DNA from: Bacteroidales bacterium | GTDB lineage: Bacteria > Bacteroidota > Bacteroidia > Bacteroidales > F082 | Assembly: GCA_016284305.1 (NCBI GenBank) | Contig: JAEEON010000074.1 | Coordinates: 124,001 to 188,000, forward strand | DNA: 64,000 nucleotides | Reading direction: 5' to 3' | Shown here: positions 1 through 64,000 of the stretch, in pieces | Position numbering within the stretch: the first letter of the stretch is position 1 | Layout of the letters: each line of letters begins with the position of its first letter | Program-made: the position numbers and the translations under genes | The notes under the pieces: model-generated | What the model saw: only the letters and a program-made list of their open reading frames with translations | Databases searched by the model: none | What the model was told of the DNA's origin: nothing

Positions 1-966
1 GACAGTGCCATTTATCGTTGGTTTGCGCGCGACGACGAGCATCGTGAGTTGAGGATCTGTGAAAGTGGAGCCACCACCCTGCGTTACGGCGAGAATCCGC
101 ATCAGAAAGGTGTGTTTTATGGCGACTTGGATGCCTTGTTTGAAAAGCTGCATGGCAAGGAGCTGTCGTACAACAACTTGCTGGACTTAGAAGCGGGACT
201 CACTTTGATCCGAGAGTTCGACACGCCCACCTTCGCCATCCTGAAGCATAACAACCCTTGTGGAATCGCCTGCAGGCAAACGGTGCGTGAGGCTTACATG
301 GCGGCTTTGGCGGGCGACCCAGTGTCGGCCTTTGGCGGCGTGTTGGTGTGCAACCGACCCATCGACCTTGACGCCGCTGAAGAGATCAACAAGCTCTTCA
401 TCGAAGTCATCATCGCCCCTGGCTATGAACCTGGAGTGCTCGACCTGCTGTTCACCAAGAAAAACCGTGTCGTGCTGCGACTGAAGGAAGACCAATACAA
501 CGGATTCACCGTGAAGACCGCACTGAACGGCTATCTCGTGGAGGATCGCGACCTGCACACGGAGAGCATCGACGACTTCAACGTGGTCACCAAGGCCGCT
601 CCTTCGAGAGCCGAGGTCAAGGACATGATCTTTGCCAACAAAGTGGTCAAGCACAGCCGTTCCAACGCCATCACTCTGGCCAAGGACCAACAGCTGCTGG
701 CTTCTGGCATCGGCCAGACTTCGAGGGTTGACGCCCTGCGCCAGGCCATCGAGAAAGCCAGGTCGTTTGGCTTCGACTTGCATGGCGCCGTGCTCGCCTC
801 GGATGCGTTCTTCCCCTTCGACGACTGCGTGAAACTGGCCCACGAAGCCGGCATCACCGCTATCGTCCAACCAGGAGGCTCGGTGCGTGACCAAGAGTCG
901 ATTGACTGCTGCGACCAATACGACATCTGCATGGTATTCACCGGCTATCGACATTTCAAACACTAA
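1..966 (+). CDS. purH: Bifunctional purine biosynthesis protein PurH, 5'-truncated by the window edge
   Basis: This is the AICAR transformylase part of PurH, which makes the last two steps to IMP; it transfers a formyl group from 10-formyl-THF to AICAR. The frame is open from base 1, so the gene starts upstream and the N-terminal IMP cyclohydrolase domain lies outside the window. Visible family motifs are LRYGENPHQ near the left edge, KHNNPCG (Lys-His of the active site), DPVSAFGG, and the C-terminal DAFFPFDD and QPGGSVRDQE segments. A TTG at 49 could be mistaken for a start but lies inside the conserved domain. mreB follows after 32 bases, as is usual in Bacteroidales. The stop is followed by a degenerate seven-base repeat. 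Confidence 0.96.
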   Translation, partial: DSAIYRWFARDDEHRELRICESGATTLRYGENPHQKGVFYGDLDALFEKLHGKELSYNNLLDLEAGLTLIREFDTPTFAILKHNNPCGIACRQTVREAYMAALAGDPVSAFGGVLVCNRPIDLDAAEEINKLFIEVIIAPGYEPGVLDLLFTKKNRVVLRLKEDQYNGFTVKTALNGYLVEDRDLHTESIDDFNVVTKAAPSRAEVKDMIFANKVVKHSRSNAITLAKDQQLLASGIGQTSRVDALRQAIEKARSFGFDLHGAVLASDAFFPFDDCVKLAHEAGITAIVQPGGSVRDQESIDCCDQYDICMVFTGYRHFKH

Positions 967-993
967 TTCTTCACTTCTGTATTCTAAATTCTT
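967..993 (+). repeat. Degenerate AATTTAG-type repeat between purH and mreB
   Basis: After the purH stop the gap reads as degenerate seven-base units of TTCTAAA type, the reverse complement of the AATTTAG repeats at 44622 and 48909. Similarity is weak. Confidence 0.35.
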
Positions 994-998
994 AAAAA

Positions 999-2021
999 AT
1001 GGGTGCTTTTTCATTTCTAAATAAAGAGATTGCTATTGACCTTGGAACGGCCAATACAATTGTCATATACAACGACAAGGTCGTCGTTGACGAGCCTTCC
1101 ATCGTGGCCATCCAGCGCGACACCAAGAAGATCATCGCCGTAGGCAAGAAGGCCATGATGATGCACGGCAAGACACACGAAAACATCAAGACCATCCGCC
1201 CGTTGCGCGATGGCGTCATCGCCGACTTCCAAGCGGCGGAACACATGATGCGCGAGATGATCAAGATGATCAACTTTAAGAACACTTTGTTTCCCCCAAG
1301 CTTGAAGATGGTGATCTGCATCCCCTCGGGCATCACCGAGGTGGAGGAGCGTGCTGTGAAGGACTCTGCCGAGCAGGCCGGCGCCAAAGAGGTGAGGCTG
1401 ATCCACGAGCCCATGGCTGCCGCCATCGGTATCGGCATCGACGTGCTGGAGCCGACGGGTAACATGATCATCGACATCGGGGGTGGCACCTCCGAGATCG
1501 CCGTCATCGCCTTGGGCGGCATCGTCAACAACAAGTCCATCCGCATCGCTGGCGACGACTTCAACGCCGACATCGAGGAATACATGCGCAAACAGCATAA
1601 CATCATCGTCGGTGAACGTTCGGCCGAACGCATCAAGATCGAGGTGGGTGCCGCCATACCTCAACTCGACAATCCGCCAGAGGACTTCGCCGTGCAAGGC
1701 CGTGACATGTTGAGCGGTATCCCGAAGGAGATCAAGGTCAACTATTCCGAAATCGCCCACTGTCTCGACAAGAGCATCATGAAGATTGAAACTGCCGTGC
1801 TCAATGCCCTTGAGCTCACTCCACCCGAGCTGGCTGCCGATATCTTCCGCACAGGCATCTACCTCACTGGTGGCGGAGCCCTGCTGAGAGGCCTCGACAA
1901 ACGTCTCGCCGCCAAGACCAAGCTGCCCATCCACGTGGCTGAAGACCCGCTGCGTGCCGTGGCAAGAGGTACCGGTATCGCTTTGAAGAACTTCGACCGA
2001 TTCACCTTCCTCATCAAGTAA
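999..2021 (+). CDS. mreB: Rod-shape-determining protein MreB
   Basis: MreB is the bacterial actin that organises lateral cell-wall synthesis at the inner membrane. The 340-residue protein has the actin-fold nucleotide motifs: DLGTANT at residues 14-20 (phosphate 1), DIGGGTSE at 159-166 (phosphate 2) and LTGGGALLRGLD at 289-300 (adenosine). Its length is normal for the family. The start at 999 gives the usual short N-terminus. Its stop codon overlaps the mreC start by one base (TAATG), so mreBC are translationally coupled, and mreD follows in the same operon. Confidence 0.98.
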   Translation: MGAFSFLNKEIAIDLGTANTIVIYNDKVVVDEPSIVAIQRDTKKIIAVGKKAMMMHGKTHENIKTIRPLRDGVIADFQAAEHMMREMIKMINFKNTLFPPSLKMVICIPSGITEVEERAVKDSAEQAGAKEVRLIHEPMAAAIGIGIDVLEPTGNMIIDIGGGTSEIAVIALGGIVNNKSIRIAGDDFNADIEEYMRKQHNIIVGERSAERIKIEVGAAIPQLDNPPEDFAVQGRDMLSGIPKEIKVNYSEIAHCLDKSIMKIETAVLNALELTPPELAADIFRTGIYLTGGGALLRGLDKRLAAKTKLPIHVAEDPLRAVARGTGIALKNFDRFTFLIK

Positions 2022-2842
2022 TGTATAACCTCATCCGATTTATACAAAAACACCACTTCGTCATCTTGTTTCTGGTGCTCGAAGTGCTGTGCATCGCGAT
2101 GTTGACCCTCACACAAAGCTTCCACCGACAGAAACGAATCAATACGACTAATGACGTCGTGGGGAAGATTTATGAGATGGGTACCGACGTTGGCGATTAT
2201 TTCCGTTTGGGAAAAATCAACCAGCAACTGGCCGAGGAAAACGCCATGCTGCGACGTGAATTGGCTGTGGTCACCGACACCACCGTAGCCTACCAGGAAT
2301 ACGTCAATTACGACACCATCTATGAGTTCATCCCAGCCAGGGTTGTCAACAGCACCGTCAATAGGCCCAACAACTATATCCTCATCGACAAGGGTCGCGC
2401 TGACGGCATCGAGAAAGACATGGGTGTCATCTCTACTGAGGGCATCGTGGGTATCGTTGCCGATGTAAGCCAGCACTATGCCTCCGTCATGAGCCTTCTT
2501 CACAGCTACTCCACCATCAGCGTGCGTTTCAAAAGCAACGAGCATCTGGCCAACTTGCATTGGGGCACTTCCAACTACCGTTACGGCATCATCGACGACA
2601 TCCCCACCCACCTATTGTTACAGAAAGGCGATACCGTGGTTACCAGCTCTTATTCGTTCATCTTCCCTGAGAACCTGATGGCTGGCACCGTGTTGGAACT
2701 CATCGAGTCGCCCAGCGGCGCCCTCAACCAGGCCAAGATCCAGTTTGCCACCGACTTCTCCACTCTGAAGAACGTGTATGTCATCCACCACACCAACAAG
2801 GCGGAGCTCGACTCGCTCCTCGTAAACCAACTGAAGCCATGA
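2021..2842 (+). CDS. mreC: Rod-shape-determining protein MreC
   Basis: MreC is a bitopic inner-membrane scaffold of the elongasome with a periplasmic beta-barrel domain. The 273-residue product has one N-terminal membrane segment (about residues 12-30), a short coiled coil (about 64-85, with LAEENAMLRRELAVV) and a C-terminal beta-rich region containing the typical ADGIEKDMGVISTEGIVG stretch. It overlaps mreB by one base and mreD by four (ATGA), so the three genes are one coupled operon. The product is of usual length and I see no defect. Confidence 0.95.
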   Translation: MYNLIRFIQKHHFVILFLVLEVLCIAMLTLTQSFHRQKRINTTNDVVGKIYEMGTDVGDYFRLGKINQQLAEENAMLRRELAVVTDTTVAYQEYVNYDTIYEFIPARVVNSTVNRPNNYILIDKGRADGIEKDMGVISTEGIVGIVADVSQHYASVMSLLHSYSTISVRFKSNEHLANLHWGTSNYRYGIIDDIPTHLLLQKGDTVVTSSYSFIFPENLMAGTVLELIESPSGALNQAKIQFATDFSTLKNVYVIHHTNKAELDSLLVNQLKP

Positions 2843-3360
2843 ACAAGACGTTATTGAATATCATCCGTTTCGTGCTGTTGGTGATTGCCCAGGTGCTGGT
2901 CATCAACCATATCCGTCTGGGTGGCTATGTACACCCTTACATCTATTTGATTTTCGTGATGCTGATGCCCATCAACATACCCGGCTGGCAAATTCTGCTC
3001 TCCGGTTTTGGCATCGGCCTCACCATCGACCTGTTTATGGGCACCTTAGGCATGCATGCCGGTGCTACCACCCTCATGGCCTTTTGCCGCCCTGCCATCA
3101 TCCGACTGGTGTCGGGCAACCAAAAGTTCGAGAATATCCGAGAACCCAGCATCCAACAACTGGGCTTTCCTTGGTTTCTGCGTTACACGCTCTGCATGGT
3201 TACCGTACACAACTTCACCCTCTTTATGCTCGAAGGATTTAGCTTTCATCTCGTTGGCCAAGCCTTGCTACGCATCCTGCTCAGTGTCCCGGTGTCCATC
3301 TTCCTTATCCTCCTCATTCTCTACCTGTTTGCCCCTACGAAGAAAAAAGAACACAACTAA
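2839..3360 (+). CDS. mreD: Rod-shape-determining protein MreD
   Basis: This is a small polytopic inner-membrane protein of 173 residues with about five hydrophobic segments and a basic C-terminal tail (TKKKEHN). Its position directly after mreC with a four-base overlap, and the MreD-like GFGIGLTIDLFMGTLGMHA segment around residues 55-75, support the call. MreD works with MreC, RodA and PBP2 in wall elongation. Unlike the usual Bacteroidales arrangement as I know it, no mrdA (PBP2) or rodA follows; the next gene is a thioredoxin-fold lipoprotein. Confidence 0.9.
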   Translation: MNKTLLNIIRFVLLVIAQVLVINHIRLGGYVHPYIYLIFVMLMPINIPGWQILLSGFGIGLTIDLFMGTLGMHAGATTLMAFCRPAIIRLVSGNQKFENIREPSIQQLGFPWFLRYTLCMVTVHNFTLFMLEGFSFHLVGQALLRILLSVPVSIFLILLILYLFAPTKKKEHN

Positions 3361-3389
3361 GTGTAACATCTTAATATAACAAACTACTT

Positions 3390-4472
3390 ATGAAACGAAA
3401 CATCGTATTAGCGCTTCTTATTGTTTTAGGACTTGCCTCCTGCACCAAAAACACCTTTAAAGTTAACGTCAGCCTGCAAAATGCGGATGAAAGCACCATG
3501 ATCATCCTGAAAAAGGTTGTTGACAACCAAGCTGTGAGCATCGACTCTGTTTATTTCAAGAACGAGACAGCCGTTTTGACGGCACCCAAGGACGATCCGC
3601 AGATGCTTTACACCATCCGCATCAAAGGAATGCGCGGCACAATGGCTTTTTTCCCGGAGAACAATGATGTCACCGTGGTGGGCGACCTCAACAACCCGAA
3701 AAACGTGGAGATCCTCGCCGGCAAAGCCCAAGATAAATACAACGAGTACAACCGCACCATCAATGACTTCAACCTCCAAATCATGGACCTCTATGGCAAG
3801 TATGAAGAAGCTGTCGCCAATAACGACACTGTCACCATGAGAAACATCGATCAACAGGGGGACGAAATCATGACACAACAAACGGAATATACCCACAACT
3901 TCATCGAGAAGCATAAAGACAACTTCATCGGTCATTACATCCTCGACGAGAAAAAACAAGACTATAGCGTCGATGAACTGAAACAAATCATGGCCGAATT
4001 CCCCAATGAGTCGCTCTACACCAAGGACCTTCAGCAATACATTGAGAAAATGGACAAGGTCTCGGTAGGGAAACCCTATATCGACTTCACGCTGCAAACC
4101 AACGAAGGACAAGACGTGACGTTGTCGGAATACTGCAAGGGCAGCAAGCTGACCTTGGTTGACTTTTGGGCTTCGTGGTGTGGTCCTTGCCGTGGCGAGA
4201 ACCCCAACGTGGTGGCTGCCTACGAAAAATACCATGAACAAGGCTTCAACGTGCTGGGTGTCTCGCTCGACCAAGATGTCAATGCATGGCAAAAAGCCGT
4301 CGTCGATGACAAACTGCCTTGGACCCAAGTGCGCGACACCGACGGGAAAGTCAGTGAACTCTACCTGGTTTATTACATCCCGAGTAACTTGCTCATCGAC
4401 GAAAACGGCACCATCGTCGAGAAAAACCTGAGAGGCGAAAAACTGGAAGAGGCCTTGCGTTCAAGACTATAA
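3390..4472 (+). CDS. TlpA-like thiol-disulfide oxidoreductase lipoprotein (DUF4369 plus thioredoxin domain)
   Basis: This 360-residue protein is predicted to be membrane-anchored and periplasmic. The signal peptide ends in a lipobox (LASC, Cys18). Residues about 20-110 resemble the DUF4369 domain common in Bacteroidetes TlpA proteins, residues 110-225 are a charged helical region, and the C-terminal AhpC/TSA-thioredoxin fold carries WASWCGPC with the redox pair Cys264/Cys267. A cis-proline region (YYIPSNLLID) follows. Such proteins reduce or exchange disulfides in exported proteins. It sits 29 bases after mreD and 12 before radA. I see no clear TAnnTTTG promoter, so it may be read through from mreBCD. 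The substrate is unknown. Confidence 0.88.
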   Translation: MKRNIVLALLIVLGLASCTKNTFKVNVSLQNADESTMIILKKVVDNQAVSIDSVYFKNETAVLTAPKDDPQMLYTIRIKGMRGTMAFFPENNDVTVVGDLNNPKNVEILAGKAQDKYNEYNRTINDFNLQIMDLYGKYEEAVANNDTVTMRNIDQQGDEIMTQQTEYTHNFIEKHKDNFIGHYILDEKKQDYSVDELKQIMAEFPNESLYTKDLQQYIEKMDKVSVGKPYIDFTLQTNEGQDVTLSEYCKGSKLTLVDFWASWCGPCRGENPNVVAAYEKYHEQGFNVLGVSLDQDVNAWQKAVVDDKLPWTQVRDTDGKVSELYLVYYIPSNLLIDENGTIVEKNLRGEKLEEALRSRL

Positions 4473-4484
4473 CTTTCTTTAGCT

Positions 4485-5846
4485 ATGGCTGTCAAGGAAA
4501 AAAGCGTGTTTTTCTGCAAGTCGTGCGGTAACGAGTCGCCGAAATGGTTCGGAAAATGTCCGGCTTGCGGCGAATGGAACAGTTGTGTGGAGGAGAAAGA
4601 AGAAAGAAGACAGAAGACAGGAGACAGAAGGCAGAAGACTGAAGTTTTTCCGGTGCCGGTGAAAGAGATTGTCAATGCTAAAGAGCAACGGATTCTCTTG
4701 CCATACGAGGAGCTGAACCGCGTGTTGGGCGGAGGTTTGGTGCTGGGATCGCTGGTCCTGGTAGGTGGTGAGCCTGGTATCGGAAAATCCACATTGCTAT
4801 TACAGACAGCCTTGCAGTTGCCCAACAAGAAAGTGCTTTACATCTCGGGAGAAGAGAGTCAGACCCAAATCAAGATGCGCGCCGACCGTGTGGGCATCCA
4901 CAACGACCAATGCCTGGTGCTCACCGAGACCGACACCAAAGAGATCCTGGAGCATTTCAAGAACGTCCAACCCGACATCGTCATCATCGACTCGATACAG
5001 ACGCTGACTTCGCCTTATGTTGACGCCACCGCCGGTACAGTGACACAGATCCGCGAGACGGCTGCTGAGATGAACAAAATCGCCAAGACCTACCAAGTGC
5101 CTGTGTTTCTTATCGGCCACATCACCAAGGACGGGAGTATCGCCGGACCCAAGATTCTTGAACATATTGTTGACACCGTGTTACAGTTCGAAGGCGACCG
5201 CCACTACGGTTTCCGCATTCTGCGCACCATCAAAAACCGTTTTGGATCAGCCTCTGAGCTGGGCATCTTCGAGATGAACTCGTCGGGCTTGCGCGAAGTG
5301 ACCAACCCCAGTGAGTTCTTGTTGTCGCAACGCGACGAGGAGGTCAGCGGCATCGCCATCGCCGCCACCCTCGAAGGCCAGCGGCCCATGCTTATCGAGA
5401 CTCAGGCTCTGGTCAGCACTGCTGCCTATGGAACACCACAACGTTCGGGGACGGGGTTCGACATCCGCAGGATGAACATGTTGCTCGCCGTCCTTGAAAA
5501 GCGCGCAGGTTTCCGACTCAATATGAAGGATGTGTTCCTCAATATCGCTGGAGGCATTCGTAGCGACGACCCCGCCATCGACCTCTCAGTGGTGGCAGCC
5601 GTACTCTCTTCCAACGCCGACATCCCCATCGACAACCGCTATGCCTTTGCAGCGGAAGTAGGCCTCTCGGGCGAGATCCGCGCCGTCACCCGCATCGATG
5701 CACGCATCGCCGAAGCCGACAAACTGGGTTTTGAGAAAATCTTTATCTCGAAATACAACGCCAAGGGTCTCGACACCCAACGTTACCATATCGAAGTGGT
5801 CCCCGTGGCCACCGTCTATGACCTTGCCTCGGAGCTGTTCGGATAA
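4485..5846 (+). CDS. radA: DNA repair protein RadA with a repeat-derived linker
   Basis: RadA is a RecA-like branch-migration ATPase acting in recombinational repair. The 453-residue product has the N-terminal zinc finger (Cys11, Cys14, Cys25, Cys28), Walker A GGEPGIGKST at 94-103, the RadA signature KNRFG at 250-254 and a C-terminal Lon-protease-like domain. The oddity is residues 39-54, between zinc finger and ATPase: RRQKTGD and RRQKTEV, a heptapeptide encoded by about six copies of an AGAAGAC-type seven-base repeat (4599-4644). The linker is naturally variable, so function is probably kept, but a gain or loss of one unit would shift the frame. The next gene begins 11 bases later. Confidence 0.96.
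   Translation: MAVKEKSVFFCKSCGNESPKWFGKCPACGEWNSCVEEKEERRQKTGDRRQKTEVFPVPVKEIVNAKEQRILLPYEELNRVLGGGLVLGSLVLVGGEPGIGKSTLLLQTALQLPNKKVLYISGEESQTQIKMRADRVGIHNDQCLVLTETDTKEILEHFKNVQPDIVIIDSIQTLTSPYVDATAGTVTQIRETAAEMNKIAKTYQVPVFLIGHITKDGSIAGPKILEHIVDTVLQFEGDRHYGFRILRTIKNRFGSASELGIFEMNSSGLREVTNPSEFLLSQRDEEVSGIAIAATLEGQRPMLIETQALVSTAAYGTPQRSGTGFDIRRMNMLLAVLEKRAGFRLNMKDVFLNIAGGIRSDDPAIDLSVVAAVLSSNADIPIDNRYAFAAEVGLSGEIRAVTRIDARIAEADKLGFEKIFISKYNAKGLDTQRYHIEVVPVATVYDLASELFG
4599..4644 (+). repeat. Seven-base tandem repeat, AGAAGAC type, inside radA
   Basis: About six imperfect head-to-tail copies of AGAAGAC lie in frame in radA. Because seven is not a multiple of three, all three frames of such a tract encode the same cyclic heptapeptide RRQKTED. 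Similar tracts occur at 22052-22086, 27668-27695, 29019-29063 and 32497-32523, always purine-rich on the coding strand. Confidence 0.85.
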
Positions 5847-5857
5847 GAAATCACCCT

Positions 5858-7546
5858 ATGAACGACTGGATCGCCCGTTTTGAACCCAATGCCGACCCGA
5901 TCATCATGGAGACGGGGAACTGTCGTTTCGATCACGACCATCTCCATGTTGATAACGAGCAATGCAGTGTGATCATAGATGCGTTGATCCTGAATCAAAA
6001 AGCACTCTTCGAACAGCATCACACCTACGATTTCCTCCAATTGGTGTTGTCGATGCGACATGACAAGCCAAAGGACTATTTCAATGACTTTCGAGGACCG
6101 TTTACGGGACTATTTTACGACAAACGCACCCGGCAGGCAGAGGTCTTCACCAACCAGACTGGAGACTCGGCTGTGTTCTATTATCTGAGTGATCAAGTCC
6201 AGGTGTTTTCGTCCAATTTCAGTCTCTTGGTCGATTATCTGAAAGAGAACCATCAAAATCTGCATTTCGACGAAAAGGCTGCACACTGGATGTTGACTTT
6301 TGGCTATCTGATCGACGATGCTACCTATATTCAAGAAATCAAACAGTTGACTGCTGGAAAGGTCCTATTCCTTAATGATGGAAGATGGTTGGTAGAACGA
6401 TATCATCGTTTTCTGTCGGACCCGATTACCATTTCAGAAGATGAGGCCTTGGAGCAAATGGATACTTTGTTTCGTCAGGCAGTACAGCGTTGTTTCGACA
6501 AAGACCTGGAATATGGTCACCACGAGCATTTGGCGGATATGAGTGCGGGCATGGACTCGCGCATGGTCAACTGTGTAGCCAAGGCACTGGGTTATGGTCG
6601 CATCACCAACCTCAGCTATAGTCAGACCGGCAGCGAGGAGGAGAGGCTTTCGAAACAGGCTTCGGCTTGGTTTGGCAATGCCATGATGTTTGAGCCTTTG
6701 GACGACCATGCCTTTGTTTTCGACCTGGAAGCGTTGGTACGGAGTGGCTATGGTATTTATTTGTACTCGGGCATCACGGGAGGGGCACGACTGCTTTCAA
6801 AGATCGACTTCAGCCGATTTGGGGTGGAGCATACCGGTTTGCTAGGGGATGTGGTAGTAGGGGGCACTTACATGAGGGGGTCGGAAACAGAGATCAACGT
6901 AGATGCCTTAAGGCTCTCACATTTGTTGCCGTTGCGCTATGATTTCAACCCTGAGAGATTCGAGAGCCAGGAGCTTTATGGGCTTTATACCCGAGGTTTC
7001 AAAGGCATCATGGCGTCATGGTTTATCCGTAAGAAGTTCACCTTTGCCTTGTCGCCATTTTTGGATGTGGATTTTTTAAGTTTTTGTTTTTCGTTACCTT
7101 CGGTGATGCGTCGAGACCATCAGTTGTATTGGCGATGGGTGGAACGGTTTTATCCTGAGGCTTTGGCGGTGCCCACTTCACGAAAGCGGGTTCCCCACAC
7201 CTTGCCACAGCAAGGTTTCGATTTCTCAAATCGAGCGTTTCATAAGGCTTTGAAAGTGGGGCGTAAGTTGATGTTTAGGTTAGGTTTGACGGATTCGAGG
7301 GTACGTTCCGATTCATCGATGAATCCCTATGAATACTGGTACGACACCGATCCCAAGATGCGAGAGTTTTTTGATAATTATTATCGCGATCACATCTGTT
7401 TGCTCAACGAGCATTCTCTTATCAAGCAAGAGGTGGATTGTTTATATAATAAAGGTAGTGTTTGGGATCGTTTGATGGCGCTGACGGTGTTAGGTGCGTA
7501 CTCTTATTTTGTCCCCGGCAAAGCAGCAATCAACTTCTTGGTGTAG
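5858..7546 (+). CDS. Asparagine-synthase-like protein without the N-terminal cysteine nucleophile
   Basis: This 562-residue protein has the two-part layout of AsnB-type enzymes: an N-terminal Ntn-amidotransferase-like half (roughly 1-185) and a C-terminal PP-loop ATP-binding half. The PP-loop motif is SAGMDSR at 229-235, in place of the usual SGG(L/M)DS. The N-terminus reads MNDWIARF, so the Cys2 needed for glutamine hydrolysis in class II amidotransferases is missing and ammonia release from glutamine is unlikely. It may adenylate a carboxylate in a natural-product or surface-glycan pathway; the substrate cannot be read. Its 3' end overlaps the convergent ABC ATPase gene by 43 bases. Confidence 0.75.
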   Translation: MNDWIARFEPNADPIIMETGNCRFDHDHLHVDNEQCSVIIDALILNQKALFEQHHTYDFLQLVLSMRHDKPKDYFNDFRGPFTGLFYDKRTRQAEVFTNQTGDSAVFYYLSDQVQVFSSNFSLLVDYLKENHQNLHFDEKAAHWMLTFGYLIDDATYIQEIKQLTAGKVLFLNDGRWLVERYHRFLSDPITISEDEALEQMDTLFRQAVQRCFDKDLEYGHHEHLADMSAGMDSRMVNCVAKALGYGRITNLSYSQTGSEEERLSKQASAWFGNAMMFEPLDDHAFVFDLEALVRSGYGIYLYSGITGGARLLSKIDFSRFGVEHTGLLGDVVVGGTYMRGSETEINVDALRLSHLLPLRYDFNPERFESQELYGLYTRGFKGIMASWFIRKKFTFALSPFLDVDFLSFCFSLPSVMRRDHQLYWRWVERFYPEALAVPTSRKRVPHTLPQQGFDFSNRAFHKALKVGRKLMFRLGLTDSRVRSDSSMNPYEYWYDTDPKMREFFDNYYRDHICLLNEHSLIKQEVDCLYNKGSVWDRLMALTVLGAYSYFVPGKAAINFLV

Positions 7547-9219
7547 TCGTTCTGAGGATGATCGAAAAGCTCGTCAGCATCGTTATACTCGACGGGCTTG
7601 CCATTGTACATCACCAACACACGGTCGCTCATGAAACGCACCACGCTAAGGTCGTGCGAGATGAAGATATAGGTAAGATGACGCTCTTCTTTGAGACGAT
7701 TCAACAAGTTGAGCACCTGGGCCTGAACCGAGACGTCGAGAGCCGACACCGACTCGTCGCAGATGACCAGTCGAGGATTGACCGCCAAGGCACGTGCAAT
7801 GCAAATCCGCTGACGTTGTCCACCAGAGAACTCGTGAGGATAACGGTCATAATGAGTTGCCTCCAAGCCTACCTGCTCCAAAAGATCGCACACGATATAT
7901 CGACCTTTTTTCCGGTCTTTTTCGATGCCGTGAACCCGAAGGGGTTCGGCAATGGCCTCACCGATGGTGATTCTCGGATTCAACGAGGAATAAGGGTCTT
8001 GAAACACGATTTGAGCCTGCCTCCTGAAGTCGCGCAGGCTTGAAGCGTTCAACGCCGTGACCTCTTTCCCATCGAAAAACACCTTACCTCCTGTGGGCTC
8101 CACCAAACGCAAGATGCTGCGTCCCAAGGTGGTCTTGCCACAACCCGACTCGCCTACCAGTCCCAACGTCTCACCCTCATATACCTCTAAACTGACATCG
8201 TCAACGGCCTTCACATAATCATAAACCCGACTGAACACTCCTTTTTTCAAAGGATACCAAGTGTTCAGATGTTCCACTTTCAACAATGGGTCGTGGGCAT
8301 AAATGGCCTTGAGATGTTGTTGCCGTTGGTCATCGGTAATCTGAAGCTCACGTAGGATCTGTTCTTGTCCCCCTACCCATTTTCCGTCAAGGAATTCTTT
8401 TACGACAGGAAGCTTTTTTAATCGAATCTTCACTGGTGGGCGGCACGCCAATAAGCCCTGGGTGTAAGGATGCTGTGGATGTTCCAGAACTTGTCGCACC
8501 TCTCCTCTTTCCATGACTTCGCCATTGTGCATCACCAACACGTCGTCGGCAATTTCTGACACCACGCCGAGATCGTGAGTGATGAAGACCATACCCATGC
8601 CTGTTTCTTGTTGCAGGTGTCGGAGCAGTTTCAGGATCTCTTTTTGCACCGTGACATCAAGAGCGGTAGTAGGTTCGTCAGCGATAAGGATTTGTGGATT
8701 GCAGGCGATGGCCATAGCGATCATGACGCGCTGTTTTTGTCCACCGCTGAGTTCATGGGGATAGCTGTCATAGATGGCTTCAGGCCGCGGCAGCATCACC
8801 TGGTTGAACAGCGAGATCACCCGGTCGCGAGCAGCCCGTTTTGTCACCTTTTCGTGTTGCAAAATCATCTCCGAGACTTGGTGACCGCATCGATACACGG
8901 GGTTCAACGAGGTCATCGGCTCTTGGAAGATCATGGCGATGCGTTTGCCACGAACCTCTGCCATCTGTCGCTCGCTGAAGCGGGTGATGTCCATGCCTTC
9001 AAGCAACATGCCATCGGCGTTGACGCGACTCGTCTTAGGGTTGAGCAGGTGCATCACCGAAAGGCAGCTCACCGACTTTCCTGAGCCCGACTCGCCGACG
9101 ATGCCCAAGGTGCGCCCCGCCTCGACGTTGAAGTCAATGCCATGCACCACTTCGCGCCAAGTGTCGTCGTCGAGAAAGTTGACACGCAGGTTTTTTATCT
9201 CTAAAAGCGGTTGTGCCAT
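7504..9219 (-). CDS. Oligopeptide-type ABC transporter, two fused ATPase domains
   Basis: This 571-residue protein fuses two DppD/DppF-like ATPases, as in YejF or GsiA. The first domain has Walker A GESGSGKS (42-49), signature LSGGQ (157-161) and Walker B ending DEP (181-183); the second has GESGCGKT (356-363), FSGGQ (464-468) and CDES (487-490). The oligopeptide-family C-terminal HPYTQGLL element is present after domain one. It would energise import of peptides or similar solutes, but no permease or binding protein is adjacent. I chose the ATG at 9219 ([11 protein letters not shown]) because the upstream extension to 9321 is not family-like and lies across the predicted promoter. Confidence 0.92.
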
Positions 9220-9233
9220 AGTTGTATTTTGGC

Positions 9234-9241
9234 ACAAAAAT
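9234..9241 (-). promoter_or_regulatory. Bacteroidetes -7 box for the ABC ATPase gene
   Basis: On the minus strand this reads TATTTTTG, matching the Bacteroidetes sigma -7 consensus TAnnTTTG, about 15 bases upstream of the ATG at 9219. It fits in the 31-base gap after comF. I see no clear -33 TTTG element. Confidence 0.5.
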
Positions 9242-9250
9242 AAAACTTTT

Positions 9251-9952
9251 TCAGTTTCCCGCACACGCTGCCGTAGCACAACTAATGGTGATGGCCGGTA
9301 CCGTTGACAAAACTCGGGCACACGACTCCAAGGTGGAGCCTGTAGTCAACACATCGTCGATGAGCAGCACCGACTTGCCTTTGAGCTGTTCGGCATGACG
9401 TAACCCGAAGATGTCTTTTACGTTGTGCCAACGCTCTTCTTTGCTTTTATGCGTTTGAGTAACGGTGTTCACTTTACGATAGAGGAAATCCCCACCGATG
9501 GGAATGGAGGTCACTTCGGCAATGCCTTGCGCAATCATCATGCTTTGGTTATAACCTCGTTCACGCTCCCGTTTGGGGTGTAATGGTATGGGTATCAGAT
9601 AGTCAAGGTCTTGGAACAGTGGCGCTTCTTTGATGGACATCCCCAGCTCTTGACCTAAAAAGATACCTGCTTCGGTATTGTTCCGGTATTTCAGTTCATG
9701 GATCAGTCCTTGCACCTTGCCGTCCTTCGAGAAAAAGAAACATGCCGTTACTGCCTTGAGTTGAACTTTGCCATAAAAAAGTCGGGCCAAGGGGTTGTCA
9801 GGATTCAGTTCATAGCCCGTCTTAGGCAAAAAACTACGGCAATGCGTACACACCAAATGTTCCCAACGAAACAAGGGGTTGCCACAGGCTGCACATACGG
9901 ATGGATAAAACAACTCCAGCAAGGAGTTTACGAAACCTATTCTCATAATCAC
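9251..9952 (-). CDS. comF: ComF family phosphoribosyltransferase-like protein
   Basis: ComF proteins are linked to DNA uptake and recombination in competent bacteria. The 233-residue product has an N-terminal four-cysteine zinc element (CAACG and CTHC, about residues 20-40) and a C-terminal phosphoribosyltransferase fold with the PRPP-binding motif VLLIDDVLTTGST. The IPIPLHPKRERERGYNQ segment is characteristic of the family. Translation may start at 9952 or at the second Met at 9946. A TATATTTG -7 box lies just upstream, so it is probably transcribed alone or with the ABC gene. Confidence 0.93.
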   Translation of the reverse strand: MIMRIGFVNSLLELFYPSVCAACGNPLFRWEHLVCTHCRSFLPKTGYELNPDNPLARLFYGKVQLKAVTACFFFSKDGKVQGLIHELKYRNNTEAGIFLGQELGMSIKEAPLFQDLDYLIPIPLHPKRERERGYNQSMMIAQGIAEVTSIPIGGDFLYRKVNTVTQTHKSKEERWHNVKDIFGLRHAEQLKGKSVLLIDDVLTTGSTLESCARVLSTVPAITISCATAACAGN

Positions 9953-9966
9953 ATTAATAAATAATA

Positions 9967-9974
9967 CAAATATA
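9967..9974 (-). promoter_or_regulatory. Bacteroidetes -7 box for comF
   Basis: The minus strand reads TATATTTG, an exact TAnnTTTG match, ending about 14 bases before the comF ATG. It lies in the 27-base gap after the upstream minus-strand gene. Confidence 0.5.
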
Positions 9975-9979
9975 TGGAA

Positions 9980-10678
9980 TTATTTTATATCTTCGTATTC
10001 GTAAACACGATATTCGATGGAATAATCCATGGAGTCGGGTAGCAGTTCATCGGTACGTCCCTGTTCCCTAAGGATATCGTTAAACATGCGTCGGTTGCGG
10101 AGCAGTTTGGCTTGTCGTCGAGCGCTGAAGTTGTATTTATCGTAAAGATATTGTATGGGACTTGCTACGATGCCACCGTTGGAGACATCGAGATACGGGT
10201 TGTGTTTTCGTCCCGACTTCATGCTTGCCAATTCTTCATTGAGGCGTTGGATCTCACGTGGAACGGGTTTGGTAGGCATGTCGATAATCATTTGCTTGAA
10301 GGTCTCATAGTCGTAGAAGGGCATGACGGTGACTTCTTTGAGGGTGATGGTGTCGCGTTGGAGGGTGATGACCAGTGTGTCGATGTCGGCCATGGTGGAA
10401 TCGATAGGGATAAGTCGTCGGCTAAAGCCGATGCAGCTGACCCAGAGGGTGTCGGTAGTCTTGGCTGGAATAAAGAAATAGCCTTCTCGGTTAGAGATGG
10501 TGCCACAATGAGCCATCTTGCTGATAACGTGAGTATTACGAACTGGTTGTAGGCTGTCGGAGGTCAGAATCTTACCCAATACGGGCATTTTGTCCTGAAA
10601 GTTCAGGACATCTTCACCTTGGGCCATGGCATGAGCACCGATCAGCAACAATGACAGTATGAGTAGCAGTCGTTTCAA
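9980..10678 (-). CDS. Exported protein with a carboxypeptidase-like regulatory domain
   Basis: This 232-residue protein has a signal peptide predicted to be cut after AMA, leaving an N-terminal Gln (QGEDVLN). Residues about 35-115 look like the CarboxypepD_reg beta-sandwich found at the start of many Bacteroidetes outer-membrane proteins (GKILTSDSLQPVRNTHV ... GYFFIPAKTTDTLWVSCIGF). The remaining half is basic, helical and unassigned. It lacks a TonB plug or barrel, so it is a stand-alone periplasmic or outer-membrane-associated protein of unknown role. Its neighbours comF and the DUF3109 gene lie on the same strand but give no functional hint. Confidence 0.75.
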   Translation of the reverse strand: MKRLLLILSLLLIGAHAMAQGEDVLNFQDKMPVLGKILTSDSLQPVRNTHVISKMAHCGTISNREGYFFIPAKTTDTLWVSCIGFSRRLIPIDSTMADIDTLVITLQRDTITLKEVTVMPFYDYETFKQMIIDMPTKPVPREIQRLNEELASMKSGRKHNPYLDVSNGGIVASPIQYLYDKYNFSARRQAKLLRNRRMFNDILREQGRTDELLPDSMDYSIEYRVYEYEDIK

Positions 10679-10731
10679 GCAAATGGGGTTTAGTCCGCTA
10701 AGATATGATTTATAACGGAAGGCTGCTGTTT

Positions 10732-11304
10732 TTATTTGGTTTCCGAATGAATAATCTTGTTTTCAAGGCGTTTATACCATTCTTCGCCAAACTTCCTGAC
10801 CAGCGGTTCTTTCAGGAACTTCCACAGGGGGATGTTTTCTTTTTCGCCTTTGCGTTTGGCAGGCACGCAGACGCTCCATTCGTGGTAGAGGACATGGGTG
10901 AATCCGTCTTTTTCCATGAGGCGGATGGGGTAGAGATGGCAGGAGATGGGTTTCCAGAAGTCACATTTGCCTTCAAGGAAGGCCTTCTCAATGGCACAGA
11001 GGGCGGTGCCGTTTTCATGGAAATAAACGAAGGCGCATTCCCCGCCATTCACCAAGGGGGTGACAAGCTCGCCCGTCTCGTCGTAGTCATATACATCGCC
11101 TTGTTCGATCACTTGAATGCCTTCGGGACGCATGTAGGCTTTGATGGCTTCGAGGTTGTCTTCTATTTGGGCCACTTCGTCGGCTTCGAGCGGCGCACCG
11201 GCGTCGCCATCGACGCAACACCATCCCTTGCAACGCGGAAGGGAGCAGCAGAACTTGGCGTTGAGAAATCCATCGGAGACGATGACATTATCAATGATTA
11301 TCAT
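10732..11304 (-). CDS. DUF3109 family cysteine-rich protein
   Basis: The protein of about 190 residues starts [12 protein letters not shown]. It carries a cluster of cysteines ([13 protein letters not shown] near the N-terminus, later CAFV, CAIE, CDFW and SCHLYPIR), the pattern of the DUF3109 family, which is related to the YkgJ-like cysteine cluster proteins suspected to bind metal or an iron-sulfur centre. Its function is not known. I prefer the ATG at 11304 over an in-frame one at 11337, since the 11 extra residues are hydrophobic and not part of the conserved block. A TATTTTTG box at 11309-11316 would put transcription start almost on the ATG. Confidence 0.85.
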
Positions 11305-11308
11305 GCTG

Positions 11309-11316
11309 CAAAAATA
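11309..11316 (-). promoter_or_regulatory. Possible -7 box for the DUF3109 gene
   Basis: The minus strand reads TATTTTTG only five bases before the ATG at 11304, which would give a leaderless or nearly leaderless message. It could also be a chance match in an A-rich region. Confidence 0.3.
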
Positions 11317-11347
11317 AAGAAAAAGCAAAAGGTACAAGAAAAAAGAC

Positions 11348-11355
11348 TAATTTTG
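11348..11355 (+). promoter_or_regulatory. Bacteroidetes -7 box for argF
   Basis: TAATTTTG matches TAnnTTTG and lies 41 bases before the argF ATG, giving a leader of about 35 bases. Confidence 0.5.
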
Positions 11356-11396
11356 CCGCGTTTAACAGCATCAATTCACATTTAATCAATAAAAAA

Positions 11397-12398
11397 ATGG
11401 CTTTTAACCTCAGAAACAGAAACTTCCTGAAGTTGTTGGACTTCACTCCGGAAGAGATTAAGTTTTTCCTGAAGCTTGCCGCTGACCTCAAGGCTGCCAA
11501 GTATGCAGGTACCGAACAACCCCGCCTCACGGGCAAGAACATCGCTTTGATCTTTGAAAAGACCTCGACCCGCACCCGTTGCGCTTTCGAAGTCGCCGCC
11601 AAGGATCAAGGTGCTCATGTCACCTATCTCGGCCCCACTGGCTCCCAGATTGGCATCAAAGAATCCATGAAAGACACCGCTCGCGTTTTGGGTCGCATGT
11701 TCGACGGCATCGAGTATCGTGGCTTCGGTCAGGACATCGTTGAAGAACTCGCCAAATATGCCGGCGTTCCCGTTTGGAACGGCCTCACCAACGAGTTCCA
11801 CCCTACCCAGATCCTTGCCGACTTCCTCACCATGCAGGAACACACCGACAAACCTCTCAACCAAGTGACCTTCGCTTACTGTGGCGATGCCCGTTTCAAC
11901 ATGGGCAACAGCCTGATGGTGGGTGGTGCCAAGATGGGCATGGACGTCCGCATCGTGGCTCCCAAAGCCTTGCAACCCAACAAGGAACTCATCGACACCT
12001 GCAAGAAAATCGCCAAAGAAACGGGCGCCAAGGTGACCGTGACTGACGACGTGAAGAAGGGCGTCAAAGGTTGCGACTTCCTCTATACCGACGTGTGGGT
12101 ATCCATGGGTGAACCCGCCGAGGTCTGGAAACAGCGCATCGACCTGCTCATGCCTTACCAAGTGAACAAAGAGATGATGGCAATGACCGGCAACCCGAAC
12201 TGCAAGTTCATGCACTGCCTGCCCGCTTACCATAACCTCGAGACCCAAGTGGGCCGCGATGTCAACAAGCAATTCGGCTTGAACGGCATCGAGGTCACCG
12301 AAGACGTGTTCGAATCCACGAACAGCATCGTCTTCGACGAGGCTGAGAACCGTATGCACACCATCAAGGCCGTCATGGTGGCCACGTTGGGTGATTAA
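11397..12398 (+). CDS. argF: Ornithine carbamoyltransferase
   Basis: ArgF condenses carbamoyl phosphate with ornithine to give citrulline in arginine biosynthesis. The 333-residue product has the carbamoyl-phosphate motif STRTR (about residues 56-60), the HPTQ motif, and the ornithine-side HCLPAYH motif. These fit a true ornithine transcarbamylase rather than the N-acetyl- or N-succinylornithine variants known in some Bacteroidetes, although substrate choice cannot be proven by eye. It is flanked by divergent and convergent genes, so it is probably transcribed alone, from the TAATTTTG box to the hairpin at 12427-12457. Confidence 0.95.
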
Positions 12399-12426
12399 TA
12401 CACACGTTACGACACGTAATTTCGCA

Positions 12427-12457
12427 TGTAGAGACGTCATACTATGGCGTCTCTACA
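12427..12457. terminator. Hairpin between convergent argF and M28 peptidase genes
   Basis: A perfect 10-base stem (TGTAGAGACG at 12427-12436 with CGTCTCTACA at 12448-12457) and an 11-base loop lie between two gene ends, so it can act in both directions. There is no long T run. The GTAGAGACG...CGTCTCTAC type is a common dispersed intergenic hairpin in Bacteroidetes. Confidence 0.6.
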
Positions 12458-12463
12458 CGTGTT

Positions 12464-13687
12464 TTAGGATTTAACGATTTTTTCCGTCATGATTACACCA
12501 TCGCAATTCATGACCTGAACGAAATAAATGCCAGGAACCAAGGAACCAATCTCTATGGTCTTTTCCGTTTCGCCTTCGCACAAACGAGAAAGAACACATT
12601 GTCCCATAAGGTCATAAACCAAAACCTGTTTCATGGAAACACCTTTCACCATAATCCTGTCCTCCGCTGGATTAGGCATGATGACCAACTGAGGCATGGC
12701 ATCGTCGGCTACATCGTTGGAAATCAGTCCCGCCAAAGTCGTTACCAATCCGAGATTCAGTTCGGTAAAGCGTTTCACCTGCTCCATGTTGTTTACACTC
12801 ACCCCAAGGATGTCGTTGGGAGTGTGTATGAAGGGTGAGCTGTGATGCGTGTCCTCGAAAGGTTGAATGGAAGCGTAGCCGTTGCGGTTAAAGGAAGAGT
12901 AATCGCTGTCGGCTCCGGGGGTTAGCCAAGACTGCCACACCCTCATTTCAGGGTAATATACATCACAGAAATTGAAGGCATAGTCGGCAATGATGGAGTC
13001 GCGAGTACGATACAGCATATTCACGTGAATATCCGCTCCCTCCTCAAGATATCCGATCATGTCGAGGTTGAAATAGCCCACGATATCCATGAGTTGATCC
13101 GCACAATCCTTGGCGTAGGCGGCGCTTCCGATGAGGCCGATCTCTTCGGCGGCGAAGTGGCAGAAGATGACCGACCGTTCAAAGGTACATGGGGCCAATA
13201 AACGGGCCGTCTCCAGAATGCCTGCTGTGCCTGAGGCATTGTCGTCGGCACCCGGGGCGCGCAACGAATCAGGGTGGCCGGGAGAGTTGTTGTACGAATC
13301 GTAATGTGCACCGCACACCACGTATTCATCGGGGTAAAGCTTCCCTCTCTTGATGGCAATGACATTGTCGGAGGTCTCGAACAAACTGTCGTGATAATGC
13401 ACCGGGAAGTCGTGAAGATACACCGAATCATAACCTAAGTCGCGATAAGTCTTGTAAATCCAGTCTTGTACCTCATAGACCGTTCTGCTGTTCCATTGCC
13501 TCGTGGGATAGTCTTGAAGATGTTGTATAGCGGCCTCCAAGCTATCGGCGGAGACTTCGTCCATAAGCCTTCTTATCAACGGATGTTCCTCCGTGACCAG
13601 TGGATAGGTGTGTTCAAAAAGATGCTGGGCTTGTGCTTGTACCTGCATCACCATTCCCAACAAAAACAGAAAAACAATGCGTTTCAT
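12464..13687 (-). CDS. Secreted M28 family zinc aminopeptidase with T9SS sorting domain
   Basis: This 407-residue exopeptidase-type enzyme is predicted to be exported by Sec and then by T9SS. The signal peptide is predicted to end VQAQA with Gln at +1. M28 zinc ligands and catalytic residues are all visible: His128 (GAHYD), Asp148 (GADDN), Glu181-Glu182 (AAEEIG), Asp209 (NLDMIG) and His288 (HTPND). Residues about 332-407 are a type A C-terminal domain (MPNPAEDR, GIYFVQV, EKIVKS). It lies 37 bases downstream of tsaB on the same strand. It probably trims peptides at the cell surface or outside the cell. Confidence 0.93.
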   Translation of the reverse strand: MKRIVFLFLLGMVMQVQAQAQHLFEHTYPLVTEEHPLIRRLMDEVSADSLEAAIQHLQDYPTRQWNSRTVYEVQDWIYKTYRDLGYDSVYLHDFPVHYHDSLFETSDNVIAIKRGKLYPDEYVVCGAHYDSYNNSPGHPDSLRAPGADDNASGTAGILETARLLAPCTFERSVIFCHFAAEEIGLIGSAAYAKDCADQLMDIVGYFNLDMIGYLEEGADIHVNMLYRTRDSIIADYAFNFCDVYYPEMRVWQSWLTPGADSDYSSFNRNGYASIQPFEDTHHSSPFIHTPNDILGVSVNNMEQVKRFTELNLGLVTTLAGLISNDVADDAMPQLVIMPNPAEDRIMVKGVSMKQVLVYDLMGQCVLSRLCEGETEKTIEIGSLVPGIYFVQVMNCDGVIMTEKIVKS

Positions 13688-13724
13688 CGTATGTCGAAGT
13701 TAGCCTCCTTGAAGGGAAGCGTTT

Positions 13725-14423
13725 TTACAATAATCCTTTCACATGGGGTTTACCAGCCACAAAATCCTTCAGATAGAAGGGCTCAAAATAGGCAACATCA
13801 ACGAAATCGTTGAATGTCAATGCTTTATCAGCAAGTTCAGCCATATAAGCTGCAGAAGGCCATAGATCATCGACGATATGAATCTTTGGTTGATTTTGAA
13901 ACAGGGGGCTGAGTTTGGGGGCTCCATCGCCGAAGAGCCACAGCCGGTGATGTTCGAGCAAGTCGTCGAACGAATGTTCGTCAACGACCAAGGCCTCGGT
14001 GTTGGAAACGCTGTTCAGTTGAGCATCGAAGACAGCCCGATACACTTCCATGCGGCGGGCATCGATCATTGGGATGAGGAGGTCGGAGGGTTGAAGGCTC
14101 TCGGCCAAGCGAGCAGCCATGCCATAGGCCATGGCATGGAGCGTATCGATGGCCAACAAAGGCAGGTCAGCGGCATAACAAACGCCTTTGGCGGTGCTGA
14201 CACCGATACGAAGGCCTGTGTAGGAACCGGGGCCTTTGCTGACGGCTACCGCATCCAGTTGTTCAGCCTGAAGGCCTGTCTCTTCAAGGACTTCCTTGAT
14301 AAAGAGTGTGATTTTTTCAGAATGCGCATTTTGACCCTTGCACTCACGCAAGGCCAAGGTCTTTCCTTTTTCATTGATCGCTACAGAACATGTAGGCGTG
14401 GCTGTTTCAAGACATAAAATCAT
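13725..14423 (-). CDS. tsaB: tRNA threonylcarbamoyladenosine biosynthesis protein TsaB
   Basis: TsaB is the TsaD partner needed to make the t6A modification at position 37 of ANN-decoding tRNAs. The 232-residue protein has the ASKHA-fold N-terminus (LCLETATPTCSVAI) and the signature VSKGPGSYTGLRIGVSTAKG. It is of usual length for the short Bacteroidetes form. A TAACTTTG -7 box stands 22 bases upstream and the M28 peptidase gene lies just downstream on the same strand. Confidence 0.95.
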   Translation of the reverse strand: MILCLETATPTCSVAINEKGKTLALRECKGQNAHSEKITLFIKEVLEETGLQAEQLDAVAVSKGPGSYTGLRIGVSTAKGVCYAADLPLLAIDTLHAMAYGMAARLAESLQPSDLLIPMIDARRMEVYRAVFDAQLNSVSNTEALVVDEHSFDDLLEHHRLWLFGDGAPKLSPLFQNQPKIHIVDDLWPSAAYMAELADKALTFNDFVDVAYFEPFYLKDFVAGKPHVKGLL

Positions 14424-14445
14424 CGTCCGAATATTCTTTGGAGGG

Positions 14446-14453
14446 CAAAGTTA
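14446..14453 (-). promoter_or_regulatory. Bacteroidetes -7 box for tsaB
   Basis: The minus strand reads TAACTTTG, matching TAnnTTTG, 22 bases before the tsaB ATG in the divergent tsaB-galE gap. Confidence 0.5.
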
Positions 14454-14494
14454 CATAAAAATCGACAAAAAAGAGTTAATAATCCATAATTTTG

Positions 14495-14502
14495 TATTTT
14501 TG
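14495..14502 (+). promoter_or_regulatory. Bacteroidetes -7 box for galE
   Basis: TATTTTTG lies 75 bases upstream of the galE ATG. The long leader that follows contains a small hairpin, CGTAAGT (14526-14532) with ACTTACG (14542-14548). I do not recognise a known riboswitch in it. Confidence 0.45.
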
Positions 14503-14577
14503 TAGGCGATAAAATAGGGCTTTTTCGTAAGTGAATATGGGACTTACGAGGCGAAGCTATGGACTAAATTTTAACAG

Positions 14578-15594
14578 ATGAAGATTTTAGTGACCGGAGG
14601 AACCGGATATATTGGATCGCATACCGTGGTTGAACTGCAGCATGCTGGATTTGATGTGGTCATCGTGGATGCCCTGTTCAACTCCAAGGAAGAGGTGGTT
14701 GACAACATCGCGAAAATCACGGGTATAAGACCCGAGTTTGAAGTTTTCGACCTCACCGACCGAGCCAAGACGGACGACTTTTTCCGTCGGCATCAGGATT
14801 TGGTGGGCATCATTCATTTTGCTGCACACAAGGCTGTAGGCGACTCGGTGCAACACCCCATCAAGTATTATCGCAACAACTTGGATTCGCTGATGAACAT
14901 CCTTGAGGGGATGACTACCTATGGCATTCCCAACTTGGTGTTTTCGTCATCATGCACCGTTTACGGACAGGCCGACCAGTTGCCTGTGTCGGAGTCGGCG
15001 CCCATCAAGAAGGCGGAGAGTCCGTATGGCAACACCAAACAGATTGCGGAAGAAATCATCAGCGACACTGTGCATGTGAACAACATCAGAGCCATCGCCC
15101 TACGTTATTTCAACCCCATCGGAGCGCACGACAGCGGACTCATCGGGGAGTTACCCAACGGAGTGCCTGACAATCTCTTGCCCTATATCACCCAAACGGC
15201 TTACGGCATCCGCGAACAGCTCAAGGTGTTTGGCGACGACTACAACACCCCTGATGGGACGCCCATCCGCGATTACATCCACGTCGTGGACCTAGCCAAA
15301 GCCCATGTAAAAGCCGTCCAACGCATGACCGACAACACCATGAAGCAGGCTTTCGAAGTATTCAACCTCGGCACTGGCAACGGCTATTCCGTACTCGAAG
15401 TCATCAAAGCCTTCGAGCGAGCCACCGGCATGACCATCAACTACAAGATTGTGGGACGCCGTGAGGGCGACATTGAACAAATCTGGGCCGACCCAAGCTA
15501 TAGTAACGCTGAGTTGGGCTGGAAGGCCGAACGCACGTTGGATGAGATGGTAGCCTCGGCTTGGAAGTGGGAACAGCATTACCGGAAAGAATAA
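14578..15594 (+). CDS. galE: UDP-glucose 4-epimerase
   Basis: GalE interconverts UDP-glucose and UDP-galactose for galactose use and surface glycans. The 338-residue SDR enzyme has the N-terminal NAD motif TGGTGYIG (residues 6-13), the Ser of FSSSCTVYG, and the catalytic YxxxK as YGNTK. The C-terminal PSYSNAELGWKAERTLDEM segment is typical of GalE. It opens a run of sugar-nucleotide genes on the same strand, with the DUF4954 gene 15 bases downstream. Confidence 0.95.
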   Translation: MKILVTGGTGYIGSHTVVELQHAGFDVVIVDALFNSKEEVVDNIAKITGIRPEFEVFDLTDRAKTDDFFRRHQDLVGIIHFAAHKAVGDSVQHPIKYYRNNLDSLMNILEGMTTYGIPNLVFSSSCTVYGQADQLPVSESAPIKKAESPYGNTKQIAEEIISDTVHVNNIRAIALRYFNPIGAHDSGLIGELPNGVPDNLLPYITQTAYGIREQLKVFGDDYNTPDGTPIRDYIHVVDLAKAHVKAVQRMTDNTMKQAFEVFNLGTGNGYSVLEVIKAFERATGMTINYKIVGRREGDIEQIWADPSYSNAELGWKAERTLDEMVASAWKWEQHYRKE

Positions 15595-15609
15595 GTAACA
15601 CCATACGCT

Positions 15610-17814
15610 ATGGATCAAGTAACGATTATCGACTACGACCGCATATACAAGAACTTCATCGACGAGAAATATCTTCACGACGGTCATGACGAATACTACT
15701 ATCGCAACCAACAGGCAAAGAGACCTGAAGGTGGCTGGCGGCACCTTCATTCCGACGAGATCGAGCGTCTCGTGAAAAACAGCAATTCCGCCACCAACTG
15801 GGACGACATCTGGGTGACTGACGAGTTCGACACCAACATGATCCGCAACAACCATTTCTTCGGCATGGTGCGTATCGGCAGGGTCAGCCGCAAGGTACTT
15901 CAGTACCACGACCTCAGAGTCCCCATCGGCATCACTAGCAGCAGCATCAGTTCGTGCGACATCGGTGACGACTGCGCCATCCACGATGTGCATTACATGG
16001 CCAACTGTATTATCGGCGACCGCTGTATCCTCTTCAACATCCACGAGCTGTCAACCACTGACCACTCCAAGTTCGGCAACGGCATCATCAAGGAAGGTGA
16101 ACCCGAAGATGTGCGTGTGTGGCTCGAGGTGATGAACGAGATCGGCACCCGTAAAATCATGCCTTTCGATGGCATGACCACCGCCGACGCCTATCTGTGG
16201 GCCAAATATATCGACGATGCCAAGCTTCAGGCACGCCTGAAAGAGATCACGCAAAACAGCTTCGACTATCATCGTGGCTATTATGGTACCATCGGTGAGT
16301 CGTGCGTCATCAAGAACTGCTGGATTCTCAAGGATGCCCAAGTGGGCCCCTATTGCTACATCAAGGGAGCCAGCAAGTTGAAAAACGTCACCATCAACTC
16401 CTCGAAGGAAGAGCCTTCGCAAATTGGCGAGGGCGTGATCATGGTGAACGGAATCACTGGCTATGGCTGTCGAATCTTCTACTCGGTTGTTGCCACCCGT
16501 TTCGTGTTGGGCGACAACTGCAACTTGAAATACGGAGCTCGACTGATCAACTCCGTTTTGGGCGACAACTCCACCATCTCTTGCTGCGAGGTGCTCAACA
16601 ACCTCATCTTCCCGTCGCATGAGCAGCATCACAACAACTCGTTCCTCATCTCGGCTTGTGTGATGGGACAAAGCAACATGGCTGCCGGGGCCACCATCGG
16701 GTCGAACCACAACAGCCGCGCCACTGACGGCGAGATTGTGGCTTCGAGAGGGTTCTGGCCAGGACTCTGCTCCAGCATCAAACACTCCTCCCGATTTGCC
16801 TCTTTCACTTTGCTCTCCAAAGCCGACTACCCCAACGAACTCAACATCATGCTCCCCTTCTGCCTGGTCAACAACAACACGGCGAAAAACGAGCTTGAAG
16901 TCATGCCTGCCTACTGGTGGATGTATAACATGTATGCCATAGCGCGCAACACCTCCAAATACCAGAAACGCGACAAGCGCAAACGCAAAATCCAGAACAT
17001 CGAGTTCGAGACCTTGGCCCCTGATACCATGGAAGAGACCATCGAGGCACGTAAGCTGCTGGAAGTCTGGGTAGCCAAAGCCTATCTGCGAAGCAAAGGC
17101 CAAGACCCGAAGAACTACGAATACTATGACCTCCGTGAATGCGGTAAACAGCTACTCGACTTTGAACCTAACACCGTCAATCAACTGGAGGTCTTTGGCG
17201 AGGGTATGGAGAAAGGCAAACGTAAAGTGCGTATCCTGAAACCCTTGCAGGCCTATCATGCCTATGGCGACATGATTACCTATTATGCCGTCAACACCAT
17301 CATCCATTACTTGGAGAACCATCCTGAAGAGACCATAGAGACGCTGAGCGCCCAGATGAAAGGCAAACGCCTGCGCAAATGGATCAACTTGGGTGGACAG
17401 ACCATGCCTGAAGAAGACGTTGACCAGCTTAGGGCCGACATCAACAACGGTGTGCTCAACGACTGGAACCAAATCCATCAACGCTACAACGAGCTATGGG
17501 AGCGCTACCATGTCGAAAAAACCCGCCACGCCTACTTCTCGCTCATGTTCCTCTACAAGGATGAGACCGACGTGCTGACTGGAGCCATGTGGAAAGAAAA
17601 CTTGGAGAAAGCCATCCGTATCCAACAGTTTATCTGCGACCAGGTCTATGAAAGCCGCAAGAAGGATTACGACAACCCCTTCCGCAACGCCACTTTCCGC
17701 AACGAAGAAGAAAAAATTGCCGTTATCGGCAAACTCGATGAAGTGAGCTTTGTCAAACAAATCCAATCGGAGACTGAAGCCTTCATCAAAAAAGTCACCC
17801 AACTGATTAACTGA
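15610..17814 (+). CDS. DUF4954 family hexapeptide-repeat protein
   Basis: This 734-residue cytoplasmic-looking protein belongs to a Bacteroidetes family (DUF4954) of unknown function. Residues about 90-430 show many hexapeptide-type turns (IGDDCAIHDV, IGDRCILFNI, LGDNCNLKYGARL, LGDNSTISCCEV), which predict a left-handed beta helix as in sugar-nucleotide acyl- or nucleotidyltransferases. The last 300 residues are charged and helical. Its place between galE and nagB suggests a role in amino-sugar or nucleotide-sugar metabolism, but that is inference. The stop codon lies inside an eight-base-spaced repeat that runs toward nagB. Confidence 0.85.
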   Translation: MDQVTIIDYDRIYKNFIDEKYLHDGHDEYYYRNQQAKRPEGGWRHLHSDEIERLVKNSNSATNWDDIWVTDEFDTNMIRNNHFFGMVRIGRVSRKVLQYHDLRVPIGITSSSISSCDIGDDCAIHDVHYMANCIIGDRCILFNIHELSTTDHSKFGNGIIKEGEPEDVRVWLEVMNEIGTRKIMPFDGMTTADAYLWAKYIDDAKLQARLKEITQNSFDYHRGYYGTIGESCVIKNCWILKDAQVGPYCYIKGASKLKNVTINSSKEEPSQIGEGVIMVNGITGYGCRIFYSVVATRFVLGDNCNLKYGARLINSVLGDNSTISCCEVLNNLIFPSHEQHHNNSFLISACVMGQSNMAAGATIGSNHNSRATDGEIVASRGFWPGLCSSIKHSSRFASFTLLSKADYPNELNIMLPFCLVNNNTAKNELEVMPAYWWMYNMYAIARNTSKYQKRDKRKRKIQNIEFETLAPDTMEETIEARKLLEVWVAKAYLRSKGQDPKNYEYYDLRECGKQLLDFEPNTVNQLEVFGEGMEKGKRKVRILKPLQAYHAYGDMITYYAVNTIIHYLENHPEETIETLSAQMKGKRLRKWINLGGQTMPEEDVDQLRADINNGVLNDWNQIHQRYNELWERYHVEKTRHAYFSLMFLYKDETDVLTGAMWKENLEKAIRIQQFICDQVYESRKKDYDNPFRNATFRNEEEKIAVIGKLDEVSFVKQIQSETEAFIKKVTQLIN

Positions 17815-17835
17815 CCAACTGATTAACTTTTAACT
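17799..17835 (+). repeat. Short tandem repeat across the DUF4954 gene stop codon
   Basis: The 14-base unit CCAACTGATTAACT occurs at 17799-17812 and again at 17815-17828, and AACT recurs at about eight-base spacing to 17835. The repeat covers the stop codon and the gap before nagB. Confidence 0.7.
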
Positions 17836-17839
17836 GTAT

Positions 17840-18631
17840 ATGAGAGTCATCATCGAACAAAACTACGACGCCATGTCGCGTTGGGCTGCCAACCACATCG
17901 TCGAAACCATCAAGGCCTTCAAACCTACTGCCAAGAAACCTTTCATCCTTGGGTTACCCACAGGTTCGACCCCAATAGGCACTTACCGCGAACTCGTCCG
18001 CCTTCACAAGGAAGGGAAGATCTCGTTCAAGAACGTGGTCACCTTCAACATGGACGAGTACGTACGCATCCCCGAAGACCATCCAGAGAGCTATCACAGC
18101 TTCATGTGGAACAATTTTTTCAGCCATATCGACATCAAGAAGGAGAACGTCAACATCCTCAATGGCAATGCTAAGGACTTGGCTGCCGAGTGTGCCCGTT
18201 ACGAAGAGAAAATCAAGAGTTATGGCGGCATCGACCTGTTCATGGGCGGCATCGGTCCTGACGGACACATTGCTTTCAACGAGCCAGGCAGTTCATTGAC
18301 TTCGCGCACTCGCGTCAAGACGCTGACCACCGACACCATCATTGCCAATTCCCGTTTCTTCGACAACGACATCAACAAGGTTCCCAAGACCGCGTTGACG
18401 GTGGGTGTTGGCACGGTGATGGACAGCCGTGAGGTGATGATTTTGGCCAACGGACACGGCAAAGCTCGCGCTTTGGCTCATGCCGTAGAAGGTGCCGTGA
18501 GTCAGATGTGGACCGTCAGCGTCCTTCAGATGCACCCCAAAGGCATCATCGTTTGTGACGACGCCGCTTGCGACGAGATGACCTATGGCACGGTAAAGTA
18601 CTTTAAAGACATCGAAAAAGACAATTTATAA
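17840..18631 (+). CDS. nagB: Glucosamine-6-phosphate deaminase
   Basis: NagB converts glucosamine 6-phosphate to fructose 6-phosphate and ammonia. The 263-residue protein has [12 protein letters not shown], the catalytic FNMDEYV and [17 protein letters not shown] segments, and the usual length of the family. It follows the DUF4954 gene by 25 bases and precedes the WlbA-like gene by 12, in an apparent amino-sugar operon. The reverse direction could feed hexosamine synthesis, but the deaminase direction is usual. Confidence 0.96.
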
Positions 18632-18643
18632 TCACGTACATTT

Positions 18644-19615
18644 ATGAAGACATTCTCGATCATCGGAGTTGGGGGATACATAGCCCCGCGACATCTGAAA
18701 GCCATCAAAGACACAGGCAACATCCTGGTCTCCGCCTACGACAAGAACGACAGCGTAGGTATCATGGACAGCTATTTTCCAAAGGCCGCCTTCTTCACTG
18801 AGCAAGAACTCTTCGACCGACACAACACCAAGCTGAAGGACCAAGGGCAACAGATCGACTTCGTGAGCATCTGCACACCCAACTATCTGCACGATGCCCA
18901 TACCCGTTACGCCTTGCGTTTGGGTGCCGACGTCATTTGTGAGAAACCCCTAGTGCTCAACCCATGGAACATCGACGCCCTCCATAATGTGGAAGAGCGT
19001 ACCGGTCACAAGGCCTATACCATCTTGCAGCTACGACTTCACGACAAGATTGCCGCACTGAAGAAAAAGGTGGATGAAGGTCCCAAGGACAAGATTTACG
19101 ACATCGACTTGACCTACATCACCTCGCGGGGCAACTGGTACTATGCCTCGTGGAAAGGCAACATCAACAAAAGCGGAGGTGTCGCCACCAATATCGGTGT
19201 ACACTTCTACGACATGTTGAGCTGGATCTTCGGCGAAGTAAAGAAAAACATCGTGCATGTGGCCACTCACGACCGAGTGGCTGGTTACCTTGAGCTCGAA
19301 AAAGCTCGGGTGCGTTATTTCCTGAGCATCAACGGCGACACCTTGCCGCCCAATGCCGTGGAAGGCGAGAAACGCACCTATCGCACCCTCTCCATCGATG
19401 GAGAGGAATTCGAGTTCAGCCAAGGATTCACCGAACTGCACACCAAGAGTTACGAGATGATCCTCAGCGGACAAGGATTCGGTATCGAAGAAGCCCGCCG
19501 TTGCATCGAGATCGTCTATGAAATCCGGAATGCCAAGCCTATTGGCCTTGTGGGTGACTACCACCCATTGGCACGACTCGAATGCCAACCTCATCCTTTT
19601 GGATGGGCCTACTAA
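18644..19615 (+). CDS. Gfo/Idh/MocA oxidoreductase, WlbA/WbpB-like UDP-sugar 3-dehydrogenase
   Basis: This 323-residue NAD-dependent oxidoreductase has an N-terminal Rossmann fold (SIIGVGGYIAPRHLKAI), the family EKPL motif near residue 105, and the SGGVATNIGVHFYDML segment seen in WlbA/WbpB enzymes. Those oxidise C3 of UDP-GlcNAc uronic acid during synthesis of diamino-uronic acid sugars for LPS or capsule. The nearby UDP-sugar dehydratase supports that role. The C-terminal QPHPFGWAY ending is intact. No matching aminotransferase or acetyltransferase pair is clearly seen here, so the full pathway must extend elsewhere. Confidence 0.88.
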   Translation: MKTFSIIGVGGYIAPRHLKAIKDTGNILVSAYDKNDSVGIMDSYFPKAAFFTEQELFDRHNTKLKDQGQQIDFVSICTPNYLHDAHTRYALRLGADVICEKPLVLNPWNIDALHNVEERTGHKAYTILQLRLHDKIAALKKKVDEGPKDKIYDIDLTYITSRGNWYYASWKGNINKSGGVATNIGVHFYDMLSWIFGEVKKNIVHVATHDRVAGYLELEKARVRYFLSINGDTLPPNAVEGEKRTYRTLSIDGEEFEFSQGFTELHTKSYEMILSGQGFGIEEARRCIEIVYEIRNAKPIGLVGDYHPLARLECQPHPFGWAY

Positions 19616-19627
19616 TACAAACTAACT

Positions 19628-21553
19628 ATGATTCGGAACGTCTTATTCAAGATCTGCAACTTCCTCTTCGGAAAACAAGCCAACGACTCACTGCCAAGAG
19701 TTTGGGTGTTGGCGTTCGATATCTTTGTGCTTTATCTGGCCTATCTGATATCGATGTTTTTCATCTATTACAATAGTCTCGGCAACGGCCACATGTTCAG
19801 AGACTGGTGGCGAGTGTTCATCGTGATGTCGTCATACATCATCATGTTCCTCGTTTATCGCACCTATTTCGGCATGATCCGTTATTCTGGATTCGACGAT
19901 ATCCGAAAAATCTTCAACTCTTGTACCATTGCCTTGGCCATTCTCATCATTGCCAAGGTCATCATCACCCAGGTCAACCCTAAATTGGTCAACCACATCT
20001 TTCCCGGCTACCGCATCCTGATGTACCATTATCTGATGACTTTGGTCATCATGGTCATCAGTCGGTTTTTCATCCGACGCATCTACAACGAGATGTACAA
20101 GACCTCAACCACCAAGAAGAGTCCCACCATCATTTACGGTGCCGGCGAGGCTGGGGTGATGCTGTTCAGGGCCATACAACAAGACAAGAGTACCACGTTC
20201 AAGGTTATCGCCTTTGCCGACGACAACCCAAAAAAGGCCAACAAGAACATCAACACCATCCCAATCCTTTCGCCGGAGAAGATCTTTAACAATAGCTTTA
20301 TTGAAAAGAACGGGATCCAAGTGCTCATCCTTGCCTTGCCGAGCATCTCTGGCGAACGTAAGAAAGAGTTGATCGAGAAAGGCATGAGTTTCGGCTTAAA
20401 GGTGAAAACCCTACCCTCGCTCAGTTACTGGGTGAACGCCGAGCTGACGACCAACGAGGTGAAGGACATCAACATTGAAGACCTTTTAGGCCGCGATCCC
20501 ATCGTGCTCAACAACGACCACGTGAAAAAGGAAGTCGAAGGCAAGGTCATCATGATCACCGGGGCTGCCGGATCTATCGGTAGCGAGCTCTGCCGACAGA
20601 CTTTACATTACAATCCGAAGCTGTTGATCATGGTTGACCAAGCCGAGACACCCATGTATGACCTGCAGTTCGAGCTGAAAAACCATGCCTTGTTCAAGAA
20701 ACATATCGAAAAGATGGTTTTCGTCATCGCCAGCGTGAAGGACGAGCGACGCATGAGAGAGGTGTTCGAGAAATACCATCCCGAGCTCATTTATCATGCT
20801 GCGGCTTACAAGCATGTGCCTTTCATGGAGGAGAATCCCTACGAGGCGGTTTACGACAACGTGTTTGGCACCAAGAACATCGCTGATCTAGCCATCCAAT
20901 ATGGCGTTGAGAAGTTTGTGATGATCTCTACCGACAAGGCCGTCAACCCGACCAACGTCATGGGCGCCACCAAACGCATCGCGGAAATTTACACCCAAAG
21001 CCGCCAGAGCAACACCAAGTTTATCACTACCCGTTTCGGCAACGTGTTGGGCTCCAACGGCTCGGTGGTACCACTCTTCCGCAAACAACTGGCGATGGGC
21101 GGCCCCATCACCATTACCGACAAACGCATCATTCGGTTCTTCATGACCATTCCCGAAGCATGCAGCCTGGTCATGGAAGCCGGATCCATCGGCAACGACA
21201 AGGACATCTTCGTATTCGATATGGGCGAGCCTGTAAGGATTTACGACATGGCGAAGAAGATGATCCAACTGGCCAACAAAACCGATATCGAAATCAAAGA
21301 AATCGGACTCCGACCAGGCGAGAAACTTTACGAGGAGCTGCTCGCCTCCAAAGAAAACACTTTACCCACCGACAACCCAAAGATCCTTCGTGCCAAAGTG
21401 CGCAATTTCGAGAGCAACGACGTGGACGCCATGATCGAAAAACTCAACCAGGTGTTGACTTCCTGCGAAGATTTCAAAATCGTGGCCATGATGAAAGACA
21501 TCGTCCCCGAATACATCTCCAACAACAGCATCTTTTCCACTTTGGACAAATAA
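19628..21553 (+). CDS. Membrane-bound nucleoside-diphosphate-sugar 4,6-dehydratase (CapD/WbpM/PglF family)
   Basis: This 641-residue inner-membrane enzyme has about four N-terminal membrane segments (roughly residues 22-45, 58-78, 92-115 and 125-145), a first Rossmann-like domain with IIYGAGEAGVML, and a C-terminal SDR domain starting VIMITGAAGSIGSEL. The STDKAV segment and MGATKR are typical of UDP-GlcNAc 4,6-dehydratases of this type. It would start synthesis of a 6-deoxy amino sugar for surface polysaccharide. It follows the WlbA-like gene by 12 bases and precedes manC by 18. Confidence 0.93.
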   Translation: MIRNVLFKICNFLFGKQANDSLPRVWVLAFDIFVLYLAYLISMFFIYYNSLGNGHMFRDWWRVFIVMSSYIIMFLVYRTYFGMIRYSGFDDIRKIFNSCTIALAILIIAKVIITQVNPKLVNHIFPGYRILMYHYLMTLVIMVISRFFIRRIYNEMYKTSTTKKSPTIIYGAGEAGVMLFRAIQQDKSTTFKVIAFADDNPKKANKNINTIPILSPEKIFNNSFIEKNGIQVLILALPSISGERKKELIEKGMSFGLKVKTLPSLSYWVNAELTTNEVKDINIEDLLGRDPIVLNNDHVKKEVEGKVIMITGAAGSIGSELCRQTLHYNPKLLIMVDQAETPMYDLQFELKNHALFKKHIEKMVFVIASVKDERRMREVFEKYHPELIYHAAAYKHVPFMEENPYEAVYDNVFGTKNIADLAIQYGVEKFVMISTDKAVNPTNVMGATKRIAEIYTQSRQSNTKFITTRFGNVLGSNGSVVPLFRKQLAMGGPITITDKRIIRFFMTIPEACSLVMEAGSIGNDKDIFVFDMGEPVRIYDMAKKMIQLANKTDIEIKEIGLRPGEKLYEELLASKENTLPTDNPKILRAKVRNFESNDVDAMIEKLNQVLTSCEDFKIVAMMKDIVPEYISNNSIFSTLDK

Positions 21554-21571
21554 CCTCACCCATCAACAATC

Positions 21572-22633
21572 ATGAACAATTACTGCATCATCATGGCTGG
21601 CGGCATTGGCAGTCGCTTTTGGCCGCTTAGCAAAGATAATTACCCAAAACAATTTCTGGATATCTTAGGCACTGGAAAAAGTTTTATCCAAAGCACTTAT
21701 GAACGCTTCCATCCGGTGATTCCTGACGGCAACTTCTTGGTGGTGACCAACGCCGCCTATAAGGAATTGGTGCTGGAACAACTACCTATGTTGAGGCCCG
21801 ACCAAGTACTGTGTGAGCCGGCCCGACGCAACACCGCCCCGTGCATCGCCTATGCCTGCTATCGCATCAAAAGTCAATGCGACGATGCCAACATCGTGGT
21901 GACACCTGCTGACCATCTGGTGACCAATGAGGTTGAGTTTCAGCGTATCATCCGCATGGGATTCGATTTCTTGAACGAACACCAACAAGCCCTCATGACC
22001 ATTGGCATCAAGCCTAGCCGGCCTGAAACGGGGTATGGGTATATTCAAGTTAAGAAGACAGAAGATAGAAGACAGAAGACAGAAGTGGAGAAGGTGATTA
22101 GTTTTAAAGAGAAACCCAACCACGAAACTGCCTTGAAATTCGTTGAGGAAGGCAACTATTTCTGGAACAGCGGCATCTTCCTTTGGACCCTCAAAGGCAT
22201 CCTCAACGCCTTTGGCAGAGACCTGCCTGACATGGTCAAACTCTTCGACGAAGGCAACGGCAAGTTCGGCACCGATGAGGAACAAGCCTTCATCAACCAG
22301 AGGTTCCTCGACTGCCAAAACATCAGTATCGACTACGGCATCATGGAGAAGTCGCCCGACACCTACACCATCCCTGCCGACTTTGGGTGGAGCGACATCG
22401 GCACCTGGGGTTCACTGTTTACCCACGCCAAGAAAGACGAGTCGGGCAACGCCCTGCGCGGCAAGGTAGTTTCGGTGGACAACAAAAACACCATCATCAA
22501 CATTGAGGAAGGCACCGAGGCCGTGGTAGAAGGTTTGGAAGACTATCTGGTGGCTTATCGCGACCATTCATTATTGGTATGCCGACTTTACGATGAGCAA
22601 CAGATCAAAGTTTGGATTGAGGGCTTGAAATAA
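21572..22633 (+). CDS. manC: Mannose-1-phosphate guanylyltransferase with a repeat-derived insertion
   Basis: ManC makes GDP-mannose from mannose 1-phosphate and GTP. The 353-residue protein has MAGGIGSRFWPLSKDNYPKQ at the N-terminus, TPADHLV, and the FGWSDIGTWGSL motif. Between the conserved GYGYIQ and the following beta strand, residues 161-172 read KKTEDRRQKTEV, encoded by about five AGAAGAC-type seven-base units (22052-22086). The same heptapeptide interrupts RadA. The site is probably a surface loop. A change of one unit would shift the frame and remove the C-terminal half. Confidence 0.94.
   Translation: MNNYCIIMAGGIGSRFWPLSKDNYPKQFLDILGTGKSFIQSTYERFHPVIPDGNFLVVTNAAYKELVLEQLPMLRPDQVLCEPARRNTAPCIAYACYRIKSQCDDANIVVTPADHLVTNEVEFQRIIRMGFDFLNEHQQALMTIGIKPSRPETGYGYIQVKKTEDRRQKTEVEKVISFKEKPNHETALKFVEEGNYFWNSGIFLWTLKGILNAFGRDLPDMVKLFDEGNGKFGTDEEQAFINQRFLDCQNISIDYGIMEKSPDTYTIPADFGWSDIGTWGSLFTHAKKDESGNALRGKVVSVDNKNTIINIEEGTEAVVEGLEDYLVAYRDHSLLVCRLYDEQQIKVWIEGLK
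22052..22086 (+). repeat. Seven-base tandem repeat, AGAAGAC type, inside manC
   Basis: About five imperfect AGAAGAC units lie in frame in manC and encode KTEDRRQKTE. This is the same family as the radA tract at 4599-4644. Confidence 0.85.
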
Positions 22634-22644
22634 TCATCATCACC

Positions 22645-23400
22645 GTGGATAATCAGCCGTTGGTTTCCGTCATCATGCCCTGCTACAATATGGAGCGGTT
22701 TATCACCGATACCATCCGGTCGGTCATCAACCAAACCTATTCTGATTGGGAACTCATTGTAGTGGACGATGTCTCAACCGACCGAACCGTGGAGTTGGTT
22801 CAGGCCTTTTGCGAAGACGACCGCAGGATCCATTGTTCCGTCAATCCAGAACACTTCGGTATCGCCAAAACACGAAATGCCTGCATTAAACAAGCGAGAG
22901 GACGGTTTTACGCCTTCCTCGACGCCGACGATCTATGGCATCCCGAAAAACTGGAACGGCAACTGAAATTCATGTTGGAACAGCAGGTGGGTTTTTGTTA
23001 TTCCGCCTACGACTTGATTGATGAGCTTGGGAAATCCCTTGGAAAAACCATCAAAACGGCTGGTGTATTAGACTACGATACCTACTTGCGAAATACCATT
23101 ATTGGATGCTCGACTGTTATGATCGACACCGAGGTGATTGACCAAGTGGTTGTGCCCCTTTTTCGCACCAGTGAGGACACCGCCACTTGGCTCGATATCT
23201 TGAAAAAAGGGAGGAAGGCCTACCCCATTGAAGAGCCTCTGACCTCCTATCGCATCCGTGAACACTCTGCAAGTTCAAACAAATTGAAGGCCGCTTCCGA
23301 CCTTTGGAAAGTATATAGGCAACACGAGAAACTGGCATTTTTCAAAGCGGTGACTTGTTTTATCTGTTACGCGTTGAACGCCATCAAAAAACGACTCTAA
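22645..23400 (+). CDS. Family 2 glycosyltransferase
   Basis: This 251-residue GT-A enzyme begins at a GTG 11 bases after manC. It has the nucleotide-sugar region VSVIMPCYNMERFITDTI, the VDDVSTDRT motif and the metal-binding FLDADDLWHPEKL. It lacks strong membrane segments apart from a hydrophobic C-terminus (FFKAVTCFICYALNAI). It probably adds one sugar to a surface polysaccharide or LPS. The donor and acceptor cannot be told. Its stop overlaps the next start by one base (TAATG). Confidence 0.92.
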   Translation: MDNQPLVSVIMPCYNMERFITDTIRSVINQTYSDWELIVVDDVSTDRTVELVQAFCEDDRRIHCSVNPEHFGIAKTRNACIKQARGRFYAFLDADDLWHPEKLERQLKFMLEQQVGFCYSAYDLIDELGKSLGKTIKTAGVLDYDTYLRNTIIGCSTVMIDTEVIDQVVVPLFRTSEDTATWLDILKKGRKAYPIEEPLTSYRIREHSASSNKLKAASDLWKVYRQHEKLAFFKAVTCFICYALNAIKKRL

Positions 23401-24203
23401 TGCTCGATTTTCAGCTCTACCGGAACGCCTGGCGTTTTGATGGTGCCCCTCATGAAGAGCGAAAGCTTCAGAAAGAGGAATGGAGAGCCTTGTTACGTCA
23501 AGGAGGCTTGATGGTGAGGAACACTTTCGATTACGATTGTGCTGAAGAGACGAGTTTCTGGCATCTTGTCAAAGACCGTTTTGGAGGGTTGGAAGAGCTG
23601 AAGAGCGACACCCGCAACCGTGTACGCAAGTCGATGGAGGCTCTTGAGTTCAGGCGGATCGACTTCCAGACCGTCAAGGACAACGGCTATCCTGTTTTAA
23701 AGGCTACTTTTGATGACTATGCCATCGTGGACAGGCCCATGAACGAACAAGTTTTTGAGGATTATTTGAGGCATTGTCAAAGCAAGGATTACGATTATTG
23801 GGGGGTATTCGACAAGGAGGGTGACCGGTTCATAGGTTTTTGTGCCAATCGGTTATGGGATGAGGCTGTGGAGTATGGGCTTATTGGCATCCTGCCTGAA
23901 TACAAGCACAATGGGACGTTTCCCTATTACGGTTTGTTTCATTCGATGAACCAGTATTATCTGCAGGAGAAAGCGATGCGTTACATCACTGATGGTTCGC
24001 GAAGCATCACCGAGCATTCCAACATTCAGCCTTTTTTAATGGAGAAGTTCCTGTTTCGAAAGGCTTACTGTCATTTGGCGATCCATTACAAATGGTGGAT
24101 GAGCCTTGCCGTTAAAATCCTGTATCCTTTTAGAAAGGTCATCGCCCAGCCCCAGGTCAAGGCGATACTCAACATGGAGTCCATGACCCACAAAAAAAAG
24201 TAG
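23400..24203 (+). CDS. Unassigned protein of the surface-glycan operon, possibly a GNAT- or FemAB-like acyltransferase
   Basis: I do not firmly recognise this 267-residue protein. I place the start at the ATG overlapping the glycosyltransferase stop by one base (MLDFQLYRN); an upstream in-frame start would overlap that gene by 46 bases. Segments such as DRFIGFCANRLWDEAVEYGLIGI and the middle alpha/beta pattern resemble an acetyltransferase core, and the N-terminal KSDTRNRVRKSMEAL helix resembles FemAB-like proteins. Its position at the end of the manC-glycosyltransferase run suggests modification of a sugar or peptide at the envelope. A weak hairpin begins at its stop. Confidence 0.6.
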   Translation: MLDFQLYRNAWRFDGAPHEERKLQKEEWRALLRQGGLMVRNTFDYDCAEETSFWHLVKDRFGGLEELKSDTRNRVRKSMEALEFRRIDFQTVKDNGYPVLKATFDDYAIVDRPMNEQVFEDYLRHCQSKDYDYWGVFDKEGDRFIGFCANRLWDEAVEYGLIGILPEYKHNGTFPYYGLFHSMNQYYLQEKAMRYITDGSRSITEHSNIQPFLMEKFLFRKAYCHLAIHYKWWMSLAVKILYPFRKVIAQPQVKAILNMESMTHKKK

Positions 24204-24227
24204 GTCATCCTCAAGGAATTACCTACT
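24199..24227 (+). terminator. Weak terminator-like hairpin after the glycan operon
   Basis: A seven-base stem (AGTAGGT at 24199-24205 with ACCTACT at 24221-24227) starts at the stop codon of the preceding gene. No T run follows, so intrinsic termination is doubtful. Confidence 0.35.
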
Positions 24228-24283
24228 CAAAAAATTAATAACATGAAACATAAAAATTACATTTCGTAATCCTACGAAAAAAG

Positions 24284-24357
24284 CGCCCCCTTCAGGACTT
24301 GAACCTGAGACCCCCTGATTAACAGTCAGATGCTCTAACCAACTGAGCTAAGGAGGC
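24284..24357 (-). tRNA. tRNA-Asn (anticodon GTT)
   Basis: The minus strand folds as a cloverleaf: acceptor GCCTCCT (from 24357) with AGGGGGC, D arm with AGCTCAGTTGGTTAGAGC, anticodon stem CTGAC with loop CTGTTAA (anticodon GTT), and T arm TCAGG-TTCAAGT-CCTGA. The discriminator is G at 24284 and no CCA is encoded. A run of six T follows downstream on the minus strand. It is opposite in direction to the flanking genes. Confidence 0.97.
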
Positions 24358-24448
24358 AGACTTTCAATGAACGTTTCACGTTTGCGGCTGCAAAGGTACA
24401 GCTTTTTTTCAACTACGCAAGATATTTTTTCATTTTTTTTCATTTTTT

Positions 24449-24456
24449 TATCTTTG
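24449..24456 (+). promoter_or_regulatory. Bacteroidetes -7 box for the PfkB kinase gene
   Basis: TATCTTTG matches TAnnTTTG and ends 20 bases before the ATG at 24477, within a T-rich stretch. Confidence 0.55.
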
Positions 24457-24476
24457 CACTCTCAAAAACAAGAATT

Positions 24477-25460
24477 ATGGCAACTAAAAACATTCTCGGC
24501 ATTGGTAATGCCTTAGTCGATATCTTGACCCTGATACCCGACGATAACATATTGAAACAGTTGAACTTACCAAAAGGAACCATGCAGCATGTAGATGCTC
24601 ATACTTCGAAAAAAGTGGGAGAAGCCTTACGGGTATATGGCAGTTCCATGGCTGCTGGTGGGTCCACGGCCAACATGGTGAGTGGAGCTTCAAAACTAGG
24701 TGTCAGCACCGGTTACATCGGCAAAGTGGCCGATGATGAGTTAGGAAAGTTCTTTGAAGAGGCGATGGTGAAGACCGGTGTGAAGCCCATGATGCTGACC
24801 ACCGCCACGCCCACGGGATGCGCTCAGGCCATGATCTCGAACGATGGAGAACGTACTTTTGCCACCTATCTCGGTGCTGCATTGGAGCTGTCGGCAGAAG
24901 ATTTAAGGCCGGAGATGTTCGATGGGTGGGACATTCTTTTCGTTGAGGGTTACCTGGTACAGAACATCCCGTTGGTGGATCGCATTCTGGAGTTGGCCAA
25001 GGGCAAGGGCATGACGGTAGCCATCGACATGGCCAGTTTCAATGTTGTGGAGCAGAATCGCGATTATTTGAACGACCGTATCAAGAGATACATTGACATC
25101 GTCTTTGCCAATGAAGACGAGTCGCGGGCTTTGACAGGGCAAGAGGATCCGGTGGAGGCACTTCACGACATTGCGGCGATGTGCGACATTGCCGTGGTGA
25201 AAGTCGGAGCCAAGGGTTCTTATGTGCAGCAAGGTGACGCTGTGGTGAAGATCGACCCCATCCCGGCCAAGGTCATCGACACGACCGGTGCAGGCGATTT
25301 GTGGGCGGGTGGTTTCATGGCCAGTTATGCCAAAGGCGAGGCTTTGGAGCGTTGTGCCAAGACGGGTGCCCTCGTCGCCGCGAACATCATCGAGGTGCTT
25401 GGGGCCAAGATGGACGAAGAGCGTTGGCAAAAAATATTCAAATTGTTAGAACAATTGTGA
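24477..25460 (+). CDS. PfkB family carbohydrate/nucleoside kinase, adenosine-kinase-like
   Basis: This 327-residue ribokinase-fold enzyme has the N-terminal GIGNALVDIL, the substrate-lid AAGGSTANMVSGASKLG, and the C-terminal catalytic motif DTTGAGDLWAGGF (Asp as base, GAGD anion hole). Bacteroidales relatives are annotated as adenosine kinases or sugar kinases; I cannot tell the substrate from sequence. It is a single gene with its own TATCTTTG promoter, followed by the promoter of the EF-G-like gene. Confidence 0.9.
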   Translation: MATKNILGIGNALVDILTLIPDDNILKQLNLPKGTMQHVDAHTSKKVGEALRVYGSSMAAGGSTANMVSGASKLGVSTGYIGKVADDELGKFFEEAMVKTGVKPMMLTTATPTGCAQAMISNDGERTFATYLGAALELSAEDLRPEMFDGWDILFVEGYLVQNIPLVDRILELAKGKGMTVAIDMASFNVVEQNRDYLNDRIKRYIDIVFANEDESRALTGQEDPVEALHDIAAMCDIAVVKVGAKGSYVQQGDAVVKIDPIPAKVIDTTGAGDLWAGGFMASYAKGEALERCAKTGALVAANIIEVLGAKMDEERWQKIFKLLEQL

Positions 25461-25469
25461 TTTTTTTGT

Positions 25470-25477
25470 ACCTTTGC
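25470..25477 (+). promoter_or_regulatory. Bacteroidetes -7 box for the EF-G2 gene
   Basis: TACCTTTG matches TAnnTTTG and lies 55 bases before the ATG at 25533. In Bacteroides the EF-G2 gene is under the carbon-starvation regulator Cur; I could not recognise a Cur site here. Confidence 0.5.
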
Positions 25478-25532
25478 ACCTCTAATTCTCTAAAAGAATA
25501 TTAATCAATATAAAAAGTCATTTAGATAAGCA

Positions 25533-27668
25533 ATGAAGGAATTCAAGACAAACGAGATCCGGAACATCGCCCTTGTGGGTGCTGCGAAGTCCGGCAAGAC
25601 CACTCTCGCTGAGAACATGCTCTTCGAGGGAAAGCTCATCAACAGAAAAGGAAGCACGGAAGAAAAGAACACGGTTTCCGACTATCGTCAAATCGAGATG
25701 GAACGCCAAATCTCCGTCCATGCCACGATGATGTACACCATCATCAACGACAAGAAGATCAACATTCTTGATGCACCTGGTTTCAGTGACTTCTCCGGTG
25801 ACATCGTGTCCTGCCTCAACGCTGCTGACACTGCCGTCCTCACCATCAACGCCCAAGCTGGCGTGGAAGCCACCACTGAAAACGCCTGGCGTCATGCCAT
25901 GAGCACCAAGAAGCCTGTGGTGTTCTTCCTGAACCAACTCGACCATAGCAATGCCAACTTCGACAATGCTATCCGTAGCTTGAAGGAATATTTTGGCGAC
26001 AAGGTCACCCCGATCCAATATCCCGTCTCCACTGGCGAAGATTTCAACGCCGTTATCGACCTCATCCTCATGAAGATGTTGGTCTTCAAGAATGGCAACG
26101 GAGCTCCCGAGATCCAGGACATCCCTGCTGCCGAGATGGGCAAGGCCGAGGAGTTGCACAACAACCTCATTGAGCATGCTGCTGAAGGTGACGAGGCTCT
26201 CATGGAGAAGTTCTTCGAGGAGATGACCTTGAGCGAGGAAGAGATGGAACAAGGTATCCGTTTAGGCATCATGAACCGCGACATGTTCCCCGTGATCTGC
26301 GGTGCTGCCAAGCGCGGCATCGGCGTCTCACGTCTCTGTGAATTCCTCATCAATGCCTGCCCTTCACCGGCTGACCTTCCTGCAGTGAAGGCTCTCAACG
26401 GCACGGAGTTCCACAACAGCAATGACGACCCAACGGCTTTGCAGATCTTCAAGGTGACCACCGAGCAGAACCTTGGCGACGTGGCCTGGATGCGCGTTTA
26501 TGGCGGCACCCTCACAAAGAGCCAAGACTTGGTGAACCCGCGTACTGGCAACAAGGAGCGTATCTCACAGCTCCTCGCCTTCCGTGGCAAGAACCGCGAA
26601 GAAGTCGAGAAAGTCAATGCTGGCGACATCATCTGCACCATCAAACTGAAGGATGGTCGCGTGGGCGACACCTTGGTTGACGCCAAGGTTGCCGAAGCTG
26701 CATTCCCGCCCATCCCGTTCCCGGATCCCATCTTCCAGATTGCCATCAAGGCCGTCAACTCACAGGAAGACGAGAAGCTGGGTGGCATCCTCAACGACAT
26801 GCACAAGACCGACCCGACCGTCATCGCCGGCATGTCGCGCGAGTTGCGCCAGAACATTCTCCAGTGCCAGGGTGAGTATCACCTCAACACCCTGAAGTGG
26901 TATTTCGACAACGTGTATAAGATCGGTGTCGAGCTCAGCACTCCTAAGGTACCGTACCGTGAGACCATCACCAAGTCAGCTAAGGCCGACTACCGTCACA
27001 AGAAACAATCTGGTGGTAGCGGTCAGTTCGGCGAGGTGCACCTCTGGCTGCAACCTTATTACGAAGGCTACACCGATCCCGAGGAACTCGCTGTGCGTAC
27101 CAAGGACGAGTATGAACTGCCTTGGGGTGGCAAGCTGATCTTTGCCAACTGCGTCGTCGGTGGTGCCATCGATGCCCGTTTCATGCCCGCCATCTTGAAG
27201 GGTATCAACGAGCGTCTGGAGCAAGGTCCGTTGACGGGTTCGTATGCTCGTGACATCATCGTTTATGTGTATGATGGCAAGATGCACCCGGTTGACTCCA
27301 ACGAAATGGCCTTCAAGATCGCCGGCCGTATGGCCTTCTCCATGGCCTTCAAGAACGCTGGTCCCAAGATCATGGAGCCCATCTATGACCTCGACGTGCG
27401 CATGCCCGCCGACTTGATGGGTGCTGTCATGACTGACCTCACGGGCCGCCGTGGCATCGTGATGGGTATGGATAGCGACCATAACTACCAGACCATCCAC
27501 GCCAAGGTCCCGTTTGCCGAGATGGACCGCTATTCCACTTCACTGAGCTCCTTGACCTCGGGCCGTGGCACCTTCACCATGAAGTTCGCCGAATACGCCC
27601 AGGTTCCTGCCGACGTGCAACAACGTCTGCTCAAAGAATACGAAGAGAGCCAGAAGGAAGAAGAGTGA
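25533..27668 (+). CDS. fusA2: Elongation factor G paralog, EF-G2 type with altered GTPase motifs
   Basis: This 711-residue translocase-like protein has the five-domain EF-G layout but degenerate G motifs. G1 is GAAKSGKTT (16-24), G3 is DAPGF (80-84) in place of DTPGH, and G4 is NQLD (134-137) in place of NKMD. The switch I Thr is replaced (ERQIS, Ser61). The catalytic His of DTPGH is therefore Phe84. This matches Bacteroides EF-G2, reported to promote translocation without GTP hydrolysis during starvation. Domain IV (GGSGQFGEVHLWLQP) is intact. The C-terminus ends in an acidic tail (QKEEE), and a seven-base repeat begins at the stop codon. Confidence 0.93.
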   Translation: MKEFKTNEIRNIALVGAAKSGKTTLAENMLFEGKLINRKGSTEEKNTVSDYRQIEMERQISVHATMMYTIINDKKINILDAPGFSDFSGDIVSCLNAADTAVLTINAQAGVEATTENAWRHAMSTKKPVVFFLNQLDHSNANFDNAIRSLKEYFGDKVTPIQYPVSTGEDFNAVIDLILMKMLVFKNGNGAPEIQDIPAAEMGKAEELHNNLIEHAAEGDEALMEKFFEEMTLSEEEMEQGIRLGIMNRDMFPVICGAAKRGIGVSRLCEFLINACPSPADLPAVKALNGTEFHNSNDDPTALQIFKVTTEQNLGDVAWMRVYGGTLTKSQDLVNPRTGNKERISQLLAFRGKNREEVEKVNAGDIICTIKLKDGRVGDTLVDAKVAEAAFPPIPFPDPIFQIAIKAVNSQEDEKLGGILNDMHKTDPTVIAGMSRELRQNILQCQGEYHLNTLKWYFDNVYKIGVELSTPKVPYRETITKSAKADYRHKKQSGGSGQFGEVHLWLQPYYEGYTDPEELAVRTKDEYELPWGGKLIFANCVVGGAIDARFMPAILKGINERLEQGPLTGSYARDIIVYVYDGKMHPVDSNEMAFKIAGRMAFSMAFKNAGPKIMEPIYDLDVRMPADLMGAVMTDLTGRRGIVMGMDSDHNYQTIHAKVPFAEMDRYSTSLSSLTSGRGTFTMKFAEYAQVPADVQQRLLKEYEESQKEEE

Positions 27669-27695
27669 GACAGAAGTCAGAAGTCAGAAGAAAGA
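27668..27695 (+). repeat. Seven-base tandem repeat, AGAAGTC type, at the EF-G2 gene stop
   Basis: About four AGAAGTC-like units begin at the stop codon and run into the terminator hairpin. It is a variant of the AGAAGAC family. Confidence 0.75.
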
Positions 27696-27731
27696 AATCC
27701 TGTCAGCAATGGCAGGATTTTTGTTTTTTAT
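27695..27731 (+). terminator. Intrinsic terminator of the EF-G2 gene
   Basis: The stem AAATCCTG (27695-27702) pairs with CAGGATTT (27713-27720) and is extended by T-G and C-G pairs around loop AGCAAT. A T-rich run (TTTTGTTTTTT) follows. It is a near-copy of the hairpin at 61461-61486, with a compensatory base-pair change. Confidence 0.85.
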
Positions 27732-27734
27732 TTC

Positions 27735-27742
27735 TACTTTTG
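27735..27742 (+). promoter_or_regulatory. Bacteroidetes -7 box for the exported-protein operon
   Basis: TACTTTTG matches TAnnTTTG, lies just after the EF-G2 terminator and 48 bases before the lipoprotein ATG at 27791. Confidence 0.5.
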
Positions 27743-27790
27743 CAATTAATTTGGATTAATAGAGTTATTAAAAAGCAAAAAGATACCATT

Positions 27791-28435
27791 ATGAAAAACA
27801 AAATCACCTCTGTATTGCTGGTTCTCCTCGCCACGTTCATCACTTTGGGAGGAACCACAAGCTGCAAAAGTAAGAAACGTCTCGCTAAGGAAGCCGCCGA
27901 AGCTGAATACAAATCACGGGTGGCCGACGCCGTGAAAGACCTCACTGCCATCCTCGACGATGAGACCCCTTGGACCCTTGAAGAAAAAGAACACCGTGTT
28001 CAGACCATCAAGGACTGGAACCTTCAAAACGCCGAAGTTGATGACCTGCTGTTCCAAGTCGAGAAAAAACTCGCCCGCGAACGCGCACAAGCCGAACAAG
28101 CCGCTGAAGCCGCACGAAAAGATGCTGAAGCAAAAGCACAAGCACAACAACCCAAAAACGTACTCGAAACCAATTTCTCTCGCATCGCTGCCTCCAACAA
28201 CGTCACCCAGGCCAATAGCATCATCAACGAGACCTTGAAACTATTCGAATCCAAAAATGTCCCCGTGCTTATCATCATTAGCCAAGCCGGAGGCTTCAAC
28301 GACTATGACCGCCCAACTACCATCGAGAATTACCTCAACTACCTCAAGGACCAAAAAGTTTCGCGCAACAGGGTATCCGACTTAAAATTCAACGACAACG
28401 GCAAGATCACAGAAGTAGAACTCATCAAAAACTAA
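27791..28435 (+). CDS. Predicted lipoprotein with coiled coil, function unknown
   Basis: This 214-residue protein has a lipoprotein signal (hydrophobic run ending TTSC). It then has a highly charged, alanine- and glutamine-rich helical segment (about residues 95-125, EQAAEAARKDAEAKAQAQQ) likely to form a coiled coil, and a C-terminal alpha/beta part ending in NDNGKITEVELIKN. I do not recognise a family. It is the first gene of an operon of exported proteins, seven bases before the next. I use the ATG at 27791, since an upstream in-frame GTG lies in the repeat and terminator. Confidence 0.75.
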   Translation: MKNKITSVLLVLLATFITLGGTTSCKSKKRLAKEAAEAEYKSRVADAVKDLTAILDDETPWTLEEKEHRVQTIKDWNLQNAEVDDLLFQVEKKLARERAQAEQAAEAARKDAEAKAQAQQPKNVLETNFSRIAASNNVTQANSIINETLKLFESKNVPVLIIISQAGGFNDYDRPTTIENYLNYLKDQKVSRNRVSDLKFNDNGKITEVELIKN

Positions 28436-28441
28436 AAGGAT

Positions 28442-29017
28442 ATGAAAAAAACATTGGCATTGTTAGCCCTCGTCCTGCTCTTCGCAGGCAGTGCCTTGGC
28501 ACAAGACGATATCGACTTCGAACGTAAGCAAGCCATCGACAGCCTCGCCCTCGAGAAGGTGCGCGACCTCAGCAAATACATCAAGATTGTAGGCTCCAAG
28601 GAAACTGCCTGGAGCGAAGCCAACCGCGTCATCGACCGCGCCGAAGAACTGTTCATGACCAACGCCGAGATCGGCGTCTCCTCTGTCAACAGCACCAACA
28701 TCAAATACTATAAGGTGCGCCCCTATTTTGAACACCTGATGCGTCTCAACTATGACCGCGTCGAGATTGAATGGTACAACATCGAGTACGTCTCCGACCT
28801 GCAACGTCAGCCCGACGGGACCTACGTGGGCGTCATCACCATCTTCCAGACCTTCCGTGGCTACGACAAGGAAGGTAACCTCGCCTACAAAGACACAACG
28901 AAAAAAGACATCACCGTCTATGTCAAACGCAAGGAAACCCAAATCGGAGGCCGCATGATCGGCTTCTGGGATGTCTTGCTCGGCGACATGAGAGTGAAGG
29001 AGACCGCAAATAAATGA
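28442..29017 (+). CDS. Small exported protein, function unknown
   Basis: This 191-residue protein has a clear signal peptide cut after ALA, leaving Gln (QDDIDF). The mature part is mixed alpha/beta and ends in beta strands (YVGVITIFQTFRGYD, DITVYVKRKE, IGFWDVLLGDM), compatible with an NTF2-like or lipocalin-like fold, but I cannot assign a family. It overlaps the next gene by four bases (ATGA), so the two are translationally coupled and probably work together in the periplasm. Confidence 0.75.
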   Translation: MKKTLALLALVLLFAGSALAQDDIDFERKQAIDSLALEKVRDLSKYIKIVGSKETAWSEANRVIDRAEELFMTNAEIGVSSVNSTNIKYYKVRPYFEHLMRLNYDRVEIEWYNIEYVSDLQRQPDGTYVGVITIFQTFRGYDKEGNLAYKDTTKKDITVYVKRKETQIGGRMIGFWDVLLGDMRVKETANK

Positions 29018-29889
29018 GTGAGAAGAAGATAGAAGACGGAAGACGGAAGACAGAAGACAGAAGGTCTTCTGTTGTACTCCTTATTTTGTTATTGGCCGTC
29101 ATGGCAATGCCCGCCATGGCTCAGAACATCGGTGACTTCCAGATGGATGAAACCAACCTCTATGCCATGACCAAGCAGATGGGTCAATTTATCCGTCGCT
29201 TCAACTACGAGGAAGACCAGTTCGGCTATAAGATCAACCCGAAAGACCCTGCTTACCATAACCGACAAAAACGCCAACAGTCACTCGCCATCCTTTTCGA
29301 CCAAGCGACCTATGGTAACCAACCTGACTTGCAACGCTTCTTCATCGAAGATGTCACCGCCGATGACTCTACCTTCATGACTTTCCTCGGCGGACGTTGG
29401 TATTCAGAGGTGTCGGCCACCTTTAAATACAAGGGCAAGGACGTCAGCCTCATCATGATTCTCGGCATCGAAAAGGAAGGCTTGGGCTCCAAGTGGGTGC
29501 TTAACAATATCTATTTCTCCGAATTCAACAAACTATTTCCCACCGGCGAGATGGCCGAAAAGGAAAAGCATTTCCTGCATCCCATGAGCCACGAACTCGA
29601 CTTCATGAACATCTACAAGATCTTCAAGGAGCCAGAAATCATCGAATACTATGCCTCCAAGTCGTTTGAACCTGATTACCTTACCCTCTTCTTCTATGAG
29701 GTCAAAAAAGGAAACCTGGTCTTCCAAAATGTTGACGCGGTCAAGTTCCATGTTTTCCAAATCAAGGACTGGTACTTCGAGGTATCGTGGTTTAACCGCA
29801 GTGGAAGCAACGCCGGATGGCTCATCTCCAACCTAATCTATCTTCCTGAAAAGGAAAAAACAGAACTGATCAAATTCTACGAACCATGA
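29014..29889 (+). CDS. Exported protein with a repeat-derived signal-peptide head, function unknown
   Basis: This 291-residue protein begins MSEKKIEDGRRKTEDRRSS, followed by a hydrophobic core (VVLLILLLAVMAMPAMA) and Gln at +1. The charged head is unusually long for a signal peptide and is encoded by about six AGAAGAC-type units, the same repeat that enters RadA and ManC. The mature part is unassigned, with an aromatic-rich C-terminal half (YYASKSFEPDYLTLFFYEV). It overlaps the genes on both sides by four bases, so it is fully coupled in the operon. A start inside the hydrophobic core would destroy the leader, so I keep the first ATG. Confidence 0.75.
   Translation: MSEKKIEDGRRKTEDRRSSVVLLILLLAVMAMPAMAQNIGDFQMDETNLYAMTKQMGQFIRRFNYEEDQFGYKINPKDPAYHNRQKRQQSLAILFDQATYGNQPDLQRFFIEDVTADDSTFMTFLGGRWYSEVSATFKYKGKDVSLIMILGIEKEGLGSKWVLNNIYFSEFNKLFPTGEMAEKEKHFLHPMSHELDFMNIYKIFKEPEIIEYYASKSFEPDYLTLFFYEVKKGNLVFQNVDAVKFHVFQIKDWYFEVSWFNRSGSNAGWLISNLIYLPEKEKTELIKFYEP
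29019..29063 (+). repeat. Seven-base tandem repeat, AGAAGAC type, encoding a signal-peptide head
   Basis: About six units (AGAAGAT, AGAAGAC, GGAAGAC and variants) follow the start codon of the gene at 29014 and encode its charged N-terminus. Confidence 0.85.
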
Positions 29890-32498
29890 TTTTAAAGTTG
29901 AGAGTTGAAAGTTTAAAGTTGAGAGTTGCATTTCTGATGTTGTGCTGTATGGGCATCAGCCTAACATCAACGGCACAGAAAAAGAACCAAAACAACAGCG
30001 GCCTCACCAAAGAGGAGTTGGCTAACTATGAGATTGAGATCCACAAGATGGTGAACTATCTGCAAGAGACCCTGAACTTTATTGGTGATCCCAGCCAAAC
30101 CGCCCAGGAGAAGGAAATCATCTTCACACAAAGCTATGCCAAGATCTTTCAAGACGACAAAGTGCAGATCGAGGACGACCTCGACACCAAGCGTAGCACC
30201 ACCCTCTCCAAAGACGTTCAGGCTTACCTCAAGGACATCGATTTCTTCTTCCAGTATGCCCAGTTCACGTTCAACATCCAAAGCATCGCCAACCTCAGCA
30301 AACAAGACGGGTCGCCCTATTTCAAAGTATCCATGAACCGCCAGCTGGTGGCCAAGACCGTCACCAATGACTCCATCAACGAAGTCAAAAACCGTTTTAT
30401 CGAGATTAACCTCGACAAGAAAAACAATGACCTCAAAATTGCTAGCATCTATACTACCAAAATCAACGAAAAACAGTCGCTGCAATATTGGTGGAACTCC
30501 ATGCCTAGTGCTTGGAAAGACTACTTTGGCAAAGACCTTAAGGTTAATGACACTATCCCGCTCAAATCGGTGATGCAAGTCAACGAAAACGACTTCATTT
30601 ATGGTTACCCGATTTTGTCTGAGATTGACGGTGAGACCATTGTCACCGACTGGAAAGAGACCGTGGTGAAAACGGGGCTTGACACCCTTTACAAACAACT
30701 CAAGACGTTGAGTCTCACACAAGTTGTTGATGTGAGTGGCATCAAAACCATCACCTCTCTTGAGCCATTATCGGAGCTTTCCGATCTCAGCGTGCTCAAC
30801 ATCTCCGGTACCAATACCAACGACCTCACGCCTTTGCGTAACGCCAACAAACTCAAGGTCCTCAAAGTCGCCGACACACGCATCAACGATCTTACGCCTT
30901 TGAAATATGATTTGATGATCAACGAGTTGGACGTGTCGCATACCGATGTCGAAGACCTCTCCATTTTGGGCACTTTGAGCAACATCGAGAAGTTGAATGT
31001 CGCTCACACGATGATCAACAACCTGAGAGCCGTCGAACAATGTCCCAATATCAAGTATTTAGTTGCAGAAGGTTGCAAGATCGTCAACCTTCAGTCGGTC
31101 GGAAAACTGGAGAATTTGGTTGCACTCGACGTGAGCAACACCAGTGTCAGGGATCTTACACCCATCAGCAATATCAAGTCGTTGCAAAGTCTCAAAATCT
31201 CGAGAACGCCCATCAACAGCTTGGAGGCTTTACGCGAGATGGAGAATCTCAAGGAACTGTATTGCAGCAACACCGCCGTCAAGGACCTCTCACCACTCAA
31301 GAGCCATCGCAGACTGAGCAAGATTTATTGCGACAACACCCGTATCGACGTAAACCAAGCCAGCGAGTTCAGTAAAGAGAACCCCTTCACCTTGGTCATC
31401 TACGATACCAAGGCCCTGGAGCAATGGTGGGAAAACCTCCCCATTTATTGGAAAGCTGTCTTTTCGCAGCAAGTCCGTCTCACCGGTGATCCTTCCACCG
31501 AGCAACTTCACGAAGTCATCAACATGACCGACCTCGACCTCTCGGGGAGCGACTATTTGCAGAACCTGATTCCAGTGAGCCGACTCACCAATCTCGTCAA
31601 CCTCAACATCTCTAACACCGAGATCAACCGACTCGACCCCTTGTATGGAATGACCAACATCGAGAACATCAACCTGGAGAATACCTATGTCAGCGACCTT
31701 GCTCCTCTTTCAACGATGAGCAGTCTCAAGGTCTTGAATATCAGCAACACGCCAGTCGATGACCTCACGCCCTTGGCAGGCAACAACCATCTCGACATCA
31801 TCTGGGCCAACAACACCTCAATCAACCAACGCAAGGTGAATGAGCTGAAAGAACAGTTACCCAACGTCACCGTAGTGTTTCAAACTGAAGCTTTGCAACG
31901 TTGGTGGGAAAATCTCAACGACACGTGGAAGGACATCCTCAGGGAGAATGTGAAGTGTGAAGATTACACGCCTTCGCCTTTGGTGTTACAGAAGATGATC
32001 GATCTAAAAGACCTCAGCATCGAGCAGGAAAACACTATCCAGTCGCTGGAACCTCTTCGCGACTTTTATTGGATTGAGCGTCTCAGTGTGGTGAGCCAAG
32101 GGATTCGCGACATCAAGCCTTTGGCCAACAAGGGGCATCTCAGCGAGCTGCTCATCCAGAATAATCCCATCAATGACCTGAGTCCTCTTGAGAACGACAC
32201 CCTGCTTACCGTGCTCAACATTGAGAACACGCAAGTGGACGACCTCTCCGCTTTGGAGAATCTGGGGCATCTGCGCATCCTCAACGCCAGTGGAACTGGG
32301 GTGAAGTCGCTCAAGCCTTTGGCCAAGATGACTCAGCTCGAAGAGTTGCTGATCAACAACACCAACGTCAAATCGATTTCACCGGTGGAAAACATCCCCT
32401 CGTTGAAACTGCTCAAGATCTACAATACCAAAGTGAAGAGCAAGACGGTGACGGCGTTGCAGCAAAAGAGGTTTGATTTGAATATAGTTTATTATTAG
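29886..32498 (+). CDS. Exported leucine-rich-repeat protein with three WW-type spacer modules
   Basis: This 870-residue protein has a signal peptide cut after STA (Gln at +1). Its head MILKLRVESLKLRVA is encoded by seven-base AAGTTGA-type repeats. The mature protein has internalin-like LRRs of about 22 residues (pattern L..LDVSNT.V.DLTPL) in three blocks, about 275-505, 545-665 and 705-865. Each block is preceded by a similar helical module containing WW and WK: YWWNSMPSAWKDYF (201-214), QWWENLPIYWKAVF (513-526) and RWWENLNDTWKDIL (672-685). It has no T9SS tail or anchor that I can see. It is coupled to the gene before it and probably binds a protein or glycan at the envelope. Confidence 0.88.
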   Translation: MILKLRVESLKLRVAFLMLCCMGISLTSTAQKKNQNNSGLTKEELANYEIEIHKMVNYLQETLNFIGDPSQTAQEKEIIFTQSYAKIFQDDKVQIEDDLDTKRSTTLSKDVQAYLKDIDFFFQYAQFTFNIQSIANLSKQDGSPYFKVSMNRQLVAKTVTNDSINEVKNRFIEINLDKKNNDLKIASIYTTKINEKQSLQYWWNSMPSAWKDYFGKDLKVNDTIPLKSVMQVNENDFIYGYPILSEIDGETIVTDWKETVVKTGLDTLYKQLKTLSLTQVVDVSGIKTITSLEPLSELSDLSVLNISGTNTNDLTPLRNANKLKVLKVADTRINDLTPLKYDLMINELDVSHTDVEDLSILGTLSNIEKLNVAHTMINNLRAVEQCPNIKYLVAEGCKIVNLQSVGKLENLVALDVSNTSVRDLTPISNIKSLQSLKISRTPINSLEALREMENLKELYCSNTAVKDLSPLKSHRRLSKIYCDNTRIDVNQASEFSKENPFTLVIYDTKALEQWWENLPIYWKAVFSQQVRLTGDPSTEQLHEVINMTDLDLSGSDYLQNLIPVSRLTNLVNLNISNTEINRLDPLYGMTNIENINLENTYVSDLAPLSTMSSLKVLNISNTPVDDLTPLAGNNHLDIIWANNTSINQRKVNELKEQLPNVTVVFQTEALQRWWENLNDTWKDILRENVKCEDYTPSPLVLQKMIDLKDLSIEQENTIQSLEPLRDFYWIERLSVVSQGIRDIKPLANKGHLSELLIQNNPINDLSPLENDTLLTVLNIENTQVDDLSALENLGHLRILNASGTGVKSLKPLAKMTQLEELLINNTNVKSISPVENIPSLKLLKIYNTKVKSKTVTALQQKRFDLNIVYY
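29894..29928 (+). repeat. Seven-base tandem repeat, AAGTTGA type, encoding a signal-peptide head
   Basis: Five units read AAGTTGA, GAGTTGA, AAGTTTA, AAGTTGA and GAGTTGC, directly after the start codon of the LRR gene. Shorter traces occur on the minus strand at 42893-42909 and 34159-34169. Confidence 0.8.
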
Positions 32499-32523
32499 AA
32501 GACAGAAGTAAGAAGTAAGAAGA
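32497..32523 (+). repeat. Seven-base tandem repeat, AGAAGTA type, between LRR and M28 genes
   Basis: About four units (AGAAGAC, AGAAGTA, AGAAGTA, AGAAGAA) overlap the LRR stop codon and fill the gap to the next ATG at 32524. Confidence 0.8.
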
Positions 32524-33528
32524 ATGAGAAGGGGTACTATTTTAGTTTTATTAATGATGTTCATTTGGGCTTGTGACCGTCAGCCCAACCAACCGAAGAT
32601 TGAGGAACCAAAGCCATCGAAAACGGTGACAGTGCCTACGTTTAACGCCGATTCGGCATATGCTTTTGTGAAGGCCCAAACCGACTTTGGTCCGAGGGTG
32701 GCTGGCTCCGAGGCACACGAGTTGTGTGCTGAATGGCTGGTCAACAAGCTCACGGGCTATGCCGACACCGTGATCGTTCAAGAGTTCCGGACTCGTATCT
32801 TCAACAACAAAGGCATGGATGGCAAGAACATCATCGCCTCATTCAATCCAAAAGCAGGCAAACGCATCGTGTTATGTGCTCATTGGGATTCTAGGCCTTT
32901 TGCCGACCATGATCCTGACGAAGCCAATTGGAATCTTCCTATCGACGGTGCCAACGACGGCGCCAGCGGCGTGGGTGTGCTCATTGAATGCGCCCGTTGT
33001 TTCCGTGAGCAGCCCCTCAACGAGAAACTGGGCGTTGATCTCATCTTCTTCGACTTGGAGGACTATGGGCCTAGACAAGATCAGTCGGAGCAGTATTATG
33101 ACGACCGTCGCAACCACTGGGCTTTAGGCTCACAATACTGGGCTGCCCATCCTCATATCCCGGGTTATCAAGCCTCTTACGGCATCTTGCTCGACATGGT
33201 AGGTAACAGCAACCCCAACTTCATGAAGGAGTATTACTCGCAAGGCTATGCTGCTTGGTTGAGCAACAAAGTTTGGCGAACAGCACAGAACTTAGGGTAT
33301 GATCAGCATTTCGTCAACGAACTGGGTGACCCCATCAGCGACGACCATCTTCCCATGAACGAGATCGCCGGCATCCCAACCATCGACATCATCGACTTGA
33401 GGCCGGAAAGCAGCAACCAATGTTTCCCCGAAACCTGGCATACGCTTCAAGACACCTTTGAAAACATCGACAAAAACAGTCTTGGAATGGTCGGAAACGT
33501 CCTTAATTACACCGTTTATCAAGAATAG
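32524..33528 (+). CDS. M28 family lipoprotein, glutaminyl-cyclase-like
   Basis: This 334-residue lipoprotein (lipobox IWAC, Cys17) has the M28 fold of animal-type glutaminyl cyclases. Visible features are FGPRVAGSEAH (55-65), His120 (CAHWDSRP), Asp145 (GANDGASG), Glu179 (FFDLEDYG), SDDH (272-275) and the cyclase-like CFPETWHTLQD with His306. Such enzymes turn N-terminal Gln of exported proteins into pyroglutamate; the Porphyromonas enzyme does this for secreted proteins. Twelve exported proteins in this window are predicted to expose Gln. It closes the operon 25 bases after the LRR gene. A plain M28 aminopeptidase is the alternative. Confidence 0.87.
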   Translation: MRRGTILVLLMMFIWACDRQPNQPKIEEPKPSKTVTVPTFNADSAYAFVKAQTDFGPRVAGSEAHELCAEWLVNKLTGYADTVIVQEFRTRIFNNKGMDGKNIIASFNPKAGKRIVLCAHWDSRPFADHDPDEANWNLPIDGANDGASGVGVLIECARCFREQPLNEKLGVDLIFFDLEDYGPRQDQSEQYYDDRRNHWALGSQYWAAHPHIPGYQASYGILLDMVGNSNPNFMKEYYSQGYAAWLSNKVWRTAQNLGYDQHFVNELGDPISDDHLPMNEIAGIPTIDIIDLRPESSNQCFPETWHTLQDTFENIDKNSLGMVGNVLNYTVYQE

Positions 33529-33564
33529 TTGAAAAAAAGTTTTTTGCTTAAAATAATTTTTTAC

Positions 33565-33572
33565 TATCTTTG
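33565..33572 (+). promoter_or_regulatory. Bacteroidetes promoter (-33 and -7) for the small barrel gene
   Basis: TATCTTTG at 33565-33572 with TTTG at 33543-33546, 18 bases apart, fits the Bacteroidetes TTTG/TAnnTTTG promoter. The ATG is 41 bases downstream. Confidence 0.65.
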
Positions 33573-33612
33573 CCTTTTGTAAAATACATTCATTCATTAA
33601 AATCATTACACT

Positions 33613-34086
33613 ATGAAAAAATTATTACTTGTTATCGTCGCCGTTATCGGTTTAAGTTTTGCCGCTAACGCACAAAACGCAATTGGTCTTCGTCTTGGTT
33701 ACGGAAACGAGATTTCCTATCAAACAGCCATGGGATCAAATCGTCTTGAAATAGACCTTGGAAGCCTTGACGCCCTTTTGTATCACTACAACTGGAACTT
33801 TCTTTCATTGACAGGTACTTATCAGTGGACCTTCGGTCTTCCTGTTGATGGTCTTGGTTGGTATGTTGGACCTGGTATTATGGGTGGTTTTTACTTGAGC
33901 GAATATGGCGAAGATTATAGAGGACTTAGCATCGGAATTGGTGGTATCATCGGTTTGGATTACCAATTTAAAGGTATTCCGTTACAACTTTCTGTCGATG
34001 CAAGGCCAATGTATGCTGTTGTCCATCCAAAATACTTCAATCCGGTTGGATATTCAGCAGCTTTAGGAGTTCGTTACACGTTCTAA
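33613..34086 (+). CDS. Small outer-membrane beta-barrel protein
   Basis: This 157-residue protein has a signal peptide cut after ANA (Gln at +1). The mature part alternates hydrophobic and polar residues in about eight glycine-rich strands (IGLRLGYGNEIS, LSLTGTYQWTFGL, LGWYVGPGIMGGFYL, YSAALGVRYTF) and ends in Phe, the outer-membrane insertion signal. It resembles OmpA/OmpW-like eight-strand porins without a periplasmic domain. It stands alone between its promoter and a strong terminator. Function unknown. Confidence 0.82.
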   Translation: MKKLLLVIVAVIGLSFAANAQNAIGLRLGYGNEISYQTAMGSNRLEIDLGSLDALLYHYNWNFLSLTGTYQWTFGLPVDGLGWYVGPGIMGGFYLSEYGEDYRGLSIGIGGIIGLDYQFKGIPLQLSVDARPMYAVVHPKYFNPVGYSAALGVRYTF

Positions 34087-34112
34087 AAAGCTTAGGAAAA
34101 CTTTTTTGATGA

Positions 34113-34144
34113 AGAGACGCTCCGTTTGGAGCGTCTCTTTTTTT
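34113..34144 (+). terminator. Strong intrinsic terminator after the barrel gene
   Basis: A perfect 11-base stem (AGAGACGCTCC with GGAGCGTCTCT) and a GTTT loop are followed by seven T. It can also stop the minus-strand cluster that ends at 34167. Confidence 0.92.
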
Positions 34145-34166
34145 ATACTCTATCGATGTTCAACTT

Positions 34167-34814
34167 TCAATTTCCCTTGATGTACTCATCCAATTCGCGT
34201 TTGGTGGCGTCGTAAGCGAAGGAAGCGTTCACCAGATAATACCGGTTTTTCTCCCCGCAATGGGAGTAGGCGAATTTGGCCAGCTCCAAGCGGTTGCTCT
34301 CAAAGGAAAAAAGCTTACAGATTTCGGCCACCTGAGAGGCTTTCATGAGGTTTTGTGAGACGATCTGCTTAGCCAAGATCAATCGAGTGTTGTCGTACGA
34401 TTCCGATTTCAATGCGTTGAGTGCCGTCTCAAATTCGCGATCTGTCATCAACGGTGTGGCATGGGTCTCCAAAGGCATTGTCAACTCCGAATGTGGTATT
34501 CGGGTTGTTTGCTGCCAACCAAAATAATAGCCTTGATGGGTAATGACCATATGCAATGCCAAATGGTTGATCATGAAGTATTGCCCAAAACTATGGCTCT
34601 CGCCATCGTCAAGGACCACCTCTACCCTATGTTTCCCAACGGGTATCTTAGTGATAGAGATGGAACGAACAGGAGTTTCGTTTTGCAAGATCTCATCGAC
34701 ATAGATTCTGAAAGGAGTGTCGATCGTCGTGGAAACCGAGAACTTCCCTGGTTGGGCACAAAGAGGCCCGATAAAAGCGATAGCGAGGATCAAGATTAGC
34801 AGACGTCTTGTCAT
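34167..34814 (-). CDS. Exported DUF4476 domain protein
   Basis: This 215-residue protein has a signal peptide ending LCA with Gln at +1. Residues about 120-212 match the Bacteroidetes DUF4476 domain: FETALNALKSESYDNTRL, AKQIVSQNLMKASQVAEI and LFSFESNRLELAKFAYSHC. The first part is a beta-rich domain possibly of PEGA type (SITKIPVGKHRVEVVLDDG). Function unknown. Its start overlaps the stop of the last PNGase F-like gene by four bases, so it belongs to that operon as its last gene. Confidence 0.82.
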   Translation of the reverse strand: MTRRLLILILAIAFIGPLCAQPGKFSVSTTIDTPFRIYVDEILQNETPVRSISITKIPVGKHRVEVVLDDGESHSFGQYFMINHLALHMVITHQGYYFGWQQTTRIPHSELTMPLETHATPLMTDREFETALNALKSESYDNTRLILAKQIVSQNLMKASQVAEICKLFSFESNRLELAKFAYSHCGEKNRYYLVNASFAYDATKRELDEYIKGN

Positions 34815-37411
34815 TGGATGATGATTTTTTTGGTGACCACTTTACCACCGATAACATTAACGAAATAGATTCCTGCAGGCAGGCTGCTGACGTCGATGCT
34901 GCATTCCTTATCCATCACAAAGCCACGGACTTCCACACCGAAGGCATTCACGATATGGACGCTAAGCTTGCCCAGCTCGTAGTCTGTCTGTATCGTCAAG
35001 CGTTCGTTGGCAGGATTGGGGGTAATCGTTACCTCAAATGGATCTTGGTTCAGTTCGGGATAAACTTTCACATGGGTAAGGGTACCTCCATTGTTGGTAT
35101 AGCTAACCACGGAACCTGAGACACGCAGGATTGGGTTGTCGGGGTCAGAACAGTGAGGGCAGGAGTTTTGTCCGTCGGCACAATCCGGATAATTGGGATG
35201 ACATTGATCTACATAGTCGGGTTCAAACTGATAGAACAACTCGCAATGGCCAGCGGAAAGATAGTCAGTGAGATCATAGTCCCACACCAGTCCGATGCTA
35301 CCAGGGCACCATCCGCTTCGATTATAGGTCCAAGTACCGTTTTGTGGTTGGCATCCGGCAGGATTGGGCGTACATGCTCTAAAGAGATGTTGGTCGAAAG
35401 TGGGGATTTCGTTGATCAAGATATGATGCGTGGCTTCATAAAACTCTGCAGCGTTGCCTGTGTTGTATGAACTGCCACCACTTACAACGCTCGACCAGTT
35501 ATGACCCGTGGTGATCATTTTCAGATGCACTTTATCTGCTCCATCGAGGAAAGTGTAATCGACTTTGGGAACGGGTTGCAGGTTGGCATAGTCGCCAAAG
35601 TCGTAGGCACCGAACCACAGGGGTTGGATGTCGGTAAAGAGATATTCCGGGGTTCCTTTAGTCATATTAAAGGTAAGGATGGGTGCATAGCCGTCACCAT
35701 CCCAAGTTTGGTAATAGAGTTCGAACTCGACCAAGCCTTGCAGTATGGTTGAATAATCCGTCACATCGAGGTTGTCATCGCATTCTATACCGAAAGGCGA
35801 TACATAACGGAACAGCTCCACCCACTCGCCACGGAAGTTCTTCACACGGCAGTAACCGACGCGGTCGTAGGGGTCACAGATTCCGACACAACGATGGTCG
35901 TAGTGAGCGTTGATATGGTTAAACGCTCCAACATGCGAAGGCATGACATATTCGCCATGCGAAGTCTGCTGGCTCGGTCTCACCACCAAATCACCATTGA
36001 GAGTCACCACATCCAAATCGTTATAGTTGCTGGTCACCTCAAACTGACAAGTGGTCGTGGTAATCTTGCCACCCGACTGGACGATGCTGGCAGTCATGGT
36101 CTTGTTGCCGGACGACTGGGGTTGCCATAAGCCATAGTAATAGCCATTGTCGGGATCATCGGGATAAGCCGTTTCCAATATTACTTCTTGTCCATCGATA
36201 TTACATTTCACTTCCTCGAACTTGATGACGTTACCATGTTCGATATAGGCACTCAGCACCAGCAAGACAGGGTTTAGTTCAGGCATATAGACTTTGGTCC
36301 CATTGTAGGGGCGTCGGATGGTGATTTCAGGGGTGTAGTTGTCGGGGTTGACCACTTGGAAGGTGCGGTTGACAGAAGGAGCGGCTTGCCATTCCACGCC
36401 GTCGCCAGGCTGTGAGGCACGGATCTTGACCGTGCCTTCCTCACCGGTAAGGAATACCTTGTTTTCCTCCAGCGTAGCCGGACCTTCCACCAGTTCAAAC
36501 TGAACGGGCAGTCCAGAGGTAGCCGTAGCGTTGAGGACGAAGGGATCGTCGAAGATGAGCTTATCGGGGATAAGGTCAAAGTCAATGAATTGGGAGGCTA
36601 ATCCAGCGGGAATATGGCGCACCACGATGTTATCGAATCCTCCGTGTGAGCTGCTGAGGAAGAACACACCGTCCCATTTGGCGGGATCGAAACGATCGCC
36701 ACTCCCTGGGGTGAGGCCTGCATTGATGCCTTGAATCTCTGGCACAGGTTCAAATTCGCCTGAACAGCCGTGGTCGGCAAAGAGGGTCACGCTGCCTTGC
36801 CCTCCGTTGGCTTCCAGGTCGATCATGATTTTCCATCGTGTCCAAGTACCATAAGGGTTGTCGTAGTCGAAATCGACGGGCATGGTATTATCGGGGAGCA
36901 CGATGCCATTGACGAAACTGGGACGAGGGTCGATGCCCGTAGTGATGAAGTAGATGCCTCCATCTTGTACCGGGAGGTTGGGGTTGGGGCAGGTGGCTTC
37001 ATAGCTCATGGGGGGTAATACCACGCCATCGCCATCAGCATCGTAGCCAATGCCAAAACAGGTACCCCACCAGTTACGGAACATATCGATTTCCACTTCG
37101 ATCACACCACCTGTTGAAAAGTCAAATTCGAATTCCGAGGTGGATTTATGTGTGGCCACTTCGCCGAAGTTGGTGTTGGCATTGTCGAAGAACACTCCCA
37201 TCGTCTCATCGGGTGTGGTTTGTCCGCCTCCACCAAGATATTCTGTCTTCAGGTTTCCGCCTCCGGCACTATGAGGTTTGGCTACCCAGCCATGTTGACC
37301 ATTGAGCACAGCGTTTTCTTGAAAGTTGTTGAAGTCCATCGATGCTGTGGTTTGGGCATTGAGCATCCCTACAACGAATAAGGCCAATATTAGGATCAAA
37401 AGTTTTTTCAT
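34811..37411 (-). CDS. Secreted PNGase F-like glycoamidase, paralog 1, with T9SS domain (Glu118 position is Gln)
   Basis: This 866-residue protein has a signal peptide (LNA, Gln20), a ConA-like lectin domain (about 22-270), two Ig-like domains (about 275-355 and 358-462), a PNGase F-type catalytic region (about 465-725), a Cys-rich stretch and a type A T9SS domain (about 790-866). Compared by eye with Elizabethkingia PNGase F (numbering from memory), catalytic Asp60 is Asp516 (CDPYDRV), Glu206 is Glu656 (NAAEFY) and the WCPG element is kept (701-704), but Glu118 is Gln568 (YYQTW). It may be weak, inactive or a glycan binder. Paralogs lie directly upstream. Confidence 0.88.
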   Translation of the reverse strand: MKKLLILILALFVVGMLNAQTTASMDFNNFQENAVLNGQHGWVAKPHSAGGGNLKTEYLGGGGQTTPDETMGVFFDNANTNFGEVATHKSTSEFEFDFSTGGVIEVEIDMFRNWWGTCFGIGYDADGDGVVLPPMSYEATCPNPNLPVQDGGIYFITTGIDPRPSFVNGIVLPDNTMPVDFDYDNPYGTWTRWKIMIDLEANGGQGSVTLFADHGCSGEFEPVPEIQGINAGLTPGSGDRFDPAKWDGVFFLSSSHGGFDNIVVRHIPAGLASQFIDFDLIPDKLIFDDPFVLNATATSGLPVQFELVEGPATLEENKVFLTGEEGTVKIRASQPGDGVEWQAAPSVNRTFQVVNPDNYTPEITIRRPYNGTKVYMPELNPVLLVLSAYIEHGNVIKFEEVKCNIDGQEVILETAYPDDPDNGYYYGLWQPQSSGNKTMTASIVQSGGKITTTTCQFEVTSNYNDLDVVTLNGDLVVRPSQQTSHGEYVMPSHVGAFNHINAHYDHRCVGICDPYDRVGYCRVKNFRGEWVELFRYVSPFGIECDDNLDVTDYSTILQGLVEFELYYQTWDGDGYAPILTFNMTKGTPEYLFTDIQPLWFGAYDFGDYANLQPVPKVDYTFLDGADKVHLKMITTGHNWSSVVSGGSSYNTGNAAEFYEATHHILINEIPTFDQHLFRACTPNPAGCQPQNGTWTYNRSGWCPGSIGLVWDYDLTDYLSAGHCELFYQFEPDYVDQCHPNYPDCADGQNSCPHCSDPDNPILRVSGSVVSYTNNGGTLTHVKVYPELNQDPFEVTITPNPANERLTIQTDYELGKLSVHIVNAFGVEVRGFVMDKECSIDVSSLPAGIYFVNVIGGKVVTKKIIIQ

Positions 37412-37428
37412 CTTAATAAAATTTTATA

Positions 37429-39996
37429 TTATTGTATAATCAATTTCTGTGTTACAACTCCACCGCCAAGCATCTTCACCACATAGACTCCAGCAGGCAA
37501 AGAGCTGACATCGATGGTTCGATTGCCATCCATTGTGAAATACATCACCTCTTGCCCTTGTGAGTTAAGTATCAACACACTGACAGCGCCTTTGTCGTAG
37601 TCGGTGCGGAGGGTCAGCTGTTTTGAAGCTGGGTTGGGGAACAGTTCAGCATGGAACGGTGGCTCAGGACGCACGCTATGCACTCCAGTCAAAATAGAGG
37701 CATCATTGCTATAGGTGACCACCTGGCCTGAGACCCTTAACACCGGGTTGTCGGGAGCGGCGCACTCTGTGCAAGTGATGCCATCTTGGCAATCTGGATG
37801 GTTGGGGTGACAGTAATCGACGTAGCCGGGGTCGAATTGGTAGGTCAACTCGGCATGGTCCTGCCCGTTGACATCGTTCAACAAGTCGTTATACCACCAT
37901 ACCATGGCGATGCTACCCGGACACCAACCGCTACGTGGATAGATCCAAGTTCCATTTTGAGGTTGGCAGCCGGCAGGATTGGGGTTGCAAGTCCTCCAAA
38001 GATGCTGGTCGAAACGGTTTTGGCCATTGACCAAGACATGATGGGTGGCTTCATAAAACTCTGCTGCATTACCGGTATTGTAGGTATTGTTTGCACCACT
38101 ACTCCAGTTGTGGCCTGTGGTAATCAAGCGTAATTTGACATCCTTGTTGGAGAGTTCGTTCAAATCACTGAGGTCGTAGTCGATAGCAGGAACAGGCTGC
38201 AAGTTGGCATAGTCGCCAAAGCTGTAGGTTCCAGACCAAATCTCATCGATATCCACATAAAGTATTTCTGGTGTGCCTTTGGTAAAGGAGAAGATCAGTG
38301 TCGGGTTATAGCCGCTGCCGCTCCAGGTCTCCATATAAAACTCTATTTCCACCAATCCTTGAAGCAATGAGGTAAACTCGGTGACTTCGACGTCGTCTTG
38401 GCATTGTACGCCAAAAGGAGTGATATAACGGAAGAGTTCCACCCATTCTCCACGGTAGTTACGCACACGCACACCTCCCACACGGTCATAGTTATCGCAG
38501 TTGCCGTTGACGCAGTTATGGTCATAATGAGCCATGATTTGGTTGAAGACTCCCACATGCGATGGAAATGCATAATTGCCTATGGCACTATGGTGAGTAG
38601 GGTTGCAAACGAGATCGCCATTCATGGTCACCACATCAAGTTGGTTTTCCACACTACCCGTGACTGTGAAACTATTGGTGTAGGTACTGGTCTTGCCTCC
38701 CGATTGGGTAAGGCTGACCATCATGTCGTAATTGCCTGAAGGGGTACCTTCAGGAGTCCAGAAGCCGTAGTAATAGCCATTTTCAGGGTCGTCGGGGTAA
38801 TCCGTTTTAAGCGGAATCTCCTGACCTTGGATGGTGGCTTTGACTTCGGTGAACTTAATAACCTCCGGATGTTCGATATAGGCGGAGACGACGACCATCA
38901 CCGGATGTGACTCATGGAGATACAGTTTTTGACCATTGTAAGGCCGGCGCAGGGTCACCTCGGGAGTATAGAGGTCAGGATCAACGACTTCGAAGGTTTT
39001 CACTACATCGGGAGCGGGAAGCCAAGTATCGTCACCCGCTTGCATAGCTTTGAGTCGTACAATGCCCGTGGCACCGGTAAGTGTCAGCACGTTGCCACTG
39101 ATGGTGGCAGGTCCCTCAATCATCTGGAAGCTTACTGGCAGTCCCGAAGAGGCTTGGGCTTGGAGGGTGATGGGCTCATTAAACACCAGTTGATTCGGGA
39201 TATCGGCCATATCGATGAGTTGGGCACTTCCAGGAGGTTGCTGGCGAACCAGAAGGTTGTCGAAGCCACCCAATCCGCCTTGCGAATGGAAGAAGATTCC
39301 ATCCCAAACCTGATAGTCGTTTTTGTCGCCTGATCCAGGGGTCAGGTGCATGTTGATGTTGGTGGCTGCTGCCTGTTGGATCCATTCGCCTTGGCATCCT
39401 GGTTGAACGAACACGGTAACGGAGCCTTCGCCATCGTAGGCATTGAAGTCGAACGACATCTTATAGCGGTTCCAACCGCCCTGGTCGTAGGCAAACTCCA
39501 CAGAGCTACCATTGGGAAGATAGAGCTTAGCATGGCCGCTATCGCCTTGGCCTTTCACGGATACATAGACACCGCCATCGGCATCGGTCATACCCGGTAG
39601 GATAAGGCCATCGCCATTACTGTCGAAGCCAACCCCAAAGAAATTTCCCCACCAGGTGCGGTTCATGTCCATCTCGAGATCCATGATGCCACCGTCATGG
39701 AAACTGAAGTTGAAGTTGGGTGAGGCCTTACGAGTGGCCGTGCGGCCGACGCCAGAGCCACCGTATGGATACCATACCGCTATCGACTCATCAGGAGCCA
39801 TGTCAGAACCACTGACATAGCCGATGTCGAAATCTTGCGACGATGGAGCCGTTTGATAATGGGTCACCCATCCATCTTGCCCGTTGAGGTTTTGGCTACC
39901 TTCCGTCAAAGAGTTGAAATCGTAAAGGTATTCCACTTGCGCCATGGACTGTGTTGCTAGTGCCAGTCCGATTAGTAGGATTATGATCTTTTTCAT
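37429..39996 (-). CDS. Secreted PNGase F-like glycoamidase, paralog 2, with T9SS domain (compared active-site residues complete)
   Basis: This 855-residue protein (from the ATG at 39996) has a signal peptide ending SMA with Gln20. It has the same layout as its neighbours: ConA-like lectin, two Ig-like domains, PNGase F-like region, T9SS domain. All catalytic positions compared are present: Asp504 with Arg505 (NYDRVGG), Glu556 (YMETW) and Glu646 (NAAEFY), plus RSGWCPG (688-694). PNGase F cuts the bond between Asn and the first GlcNAc of N-glycans, releasing the intact glycan. This is the best candidate for an active enzyme here. It is 17 bases upstream of paralog 1. Confidence 0.89.
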   Translation of the reverse strand: MKKIIILLIGLALATQSMAQVEYLYDFNSLTEGSQNLNGQDGWVTHYQTAPSSQDFDIGYVSGSDMAPDESIAVWYPYGGSGVGRTATRKASPNFNFSFHDGGIMDLEMDMNRTWWGNFFGVGFDSNGDGLILPGMTDADGGVYVSVKGQGDSGHAKLYLPNGSSVEFAYDQGGWNRYKMSFDFNAYDGEGSVTVFVQPGCQGEWIQQAAATNINMHLTPGSGDKNDYQVWDGIFFHSQGGLGGFDNLLVRQQPPGSAQLIDMADIPNQLVFNEPITLQAQASSGLPVSFQMIEGPATISGNVLTLTGATGIVRLKAMQAGDDTWLPAPDVVKTFEVVDPDLYTPEVTLRRPYNGQKLYLHESHPVMVVVSAYIEHPEVIKFTEVKATIQGQEIPLKTDYPDDPENGYYYGFWTPEGTPSGNYDMMVSLTQSGGKTSTYTNSFTVTGSVENQLDVVTMNGDLVCNPTHHSAIGNYAFPSHVGVFNQIMAHYDHNCVNGNCDNYDRVGGVRVRNYRGEWVELFRYITPFGVQCQDDVEVTEFTSLLQGLVEIEFYMETWSGSGYNPTLIFSFTKGTPEILYVDIDEIWSGTYSFGDYANLQPVPAIDYDLSDLNELSNKDVKLRLITTGHNWSSGANNTYNTGNAAEFYEATHHVLVNGQNRFDQHLWRTCNPNPAGCQPQNGTWIYPRSGWCPGSIAMVWWYNDLLNDVNGQDHAELTYQFDPGYVDYCHPNHPDCQDGITCTECAAPDNPVLRVSGQVVTYSNDASILTGVHSVRPEPPFHAELFPNPASKQLTLRTDYDKGAVSVLILNSQGQEVMYFTMDGNRTIDVSSLPAGVYVVKMLGGGVVTQKLIIQ

Positions 39997-40010
39997 AGCT
40001 TTTGTTTTGT

Positions 40011-40065
40011 CCGAGGGTGCCCGCAATGCGAGTACCCTCGGTTAGTTAACGAGCTCCCCGTTGGG
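40011..40065. repeat. Hairpins between PNGase F-like paralogs 3 and 2
   Basis: The 81-base gap holds an eight-base stem (CCGAGGGT 40011-40018 with ACCCTCGG 40034-40041) and a short CCCC-GTT-GGGG hairpin (40055-40065). There is no T run on the minus strand, so these look like message-stability or processing hairpins rather than terminators. Confidence 0.5.
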
Positions 40066-40077
40066 GTGCCCTTGATT

Positions 40078-42726
40078 TTAGTTTTTAATGATTTTTTTGG
40101 TTAGCATTTGGCCACCGAGGATTTTGACGATATAGACTCCTGAGGGCAGGTCGCTCATGTCGATGGTGGCGGTACCGTTCATACTAAAGCGGCGTACGGT
40201 AACACCTTGGGCGTTGATGATACGGACGCTGGCATTGCCCTTTTCATAGTCGGTGGTGATGGTAAGTTGGTCTCTCACAGGGTTGGGTGAAAGGGTCACG
40301 GTGAATGGATCTTTTTCAATCTCTGGGTGTTCGGAGACATCCGTCAAGATGTCGGTGTAGTGGCTATAGGTCACCAGTTTACCTGAGACCATCAGGATCG
40401 GGTTGTTCAAGTCTTGGCAGCTTATGCAGCTGTTTTGTCCGCTCACGCAGTCGGGATAGTTGGGATGGCACTGATCCACGTAGGTCGGGTCGAATTCGTA
40501 GAGGATGTCAGCGTGACCGGCATTGAGGTAGTTGTCCAAGCTATAGTTCCACACCATGCCGATGCTACCTGGGCACCATCCGGCGCGTGGGTAAGTCCAG
40601 GTGCCGTTTTGAGGCTGGCATCCTGCTGGGTTGGGGGTGCAGTTTTCCCAAAGGTGTTGGGTGTAAGTGGCAGTTCCGTTAATCTTGATATTGTGGGTAG
40701 CTTCATAGAACTCGGCGGCATTGCCGGTGTTGTAAGCGCCATTGTCGGTATCGCTCCAGTGGTGTCCAGTAGTCACCAAACGCAGGTTGGCTTTCTCAAC
40801 ACAGGGATCAAATCCGACCGTACGAACTGGAACGGGGCAAAGGTTTTCGTAGTCGCCAAAAGAATAGCTTCCAAACCACAGTTCTTGCATATCGATGTAT
40901 GGATAGTCGGGACGACCTTTAGTATATTCGAAGATGGCTGTGGGATTGTAACCATCGCCTGTACTCTCATACATCTCGCAATAGACTTCAAACTCCACGA
41001 GGCCTTGCAGCAAGGAGGTAAAGTCGCTGACATCGACGTCGTCATCGCATTCCACGCCGAAGGGAGTGACATAGCGGACAAGTTCCACCCATTCGCCACG
41101 ATAGTTCTTCACGCGCACATAGCTCATATGGTCGTAAGGTTTGCAGCTTCCGTTCACACAGTTGTGGATATAGTGCAGGTTGATGGCATTGAAAGCGTTG
41201 ACGTGGGTAGGGAATGGATATTCGCCATGGCTGGTAAACTGTTGGTTGGTCACTGCCACTTCACCGTTGAGGGCAGAGACGGTGATGTCGTCGTAGTTAG
41301 TTGTGACCTCGAAAGTGTTGCTTGCTTCGGTAGCCTTGCCGCCGGTATGGGTGATTCGCACGGTCATGTTATAGGTACCAGGTCCCGATGGGGTCCAGGT
41401 GGTGTACCAATAGCCGTTGGACGGGTCGTCAGGGTAGTCGGTCTTAAGGGTCAGCTGTTTTCCATCAACACTGCATTTCACTTCTTCGAATTTCAACACG
41501 TCGCTATGTTCGATATATGCACTAAGCACAATCATGATGGGGTTCTCAAAGTCGGGCATATACACCTTGGTACCTTCATAGGGACGACGGATGGTGATGG
41601 TAGGAGTATAATTCTCGGGATCAACCACATAGAACGAACGTGTCACTGCAGGTGCGGCTTGCCATTGGACGCCATCACCCATTTGTTTGGCACGTATTCT
41701 CACCAAGCCTTCTTCACCGGTGAGGGTGAGGATGTTGCCATCGATGGTGGCAGGACCTTGGAGAACCTCAAATGATACGGGAAGTCCCGATGAAGCCGTA
41801 GCTTGCAAGGTGATAGGGTCGCTATTGACCAGTTGGTCGGTGATTTCAGCAAAGTCGATGAACTGTGCTGCCAAGCCACCTGGGATATGACGCACGTTGA
41901 AGTTATCGAAACCACCCATGCCGCTGTTGAGCATGAACATGCCATTCCATGTGGCAGGGTCCGACTTGTCGCCGCTGCCTGGGGTGAGGCCAGCGTTCAC
42001 GCCTTGGCATTCCGGCACAGGATCCCATTCGTCGCTGTTAGGATCTGACATCGTATAGAGGGTGACAGCACCAGCGCCGTCGTTGGCATCGAGGTCGATA
42101 GAAATCTTCCAACGATACCAGCAGTCCATCTCAGTACTGGGTTGGAAGTTGCACGCCATGGTGTTGTTGGGCAATACCACACCACATTTGAAATAGGAGT
42201 CGCTAGGGCGATATCCCGTAGTCAGCATATAGATGCCTCCATCAGGAAAGGTACTCTCGGCATTTGGCGTAATAGGTTCGCAGGGAAGGTGACCTGGAGC
42301 TGTGGCAAAAGGAGGAACGATGGCTCCGTCGCCATTGCCATCGAAGCCGATGCCAAAGAGATGACCCCAAAGACCACGATACATGTCACACTCCACCTCG
42401 ATGACGCCGCCTGAGGAGAAGTCGAAGTTAAATTCGTCAAGGGAGTGGGTGGCGACATCGCCGAAGCCGGTACCTGAAGCTATGGAGAACACTCCCATAG
42501 TCTCATCAAGCGTCGGGGCTGGGTCGCCTTTCCAGAAGTGACCGATGTAACCCGTGTACATAGGGTTGCCGCCATTGCCAGCGGTATGAGGTCTGACATA
42601 CCAGCCGTGTTGGCCGTTAAGAGGTTCTTCTTCAAGATATTCATTGAAGCTGAAAACAGCTTCTGTTTGGGCGCTCAAAGCAAAAGCGAACGCCATCATC
42701 ACGATTAGTAGTGTTATTCTTTTCAT
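40078..42726 (-). CDS. Secreted PNGase F-like glycoamidase, paralog 3, with T9SS domain (Arg61 position is His)
   Basis: This 882-residue protein (from the ATG at 42726) has a signal peptide ending LSA with Gln20 and the same domains as paralogs 1 and 2. Catalytic Asp60 corresponds to Asp532 and Glu206 to Glu672 (AAEFY). Glu118 corresponds to Glu584 (YCEMY), but the Arg next to the catalytic Asp, present in PNGase F and the other two paralogs, is His533 (PYDHMS). The change may alter glycan recognition. It is the first of the three enzymes after SusD, separated by a 183-base gap holding hairpin repeats and an A-rich tract. Confidence 0.88.
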   Translation of the reverse strand: MKRITLLIVMMAFAFALSAQTEAVFSFNEYLEEEPLNGQHGWYVRPHTAGNGGNPMYTGYIGHFWKGDPAPTLDETMGVFSIASGTGFGDVATHSLDEFNFDFSSGGVIEVECDMYRGLWGHLFGIGFDGNGDGAIVPPFATAPGHLPCEPITPNAESTFPDGGIYMLTTGYRPSDSYFKCGVVLPNNTMACNFQPSTEMDCWYRWKISIDLDANDGAGAVTLYTMSDPNSDEWDPVPECQGVNAGLTPGSGDKSDPATWNGMFMLNSGMGGFDNFNVRHIPGGLAAQFIDFAEITDQLVNSDPITLQATASSGLPVSFEVLQGPATIDGNILTLTGEEGLVRIRAKQMGDGVQWQAAPAVTRSFYVVDPENYTPTITIRRPYEGTKVYMPDFENPIMIVLSAYIEHSDVLKFEEVKCSVDGKQLTLKTDYPDDPSNGYWYTTWTPSGPGTYNMTVRITHTGGKATEASNTFEVTTNYDDITVSALNGEVAVTNQQFTSHGEYPFPTHVNAFNAINLHYIHNCVNGSCKPYDHMSYVRVKNYRGEWVELVRYVTPFGVECDDDVDVSDFTSLLQGLVEFEVYCEMYESTGDGYNPTAIFEYTKGRPDYPYIDMQELWFGSYSFGDYENLCPVPVRTVGFDPCVEKANLRLVTTGHHWSDTDNGAYNTGNAAEFYEATHNIKINGTATYTQHLWENCTPNPAGCQPQNGTWTYPRAGWCPGSIGMVWNYSLDNYLNAGHADILYEFDPTYVDQCHPNYPDCVSGQNSCISCQDLNNPILMVSGKLVTYSHYTDILTDVSEHPEIEKDPFTVTLSPNPVRDQLTITTDYEKGNASVRIINAQGVTVRRFSMNGTATIDMSDLPSGVYIVKILGGQMLTKKIIKN

Positions 42727-42741
42727 GCTTTTTTGTTTATG

Positions 42742-42825
42742 TCCACACTGCCGTGGGGGGGTTCTACATCCCCACACTTCCGTGGGGGGTTCTACATCCC
42801 CACACTTCCGTGTGGGGTTAATGAG
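42742..42825. repeat. Three tandem 28-base hairpin repeats between susD and the PNGase F-like genes
   Basis: Three units start at 42742, 42770 and 42798. The third holds a perfect hairpin CCCCACAC-TTCC-GTGTGGGG (42798-42817), and the others are slightly degenerate. A further hairpin, GTGTCTC-TTC-GAGACAC (42829-42845), and a T/G-rich tract (42849-42890 on the plus strand) follow. There are no spacers, so it is not a CRISPR array. It may protect the upstream susCD message. Confidence 0.75.
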
Positions 42826-42892
42826 AGGGTGTCTCTTCGAGACACTGCTTTTTTTTGTTTTTTGTTTTTTTGTTTTTTTGTTTTTTGTTTAT

Positions 42893-42909
42893 CTCTCAAC
42901 TTTTAACTT
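42893..42909 (-). repeat. Trace of AAGTTGA-type repeat after the susD stop
   Basis: On the minus strand about 2.5 units (AAGTTAA, AAGTTGA, GAGA) follow the susD stop codon. It is the same family as 29894-29928. Confidence 0.5.
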
Positions 42910-44610
42910 TCATCTCCTCACCATCCACCAAACCGGTGTCTGTCGGGTGTCACCATGCGACATACTCGTAACTTGCGTTGCGTAATTGTCGTAGTTGTAT
43001 TCAACTTCTTTTTGAGGATATTCCATCCTATAGGAGGTCAGCTTGGCATGGTTGGTAGTGGTAGGTGTGGCAAACGTACGACGTGCCAAGGCCCAGGCTT
43101 CCCAAGGTTGACGGAAGAGGTTCAGCCAGCGTTGCTGGTAAATCATCTTAAGATAAAACTCCTGACTTCCATCGTACTCCGGATTCATCCAGACGGCATA
43201 GTTCATCACGTTAGCCGCCATGTTGTTGCACCAATCCCAAATACTCAAGTTGCCGACATAGTTCGTATATTGCGGATAGAAATAGGTCCAGCGAGAGGTC
43301 ATGTTAGGCATGTGTGTCCAGAACAAGAAGGATTGATACACTCCCGAACGGATGGATTCATCAGCATTCAGCGGAGGTGTGATGCCTCCGATATTTCTCA
43401 CTTCGATTTCAGCCTTCATGAACAGCACGTCGGCATAGTTCACCAAGATTTGGGGAACATAACGTTCGTCTCTGGTGAGGTAATAGTTGAAGGGAGAGTA
43501 GAGGCACGAAGGACCTTTGAAGGTGTAGCTGCCATCGCGGCTTTGGGCGTAGGGTGAGCCTCCTTCAGTAGGCGTTTCAGCGGTATGAATTTGTGGATAG
43601 GGCTTCCAAGCTCCATCGGGGAAACTGTCGGTCTTGTGATTAGTGTCGAAGAAAATGAAGGTACGATAGTCGTAGATACCGCTACCATCCATATCGTCGG
43701 TTGAGGAAAGACAGCTCCAAATGGTCTCGCCCATACGAAGATGTTTGTGTTCACGGAACGACCAGTTGGTATCCCAATTAGTCCCTAATACACTGGGCCA
43801 TAAGCAGATACCTCCACCAGTAGTACTACCACCCGAGGTATTCATCTGCGTATAGATAAAATTATAGGCATTCACCAACATGGGGGTGGCAAATTCAGGA
43901 TCCTTTTCATACATACGGAGTCCGTGACGCAAGATCAGCGAGTTGGCAAATTCGGCCCACAAGATGTAGTTGTTGTTGAGCAACACCTCGTAGGAGAGTT
44001 TGTAGAACTCGTTGCCTGAGGGGGTGACTGTGGTGTCGTTTTGCAACACGTTGCGCGACCAGAGCAATTCGTTCATCAGCTGTTTATAGATGCTTTCTTG
44101 GGAGTCCCATTTGGGTTTCATACCCACAGGGCTGTTTTCCCAAATACGGCCAGCTTCGGAGTAAGGAATGTCGCCAAAAACGTCGGTGAGCTTGAAGGTT
44201 TGATAAGCTTTCAGTATGTTGAGTTGGGCACGTACCTTGTCGCAAATAGCCGTGTCTCCATATTCATCGCCGTAGGCATCAAAACGGTTTTCCAATTCAC
44301 GGATGTTGGCCAGCATATAATAGTAATCCGACCAAAGGTTTGAAATGCCAATCTGAGAATTACCCCAAGACTCGGAAATCAAAGCACCGAGTTCTGTTTC
44401 GGGATACCAGATTTCATTTTGCAGATAGAACTGCTCGTTCATACTTTGTTGCAGTGAACTCACCACACCGTTGAAGAGAGCATCGATGGTCGTTCCTGTG
44501 GGCGAGAAAGGATCTTGGTTCATTTCATCAAAGTCCTTCGTACAAGCCGTGAACGCCATCATGATTATTAATCCTAATATACTTATGTTTCTCATATCAT
44601 TAAACTTCAT
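42910..44610 (-). CDS. SusD/RagB-like outer-membrane glycan-binding lipoprotein
   Basis: This 566-residue lipoprotein (lipobox FTAC) is the surface lid partner of the SusC-like transporter encoded 39 bases upstream. Features are the N-terminal helical TPR-like region (DPFSPTGTTIDALFNGV ... LKAYQTFKLTDVFGDIPYSEAG) and the C-terminal YVPQILVNYADVLFMKAEIE and WLNLFRQPWEAWALARR segments typical of SusD proteins. Translation may start at 44610 or at a second Met six codons on (MRNISILG). The downstream PNGase F-like genes suggest that the ligand is a released N-glycan or a glycoprotein fragment, which is inference. Confidence 0.93.
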   Translation of the reverse strand: MKFNDMRNISILGLIIMMAFTACTKDFDEMNQDPFSPTGTTIDALFNGVVSSLQQSMNEQFYLQNEIWYPETELGALISESWGNSQIGISNLWSDYYYMLANIRELENRFDAYGDEYGDTAICDKVRAQLNILKAYQTFKLTDVFGDIPYSEAGRIWENSPVGMKPKWDSQESIYKQLMNELLWSRNVLQNDTTVTPSGNEFYKLSYEVLLNNNYILWAEFANSLILRHGLRMYEKDPEFATPMLVNAYNFIYTQMNTSGGSTTGGGICLWPSVLGTNWDTNWSFREHKHLRMGETIWSCLSSTDDMDGSGIYDYRTFIFFDTNHKTDSFPDGAWKPYPQIHTAETPTEGGSPYAQSRDGSYTFKGPSCLYSPFNYYLTRDERYVPQILVNYADVLFMKAEIEVRNIGGITPPLNADESIRSGVYQSFLFWTHMPNMTSRWTYFYPQYTNYVGNLSIWDWCNNMAANVMNYAVWMNPEYDGSQEFYLKMIYQQRWLNLFRQPWEAWALARRTFATPTTTNHAKLTSYRMEYPQKEVEYNYDNYATQVTSMSHGDTRQTPVWWMVRR

Positions 44611-44621
44611 TGAATATCTCT

Positions 44622-44649
44622 CAATTCTAAATTCTAAATTCTAAATTCA
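44622..44649 (-). repeat. Seven-base tandem repeat, AATTTAG type, between susC and susD
   Basis: On the minus strand three to four AATTTAG units follow directly on the susC stop codon. Related copies lie at 48909-48935 and, more degenerate, at 967-993. Confidence 0.8.
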
Positions 44650-47600
44650 TCACAGGCTTACTTTCAAGGTCATCATCACTGATCTTGTACCCGGATAGGA
44701 ACCATATTCCAAACCTTGGGCATTGCCAGAGCCTTGGGTGCCTTCGGGGTTGATGTTGTCGGGCAAAGTCTTGTAGAAATAGAATAAGTCACGGCCCACC
44801 AAAGAGATGGAGGCTTGTTTGAAGAAATTTTGCTTGTCGAGCAATTTACGCGGGAAGTCGTAAGTCAGCGACAGTTCGCGCAGCTTGATCCATGTGTTGT
44901 TAACGATGCCTGGGGTGGATAGGATATTGCCCCATCCGCCAAAGTTGGGCATGTACTTGTAAAGGTAATGAACGACATTGTCGTTTAGGACGGCCTCCCC
45001 GGTCTCGGTGTTGATGCAATAACCTGGCAGGATGACACCGTAGTTGCCTACGAGTTCGCCGTTGGCATCGTAATAGGGCAATCCGTTGCCTTCGCGTTCA
45101 TAAAGCGTTTCAAGGCTTTGTCCTGTTTGCATGGCCACCACATACGAGGCGCAATAGATCTGGCCTCCCAATTTGGCATCGACCAAGGCAAAGAGCGACC
45201 AGTTTTTATAGGAAGCTCTCATGTTGAGACCACCTGTCAACAAAGGTGCGCAGTTGCCTACCGGTACACGGTTGTCGGTCTTCAGATAGGTAGTACCCGT
45301 CTCGTTGAGCAACGGCATGGGATTGTGATTCTCGTCATAGAAGGGCCCAACGACAGTGCCATCGGGCATCGTATATTGATAGACGTAATCCCAACCATAG
45401 ATGGTACCATATTCCTCACCTTCTTCGACGGCGATAGCTGGACCGTTGGAACCCCAAATCTCAGAGAGCAAATACATGTTGGCGCCTGCCAAATCGACGA
45501 TTTTGTTTTTGTTACGTGCAATGTTAAGACCCACCTGAACGCCATAATCCTTACCCTGTGCGATGTCGTAAGTCATGATGGCCTCGATACCTTTGTTGGT
45601 GACAACACCCGTGTTAATGGTCACGTTTGATGCACCCGTGGAAGGAGCCAAGGGCGAAGAAAGGATTTGATCCCATGAATAGATATCATAATAGGTGAAA
45701 TCCATGTTGAATCGGGCTCCAAGGCCGAGGTCAAAGCCCACCTCAAAGGCGCGCTGACGTTGTGGCTTGAGCTCCAAGGGTGGAACCACCGAAGGCAACG
45801 ACGATGAGAGATGATGACCAAAGGATCCTGTGGCATAGGTATAGGTCAACTGATAAGGTTCCGTATCGCTAGCGGTTTGGGCCCATGAACCTCTCAGCTT
45901 CAGGAAGTTCACTGGACCCCATTTCCAATCCGGGAAGGCAGAGGTCGGCACAAAACTCAAGGTAGCCGAAGGATAGAAATAGCTGTTGCGTGAGATAGGC
46001 AAGGTCGATGACCAGTCGTTGCGACCCGTTACATCGAGGAACAGCCAGTTGTTGTAGCTAAGATTCAGGAAGGCATACAAGGAGTTGACTTGTTTTTCCC
46101 ATTTTGATTCATGGAAAGTCCGTTCTGTGGCAGAAGAGTAGTTGTAGATGGTATAAAGGTTAGCGTAAGCCCAGGTTCCAGAGCTGCCATCGATTCCGTC
46201 GCGATAGCCATAGTATTGTTCACCACCAAAGGAGAAACGTACATTGAGCGGTATGTTGAAGAGTTTTTCCTTATGAGCAGTAAGCAGGAAGTCCATATCG
46301 CGAGTGATCGAACTGTTCTTCTGTTTTTTATAATAGCCACCCACCATGCCATCACTTGCCGTTGGCTTATGCGTGGTGATGTAATTGTCGTTGGTCCAGT
46401 CGAGGGCCACTTTGGCATTGGCACTGAGCCAAGGAGTGATGTCGTACAACAAGCGGACCGATCCAAACATCTTATCACGGTCAAGTGTTGTATTGTTGTT
46501 GTAGAACGTCCAAAAGGTACTGCTGTTGATGTAGCTGAAAGGATAGCCTTCAAATTCATTCATGGAGCCATCGGGGTTCTCGTAACCAGTGACTTCCAAA
46601 CCTTTCCAGCTGCGAGGCCAGCTATAAAGCAGACCTTTGTTGAAGTTACTGTTCGACTCACCGATTTCTGGGGAGTTCAAACGGAAATAATCCAAATAGG
46701 TGAAAGCCACATCGACTTTGATCTTGTCGGAAACGTTGATGAGTGAACCCACATTGACGGTGGTTTGGCGCAAGTTGCAGTTGTCGATGATGGCATCGGT
46801 ACGTGAGTCCGTAAACGACACACGGATGCTACCGAAGTCGCCGGCATTTTGAAGTGAGATGTTGTTGTTGAAGGTATGGCCATTGTTGAACAACATGCTG
46901 AGGTTGTCGGGTTGAGGCGAATAATCGCGCACCACGCCATCCCACCAAAGTACACTTTCGCCGTTCATCGCCGGTCCCCAACTCTGGGCAGCGCCATAGT
47001 AGCCGAAAGTTGTGTTGGTAGGTTCGCCAGCAGGACCGTTATCGACGCTGTATATACCGGGATATTCATATACTTGATTGCCATTTTCGTCAAACATGCC
47101 TTCGATAGGAGTCAGCGTAGGAGGGTTAAAAGTGATGGGGCCTCCAGCACCATATTTGTTTTGGACTCGGCGATAAAGATAAGGTTGGGTAACCTTAAAC
47201 GAAGAAGTATAGGTGATACCCAAGCCACGTTGTTTGCTACCTTTTTTGGTGGTGATGAGCAACACGCCGTTGCCACCACGCGAACCATACAAGGCTGCTG
47301 CGGTAGGGCCCTTCAAGATGTCGATGTTCTCGATATCTTCTTGGTTGATGTTGTTCAATGCCGTTCCCCAGTCACGTCCACCACTCCAATCGGTAACGCC
47401 ACCTTCATTCGACATAGGCACACCGTCAACTACAATCAGGGGTTGGTTATCTCCCAAGATGTTGTTGTTACCACGAATTACGATACGTGAAGCACCGCCA
47501 TCAACACCATTAGGGTTGATGATCTGCACACCTGCCGAGCGACCACTCAAGGCACTGATCACGCTGCCAGAACCCGATTTGGCAATCAAATCACCACCGA

Positions 47601-47976
47601 TTTCTTCAGTGGCATAGCCCAACTCTCGTTTTTGACGTTTGATGCCCAAAGCGGTCACCACCACATCGTCGAGCAATTGCGCATCTTGATCCATGGTGAC
47701 GTTGATCTTGTCGCGACCGTTAACGGGAATTTCTTGTTTCACGAAACCCACAAAGCTAAACACCAATGTACCAGTACTGCTGGCTTGGATAGTGTAATTA
47801 CCGTCGATATCGGTGACGGTACCTCCGCTCCCTCCTTTTACAGTGACGGTGACGCCTGGCAAGCCAAAGCCATCGTCGCTTGAAATTACCTTACCCGTGA
47901 CTGTCACATTCTGAGCTGTGACCGTCAGGAAGGCGAGAAGAGTAAAGAATAGTAATAATAGTAATTTTTTACTCAT
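44650..47976 (-). CDS. SusC/RagA-like TonB-dependent outer-membrane transporter
   Basis: This 1108-residue protein has a signal peptide ending TVTA with Gln at +1, a CarboxypepD_reg-like domain (NVTVTGKVISSDDGFGLPGV), a TonB-box-like stretch (DDVVVTALGIKRQKRELGYA), a plug domain (IRGNNNILGDNQPLIVVDGVP and GSRGGNGVLLITTKKG) and a long beta barrel ending in KVSL. Together with SusD it would import glycans or peptides using TonB energy. It begins only 11 bases after the LD-carboxypeptidase gene, so it has no separate promoter space unless this lies inside that gene. No SusR, ECF-sigma or hybrid regulator is adjacent. Confidence 0.96.
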   Translation of the reverse strand: MSKKLLLLLFFTLLAFLTVTAQNVTVTGKVISSDDGFGLPGVTVTVKGGSGGTVTDIDGNYTIQASSTGTLVFSFVGFVKQEIPVNGRDKINVTMDQDAQLLDDVVVTALGIKRQKRELGYATEEIGGDLIAKSGSGSVISALSGRSAGVQIINPNGVDGGASRIVIRGNNNILGDNQPLIVVDGVPMSNEGGVTDWSGGRDWGTALNNINQEDIENIDILKGPTAAALYGSRGGNGVLLITTKKGSKQRGLGITYTSSFKVTQPYLYRRVQNKYGAGGPITFNPPTLTPIEGMFDENGNQVYEYPGIYSVDNGPAGEPTNTTFGYYGAAQSWGPAMNGESVLWWDGVVRDYSPQPDNLSMLFNNGHTFNNNISLQNAGDFGSIRVSFTDSRTDAIIDNCNLRQTTVNVGSLINVSDKIKVDVAFTYLDYFRLNSPEIGESNSNFNKGLLYSWPRSWKGLEVTGYENPDGSMNEFEGYPFSYINSSTFWTFYNNNTTLDRDKMFGSVRLLYDITPWLSANAKVALDWTNDNYITTHKPTASDGMVGGYYKKQKNSSITRDMDFLLTAHKEKLFNIPLNVRFSFGGEQYYGYRDGIDGSSGTWAYANLYTIYNYSSATERTFHESKWEKQVNSLYAFLNLSYNNWLFLDVTGRNDWSSTLPISRNSYFYPSATLSFVPTSAFPDWKWGPVNFLKLRGSWAQTASDTEPYQLTYTYATGSFGHHLSSSLPSVVPPLELKPQRQRAFEVGFDLGLGARFNMDFTYYDIYSWDQILSSPLAPSTGASNVTINTGVVTNKGIEAIMTYDIAQGKDYGVQVGLNIARNKNKIVDLAGANMYLLSEIWGSNGPAIAVEEGEEYGTIYGWDYVYQYTMPDGTVVGPFYDENHNPMPLLNETGTTYLKTDNRVPVGNCAPLLTGGLNMRASYKNWSLFALVDAKLGGQIYCASYVVAMQTGQSLETLYEREGNGLPYYDANGELVGNYGVILPGYCINTETGEAVLNDNVVHYLYKYMPNFGGWGNILSTPGIVNNTWIKLRELSLTYDFPRKLLDKQNFFKQASISLVGRDLFYFYKTLPDNINPEGTQGSGNAQGLEYGSYPGTRSVMMTLKVSL

Positions 47977-47987
47977 AAATATAGATT

Positions 47988-48875
47988 TTATTTAATAATT
48001 TTTTGATTGAATATCGTAGTATTATTGCTTACCGAGAGTGTTGTCTGGCATCCTAATACCATTGCCCTGTTGTCGTCGATATGTCCTGCCGGGGTATTGA
48101 AGCACACTGGGTAGTCGTATTCCCTTACGGTATCGAAGATGGCTTGTTCCACGGTTTTACCAAAGGGGTTGGGGTTGTCGTGAATACTGGTGAGGCCGCC
48201 TATCATGAGTGCTTTCAGGTTTTTTAGTTTGCCAGCACGTTTTAATCCCAGCATCATGCGTTCGACATGATAGATATATTCATCGATTTCTTCGAGGAAC
48301 AGGATGCGGTTATCCGTATCTGGAAATGAGTTGGAGCCCATCATGCCATAAAGAACAGACAGGTTGCCACCTACCAATACACCTTGAGCTTCGCCTTGAC
48401 GGTTGCAAGGATGTGCATTCCATTCATAATGGAGCGGGTTACCAAGCAAAGCGTCATAGATGGATTGAAGTGATTCAGGGGTCTTTTTTTCAAGATAGAA
48501 AGGCATGGAGGCATGAATGCTTGTCAGTCCAAGACTTTGGACTTTGCCATGGAACACCGTGGTATCGCTAATTCCGATAAGAGGTTTCGGATGCTGCACG
48601 AAGTGCGAGAAATCGATTTTGTCGATGATGTGGATGCTGCCATAGCCGCCACGGGCAAACCATATAGCGTCGATATCATCACGATCGAGATATTCTTGAA
48701 TGACCTGGGCACGGAGTTCTGCAGTTCCGGCAAAGATATAGTCTGAGGCAAACAAACGCTCGTCGAAAACGGCATTCATTCCTTTTGAATGCAGCCATTT
48801 TACGGCATATTCTACCTGCTCGGGAATCACTTTCCGTCCCGGTGCCGCTATTGCTATATGTTTTATTTCCCTCAT
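47988..48875 (-). CDS. LD-carboxypeptidase, peptidase family S66
   Basis: This 295-residue serine peptidase cuts the L-Lys/mDAP-D-Ala bond of murein tetrapeptides during cell-wall recycling. The start reads MREIKHIAIAAPG. Visible motifs are the WFARGGYGS segment, the nucleophile Ser in GISDTT, GGNLSVLYGMMG, the catalytic Glu in FLEEIDEYIYHVERM and the catalytic His in TPAGHIDDN. It has no signal peptide and is probably cytoplasmic. It lies between the MORN-repeat gene (49-base gap with a hairpin and a seven-base repeat) and susC. Confidence 0.94.
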   Translation of the reverse strand: MREIKHIAIAAPGRKVIPEQVEYAVKWLHSKGMNAVFDERLFASDYIFAGTAELRAQVIQEYLDRDDIDAIWFARGGYGSIHIIDKIDFSHFVQHPKPLIGISDTTVFHGKVQSLGLTSIHASMPFYLEKKTPESLQSIYDALLGNPLHYEWNAHPCNRQGEAQGVLVGGNLSVLYGMMGSNSFPDTDNRILFLEEIDEYIYHVERMMLGLKRAGKLKNLKALMIGGLTSIHDNPNPFGKTVEQAIFDTVREYDYPVCFNTPAGHIDDNRAMVLGCQTTLSVSNNTTIFNQKIIK

Positions 48876-48891
48876 CTTCTACCGAGCTTTA

Positions 48892-48905
48892 AGCCCTAAC
48901 GGGCT
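48892..48905. repeat. Small hairpin between MORN-repeat and LD-carboxypeptidase genes
   Basis: AGCCC-TAAC-GGGCT forms a five-base stem. It has no adjacent T run and may be a dispersed hairpin element or a weak attenuator. Confidence 0.35.
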
Positions 48906-48908
48906 ACC

Positions 48909-48935
48909 TCTAAATTCTAAATTATTAATTCTCAA
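48909..48935 (-). repeat. Seven-base repeat, AATTTAG type, at the MORN-repeat gene stop
   Basis: On the minus strand AATTAAT, AATTTAG, AATTTAG span and follow the stop codon, the same family as 44622-44649. Confidence 0.65.
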
Positions 48936-50406
48936 TTAAAATCAAGTCTTTATCCTGCTTATAGGTCTCTTCAAAGAACAGTTCTCCTGTGTCCAAATAT
49001 TTTTTCCAGACGCCGTTGCGGATGCCACCAGAAAAGGATTGGACTTCGCGAAGGCGGCCATTCGTATAGTAATAATAGTGTTCTCCATCGGGATAGCCAC
49101 CTTTGAACGAACCCTTGAAAGCCATCTTGCCGTTGGCGTAATACGATACCCACTCCCCTACTTGATGGTCGTTGCGGTATTCTCCTTCAAAGGTCTCATT
49201 GCCTGATTGTTCCTTCCATTTTCCTGTTTTCATGCCATCGAAATAGGAACCTTTGACGATACAGTTGCCTTCTTCGTCATATTCTTCATAATTGCCTTCA
49301 GGAACGCCATCCAAAAAGTCTTCCGTTCGTTGCATTTTTCCCGAAGGATAATACCAAGTCCAGGTACCATCAAATTGGCCGTCTTTGTAACTACCTTCTT
49401 GTTCAAGTTTCTCGCCTGGATAATAGAATTTCCAATTGCCAGAACGTTTTCCATTGATAAAGAGTCCTTTGGCTCGTAAAGTACTGTCGGGATACAGTTC
49501 TACCCACTCCCCTCGGCGAGTGCCGTCAGTGTCCATCACCCCTGATTGAACCAAGGTGCCATTTTTATAAATTTGGGAACTGATGACATTTCCATTCTCA
49601 TCAAACTCACGCCAAGTGCCTTCGCGTTTGCCATCACGGAATGAAGCTTCGCGTTTGATACGGCCATTAGGATAATACTCATGCTGCATCTGTAAGGGTT
49701 TCATCTCTGCAGCAATCACCTGTTCCACATCATTGACGTATTTTGTGATCTTCAACAGATTTCCTTTCTCATCATAGAGTTTATAGAAACCATCGCGCAA
49801 TCCATGTCTGTAATAGATTTCCGATTTCAGGTCGAAGTTGGGGTAAAACTCTTTCCAATAGCCATGTTTCTTTCCTTGTGAGTCATAGCGATTGATGACT
49901 TCGCGGCTGTTGACAAAACCTTTTTTATAGGTGATAATCTCTATAAGTCTTCCAGTGGTATCATAAACAGGCGACAGACCATCTTCATATCCATTTTTGA
50001 TGGGCATCACCTGAAGCAGATGATAGCGGCGGTCAAAACGTCGGCTAAAATCGATACGTGTTCCATGGTCGAAACGCTCTTCCAACACTTCGTCAGACAT
50101 ATAGATTTTTCGCAAACCATGTTTGATATCTTTCTCGTAGGTGACCAGCAAAGTGGTGTCGCCTTCTTCAGAATAAAAAATCCAAACACCATCCAAAAGA
50201 AAATCCTTACGGTTTCCTTCCGACTTTAGTTTTCCGTTTTCGTAATACGTTTTCCAATAGCCGTCAGGTTTTCCATCACGCAAGGTCCCCTCTGAAGAAA
50301 TACTATCGTTGGCATACCTATATACTTGATATTCAGTCTGTCCAAAACTTACCAAAGGAGTCATGAACAAGACCAACAACAAAAGTATATAAAAGGTATT
50401 CTTCAT
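48925..50406 (-). CDS. Exported MORN-repeat protein (YwqK-like)
   Basis: This 493-residue protein has a signal peptide ending SFG with Gln at +1 (QTEYQVYRY). The rest is made of about 15 MORN-type repeats of 20-25 residues with the pattern G.W..YY.nG.l..eg.y..G...G.W (for example RSGNWKFYYPGEKLEQEG and FDGTWTWYYPSGKMQRTE). Relatives are often labelled YwqK antitoxins, but no toxin is adjacent and this one is exported, so that name should not be taken as function. It is the first gene of the minus-strand cluster, with a TAGTTTTG promoter. Confidence 0.9.
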   Translation of the reverse strand: MKNTFYILLLLVLFMTPLVSFGQTEYQVYRYANDSISSEGTLRDGKPDGYWKTYYENGKLKSEGNRKDFLLDGVWIFYSEEGDTTLLVTYEKDIKHGLRKIYMSDEVLEERFDHGTRIDFSRRFDRRYHLLQVMPIKNGYEDGLSPVYDTTGRLIEIITYKKGFVNSREVINRYDSQGKKHGYWKEFYPNFDLKSEIYYRHGLRDGFYKLYDEKGNLLKITKYVNDVEQVIAAEMKPLQMQHEYYPNGRIKREASFRDGKREGTWREFDENGNVISSQIYKNGTLVQSGVMDTDGTRRGEWVELYPDSTLRAKGLFINGKRSGNWKFYYPGEKLEQEGSYKDGQFDGTWTWYYPSGKMQRTEDFLDGVPEGNYEEYDEEGNCIVKGSYFDGMKTGKWKEQSGNETFEGEYRNDHQVGEWVSYYANGKMAFKGSFKGGYPDGEHYYYYTNGRLREVQSFSGGIRNGVWKKYLDTGELFFEETYKQDKDLILIEN

Positions 50407-50431
50407 TGATTACGCTTTTTTTCTCATCATG

Positions 50432-50439
50432 CAAAACTA
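50432..50439 (-). promoter_or_regulatory. Bacteroidetes -7 box for the MORN-LdcA-susCD cluster
   Basis: The minus strand reads TAGTTTTG, matching TAnnTTTG, 25 bases before the ATG at 50406. It is the only clear promoter I see for the cluster down to 34167, since later gaps are short or filled with repeats. Confidence 0.5.
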
Positions 50440-50934
50440 GTAAAAAACCTTTATATTCAAAAGTGCTTTTTCAACCGGTCATCATTAATCAACCATCATT
50501 ATTTTTTTTAAAAAAAGGATGGATGGATATTAATGAGTTGTGAACAGTTGGATAACTTTTTAAAAAAATTCTTGCATATTAATTTGTTGTTCTTAGGTGC
50601 CTTTGAATAATTTTCTAATGCCCTATCATTTTCAAGCATTTTGATTTTTGCAAGAAAAAAACGAAATAAAAAAATGATGTATTTTTTTCCATTGTAAAAA
50701 GGGGTATTTGTTGTTGATAACCGAGAACAAAAGGTTGAAAAAAATGGATGAAAAAAGAAATAAACACCCAATAAACGACCATCGCTATTTTATCACTATT
50801 TATCAACAGCCAAATTGTTGATAAAATTATAAATAACTGATTGTCAAATATATATTTAAGATTTGTTGATTTTTTGGTTGGGATAATAAGCTCATAAATA
50901 GCAAGTTATTATTGTGGTTATAGAGATAAAAACC
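50440..50934. other. AT-rich gap with DnaA-box-like sites, possible replication origin
   Basis: This is the longest gene-free stretch in the window and lies between divergent genes. It has three exact TTATCAACA nine-mers (one mismatch from the DnaA box TTATCCACA): 50712-50720 (minus), 50800-50808 (plus) and 50816-50824 (minus). Near-matches lie at 50547-50555 and 50864-50872. The last two exact sites form a 10-base inverted repeat with a seven-base spacer. Long A/T tracts lie between 50500 and 50700. No dnaA, dnaN or gidA/mnmG is close, so an origin is only a candidate. A regulatory region of rpiB is the alternative. Confidence 0.35.
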
Positions 50935-50942
50935 TACCTTTG
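50935..50942 (+). promoter_or_regulatory. Bacteroidetes promoter for rpiB-lutB
   Basis: TACCTTTG with TTG at 50912-50914, 20 bases upstream, fits the -33/-7 pattern. The rpiB ATG is 27 bases downstream. Confidence 0.6.
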
Positions 50943-50968
50943 CGAAAGATTTATGAACATCGAGTAAA

Positions 50969-51418
50969 ATGAGCCAAATTATTCCTATAGCATCCGATCA
51001 TGGAGGCTTCAAAATGAAGCAATACATCATTGAAAAATTACTGGAGGCTGGTTACGAGGTCAAAGACTTTGGAACCTACAGTGAAGAGAGTGTGGACTAT
51101 CCCGACATGATTCATCCTTTGGCCAAAGCCATTGAGAATGGAGAGTATCCTTTGGGTATTATATTATGTGGCAGTGGCAATGGTGCCCAGATGACGGCCA
51201 ACAAACATCCTCATGTTCGGGCTGCCTTGTGTTGGAATGAAGAGTTGGCCAAGTTGGCGCGTCAGCATAACGATGCCAACATTCTCTCGTTGCCTGGTCG
51301 TTTCATTCCTTTTGATCTGGCTTGGAACATGGTTCAGTTGTTTTTGACGACACCATTCGAAGGGGGACGTCATTTGCGTAGAGTAGAAAAAATAGAACAG
51401 ATTGACTGCAATGAGTAA
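50969..51418 (+). CDS. rpiB: Ribose-5-phosphate isomerase B
   Basis: RpiB interconverts ribose 5-phosphate and ribulose 5-phosphate in the pentose phosphate pathway. The 149-residue protein has the N-terminal PIASDHGGFKMKQYI, the CGSGNGAQMTANKHPHVRAALCW segment with the phosphate-binding glycine loop, and HNDANILSLPGRF, all typical of the LacAB/RpiB family. The usual catalytic Cys position reads LCGSGNG. Its 3' end overlaps lutB by eight bases. Confidence 0.96.
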   Translation: MSQIIPIASDHGGFKMKQYIIEKLLEAGYEVKDFGTYSEESVDYPDMIHPLAKAIENGEYPLGIILCGSGNGAQMTANKHPHVRAALCWNEELAKLARQHNDANILSLPGRFIPFDLAWNMVQLFLTTPFEGGRHLRRVEKIEQIDCNE

Positions 51419-52775
51419 TTGGAGCGTAAAATTCAAAAAAGACTGCGCCATTGCCTTTGATGAGGAGCATTGGCAGAAGATGAACTACAGCACAGGTTGT
51501 TATGAGAAGCGTTTCTCAAAAAGTAGGGAAAACTACCGCAATGCTGAGCTGGAGCGACAACGCGCTTATATCCTTCGTAACAAGTCGTTGCTCAACATGG
51601 AAAAGTTATTGGTTGATTTTGAGACGCACTTCAACGAAAATGGCGGCAATGTGTTATGGGCTCGCGATGTTGACGATGCCCAGGAAATGATTTGGGAGTT
51701 AATCAACAAGCGTGACATCAAGGCAGTGACGCGCACCAACTCAGTAGTTCTAGACGAAATCGGGTTAAATAAGTTTCTCGTAGAAAAGAAGATGCCTTAT
51801 TATGAGACTTCGGTGTCGCGTTATGTGCTTCAAGCAGCAGGTCAAGCTCCTTATCATCCGATGTTTCCTGCCTTACATCTCTCAAAGGAGGAAATCAACA
51901 GTGTGTTGAATCAACATTATAAGTTGAAACTCGACAGCAGTTCGAAGCAGATGGTCAATTTCATCCGTCATCAGACTTCAAAACATATCACCCAGGCTCA
52001 GGTGTGCATCACAGGAGCCAACTTCTTATTGTCGGATATTGGCGGTGTGGCAATGACGGAGAACGAAGGCAATATTGTGAAAGCCTGTGCTTCAGTTAAG
52101 CTTCACATTGTCGTGGCCGACATCACCAAAGTGATTCCTTCGGTGGAAGACTTAGGTTTGTTGCTGCCATTGGCTTCAGCGCATTCCACTGGATCGAGCA
52201 TGAGTGCAATCAACACAATCACCACAGGTCCGGCAAAGAATGGTAATGGTCCAGAGCAGATGGTGGTCATCTTGCTCGACAATGGTCGTTCGGATGTGTT
52301 GGGCAATGAGGTGATACGTCAATCTTTGTCGTGCATCCGCTGCGGTGCTTGTGTGAGTGTTTGTCCTATCTATAAGAATATTGGTGGCTATGCCTATGGC
52401 ACTACCTATATTGGGCCCATTGGTGCGGTGATGACTCCTTTGATGATCGATTTGGAAGATTATGCGCATCTGACCACTTTATGTTCATTGTGTGGTCGTT
52501 GTGTTGAAAGCTGTCCGGTGAAGATTCCAATCACCGACTTGGTGATTGAAAACAGGCGATTGGTGGCTACGGAACGCATTGGAGATGCCAAATATGAAGC
52601 GATGGTACGGACCATGATCGGACACGGAAAGTCACGCAAGAAGATGGATTGTGCATCATGGATTAAGCGATTAGAAATTAAGCAGTTAGTAAACAAAAAT
52701 GCGTTTACCAAACGGGTCATGCCTGAAATCGCTCCCAAGTCGTTCAGCCAAATGAGCAAGGACGGGGAAGTCTGA
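51411..52775 (+). CDS. lutB: LutB-like iron-sulfur protein of lactate oxidation
   Basis: This 454-residue protein has the DUF162/LUD N-terminal domain (about 60-290) and two 4Fe-4S motifs, CIRCGACVSVCP and CSLCGRCVESCP, in the last third. LutB works with LutA and LutC to oxidise L-lactate to pyruvate. Neither lutA nor lutC is next to it; the following gene is unrelated and convergent. I place the start at the ATG 51411 (MSNWSVKF), inside the end of rpiB. Near the C-terminus, bases about 52661-52690 contain spaced TTAA/TTAG runs encoding IKRLEIKQLV that resemble the short repeats seen elsewhere. Confidence 0.9.
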   Translation: MSNWSVKFKKDCAIAFDEEHWQKMNYSTGCYEKRFSKSRENYRNAELERQRAYILRNKSLLNMEKLLVDFETHFNENGGNVLWARDVDDAQEMIWELINKRDIKAVTRTNSVVLDEIGLNKFLVEKKMPYYETSVSRYVLQAAGQAPYHPMFPALHLSKEEINSVLNQHYKLKLDSSSKQMVNFIRHQTSKHITQAQVCITGANFLLSDIGGVAMTENEGNIVKACASVKLHIVVADITKVIPSVEDLGLLLPLASAHSTGSSMSAINTITTGPAKNGNGPEQMVVILLDNGRSDVLGNEVIRQSLSCIRCGACVSVCPIYKNIGGYAYGTTYIGPIGAVMTPLMIDLEDYAHLTTLCSLCGRCVESCPVKIPITDLVIENRRLVATERIGDAKYEAMVRTMIGHGKSRKKMDCASWIKRLEIKQLVNKNAFTKRVMPEIAPKSFSQMSKDGEV

Positions 52776-52783
52776 AATCAGAA

Positions 52784-53926
52784 TTACATCCGCTTTAACA
52801 CTTTCCGTAGTTTATCTTCACGGGTGAGGCATTCATAGTCGCAGAATGTGATGCCCATGTAAGTGGCGATTTTCTTCAAATCTCCGGTAGGATCTTTTTT
52901 CAATGAGAAGATGTAGGAGTTGCAATCCACGCCCAACAAAACCTCTTTCAAGGCGCTTACCTTATAGACAATCTCGTTGAACATGCTTTCCGAGCTGATG
53001 CCGCTTTTGCACTCAATGACATGCAGTTGGTTGTTTTTGATGAAACTCACATCCAACTCGTTGTTATGCCTGATCTCCGTACACCCATCGATGCGCACCC
53101 CAACGGCGATGTCGTCGGGCTGTACCACTGTCTTGATGAGATAATAGACATATTCTTCAAACCATCCTCCTGTAAGATAATCCAGTTCCTGTTGGTTTAG
53201 AATCCCTTCTTCTTTTGGAGTGAAATTGATGTATTCCAAAAACTTTCCAAGATTTGGAATGGGAGTCATATTCTCTTTTACAGGATGTTCTGCCTCTTCT
53301 ATATTAAGATATTTCCAGCCCCGGTATTTCTCGCGCAACACATCCAGGATTTTGTATTCGCTGCTTCGTATCTGTTGTTTTGAGAATAGGTTAAACATCT
53401 GCCTTGACTGTGTCTCGTCAGAGATGGGCGGTTGTAAGGCATCAATGTCGTGGCTCAAGCCATAAGCTTCGAAATACTCGGCCAGGGTCATCCGGTAATG
53501 GATGGGGATGATCTCATCGTCATTGTCGTAGATGCTGTTATCAAAGATCGTTTTGACGATAAGGTTTTGGTGGGTTTGGATGTAGTAGAAAGTACTGTGA
53601 TAGTTGGAGAACACATGTTGCACCGACAGGGCCATGTATCGGGAACCTCCAGCTAGGTTAACATAGTACTCAGTGTCTTTATTGATGCCGTTGTTAATGG
53701 TTCGGCATATACGTTCGTAGGTATAGCTGTCGGAGTCGCGCCTGAGCACAATACGCTGCACCACCCCTGGGTCAACCTGGAGTATTTTGACCAAAGGGGT
53801 GATGCAGTCGAAGCTGTCGTTGGCCGAGACGAACAATAGTTGGTCGCCTTCTTCGAAGAACTCTTTGATGAAGAGGTAGGCGGCGACAGGATGTTCGCGG
53901 GTGATGATGTTGACCAGCGTCTTCAT
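52784..53926 (-). CDS. Stand-alone CARF/PD-(D/E)XK nuclease of the Card1/DUF1887 type
   Basis: This 380-residue protein has an N-terminal CARF domain (about 1-150) with the nucleotide-loop SANDS (34-38) and the NLAGGSRYMALS motif (90-101), a linker with winged-helix character, and a C-terminal restriction-type nuclease: Glu257/Glu258 (GWFEEYV), Asp292 (NELDV) and Glu305-Cys-Lys307 (IECKSG). The layout and catalytic spacing fit Card1/Can2 enzymes, which are switched on by cyclic oligoadenylate from type III CRISPR complexes to cut DNA or RNA. No cas gene or array is in this window. Its ATG overlaps the pgk stop by one base, so it is coupled to glycolysis. Confidence 0.88.
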   Translation of the reverse strand: MKTLVNIITREHPVAAYLFIKEFFEEGDQLLFVSANDSFDCITPLVKILQVDPGVVQRIVLRRDSDSYTYERICRTINNGINKDTEYYVNLAGGSRYMALSVQHVFSNYHSTFYYIQTHQNLIVKTIFDNSIYDNDDEIIPIHYRMTLAEYFEAYGLSHDIDALQPPISDETQSRQMFNLFSKQQIRSSEYKILDVLREKYRGWKYLNIEEAEHPVKENMTPIPNLGKFLEYINFTPKEEGILNQQELDYLTGGWFEEYVYYLIKTVVQPDDIAVGVRIDGCTEIRHNNELDVSFIKNNQLHVIECKSGISSESMFNEIVYKVSALKEVLLGVDCNSYIFSLKKDPTGDLKKIATYMGITFCDYECLTREDKLRKVLKRM

Positions 53927-55179
53927 TATTTCTTGATGGCTGCGATGCCAGGCAGTTCTTTGCCTTCGATGGCTTCGAGCAGGGCACCGCCACCAGTGCT
54001 GACGTAACTCACTCTGTCGGCCAGACCGAACTTGTTGATGGCACTGACAGTGTCGCCTCCACCGATCAAGGTATAGGCTCCGTTTTGTTCTGTTGCCTCC
54101 ACGCAGGCCTCGGCCAGGGCTTTGGAGCCTTCAGCGAACTTGTCGAACTCAAACACGCCGCATGGTCCGTTCCAGAGAACGGTTTTCGACTGTTTGATGA
54201 TACCGGCGTAGAACTTACGGCTTTCAGGACCGCAGTCCATGCCTTCCCAGCCGTCGGGAACGTTCATCGGATCGACCACCATGGTGTTGGCATCGTTGGA
54301 GAAGCTGTCGCCTGCCACCACGTCAAACGAGAGATAGAGGTTGATACCTTTTTGTTTGGCTTTTTCGATGATGTCGAGGGCGAGATCGAGTTTATCCTCC
54401 TCACAGATGGAGTTACCCACATGGCCTCCCAGAGCGCGTTTGAAGGTATAAGTCATGCCTCCACAGAGAATCAGGTTATCGACTTTTGTCATCAGGTTCT
54501 CGATGATTTCGATTTTGGTGGAGACCTTTGATCCACCCATGATGGCGGTGAAGGGGCGTTGAATCTCATTCATGACCTTGTTGACGGCAGCCACTTCCTT
54601 GGCCATCAGGTAACCAAACATCTTATGTTCGGCATCGAAATAGTCGGCGATGAGTGCGGTAGAAGCATGGGCACGGTGAGCGGTGCCAAAGGCGTCGTTG
54701 ATGTAGTAATCGCCGTAGCTTGCCAGAGTTTTGGTGAATTCCTTTTGTGAGGCTTTGATCGCCTTCTTGGCTTCGTCGTAACCCTCTTCTCCTTTTTCGA
54801 TGCCACGGGGCTTGCCTTCTTCCTCGGCATAGAAGCGGAGGTTCTCAAGCACCAACACCTCGCCAGGTTTCATGGCTGCCACTTGGTCAGCGGCTTTCAT
54901 GCAGTCGGTCGCAAATTGCACGGGACGGCCCAGCAACTCTTCCAGGTGAGCGATAATGGGTTTGATGGAATACTTTGGGTCAGGGTTCTTCTTTGGGCGG
55001 CCAAGATGCGACATCAGTACCACCATTCCCTTGTCGTTCAGCACCTTATTGATGGTTGGCAAGGCGGCACGCATACGAGTGTCGTCGGTGATGTTGAAGT
55101 TGTCGTCCAACGGGACGTTGAAGTCAACACGGATGACCACGTGTTTTTCTGCAAAGTTGATTTGATCGATGTTTACCAT
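53926..55179 (-). CDS. pgk: Phosphoglycerate kinase
   Basis: Pgk transfers phosphate between 1,3-bisphosphoglycerate and ADP in glycolysis. The 417-residue protein has the N-terminal [12 protein letters not shown] signature, [26 protein letters not shown] and the C-terminal nucleotide loop [13 protein letters not shown] followed by STGGGA. Its length is normal. It lies 45 bases after the diacylglycerol-kinase-like gene on the same strand, and its stop codon is shared with the start of the CARF nuclease gene (TAATG). Confidence 0.98.
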
Positions 55180-55224
55180 GTTATTAGTTTGTTGATTTAT
55201 GAATTATGATGATTGTTCCTTGTC

Positions 55225-56172
55225 TCATTTGATGATCATCTGGATAGCCTTTGGCATCATCTCGAAGTCGAATGGCGAGTTGGTCAAAGTTTCCCCTTCA
55301 GTCTCAAGCAGTAGCTTATGGGCCGGTATGGAGATGATGCGGATTTTCTTTCCCCGATAGGTGCTCACCTCTTTGAGTTTGTCGATGAAGGTTCCGTTAT
55401 AGAGGTTGTTGATGTTGGCGGCGAATTTCATCAGCCCCACTTTTTTGATGACGGTGATGTCGAACAACCCGTCGTCAGGGATGGCGTCGCGCATCATCAT
55501 CATGCCGCCTCCGTTGTATTTTCCGTTGCCTACCGATAGGCTTAAAATCTCATCGTCGAAAACCAACTGGTCATCCACCTCAAGTTGGATGTGGACACAC
55601 TTATAGTTGAGCAGGCAACTGGCTGTGCTGAGCATATAGCGCACGGAACCACCTTTGCCTTCGGCCTTCATTTTGTTGGTTCTTCCGCACACCATCTCGT
55701 CCAATCCAGTGCCAGCGGCATTCAGGAAATACCGCACCTGCGGATCGCCATGGTTAAAGTATGTCACTTTTCCAATATCATGTAAGAAGGATTTTCCCTC
55801 TTTGATGATTTTCACATTTTGTGGATAATCAAGAGGTATGTCGAACGTTCTTCGCCAATCGTTGCCTGTCCCAACGGGGATCACTCCCATCTGGATTTCT
55901 TGTGTAGGAAAACGTTGTTGGCTGAAGATGCCGTTGATGACCTCGTTGTTGGTACCATCACCGCCAATGGAGATGATTTTTTTATAGCCTTTCGTGTTGA
56001 TGTTGTCGCGGACAATTTCGATGGCATGACGGGGATGCGTTGTCTTAATCGCATCGAATTCGATTTGTTCTTGGAGTAAAAGTCGTTCTATCTCAGGCCA
56101 ATCCTTTTCACATTTGCGAATGGATGCGTTTGGATTAACAACGACTAACCACTTGTTTGTTGTTTCGCTCAT
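55225..56172 (-). CDS. Diacylglycerol kinase family lipid kinase (YegS/DgkB-like)
   Basis: This 315-residue protein has the DAGK catalytic domain: VVVNPNASIRKCEKDW at the start, GGDGTNNEVINGI (ATP-binding loop) and PVGTGNDWRR. The C-terminal domain holds the GDGLFD-like segment PDDGLFDITVI. It would phosphorylate diacylglycerol or a related lipid at the inner membrane. I start at the ATG 56172 (MSETTNKW), because the upstream extension to 56247 crosses the TATCTTTG promoter. Its role beside pgk is not obvious. Confidence 0.9.
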   Translation of the reverse strand: MSETTNKWLVVVNPNASIRKCEKDWPEIERLLLQEQIEFDAIKTTHPRHAIEIVRDNINTKGYKKIISIGGDGTNNEVINGIFSQQRFPTQEIQMGVIPVGTGNDWRRTFDIPLDYPQNVKIIKEGKSFLHDIGKVTYFNHGDPQVRYFLNAAGTGLDEMVCGRTNKMKAEGKGGSVRYMLSTASCLLNYKCVHIQLEVDDQLVFDDEILSLSVGNGKYNGGGMMMMRDAIPDDGLFDITVIKKVGLMKFAANINNLYNGTFIDKLKEVSTYRGKKIRIISIPAHKLLLETEGETLTNSPFDFEMMPKAIQMIIK

Positions 56173-56193
56173 TCTTATGAACCAATTTTGCTC

Positions 56194-56201
56194 CAAAGAT
56201 A
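56194..56201 (-). promoter_or_regulatory. Bacteroidetes -7 box for the lipid kinase gene
   Basis: The minus strand reads TATCTTTG 21 bases before the ATG at 56172. It supports the shorter start and may also serve pgk and the CARF nuclease gene. Confidence 0.6.
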
Positions 56202-56262
56202 AGAAGGTTTTGTTTATGAACAAGCTTGTAAAAAAGAAAATCGTCATATCAAATAAATGTTG

Positions 56263-56270
56263 TATCTTTG
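56263..56270 (+). promoter_or_regulatory. Bacteroidetes -7 box for the lipoprotein gene at 56294
   Basis: TATCTTTG lies 23 bases before the ATG at 56294, divergent from the lipid-kinase promoter. Confidence 0.6.
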
Positions 56271-56293
56271 ACGCTTTAAAAATTAATTAAATA

Positions 56294-57319
56294 ATGAAGG
56301 TACTAAGAACGCTATTTTTACCATTTTTCGCTCTGTGTTATTTTTTTCAGTCATGCAGCACTGAAGTTGATTTATATTCTGATTATAAGGATATTACAGT
56401 AGTTTATGGTTTGTTGGACTATAGCAAAGACACTAATTTTATCAAGATCAACAAGGCTTTTTTGGGACCTGGAAACGCGCTTGACATCGCTTTGATTGAT
56501 GACTCGTGCAATTATCCAGGCAAGTTAAATTGCCGAATCATCGAGTCAAGAGCCTCTGCCGAAGGTTCTACTTATACTCAGACAAGGGTATTAAACTTGG
56601 ATACCATCACTGTTCACAACAAGCAATTAGGTATTTTTTATGCCCCTGATCAGCTAGTGTATTACACCACAGACCGGATTAACCCTAACAATTCCCGTTA
56701 CAAATATATGTACACGTTGGAAATTGACCGTGGCGACACCATTTTGACAGCCTCCAGCGCTGTGGTTGGCGGAGAACGTTTTGCCATTCCGCAAGCCATC
56801 ATGAGTTTCTCCACCGTAACACCTTCAGGTACACTTAAATGGACCGAGTGTCCTAATGCGGTCGTCTATGATGCCAGCGTTGAATTCCGTTATGTTGAAG
56901 TTTGGAATGGAAACGACACCGTGCCTCGTTCCATCAATATGGAGATGGGTTATTATCCGCTATCCTCACTCCTCTATGAATTTGGCAATTATAGCCTCTC
57001 TTACCCCAATGCCAGTTTCTACGATAAATTGAAAAGATCTATGGGAGCCGATACCTTGAACTCCAACGTGGAGCGTTTGGTGTTTGAACCCTCTTTGACC
57101 ATTAAAATATCCGCTGGTGGAGTCGAACTGTACAACTTCATTTCTGTCAACGGTCCTTCTAGTAGCATCGTCCAAAGCATTCCTGAATATTCCAATGTGA
57201 ACGGCGGTTACGGCGTGTTTTCATCGCGTACCACGATACAAAAAGACGTTCGACTGTCTGCTCAAACATTCACCGAACTTATGAGACATGAAAATTGGAG
57301 GTTCAGGCAGGCACAGTGA
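56294..57319 (+). CDS. Lipoprotein of unknown function, resembling DUF4249 proteins
   Basis: This 341-residue lipoprotein (lipobox FQSC) is beta-rich. The N-terminal part (ITVVYGLLDYSKDTNFIKINKAF) and the C-terminal NGGYGVFSSRTTIQ resemble DUF4249 lipoproteins, which often accompany TonB-dependent receptors in Bacteroidetes, but no receptor is adjacent here. The assignment rests on these short resemblances only. It has its own promoter and is followed 62 bases later by mutA. Confidence 0.7.
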   Translation: MKVLRTLFLPFFALCYFFQSCSTEVDLYSDYKDITVVYGLLDYSKDTNFIKINKAFLGPGNALDIALIDDSCNYPGKLNCRIIESRASAEGSTYTQTRVLNLDTITVHNKQLGIFYAPDQLVYYTTDRINPNNSRYKYMYTLEIDRGDTILTASSAVVGGERFAIPQAIMSFSTVTPSGTLKWTECPNAVVYDASVEFRYVEVWNGNDTVPRSINMEMGYYPLSSLLYEFGNYSLSYPNASFYDKLKRSMGADTLNSNVERLVFEPSLTIKISAGGVELYNFISVNGPSSSIVQSIPEYSNVNGGYGVFSSRTTIQKDVRLSAQTFTELMRHENWRFRQAQ

Positions 57320-57381
57320 GGGAGTGAAAACTGCGAGCCATCAACAAAGTTAATTGTAAATTAAGTTTTAAAACATAAAAT

Positions 57382-59232
57382 ATGGAAAACAACAAAAGAC
57401 TCTTTGAGGAATTTCCACCGGTGACCACCGAACAATGGGAAGCGGTTATCCAAAAGGACCTCAAGGGTGCCGACTACAACAAGAAATTGGTCTGGAAGAC
57501 GGCAGAAGGTTTCCCGGTGAAGCCTTACTATCGTGCTGAGGACCTGAAAAACATTTCATGGATTGGCGTGATGCCCGACCAGTTCCCCTATGTCCGCGGC
57601 AACAAAGCCCTGGAAAACCACTGGCTAGTCCGTCAAGACATCCTCGTTACCGATGTGAAAGAGGCCAACGCTAAGGCCCTTGACGCCATCAAGCGTGGTG
57701 CCACCTCCATCGGATTTAAATTGGAATACGATAAGGCTTACAATCCAATCGAGATTTCGACTTTGCTTAACGGCATTGACCAAAAGACGGTTGAGATTAA
57801 CTTGTTCAACAACAAGTATCACTTACCTCTGTTGGAGATGCTCTCGAAAGTGCCAGGTATCAAGGGTTCGTTGAATTATGATCCGTTGATGCGTTATCTG
57901 CGTCGTGGTGTTTGGTATGTCACCGAAAACACGGACATGGAGCTGGCATACATCATGGTGAAAGCTGAGATTCCTGGCTTCCATACCATCGGTGTCAACA
58001 GTCATGTGCTCACCAATGCTGGTGCCACCATCGTGCAAGAGATGGCCGTTTCGTTGGCTATCGGAGTGGAATACCTCGACCGTTTGACGGAGAAAGGTCT
58101 CACCATTGACGAGATTGCACCCAAGATGCGCTTCAACCTGGCGGTGGGTCAAAACTACTTCATGGAGATGGCCAAGATGCGTGCTTACCGTATGCTTTGG
58201 GCCGACATCGTGAAGGCCTACGGCGGCAAGGAAGAAAACGCCAAGATGCACATCCACGCTTGCAATGCTGAGTTGGGCATGAGCCTCTATGACGCTTACG
58301 TCAACATGCTGCGTTCGACCACTGGAACCATGTCGGCTGTCTTGGGCGGTGTTGACTCATTCTGCGTCACTCCGTTCGATGCCATCTTTGAAAAGCCTAC
58401 CGACTTCGCCGATCGTATCGCACGCAACCAACAGCTGATCTTGAAAGAAGAATCGCATTTCGACAAGGTGGCCGATCCCGCCGCCGGTTCTTACTATATC
58501 GAGAACCTCACCGATTCGTTGGCCAAAGCTGCTTGGAACCTCTTCCTGCAAATCCAGGACGAAGGTGGCTATCTCGCCGCTGTGCGTAAAGGCAGCATCC
58601 AAGCCTTCATCAAGGAAAGCGCCACCAAGAAGTTCAGCAACGTGGCTACCCGTCGCGAGACCATTCTTGGAACCAACCAGTTCCCCAACTTCACCGAAAC
58701 GATGAAGTTCACGCCTGAAGCTTGGGTGTTTGGGGCTGACGACCGTCGTGCTGAGGATGCCGAAGTCGAGACCATCGTCACCTTCCGTGCTGCACAACAG
58801 TTTGAGAAGCTGCGTTATGCCACTGACGTCTATGCCCAAGACCACAAACGTCCCGTGGCTTGGATGTTCACTTATGGCAACTTGGCCATGCTGAAGGCAC
58901 GCGCCAATTTCGCCTCTAACTTCTTTGCTTGCGCTGGTTTTCAAGTGGTTGACAACGCAGGCTTCAAGACCTTGGACGACGGTATCGCTGCCGCCCGTGA
59001 GGTGAAGCCTGAGATTGTGGTCATCTGTTCCTCCGATGAGGAATATGGCGAAGGCAACGCCCTCAAAATCTTCGAGGCCTTGAAGGACGAGACTATCGTG
59101 GTGCTCGCCGGTAATCCCGAAGGCACCGCCGATATCCTCAAAGAAGCAGGCATGAAGTATTTCATCCACGTGAGAAGCAATGTCCTCGAGACTCTTCAGG
59201 ATTTCCAAAAACAATTAGGTGTAACCAAATGA
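57382..59232 (+). CDS. mutA: Methylmalonyl-CoA mutase small (beta) subunit
   Basis: This 616-residue protein is the non-catalytic partner of MutB in the B12-dependent conversion between succinyl-CoA and methylmalonyl-CoA, used in propionate formation. It has the TIM-barrel region with [19 protein letters not shown] and the [22 protein letters not shown] segment. The C-terminal domain lacks the DxHxxG cobalamin motif, as expected for the small subunit. mutB follows after 19 bases. The symbol follows common Bacteroidales usage. Confidence 0.95.
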
Positions 59233-59251
59233 TGCGAGACTGAGAAAGGAA

Positions 59252-61396
59252 ATGTATATGAGACCGAATTTCAAAGATATCAATATCAACGCTATTCCAA
59301 AAGGTCAAGGCACTATGCCTCAAGGTGAGCCTTGGGAGACCTCGGAACATATCATGGTGAAGCCCGCTTATACAGAAAAGGACCTGGAGGGCATGGAACA
59401 TCTTAACTATGCTGCAGGTATCGCTCCTTATCTGCGTGGACCTTATTCCACCATGTACGTGATGCGTCCTTGGACCATCCGTCAGTACGCTGGCTTCTCC
59501 ACAGCTGAGGAGTCGAACGCTTTCTATCGTCGTAACATCGCTGCTGGTCAGAAAGGTCTGTCCGTGGCCTTCGACTTGGCTACTCACCGCGGCTATGATG
59601 CCGACCATGAACGTGTCATGGGCGATGTGGGTAAGGCTGGCGTGAGCATCTGCTCCGTTGAAGACATGAAGGTGCTGTTCGACCAGATCCCGCTCAACAA
59701 GATGTCCGTCTCTATGACCATGAACGGTGCTGTGTTGCCCATCCTCGCTTTCTATATCGTGGCCGCCCTTGAACAAGGTGCCAAGTATGAGGAGTTGCAA
59801 GGCACCATTCAAAACGATATTTTAAAGGAGTTCATGGTGCGTAACACCTATATTTATCCTCCTGAGTTCTCGATGCGCATCATCGCCGACATCTTCGAGT
59901 TCACCTCGCAGAACATGCCGAAGTTCAACTCGATCTCCATCTCTGGCTACCATATGCAAGAGGCGGGTGCCACTTCCGACATTGAGATGGCCTACACCTT
60001 GGCCGACGGCTGGGATTATCTCCGCACGGGTGTCAAGGCTGGTTTGGACATCGATGCTTTCGCTCCCCGTCTGTCGTTCTTCTGGTGTTCAGGCATGAAC
60101 CACTTCATGGAGATTGCCAAGATGAGGGCCGCACGTATGATTTGGGCCAAGATTGTCAAGACCTTCAACCCGAAGAACGAGAAATCATTGGCACTGCGTA
60201 CGCATACCCAAACTTCTGGTTGGTCACTTACCGAGCAAGATCCGTTCAACAACGTGGCCAGAACCTGTATCGAAGCTATGGGTGCCGCTCTGGGTCACAC
60301 CCAGTCACTGCACACCAACGCCCTGGACGAGGCCATCGCCTTGCCCACCGATTTCAGCGCCCGTATCGCCCGTAACACCCAGATCTACATCCAGGAAGAG
60401 ACCAATATCTGCCGTGTGGTGGATCCATGGGCAGGCTCCTACTATGTGGAGTCGCTCACCCGCGATCTCTATGAACGCGCATGGGGTCACATCCAAGAAG
60501 TGGAAGCCATGGGTGGCATGGCCAAGGCCATTGAGACCGGTCTGCCAAAAATGCGTATCGAAGAGGCCGCAGCCCGCAAGCAAGCCAAGATCGACTCGGG
60601 TCGCGAGACCATCGTGGGCATTAACAAGTACCGCCTCGACCATGAGGATCCGATCGAGACCTTGGAGGTGGACAATACCGCTGTGCGTGAGTCACAGATC
60701 AAACGTCTGAAGGAACTCCGTGCCAACCGCAACGAAGCCGACGTGCAACGTTGCCTGGAGGCCATCACCAAGTGTGCCGAGACCGGTGAGGGTAACCTCC
60801 TTGCCTTGGCCATCGAGGCTGCCAAAGTTCGCGCTACTTTGGGTGAGATTTCCATGGCTTGCGAGAAAGTCGCTGGTCGTTACAAAGCAGTTATCCGTTC
60901 AATTTCAGGAGTGTATTCTATGGAAACGAAAAATGACGCACGTTTCGCCGAAGCTGTTGCCAAGGCTGACGAATTTGCCAAGTTAGAAGGTCGCCGTCCG
61001 CGTATCATGATCGCTAAGATGGGTCAGGACGGTCACGACCGTGGCGCTAAGGTAGTGGCTACCGGTTATGCCGACATCGGTTTCGACGTCGATATGGGTC
61101 CGTTGTTCCAGACCCCTGCCGAGGCTGCCAAGCAAGCCGTGGAGAACGACGTCCACATTCTTGGCGTGAGCTCTTTGGCTGCTGGCCATAAGACTCTGGT
61201 GCCTCAGGTCATCGCTGAGCTGGAGAAGCTGGGCCGTCCCGACATCATGGTCACCGTGGGTGGCGTGATTCCTGCACAGGACTACCAGTTCCTCTACGAC
61301 GCCGGTGCCGTGGCCATCTTCGGTCCTGGAACCGTCATCAGCGATTCAGCCATCAAGATGCTGGATCTGCTGATCGCCGCACGCAAACAGGCCTAA
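59252..61396 (+). CDS. mutB: Methylmalonyl-CoA mutase large (alpha) subunit
   Basis: This 714-residue catalytic subunit has the substrate barrel ([39 protein letters not shown]) and a C-terminal cobalamin domain with the base-off His motif DGHDRG followed by the GxVxPxQ-like GGVIPAQD. Its length is normal for the family. The start may be 59252 or the Met two codons later. The gene ends just before a dispersed hairpin repeat and a terminator, so mutAB is one transcription unit. No epimerase or MeaB is in the window. Confidence 0.97.
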
Positions 61397-61403
61397 TAGC
61401 CAC

Positions 61404-61432
61404 GCTTCGCGTCATTGCGAGCGCAGCGAAGC
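61404..61432. repeat. Dispersed hairpin repeat after mutB
   Basis: GCTTCGC (61404-61410) pairs with GCGAAGC (61426-61432). The intervening GTCATTGCGAGCGCA and following AATCC match a type of intergenic repeat seen in many unrelated bacterial genomes. It stands eight bases after the mutB stop. Confidence 0.6.
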
Positions 61433-61460
61433 AATCCAACCAGACATGAAATGGTTTGAA

Positions 61461-61490
61461 AAATCCCGTCAGCGATGGCGGGATTTATTT
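61461..61490 (+). terminator. Terminator hairpin of mutAB
   Basis: AAATCCCG (61461-61468) pairs with CGGGATTT (61479-61486) around TCAGCGATGG, followed by ATTTCT. It matches the EF-G2 terminator at 27695 except for a compensated T-A to C-G pair and one loop base. Confidence 0.75.
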
Positions 61491-61560
61491 CTATGTGACA
61501 ATCAAGCAATCTTGAAAGCTGTTGAGGAGATAAGGAATAATCCCGAAAAACAAAATTTTT

Positions 61561-61575
61561 CAATAAAATTTATTG
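61561..61575. promoter_or_regulatory. Palindromic candidate operator of higBA
   Basis: A perfect inverted repeat, CAATAAA-A-TTTATTG, sits directly upstream. Its last three bases are the TTG of the -33 element of the higBA promoter. HigA antitoxins usually repress their own operon through such sites. Confidence 0.55.
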
Positions 61576-61593
61576 TATTTCAAAATTAGTTAC

Positions 61594-61601
61594 TACTTTT
61601 G
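61594..61601 (+). promoter_or_regulatory. Bacteroidetes promoter for higBA
   Basis: TACTTTTG with TTG at 61573-61575, 18 bases upstream, fits the -33/-7 pattern. The ATG at 61610 is only eight bases downstream, so the message would be almost leaderless. Confidence 0.6.
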
Positions 61602-61609
61602 CAGTCACT

Positions 61610-61909
61610 ATGAGAATCGTATCACATAAAAGATTGGTTGATTTTTACGAATCAGAAGGCCATTCCGATGCGAAGACGGCCTTGGAACGCTGGTATGAAA
61701 TCACCGAAGAAGCGGAATGGAAAAACCTTTCGGATATCAAGGTTGATTTTCCGGCAACGGACTATGTTGGGAATCAACGTTATGTGTTCAATATCAGGGG
61801 AAACAAATACCGTCTTGTGGTGGTGGTGAAATTCACGATAGGCCATGTGTTTATTCGGTTTGTGGGCACCCATAGCGATTATGACAAAATTGATGTTTCA
61901 ACAATATAG
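61610..61909 (+). CDS. higB: HigB-type toxin (mRNA interferase, RelE superfamily)
   Basis: This 99-residue protein matches the HigB toxin family of the YafO/HigB type: an N-terminal helical pair (KRLVDFYESEGHSDAKTALERWYEIT), then beta strands with QRYVFNIRGNKYRLVVVVKF and the C-terminal VFIRFVGTHSDYDKID, where the His and Tyr fit the active-site end. Such toxins cut mRNA on the ribosome. Toxin-first order with an antitoxin 12 bases downstream is the usual HigBA layout. Confidence 0.92.
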   Translation: MRIVSHKRLVDFYESEGHSDAKTALERWYEITEEAEWKNLSDIKVDFPATDYVGNQRYVFNIRGNKYRLVVVVKFTIGHVFIRFVGTHSDYDKIDVSTI

Positions 61910-61921
61910 GAGAAAAGCGAC

Positions 61922-62284
61922 ATGAGCAAAATCACGAAAGAACAGTACGAATTTGCATTGGAGAGAATCGAAGAATTGTTGCCGCTGGTGACGGACGAGA
62001 CACCCGCCAACGACCGCAACGCCATCGAATTGACGATGATGTCGGATGTCGTAATCGAATACGAGAAGGAGCATTATCCCATCGAGAAGCCGTCTGTGGC
62101 CGATTTGATAGAATTGTCGCTCGAAGAAAAAAAGATGACACAGAAGCAGTTAGCTTTTCTTATCGGCGTAAGTCCTTCGCGAATCAACGACTATGTGACT
62201 GGTAGGGCAGAACCAACCTTGAAAATCGCCCGCCTACTTTGCCGCACTTTGAACATTACGCCAGCTGCGATGTTAGGGTGCTGA
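61922..62284 (+). CDS. higA: HigA-type antitoxin, helix-turn-helix protein
   Basis: This 120-residue protein has an N-terminal helical part (EQYEFALERIEELLPLV) that probably wraps the toxin and a C-terminal HTH_3/Xre domain (KKMTQKQLAFLIGVSPSRINDYVTGRAEPTLKIARLL). It should neutralise HigB and repress the operon through the palindrome at 61561-61575. The final residues PAAMLGC end in a Cys, with no sign of truncation. Confidence 0.92.
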   Translation: MSKITKEQYEFALERIEELLPLVTDETPANDRNAIELTMMSDVVIEYEKEHYPIEKPSVADLIELSLEEKKMTQKQLAFLIGVSPSRINDYVTGRAEPTLKIARLLCRTLNITPAAMLGC

Positions 62285-62345
62285 AAAATTTTACTATATG
62301 AAAAATTTATTTCATAATTTCGCAATTGATTAAAGATTTAAAAAA

Positions 62346-63203
62346 ATGGAAGATATCAATAGTGCCCAAGACGCCATCTTGAACAATGTCACAGAAACCC
62401 CGACAAAGAATAACGGCCGAAACGATTTCTGGAAAAGTCTGCTTCGCACGGTACTTGGTATTTCCATCTCCATTACCCTCACTTTCGGTACCAATGCGCT
62501 CCTGATACATCTCCGTGCTGTCAAAGACCGCAAGATAACCGCCATGATGGTGGTAGGTAACATAGAGACCTTCGCTAATCATTTGGACCAATGCGCCAAT
62601 CACATGGGTTGGAACGATACGTTGGCCGCCTATCTGCTTGCCATACCTATCGATTCTCTTGACTTCGTTGACCAAAACCAACTCCTCTTTGGCATTAATA
62701 ATGTTACGGCATACTATACTTTAAACCATGATAAATCGGCACAGAATATTTTCTCTAACTCAATCGACATTTGGAAAAACATAGGGAATTTTGAGTTCAT
62801 TGAAAACACAGGTCAGTGTTTTTCCGATATCGATAACATAAAAGAGATCTACGACAATTTTCTTTCCTCTACAGACCGTATCAGGAGCCGATTGATACAA
62901 AATCTCGAATCTAGTCCTGGCAAGACACTTGGTTCTAAGGCCTTACATGACAAGGAGTACCGGAATCATTTGGCACAAATCCACTCTCAAGCAGAATATT
63001 ATCACTATCTTGCGTCTTACATTCGTTGGAAGAATGCCAAAAACAAGCAGTTGATGGACATAACGGAAGAAGAGTTGAAGCATTTCATCGAGGAAAGAGA
63101 CAAAAAGCAAATAGGCATCGGTAATGCTCCGGAACAGGAATCGTTCCGTACTCCCGTCATCAATTTCGACAGTTTGCCTGCTATTCAAGATTGGCTAAAA
63201 TAA
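62346..63203 (+). CDS. Single-pass membrane protein of unknown function
   Basis: I do not recognise this 285-residue protein. It has a soluble N-terminal tail of about 32 residues, one membrane segment (about 33-55, VLGISISITLTFGTNALLI) and a mostly helical remainder with several Asn/Gln-rich stretches (TTLNHD-like region, EYYHYLASYIRWKNAKNKQL). The layout recalls Bacteroidetes DUF6090-type membrane proteins, but this is only a resemblance. A near-consensus TAATTTCG at 62315-62322 could be its -7 box. It lies 61 bases after higA and converges with the phosphatase gene. Confidence 0.6.
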   Translation: MEDINSAQDAILNNVTETPTKNNGRNDFWKSLLRTVLGISISITLTFGTNALLIHLRAVKDRKITAMMVVGNIETFANHLDQCANHMGWNDTLAAYLLAIPIDSLDFVDQNQLLFGINNVTAYYTLNHDKSAQNIFSNSIDIWKNIGNFEFIENTGQCFSDIDNIKEIYDNFLSSTDRIRSRLIQNLESSPGKTLGSKALHDKEYRNHLAQIHSQAEYYHYLASYIRWKNAKNKQLMDITEEELKHFIEERDKKQIGIGNAPEQESFRTPVINFDSLPAIQDWLK

Positions 63204-63223
63204 GACAAACTACAAACCCAGGA

Positions 63224-64000
63224 TTACTTGCGGTAGCTGATAGCAAACAACGTCAAGTCGTCGCTTTGTTCGGCATCACCGACGAAATCCTGCACGGCAC
63301 CCGTCACCATTCCGGTCAGCATTTCAGCGTTCGTTGACTGGGTGTTAAGCACTGCAACCACATTGTCCCGTCCGAACTGAGCATGATCTTTGTTTTCCGC
63401 CTCTGTCAGCCCGTCGGTATAAAGGAAAATGGTTGTGCCTGGAGCGAGTGATATATGTTGTGCTTGATAATTCCATTCAGCCATCACACCCAAAGGGATG
63501 TTGGATTCAATGTCCAAGAACTTTGGTTGATCTCCACCAAGGAGAAGAGGAGCTTCGTGACCTGCATTGCAGTAGGTCAGCTCGCCCGTAGTGAGGTCCA
63601 GAACGCCCAAGAAGAAGGTAGCGAACATCATCAACTCGTTTCTTGCGGACAAGGCATCATTGAGCGTAGTGACAATCTTCTCCGGACGAATCTCATTGGC
63701 GACCTGTGTACGGAACACCGCGACAATCATCGCCATCCATAAGGCACTAGGCAGTCCTTTTCCGGAGACATCACCAACACAGAAAAACAGCTTATCATCA
63801 CGAAGGACAAAGTCATACATGTCGCCGCCTACCGCCTTGGCAGGGGTTACCATACCATAAATGTCGATGTCGTTTCGCTCGGGATAGGGTGGGTAGGTCT
63901 TGGGCAGCATCGCCATCTGGATTTTACGGGCGATATCCAGTTCGTTTTCCAGCGAGGCACGTTGGGCTGTGGCTGTCGTAAGCTTGTCGATATAAGAGGA
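63224..64000 (-). CDS. SpoIIE/RsbU-type PP2C serine phosphatase, 5'-truncated by the window edge
   Basis: The frame is open to base 64000, so the N-terminal sensory part lies outside. The visible 258 residues begin with a HAMP-like or coiled end (YIDKLTTATAQRASL), then the family linker ENELDIARKIQMAMLP and the PP2C domain with metal-binding VGGDMYDF, VGDVSGKGLPSALWMA, YCNAGHEAPLLL, LYTDGLTEAEN and QSDDLTLFAI. Such enzymes dephosphorylate anti-anti-sigma or STAS-type switch proteins. A Met at 63916 lies inside the domain linker and is not the true start. Confidence 0.93.
   Translation of the reverse strand, partial: SSYIDKLTTATAQRASLENELDIARKIQMAMLPKTYPPYPERNDIDIYGMVTPAKAVGGDMYDFVLRDDKLFFCVGDVSGKGLPSALWMAMIVAVFRTQVANEIRPEKIVTTLNDALSARNELMMFATFFLGVLDLTTGELTYCNAGHEAPLLLGGDQPKFLDIESNIPLGVMAEWNYQAQHISLAPGTTIFLYTDGLTEAENKDHAQFGRDNVVAVLNTQSTNAEMLTGMVTGAVQDFVGDAEQSDDLTLFAISYRK

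Follow-up and report, generated by a model that had tools for sequence, protein, structure and literature searches.

A SusC-SusD-linked operon encoding three diverged, T9SS-tailed PNGase F-like proteins in a Bacteroidales bacterium of the F082 lineage

Results

Organization of the operon

The window (the whole 64,000-nucleotide stretch of DNA analyzed here) carries a SusC-SusD pair followed by three tandem paralogous proteins, here named PNG3, PNG2 and PNG1 in order of transcription, and a DUF4476 gene. All of these had been proposed by a sequence-only reading of the same DNA, and all were found on the minus strand, with the coordinates and profile scores given in Table 1. PNG1 and PNG3 share 57% identity, PNG1 and PNG2 53%, and PNG2 and PNG3 49%. 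For two of the paralogues, the open reading frame list has starts further upstream, at TTG or GTG; translation from inner ATG codons gives products of 855 and 882 residues. The start of the DUF4476 gene overlaps the end of the PNG1 gene by 4 bases. A lipobox-like sequence (...AFTACTKDF) was recognized by eye in the SusD-like protein, and inspection of the 183-bp gap between the SusD and PNG3 genes revealed two near-copies of the unit gaagtgtggggatgtagaacccccc.

The gene for an S66 LD-carboxypeptidase ends just upstream of susC and is perhaps cotranscribed with it in the window; it is rarely conserved in relatives, where it adjoins susC (at 102 bp) in one of 24 SusCD-PNGase loci. Beyond the DUF4476 gene, a palindromic hairpin separates the operon from a convergent one, and its stem is the longest among those listed. 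As a class, terminator-like hairpins are not enriched in the window (11 found, 17.6 expected from shuffled sequence), and promoter-like sites are uninformative (27 against 24.2 expected).

Table 1. Features of the operon and its surroundings in the window.
Feature	Positions	Strand	Evidence or remark
SusC/RagA TonB-linked outer-membrane transporter, 1108 aa	44650-47976	minus	TIGR04056, 555.5 bits (cut-off 368.25)
SusD-like lipoprotein lid, 566 aa	42910-44610	minus	PF12771, 116.6 bits; PF12741, 99.6 bits
Near-copies of repeat unit	42740-42840		SusD-PNG3 gap, by eye
PNG3, T9SS-tailed PNGase F-like protein, 882 aa (inner ATG)	40078-42726	minus	E 2.4e-25 to PNGase F
PNG3 stretch aligning to PNGase F by sequence, residues 498-737	40516-41235	minus
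PNG2, T9SS-tailed PNGase F-like protein, 855 aa (inner ATG)	37429-39996	minus	E 5.3e-27 to PNGase F
PNG2 L-type lectin-like N-terminal domain, residues 19-255	39232-39942	minus
PNG2 PNGase F domain, residues 450-776	37669-38649	minus
PNG2 Asp504 codon (PNGase F Asp60 position)	38485-38487	minus	alignment
PNG2 Glu556 codon (PNGase F Glu118 position)	38329-38331	minus	alignment
PNG2 Glu646 codon (PNGase F Glu206 position)	38059-38061	minus	alignment
PNG2 T9SS C-terminal sorting domain	37435-37644	minus	PF18962, TIGR04183
PNG1, T9SS-tailed PNGase F-like protein, 866 aa	34811-37411	minus	E 5.3e-24 to PNGase F
PNG1 lectin-fold N-terminal domain, residues 18-271	36599-37360	minus
PNG1 PNGase F domain, residues 464-786	35054-36022	minus
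PNG1 T9SS C-terminal sorting domain	34817-35020	minus	PF18962, TIGR04183
DUF4476 protein, 215 aa	34167-34814	minus	profile 60.7 bits (cut-off 22.5)
Terminator-like hairpin, 13 pairs	34111-34140	none	between convergent operons
S66 LD-carboxypeptidase	47988-48875	minus	ends 11 bp upstream of susC
M28 peptidase	32524-33528	plus	convergent to operon
M28 peptidase with own T9SS tail	12464-13687	minus
Leucine-rich-repeat protein, 870 aa	29886-32498	plus	EndoS LRR model, 42 bits (cut-off 27.9)
Card1-like protein	52784-53926	minus	Pfam; PADLOC PDLC01880, 200 bits

A Pfam scan of 37 open reading frames in the window, several of which matched no family, identified neither a glycosidase nor a regulator, in agreement with the earlier claim that the locus carries no exo-glycosidase or regulatory gene. 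The operon thus shares with classical polysaccharide utilization loci (PULs) and utilisomes a SusCD pair encoded together with enzymes; in contrast to them, no glycoside hydrolase or sensor-regulator was found among the scanned frames, and the enzymes bear T9SS tails in place of lipid anchors.

Several other genes of the window were recorded. The surroundings include two M28 peptidase genes and a gene for an 870-residue leucine-rich-repeat protein; of the 75 loci of relatives, 8 have homologues of it adjoining the PNGase genes. A Card1-like gene, whose product combines a CARF domain with a PDDEXK-type nuclease, lies directly behind that for phosphoglycerate kinase.

Domain architecture and predicted fold of PNG1-3

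Membership of the PNGase F family, as originally proposed, is well founded. All three proteins score above the gathering threshold of 25 bits for PF09113 (N-glycanase_C), with 45.1 bits for PNG1, 46.8 for PNG2 and 41.2 for PNG3, and each has a significant sequence match to PNGase F. The N-terminal half is less readily seen by profile: PF09112 (N-glycanase_N) stays below its cut-off of 22.4 bits in PNG2 (17.8) and PNG3 (12.8), and PNG1 is not listed, although the fold alignment described below takes in both halves. Structures were predicted for PNG1 and PNG2, while PNG3 was read by sequence. Both models contain the PNGase fold of two jelly rolls, and fold alignment to PNGase F bears out the expected match; the sequence alignment of PNG2 covers residues 24-271 of the PNGase F chain and the fold alignment residues 4-314, including both halves, at 21-26% identity between PNGase F and the PNG proteins. 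The models are of low confidence in loops of the active site, at residues 635-643 of PNG2 and, with pLDDT below 50, at residues 638-652 and 677-704 of PNG1, and the mean pLDDT of PNG2 residues 641-650 is 53. Behind the PNGase domain, residues 729-745 of PNG2 hold a cysteine motif, CHPN-x-P-x-C-x5-C-x2-C, that is invariant in 44 aligned proteins.

The fold comparison, which re-examined the matches returned by Foldseek and covers the families among those, places the N-terminal domains with L-type lectins at 7-14% identity, so the lectin-like domain of the earlier reading is upheld on fold. By inference from these models, it may serve to hold a glycan or glycoprotein. The two Ig-like domains proposed to follow it fare less well: the middle region is beta-rich in the PNG1 and PNG2 models, and the Ig-like signal itself amounts to a Big_1 match below cut-off in PNG3 and an intimin profile match at E 0.15.

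C-terminal sorting domains of type A are present in all three proteins (PF18962, 46-49 bits against a cut-off of 27; TIGR04183, 39-52 bits against 23). Together with signal peptides recognized by eye and a gldK gene, the one T9SS gene searched for in the genome, they favor the proposed export by T9SS. The lectin fold, beta-rich region and sorting tail fused to the catalytic domain set these proteins apart from PNGase F of Elizabethkingia meningoseptica (type I; PDB IDs 1pnf and 1pgs).

Active-site residues diverge between the paralogues

Taking Asp60, Glu118 and Glu206 of PNGase F to be its active-site residues, we mapped them through the PNG2 alignment to Asp504, Glu556 and Glu646, exactly the positions named beforehand; on alignment and model, these residues would lie close together. 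With significant matches to the family and a predicted PNGase F fold, the outcome named beforehand as refuting the reading did not arise. Equivalents of Asp60, Glu206, Arg248, Trp251 and Trp191 are common to PNGase F and the PNG proteins. In an alignment of 225 rows (3 from the window, 102 from loci of relatives and 120 listed of 627 protein-search matches, with the window PNG2 present twice), Asp504, Glu646, Arg688 and Trp691, in PNG2 numbers, are kept in 224 rows and Trp631 in all 225. The odd row is probably the gene at 12584-15331 of locus L066, whose branch is by far the longest in the tree.

The paralogues differ at other positions. Trp59 of PNGase F is replaced by tyrosine in the window proteins. 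At the positions of Asp60, Arg61, Glu118 and Glu206, PNG2 has Asp504, Arg505, Glu556 and Glu646; PNG3 has Asp532, His533, Glu584 and Glu672; and PNG1 has Asp516, Arg517, Gln568 and Glu656. The assumption that the three are equivalent does not hold; the glutamine of PNG1 and the histidine of PNG3 both recur in relatives. With the 61/118 pair varying in this way, PNG1-3 cannot be taken as three equal counterparts of PNGase F. Glutamate or aspartate at position 118, the mark of type I, is found in PNG2 and PNG3; PNG1 is not filed as type I because of Gln568. Assignment of PNG1-3 to type II was considered and rejected, since none of them has glycine at 118.

A quick tree of 118 rows with SH-aLRT supports separates a PNG2 group (68 rows, support 95) from the rest (49 rows, 99), within which the PNG3 type forms a single group (24 rows, 100). 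PNG1-type rows fall into two groups of an unresolved fork, one of 7 rows (100) and one of 18 rows (85) that includes PNG1 of the window. The supports make PNG2 and PNG3 firm groups and do not show PNG1 as one clade.

Residue 556 (PNG2 numbering) is glutamine in 17 and glutamate in 8 of the 25 PNG1-type rows; Glu in 55, Val in 1 and a gap in 1 of the PNG2-type rows; and Glu in 15, Asp in 5 and Gln in 3 of the PNG3 type. Among the 120 listed of 627 matches it is Glu in 112, Val in 7 and Ile in 1. Residue 505 is arginine in all 120 of these listed matches, Arg in 17 and His in 8 rows of PNG1 type, Arg in 56 with one gap in PNG2 type, and His in 14 and Arg in 9 of PNG3 type. Over 135 close rows the 61/118 pairs are R/E (83), H/E (22), R/Q (21), R/D (5) and R/V (4), and H/Q does not occur. 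The tree holds four changes at position 61 and six at 118; of four independent pairs, three agree, none disagrees and one shows no difference (p 0.25), so that covariation of the two positions is suggestive and not significant. A rule that an acid always stands at position 118, 585 or 592 (the latter two in PNG2 numbers) was also considered; it is true of the 135 close rows only, as all three acids are missing in 7 of 14 distant SusCD-linked members (L151-L153, L160, L161, L165 and L167).

Gln568 raises the possibility, which we consider rather doubtful, that PNG1 and other members with glutamine at this position bind glycans or cut very slowly and serve to present substrate, leaving cleavage to the PNG2 and PNG3 types. 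Besides the prevalence of glutamine in the PNG1-type rows, PNGase F reportedly loses nearly all activity on mutation of Glu118 to glutamine, E118Q (Kuhn 1995). Against this, the equivalents of Asp60 and Glu206 are retained in 25 of 25 PNG1-type rows, and all 25 have aspartate or glutamate at the position of Ser155 (Asp604 in PNG1), a possible stand-in. Moreover, in the 14 SusCD-linked distant relatives, which all keep Asp504 and Glu646, residue 556 is Gln in 4, Ser in 4, Met in 3, and Gly, Val and Glu in one each, such that 13 of the 14 lack the glutamate. Active enzymes are also described among type II PNGases with Gly118 (PMC9522356); in that source, Glu118 of PNGase F is said to block core alpha1,3-fucose, glycine replaces it in type II, and another glutamate, 418 or 419, likely takes over its role. 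In zebrafish Ngly2 (PDB ID 9lwg), an acid PNGase, both catalytic acids are essential, and the positions of Trp59 and Arg61 are taken by histidines, a replacement that its authors link to the enzyme's activity below pH 6 (PMC12753239). Given these published roles of Glu118 and Arg61, by analogy PNG3 may be acid-shifted through His533, and PNG1 may have an altered rate or core specificity. The family assignment of the three proteins is strong, and the case for activity, made from sequence and models, is good for PNG2 and PNG3 and less certain for PNG1.

Linkage of PNGase and SusCD genes in relatives

Of 309 relatives confirmed in a scan of genomes, the 80 best yielded 75 loci with 83 PNGase runs (genes on the same strand with gaps below 400 bp). 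SusC and SusD are part of 24 of these runs; 45 lack them despite at least 4 kb of upstream sequence, and 14 could not be scored. For a few of the 45, among them the runs of the L046 PNG1 gene and the L068 PNG2 gene, a SusCD pair lies further up the same locus. Of a further 20 places, selected from the family's other genera, SusD lies upstream in 14, immediately so in 11, and SusC was seen in 13. PNGase identity is 28-40% where the order is the same; SusC identity is 46-50% in 10 of the 13 loci with SusC and 32% in L151-L153, where SusD and PNGase are separated by a single LamG gene that bears a T9SS tail (confirmed by Pfam in L153 only). The remaining six places carry divergent proteins of about 1140 residues, and no SusCD pair was seen there, L159 and L168 having little upstream DNA. 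These six form a divergent group with PNGase domains (L155, L157, L159, L162, L166 and L168), and L155, the one scanned, has a T9SS tail.

The linkage foreseen from sequence therefore recurs, both among relatives and in other genera, and the co-occurrence is real and more than chance. The same order in other genera indicates that the arrangement is older than the genus; lone PNGases without SusCD are nonetheless common, and "dedicated", as the system had been called, is too strong a word in view of the 45 runs. That the PNGase and SusCD genes are neighbors by history only, with no common function, would accommodate those runs, yet it is highly improbable given the persistence of the order in other genera at the PNGase and SusC identities found there.

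Other features of these loci were noted. SusCD-less genes of PNG2 type (L037-L039, L043, L049 and others) occupy a recurrent place beside three open reading frame clusters (c1, c2 and c3), which we take to be YicC-, NadD- and Gmk-like; a repeated lipoprotein-like frame (c0; 48 frames in 29 loci) occurs at the same place. The DUF4476 gene was considered as a partner and set aside: it lies 8-74 bp behind a PNGase gene in 15 of 19 neighbor pairs, yet the one paper found for this domain concerns animal ciliary bands.

Genome context, distribution and habitat

The metagenome-assembled genome (MAG) of 2.59 Mb is 89.4% complete with 5.3% contamination. It contains five N-glycanase_C matches: the three in the operon, one of the same architecture on contig C67, and one on C40. 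The C40 protein resembles type II, with glycine at 118 and a match to 4r4z at E 1.4e-130, and no T9SS tail was seen in it. A search of the genome for GH92, GH20, GH29 and GH18 returned three matches each for GH92, GH20 and GH29, all outside the operon, and none for GH18, an absence that is soft because the MAG is incomplete. These candidates fit the suggestion that glycan processing takes place elsewhere. The idea that the GH92 and GH20 genes belong to an N-glycan PUL was checked by eye and discarded, as four stretches showed scattered genes.

PF09113 is present in 140 of 173 genomes of the same family. In a sample of the phylum, with two candidates scored per genome, 48 of 395 genomes match profile A2 at E 1e-10; among the matches listed, that of the window's genome alone is full-length, one other extends over 262-865, and the window's genome is the only one of its family to appear. 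Sites in the ruminant gut and horse faeces appear in the record titles of the relatives, among which are bacterium F082 and Candidatus Limimorpha. By its apparent placement in this group, the host bacterium is probably from a herbivore gut.

The SusCD pair and its cargo

Import of glycans by the SusCD pair had been assumed in the sequence-only reading, and it is an assumption only: the closest solved SusC is BT2264 (5fq6_B; 251.5 bits, the next match having 141.9), reported with an oligopeptide, and RagA is third at 112.5 bits. A stretch of the plug domain is similar in length to that of BT2264 and shorter in 8aa4; we read it, from the alignment, as the long plug loop meant in PMC7782687, which states that the loop of Bt2264 is able to contact ligand and that Bt2261-64 and RagAB carry oligopeptides. 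The operon could then feed on protein, with the PNGases exposing it to proteases and SusCD importing oligopeptides or glycopeptides in the manner of RagAB and BT2263-64, a reading with a modest chance at best. The S66 and two M28 peptidases of the window would suit it; however, the S66 gene is seldom found in this position, the nearer M28 gene is on the other strand, and candidate N-glycan exo-glycosidases are encoded in the genome. Furthermore, SusC similarity of this degree does not fix the ligand.

Discussion

Taken together, these results suggest, with a probability of about three in four, that the operon takes N-glycoproteins apart at the cell surface, PNG1-3 probably acting outside the cell to free glycoproteins of their sugar chains, as judged from homology and models. 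T9SS would carry the three proteins to the surface or beyond, the lectin-fold domain would hold the glycoprotein or glycan, SusCD would import one of the products, be it the released N-glycan or the liberated (glyco)peptide, and GH92, GH20 and GH29 enzymes encoded elsewhere would finish the glycan. The paralogues probably share this work, with PNG2 having the classical Arg61/Glu118 pair, PNG3 His/Glu and PNG1 Arg/Gln, and glycopeptides with core alpha1,3-fucose could, once imported, be substrates of the C40 protein. The absence of Glu118 from PNG1, the 45 runs without SusCD, and the likeness of SusC to oligopeptide-linked BT2264 count against this explanation. So do the low confidence of the modelled active-site loops and the 7-14% identity of the N-terminal domains to lectins, a fold that does not in itself demonstrate binding of sugar.

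The catalytic fold is shared with the group 1 and 2 PNGases of Bacteroides and with PNGF-II (7zgn, 4r4z, 3ks7 and 4qhb), which are also from Bacteroidota. According to PMC9522356, the two tested Bacteroides PNGases are predicted to be periplasmic, in contrast to the T9SS-tailed PNG1-3, and most group 2 enzymes have an N-terminal bowl-like domain and glycine for Glu118; the C40 protein is of that type. The same source describes a group 2 PNGase gene of Bacteroides sartorii whose sole neighbors are a susC/D pair (PMC9522356), so the arrangement has a published precedent, and a PNGase beside susC/D alone is already known. Zebrafish Ngly2 is an animal enzyme believed to be lysosomal, a homodimer with PA and Tx-like domains (PMC12753239). 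Searches of open-licence PMC literature found nothing joining PNGase F with type IX secretion and N-glycan, and nothing on N-glycanase in rumen Bacteroidales, the rumen papers that mention PNGase F being off-topic by title. To our knowledge, no T9SS tail is to be expected in zebrafish Ngly2, and we know of no PNGases in the loci of RagAB and BT2263-64, the oligopeptide SusCD systems that include the closest solved match to the window SusC. What looks new beside the published work found is export by T9SS, fusion to a lectin fold, divergence among tandem paralogues, and the group of hosts in which they occur.

We tentatively propose, as a possibility we would not rate highly, that the paralogues form a graded set, in which the 61/118 pair has been re-tuned for different cores and pH outside the cell: R/E would resemble type I, H/E would favor acid conditions in the way of fish Ngly2, and R/Q would act with the acid at the Ser155 position, while a periplasmic type II enzyme would finish plant-type glycopeptides. 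Work on gut Bacteroides describes N-glycan removal by GH18 enzymes at the surface, with PNGases probably periplasmic (PMC9522356); the graded set, if true, would be a PNGase-only counterpart of these GH18-based systems. The natural variation at 61 and 118 possibly brings different pH ranges and core-fucose tolerance, of use in glycan-release reagents. Export by T9SS of a PNGase set fused to lectin folds and coupled to SusCD would mean that whole glycans are released outside the cell in an uncultured, herbivore-gut-associated group, which would hint at the use of plant, salivary or microbial glycoproteins by such bacteria.
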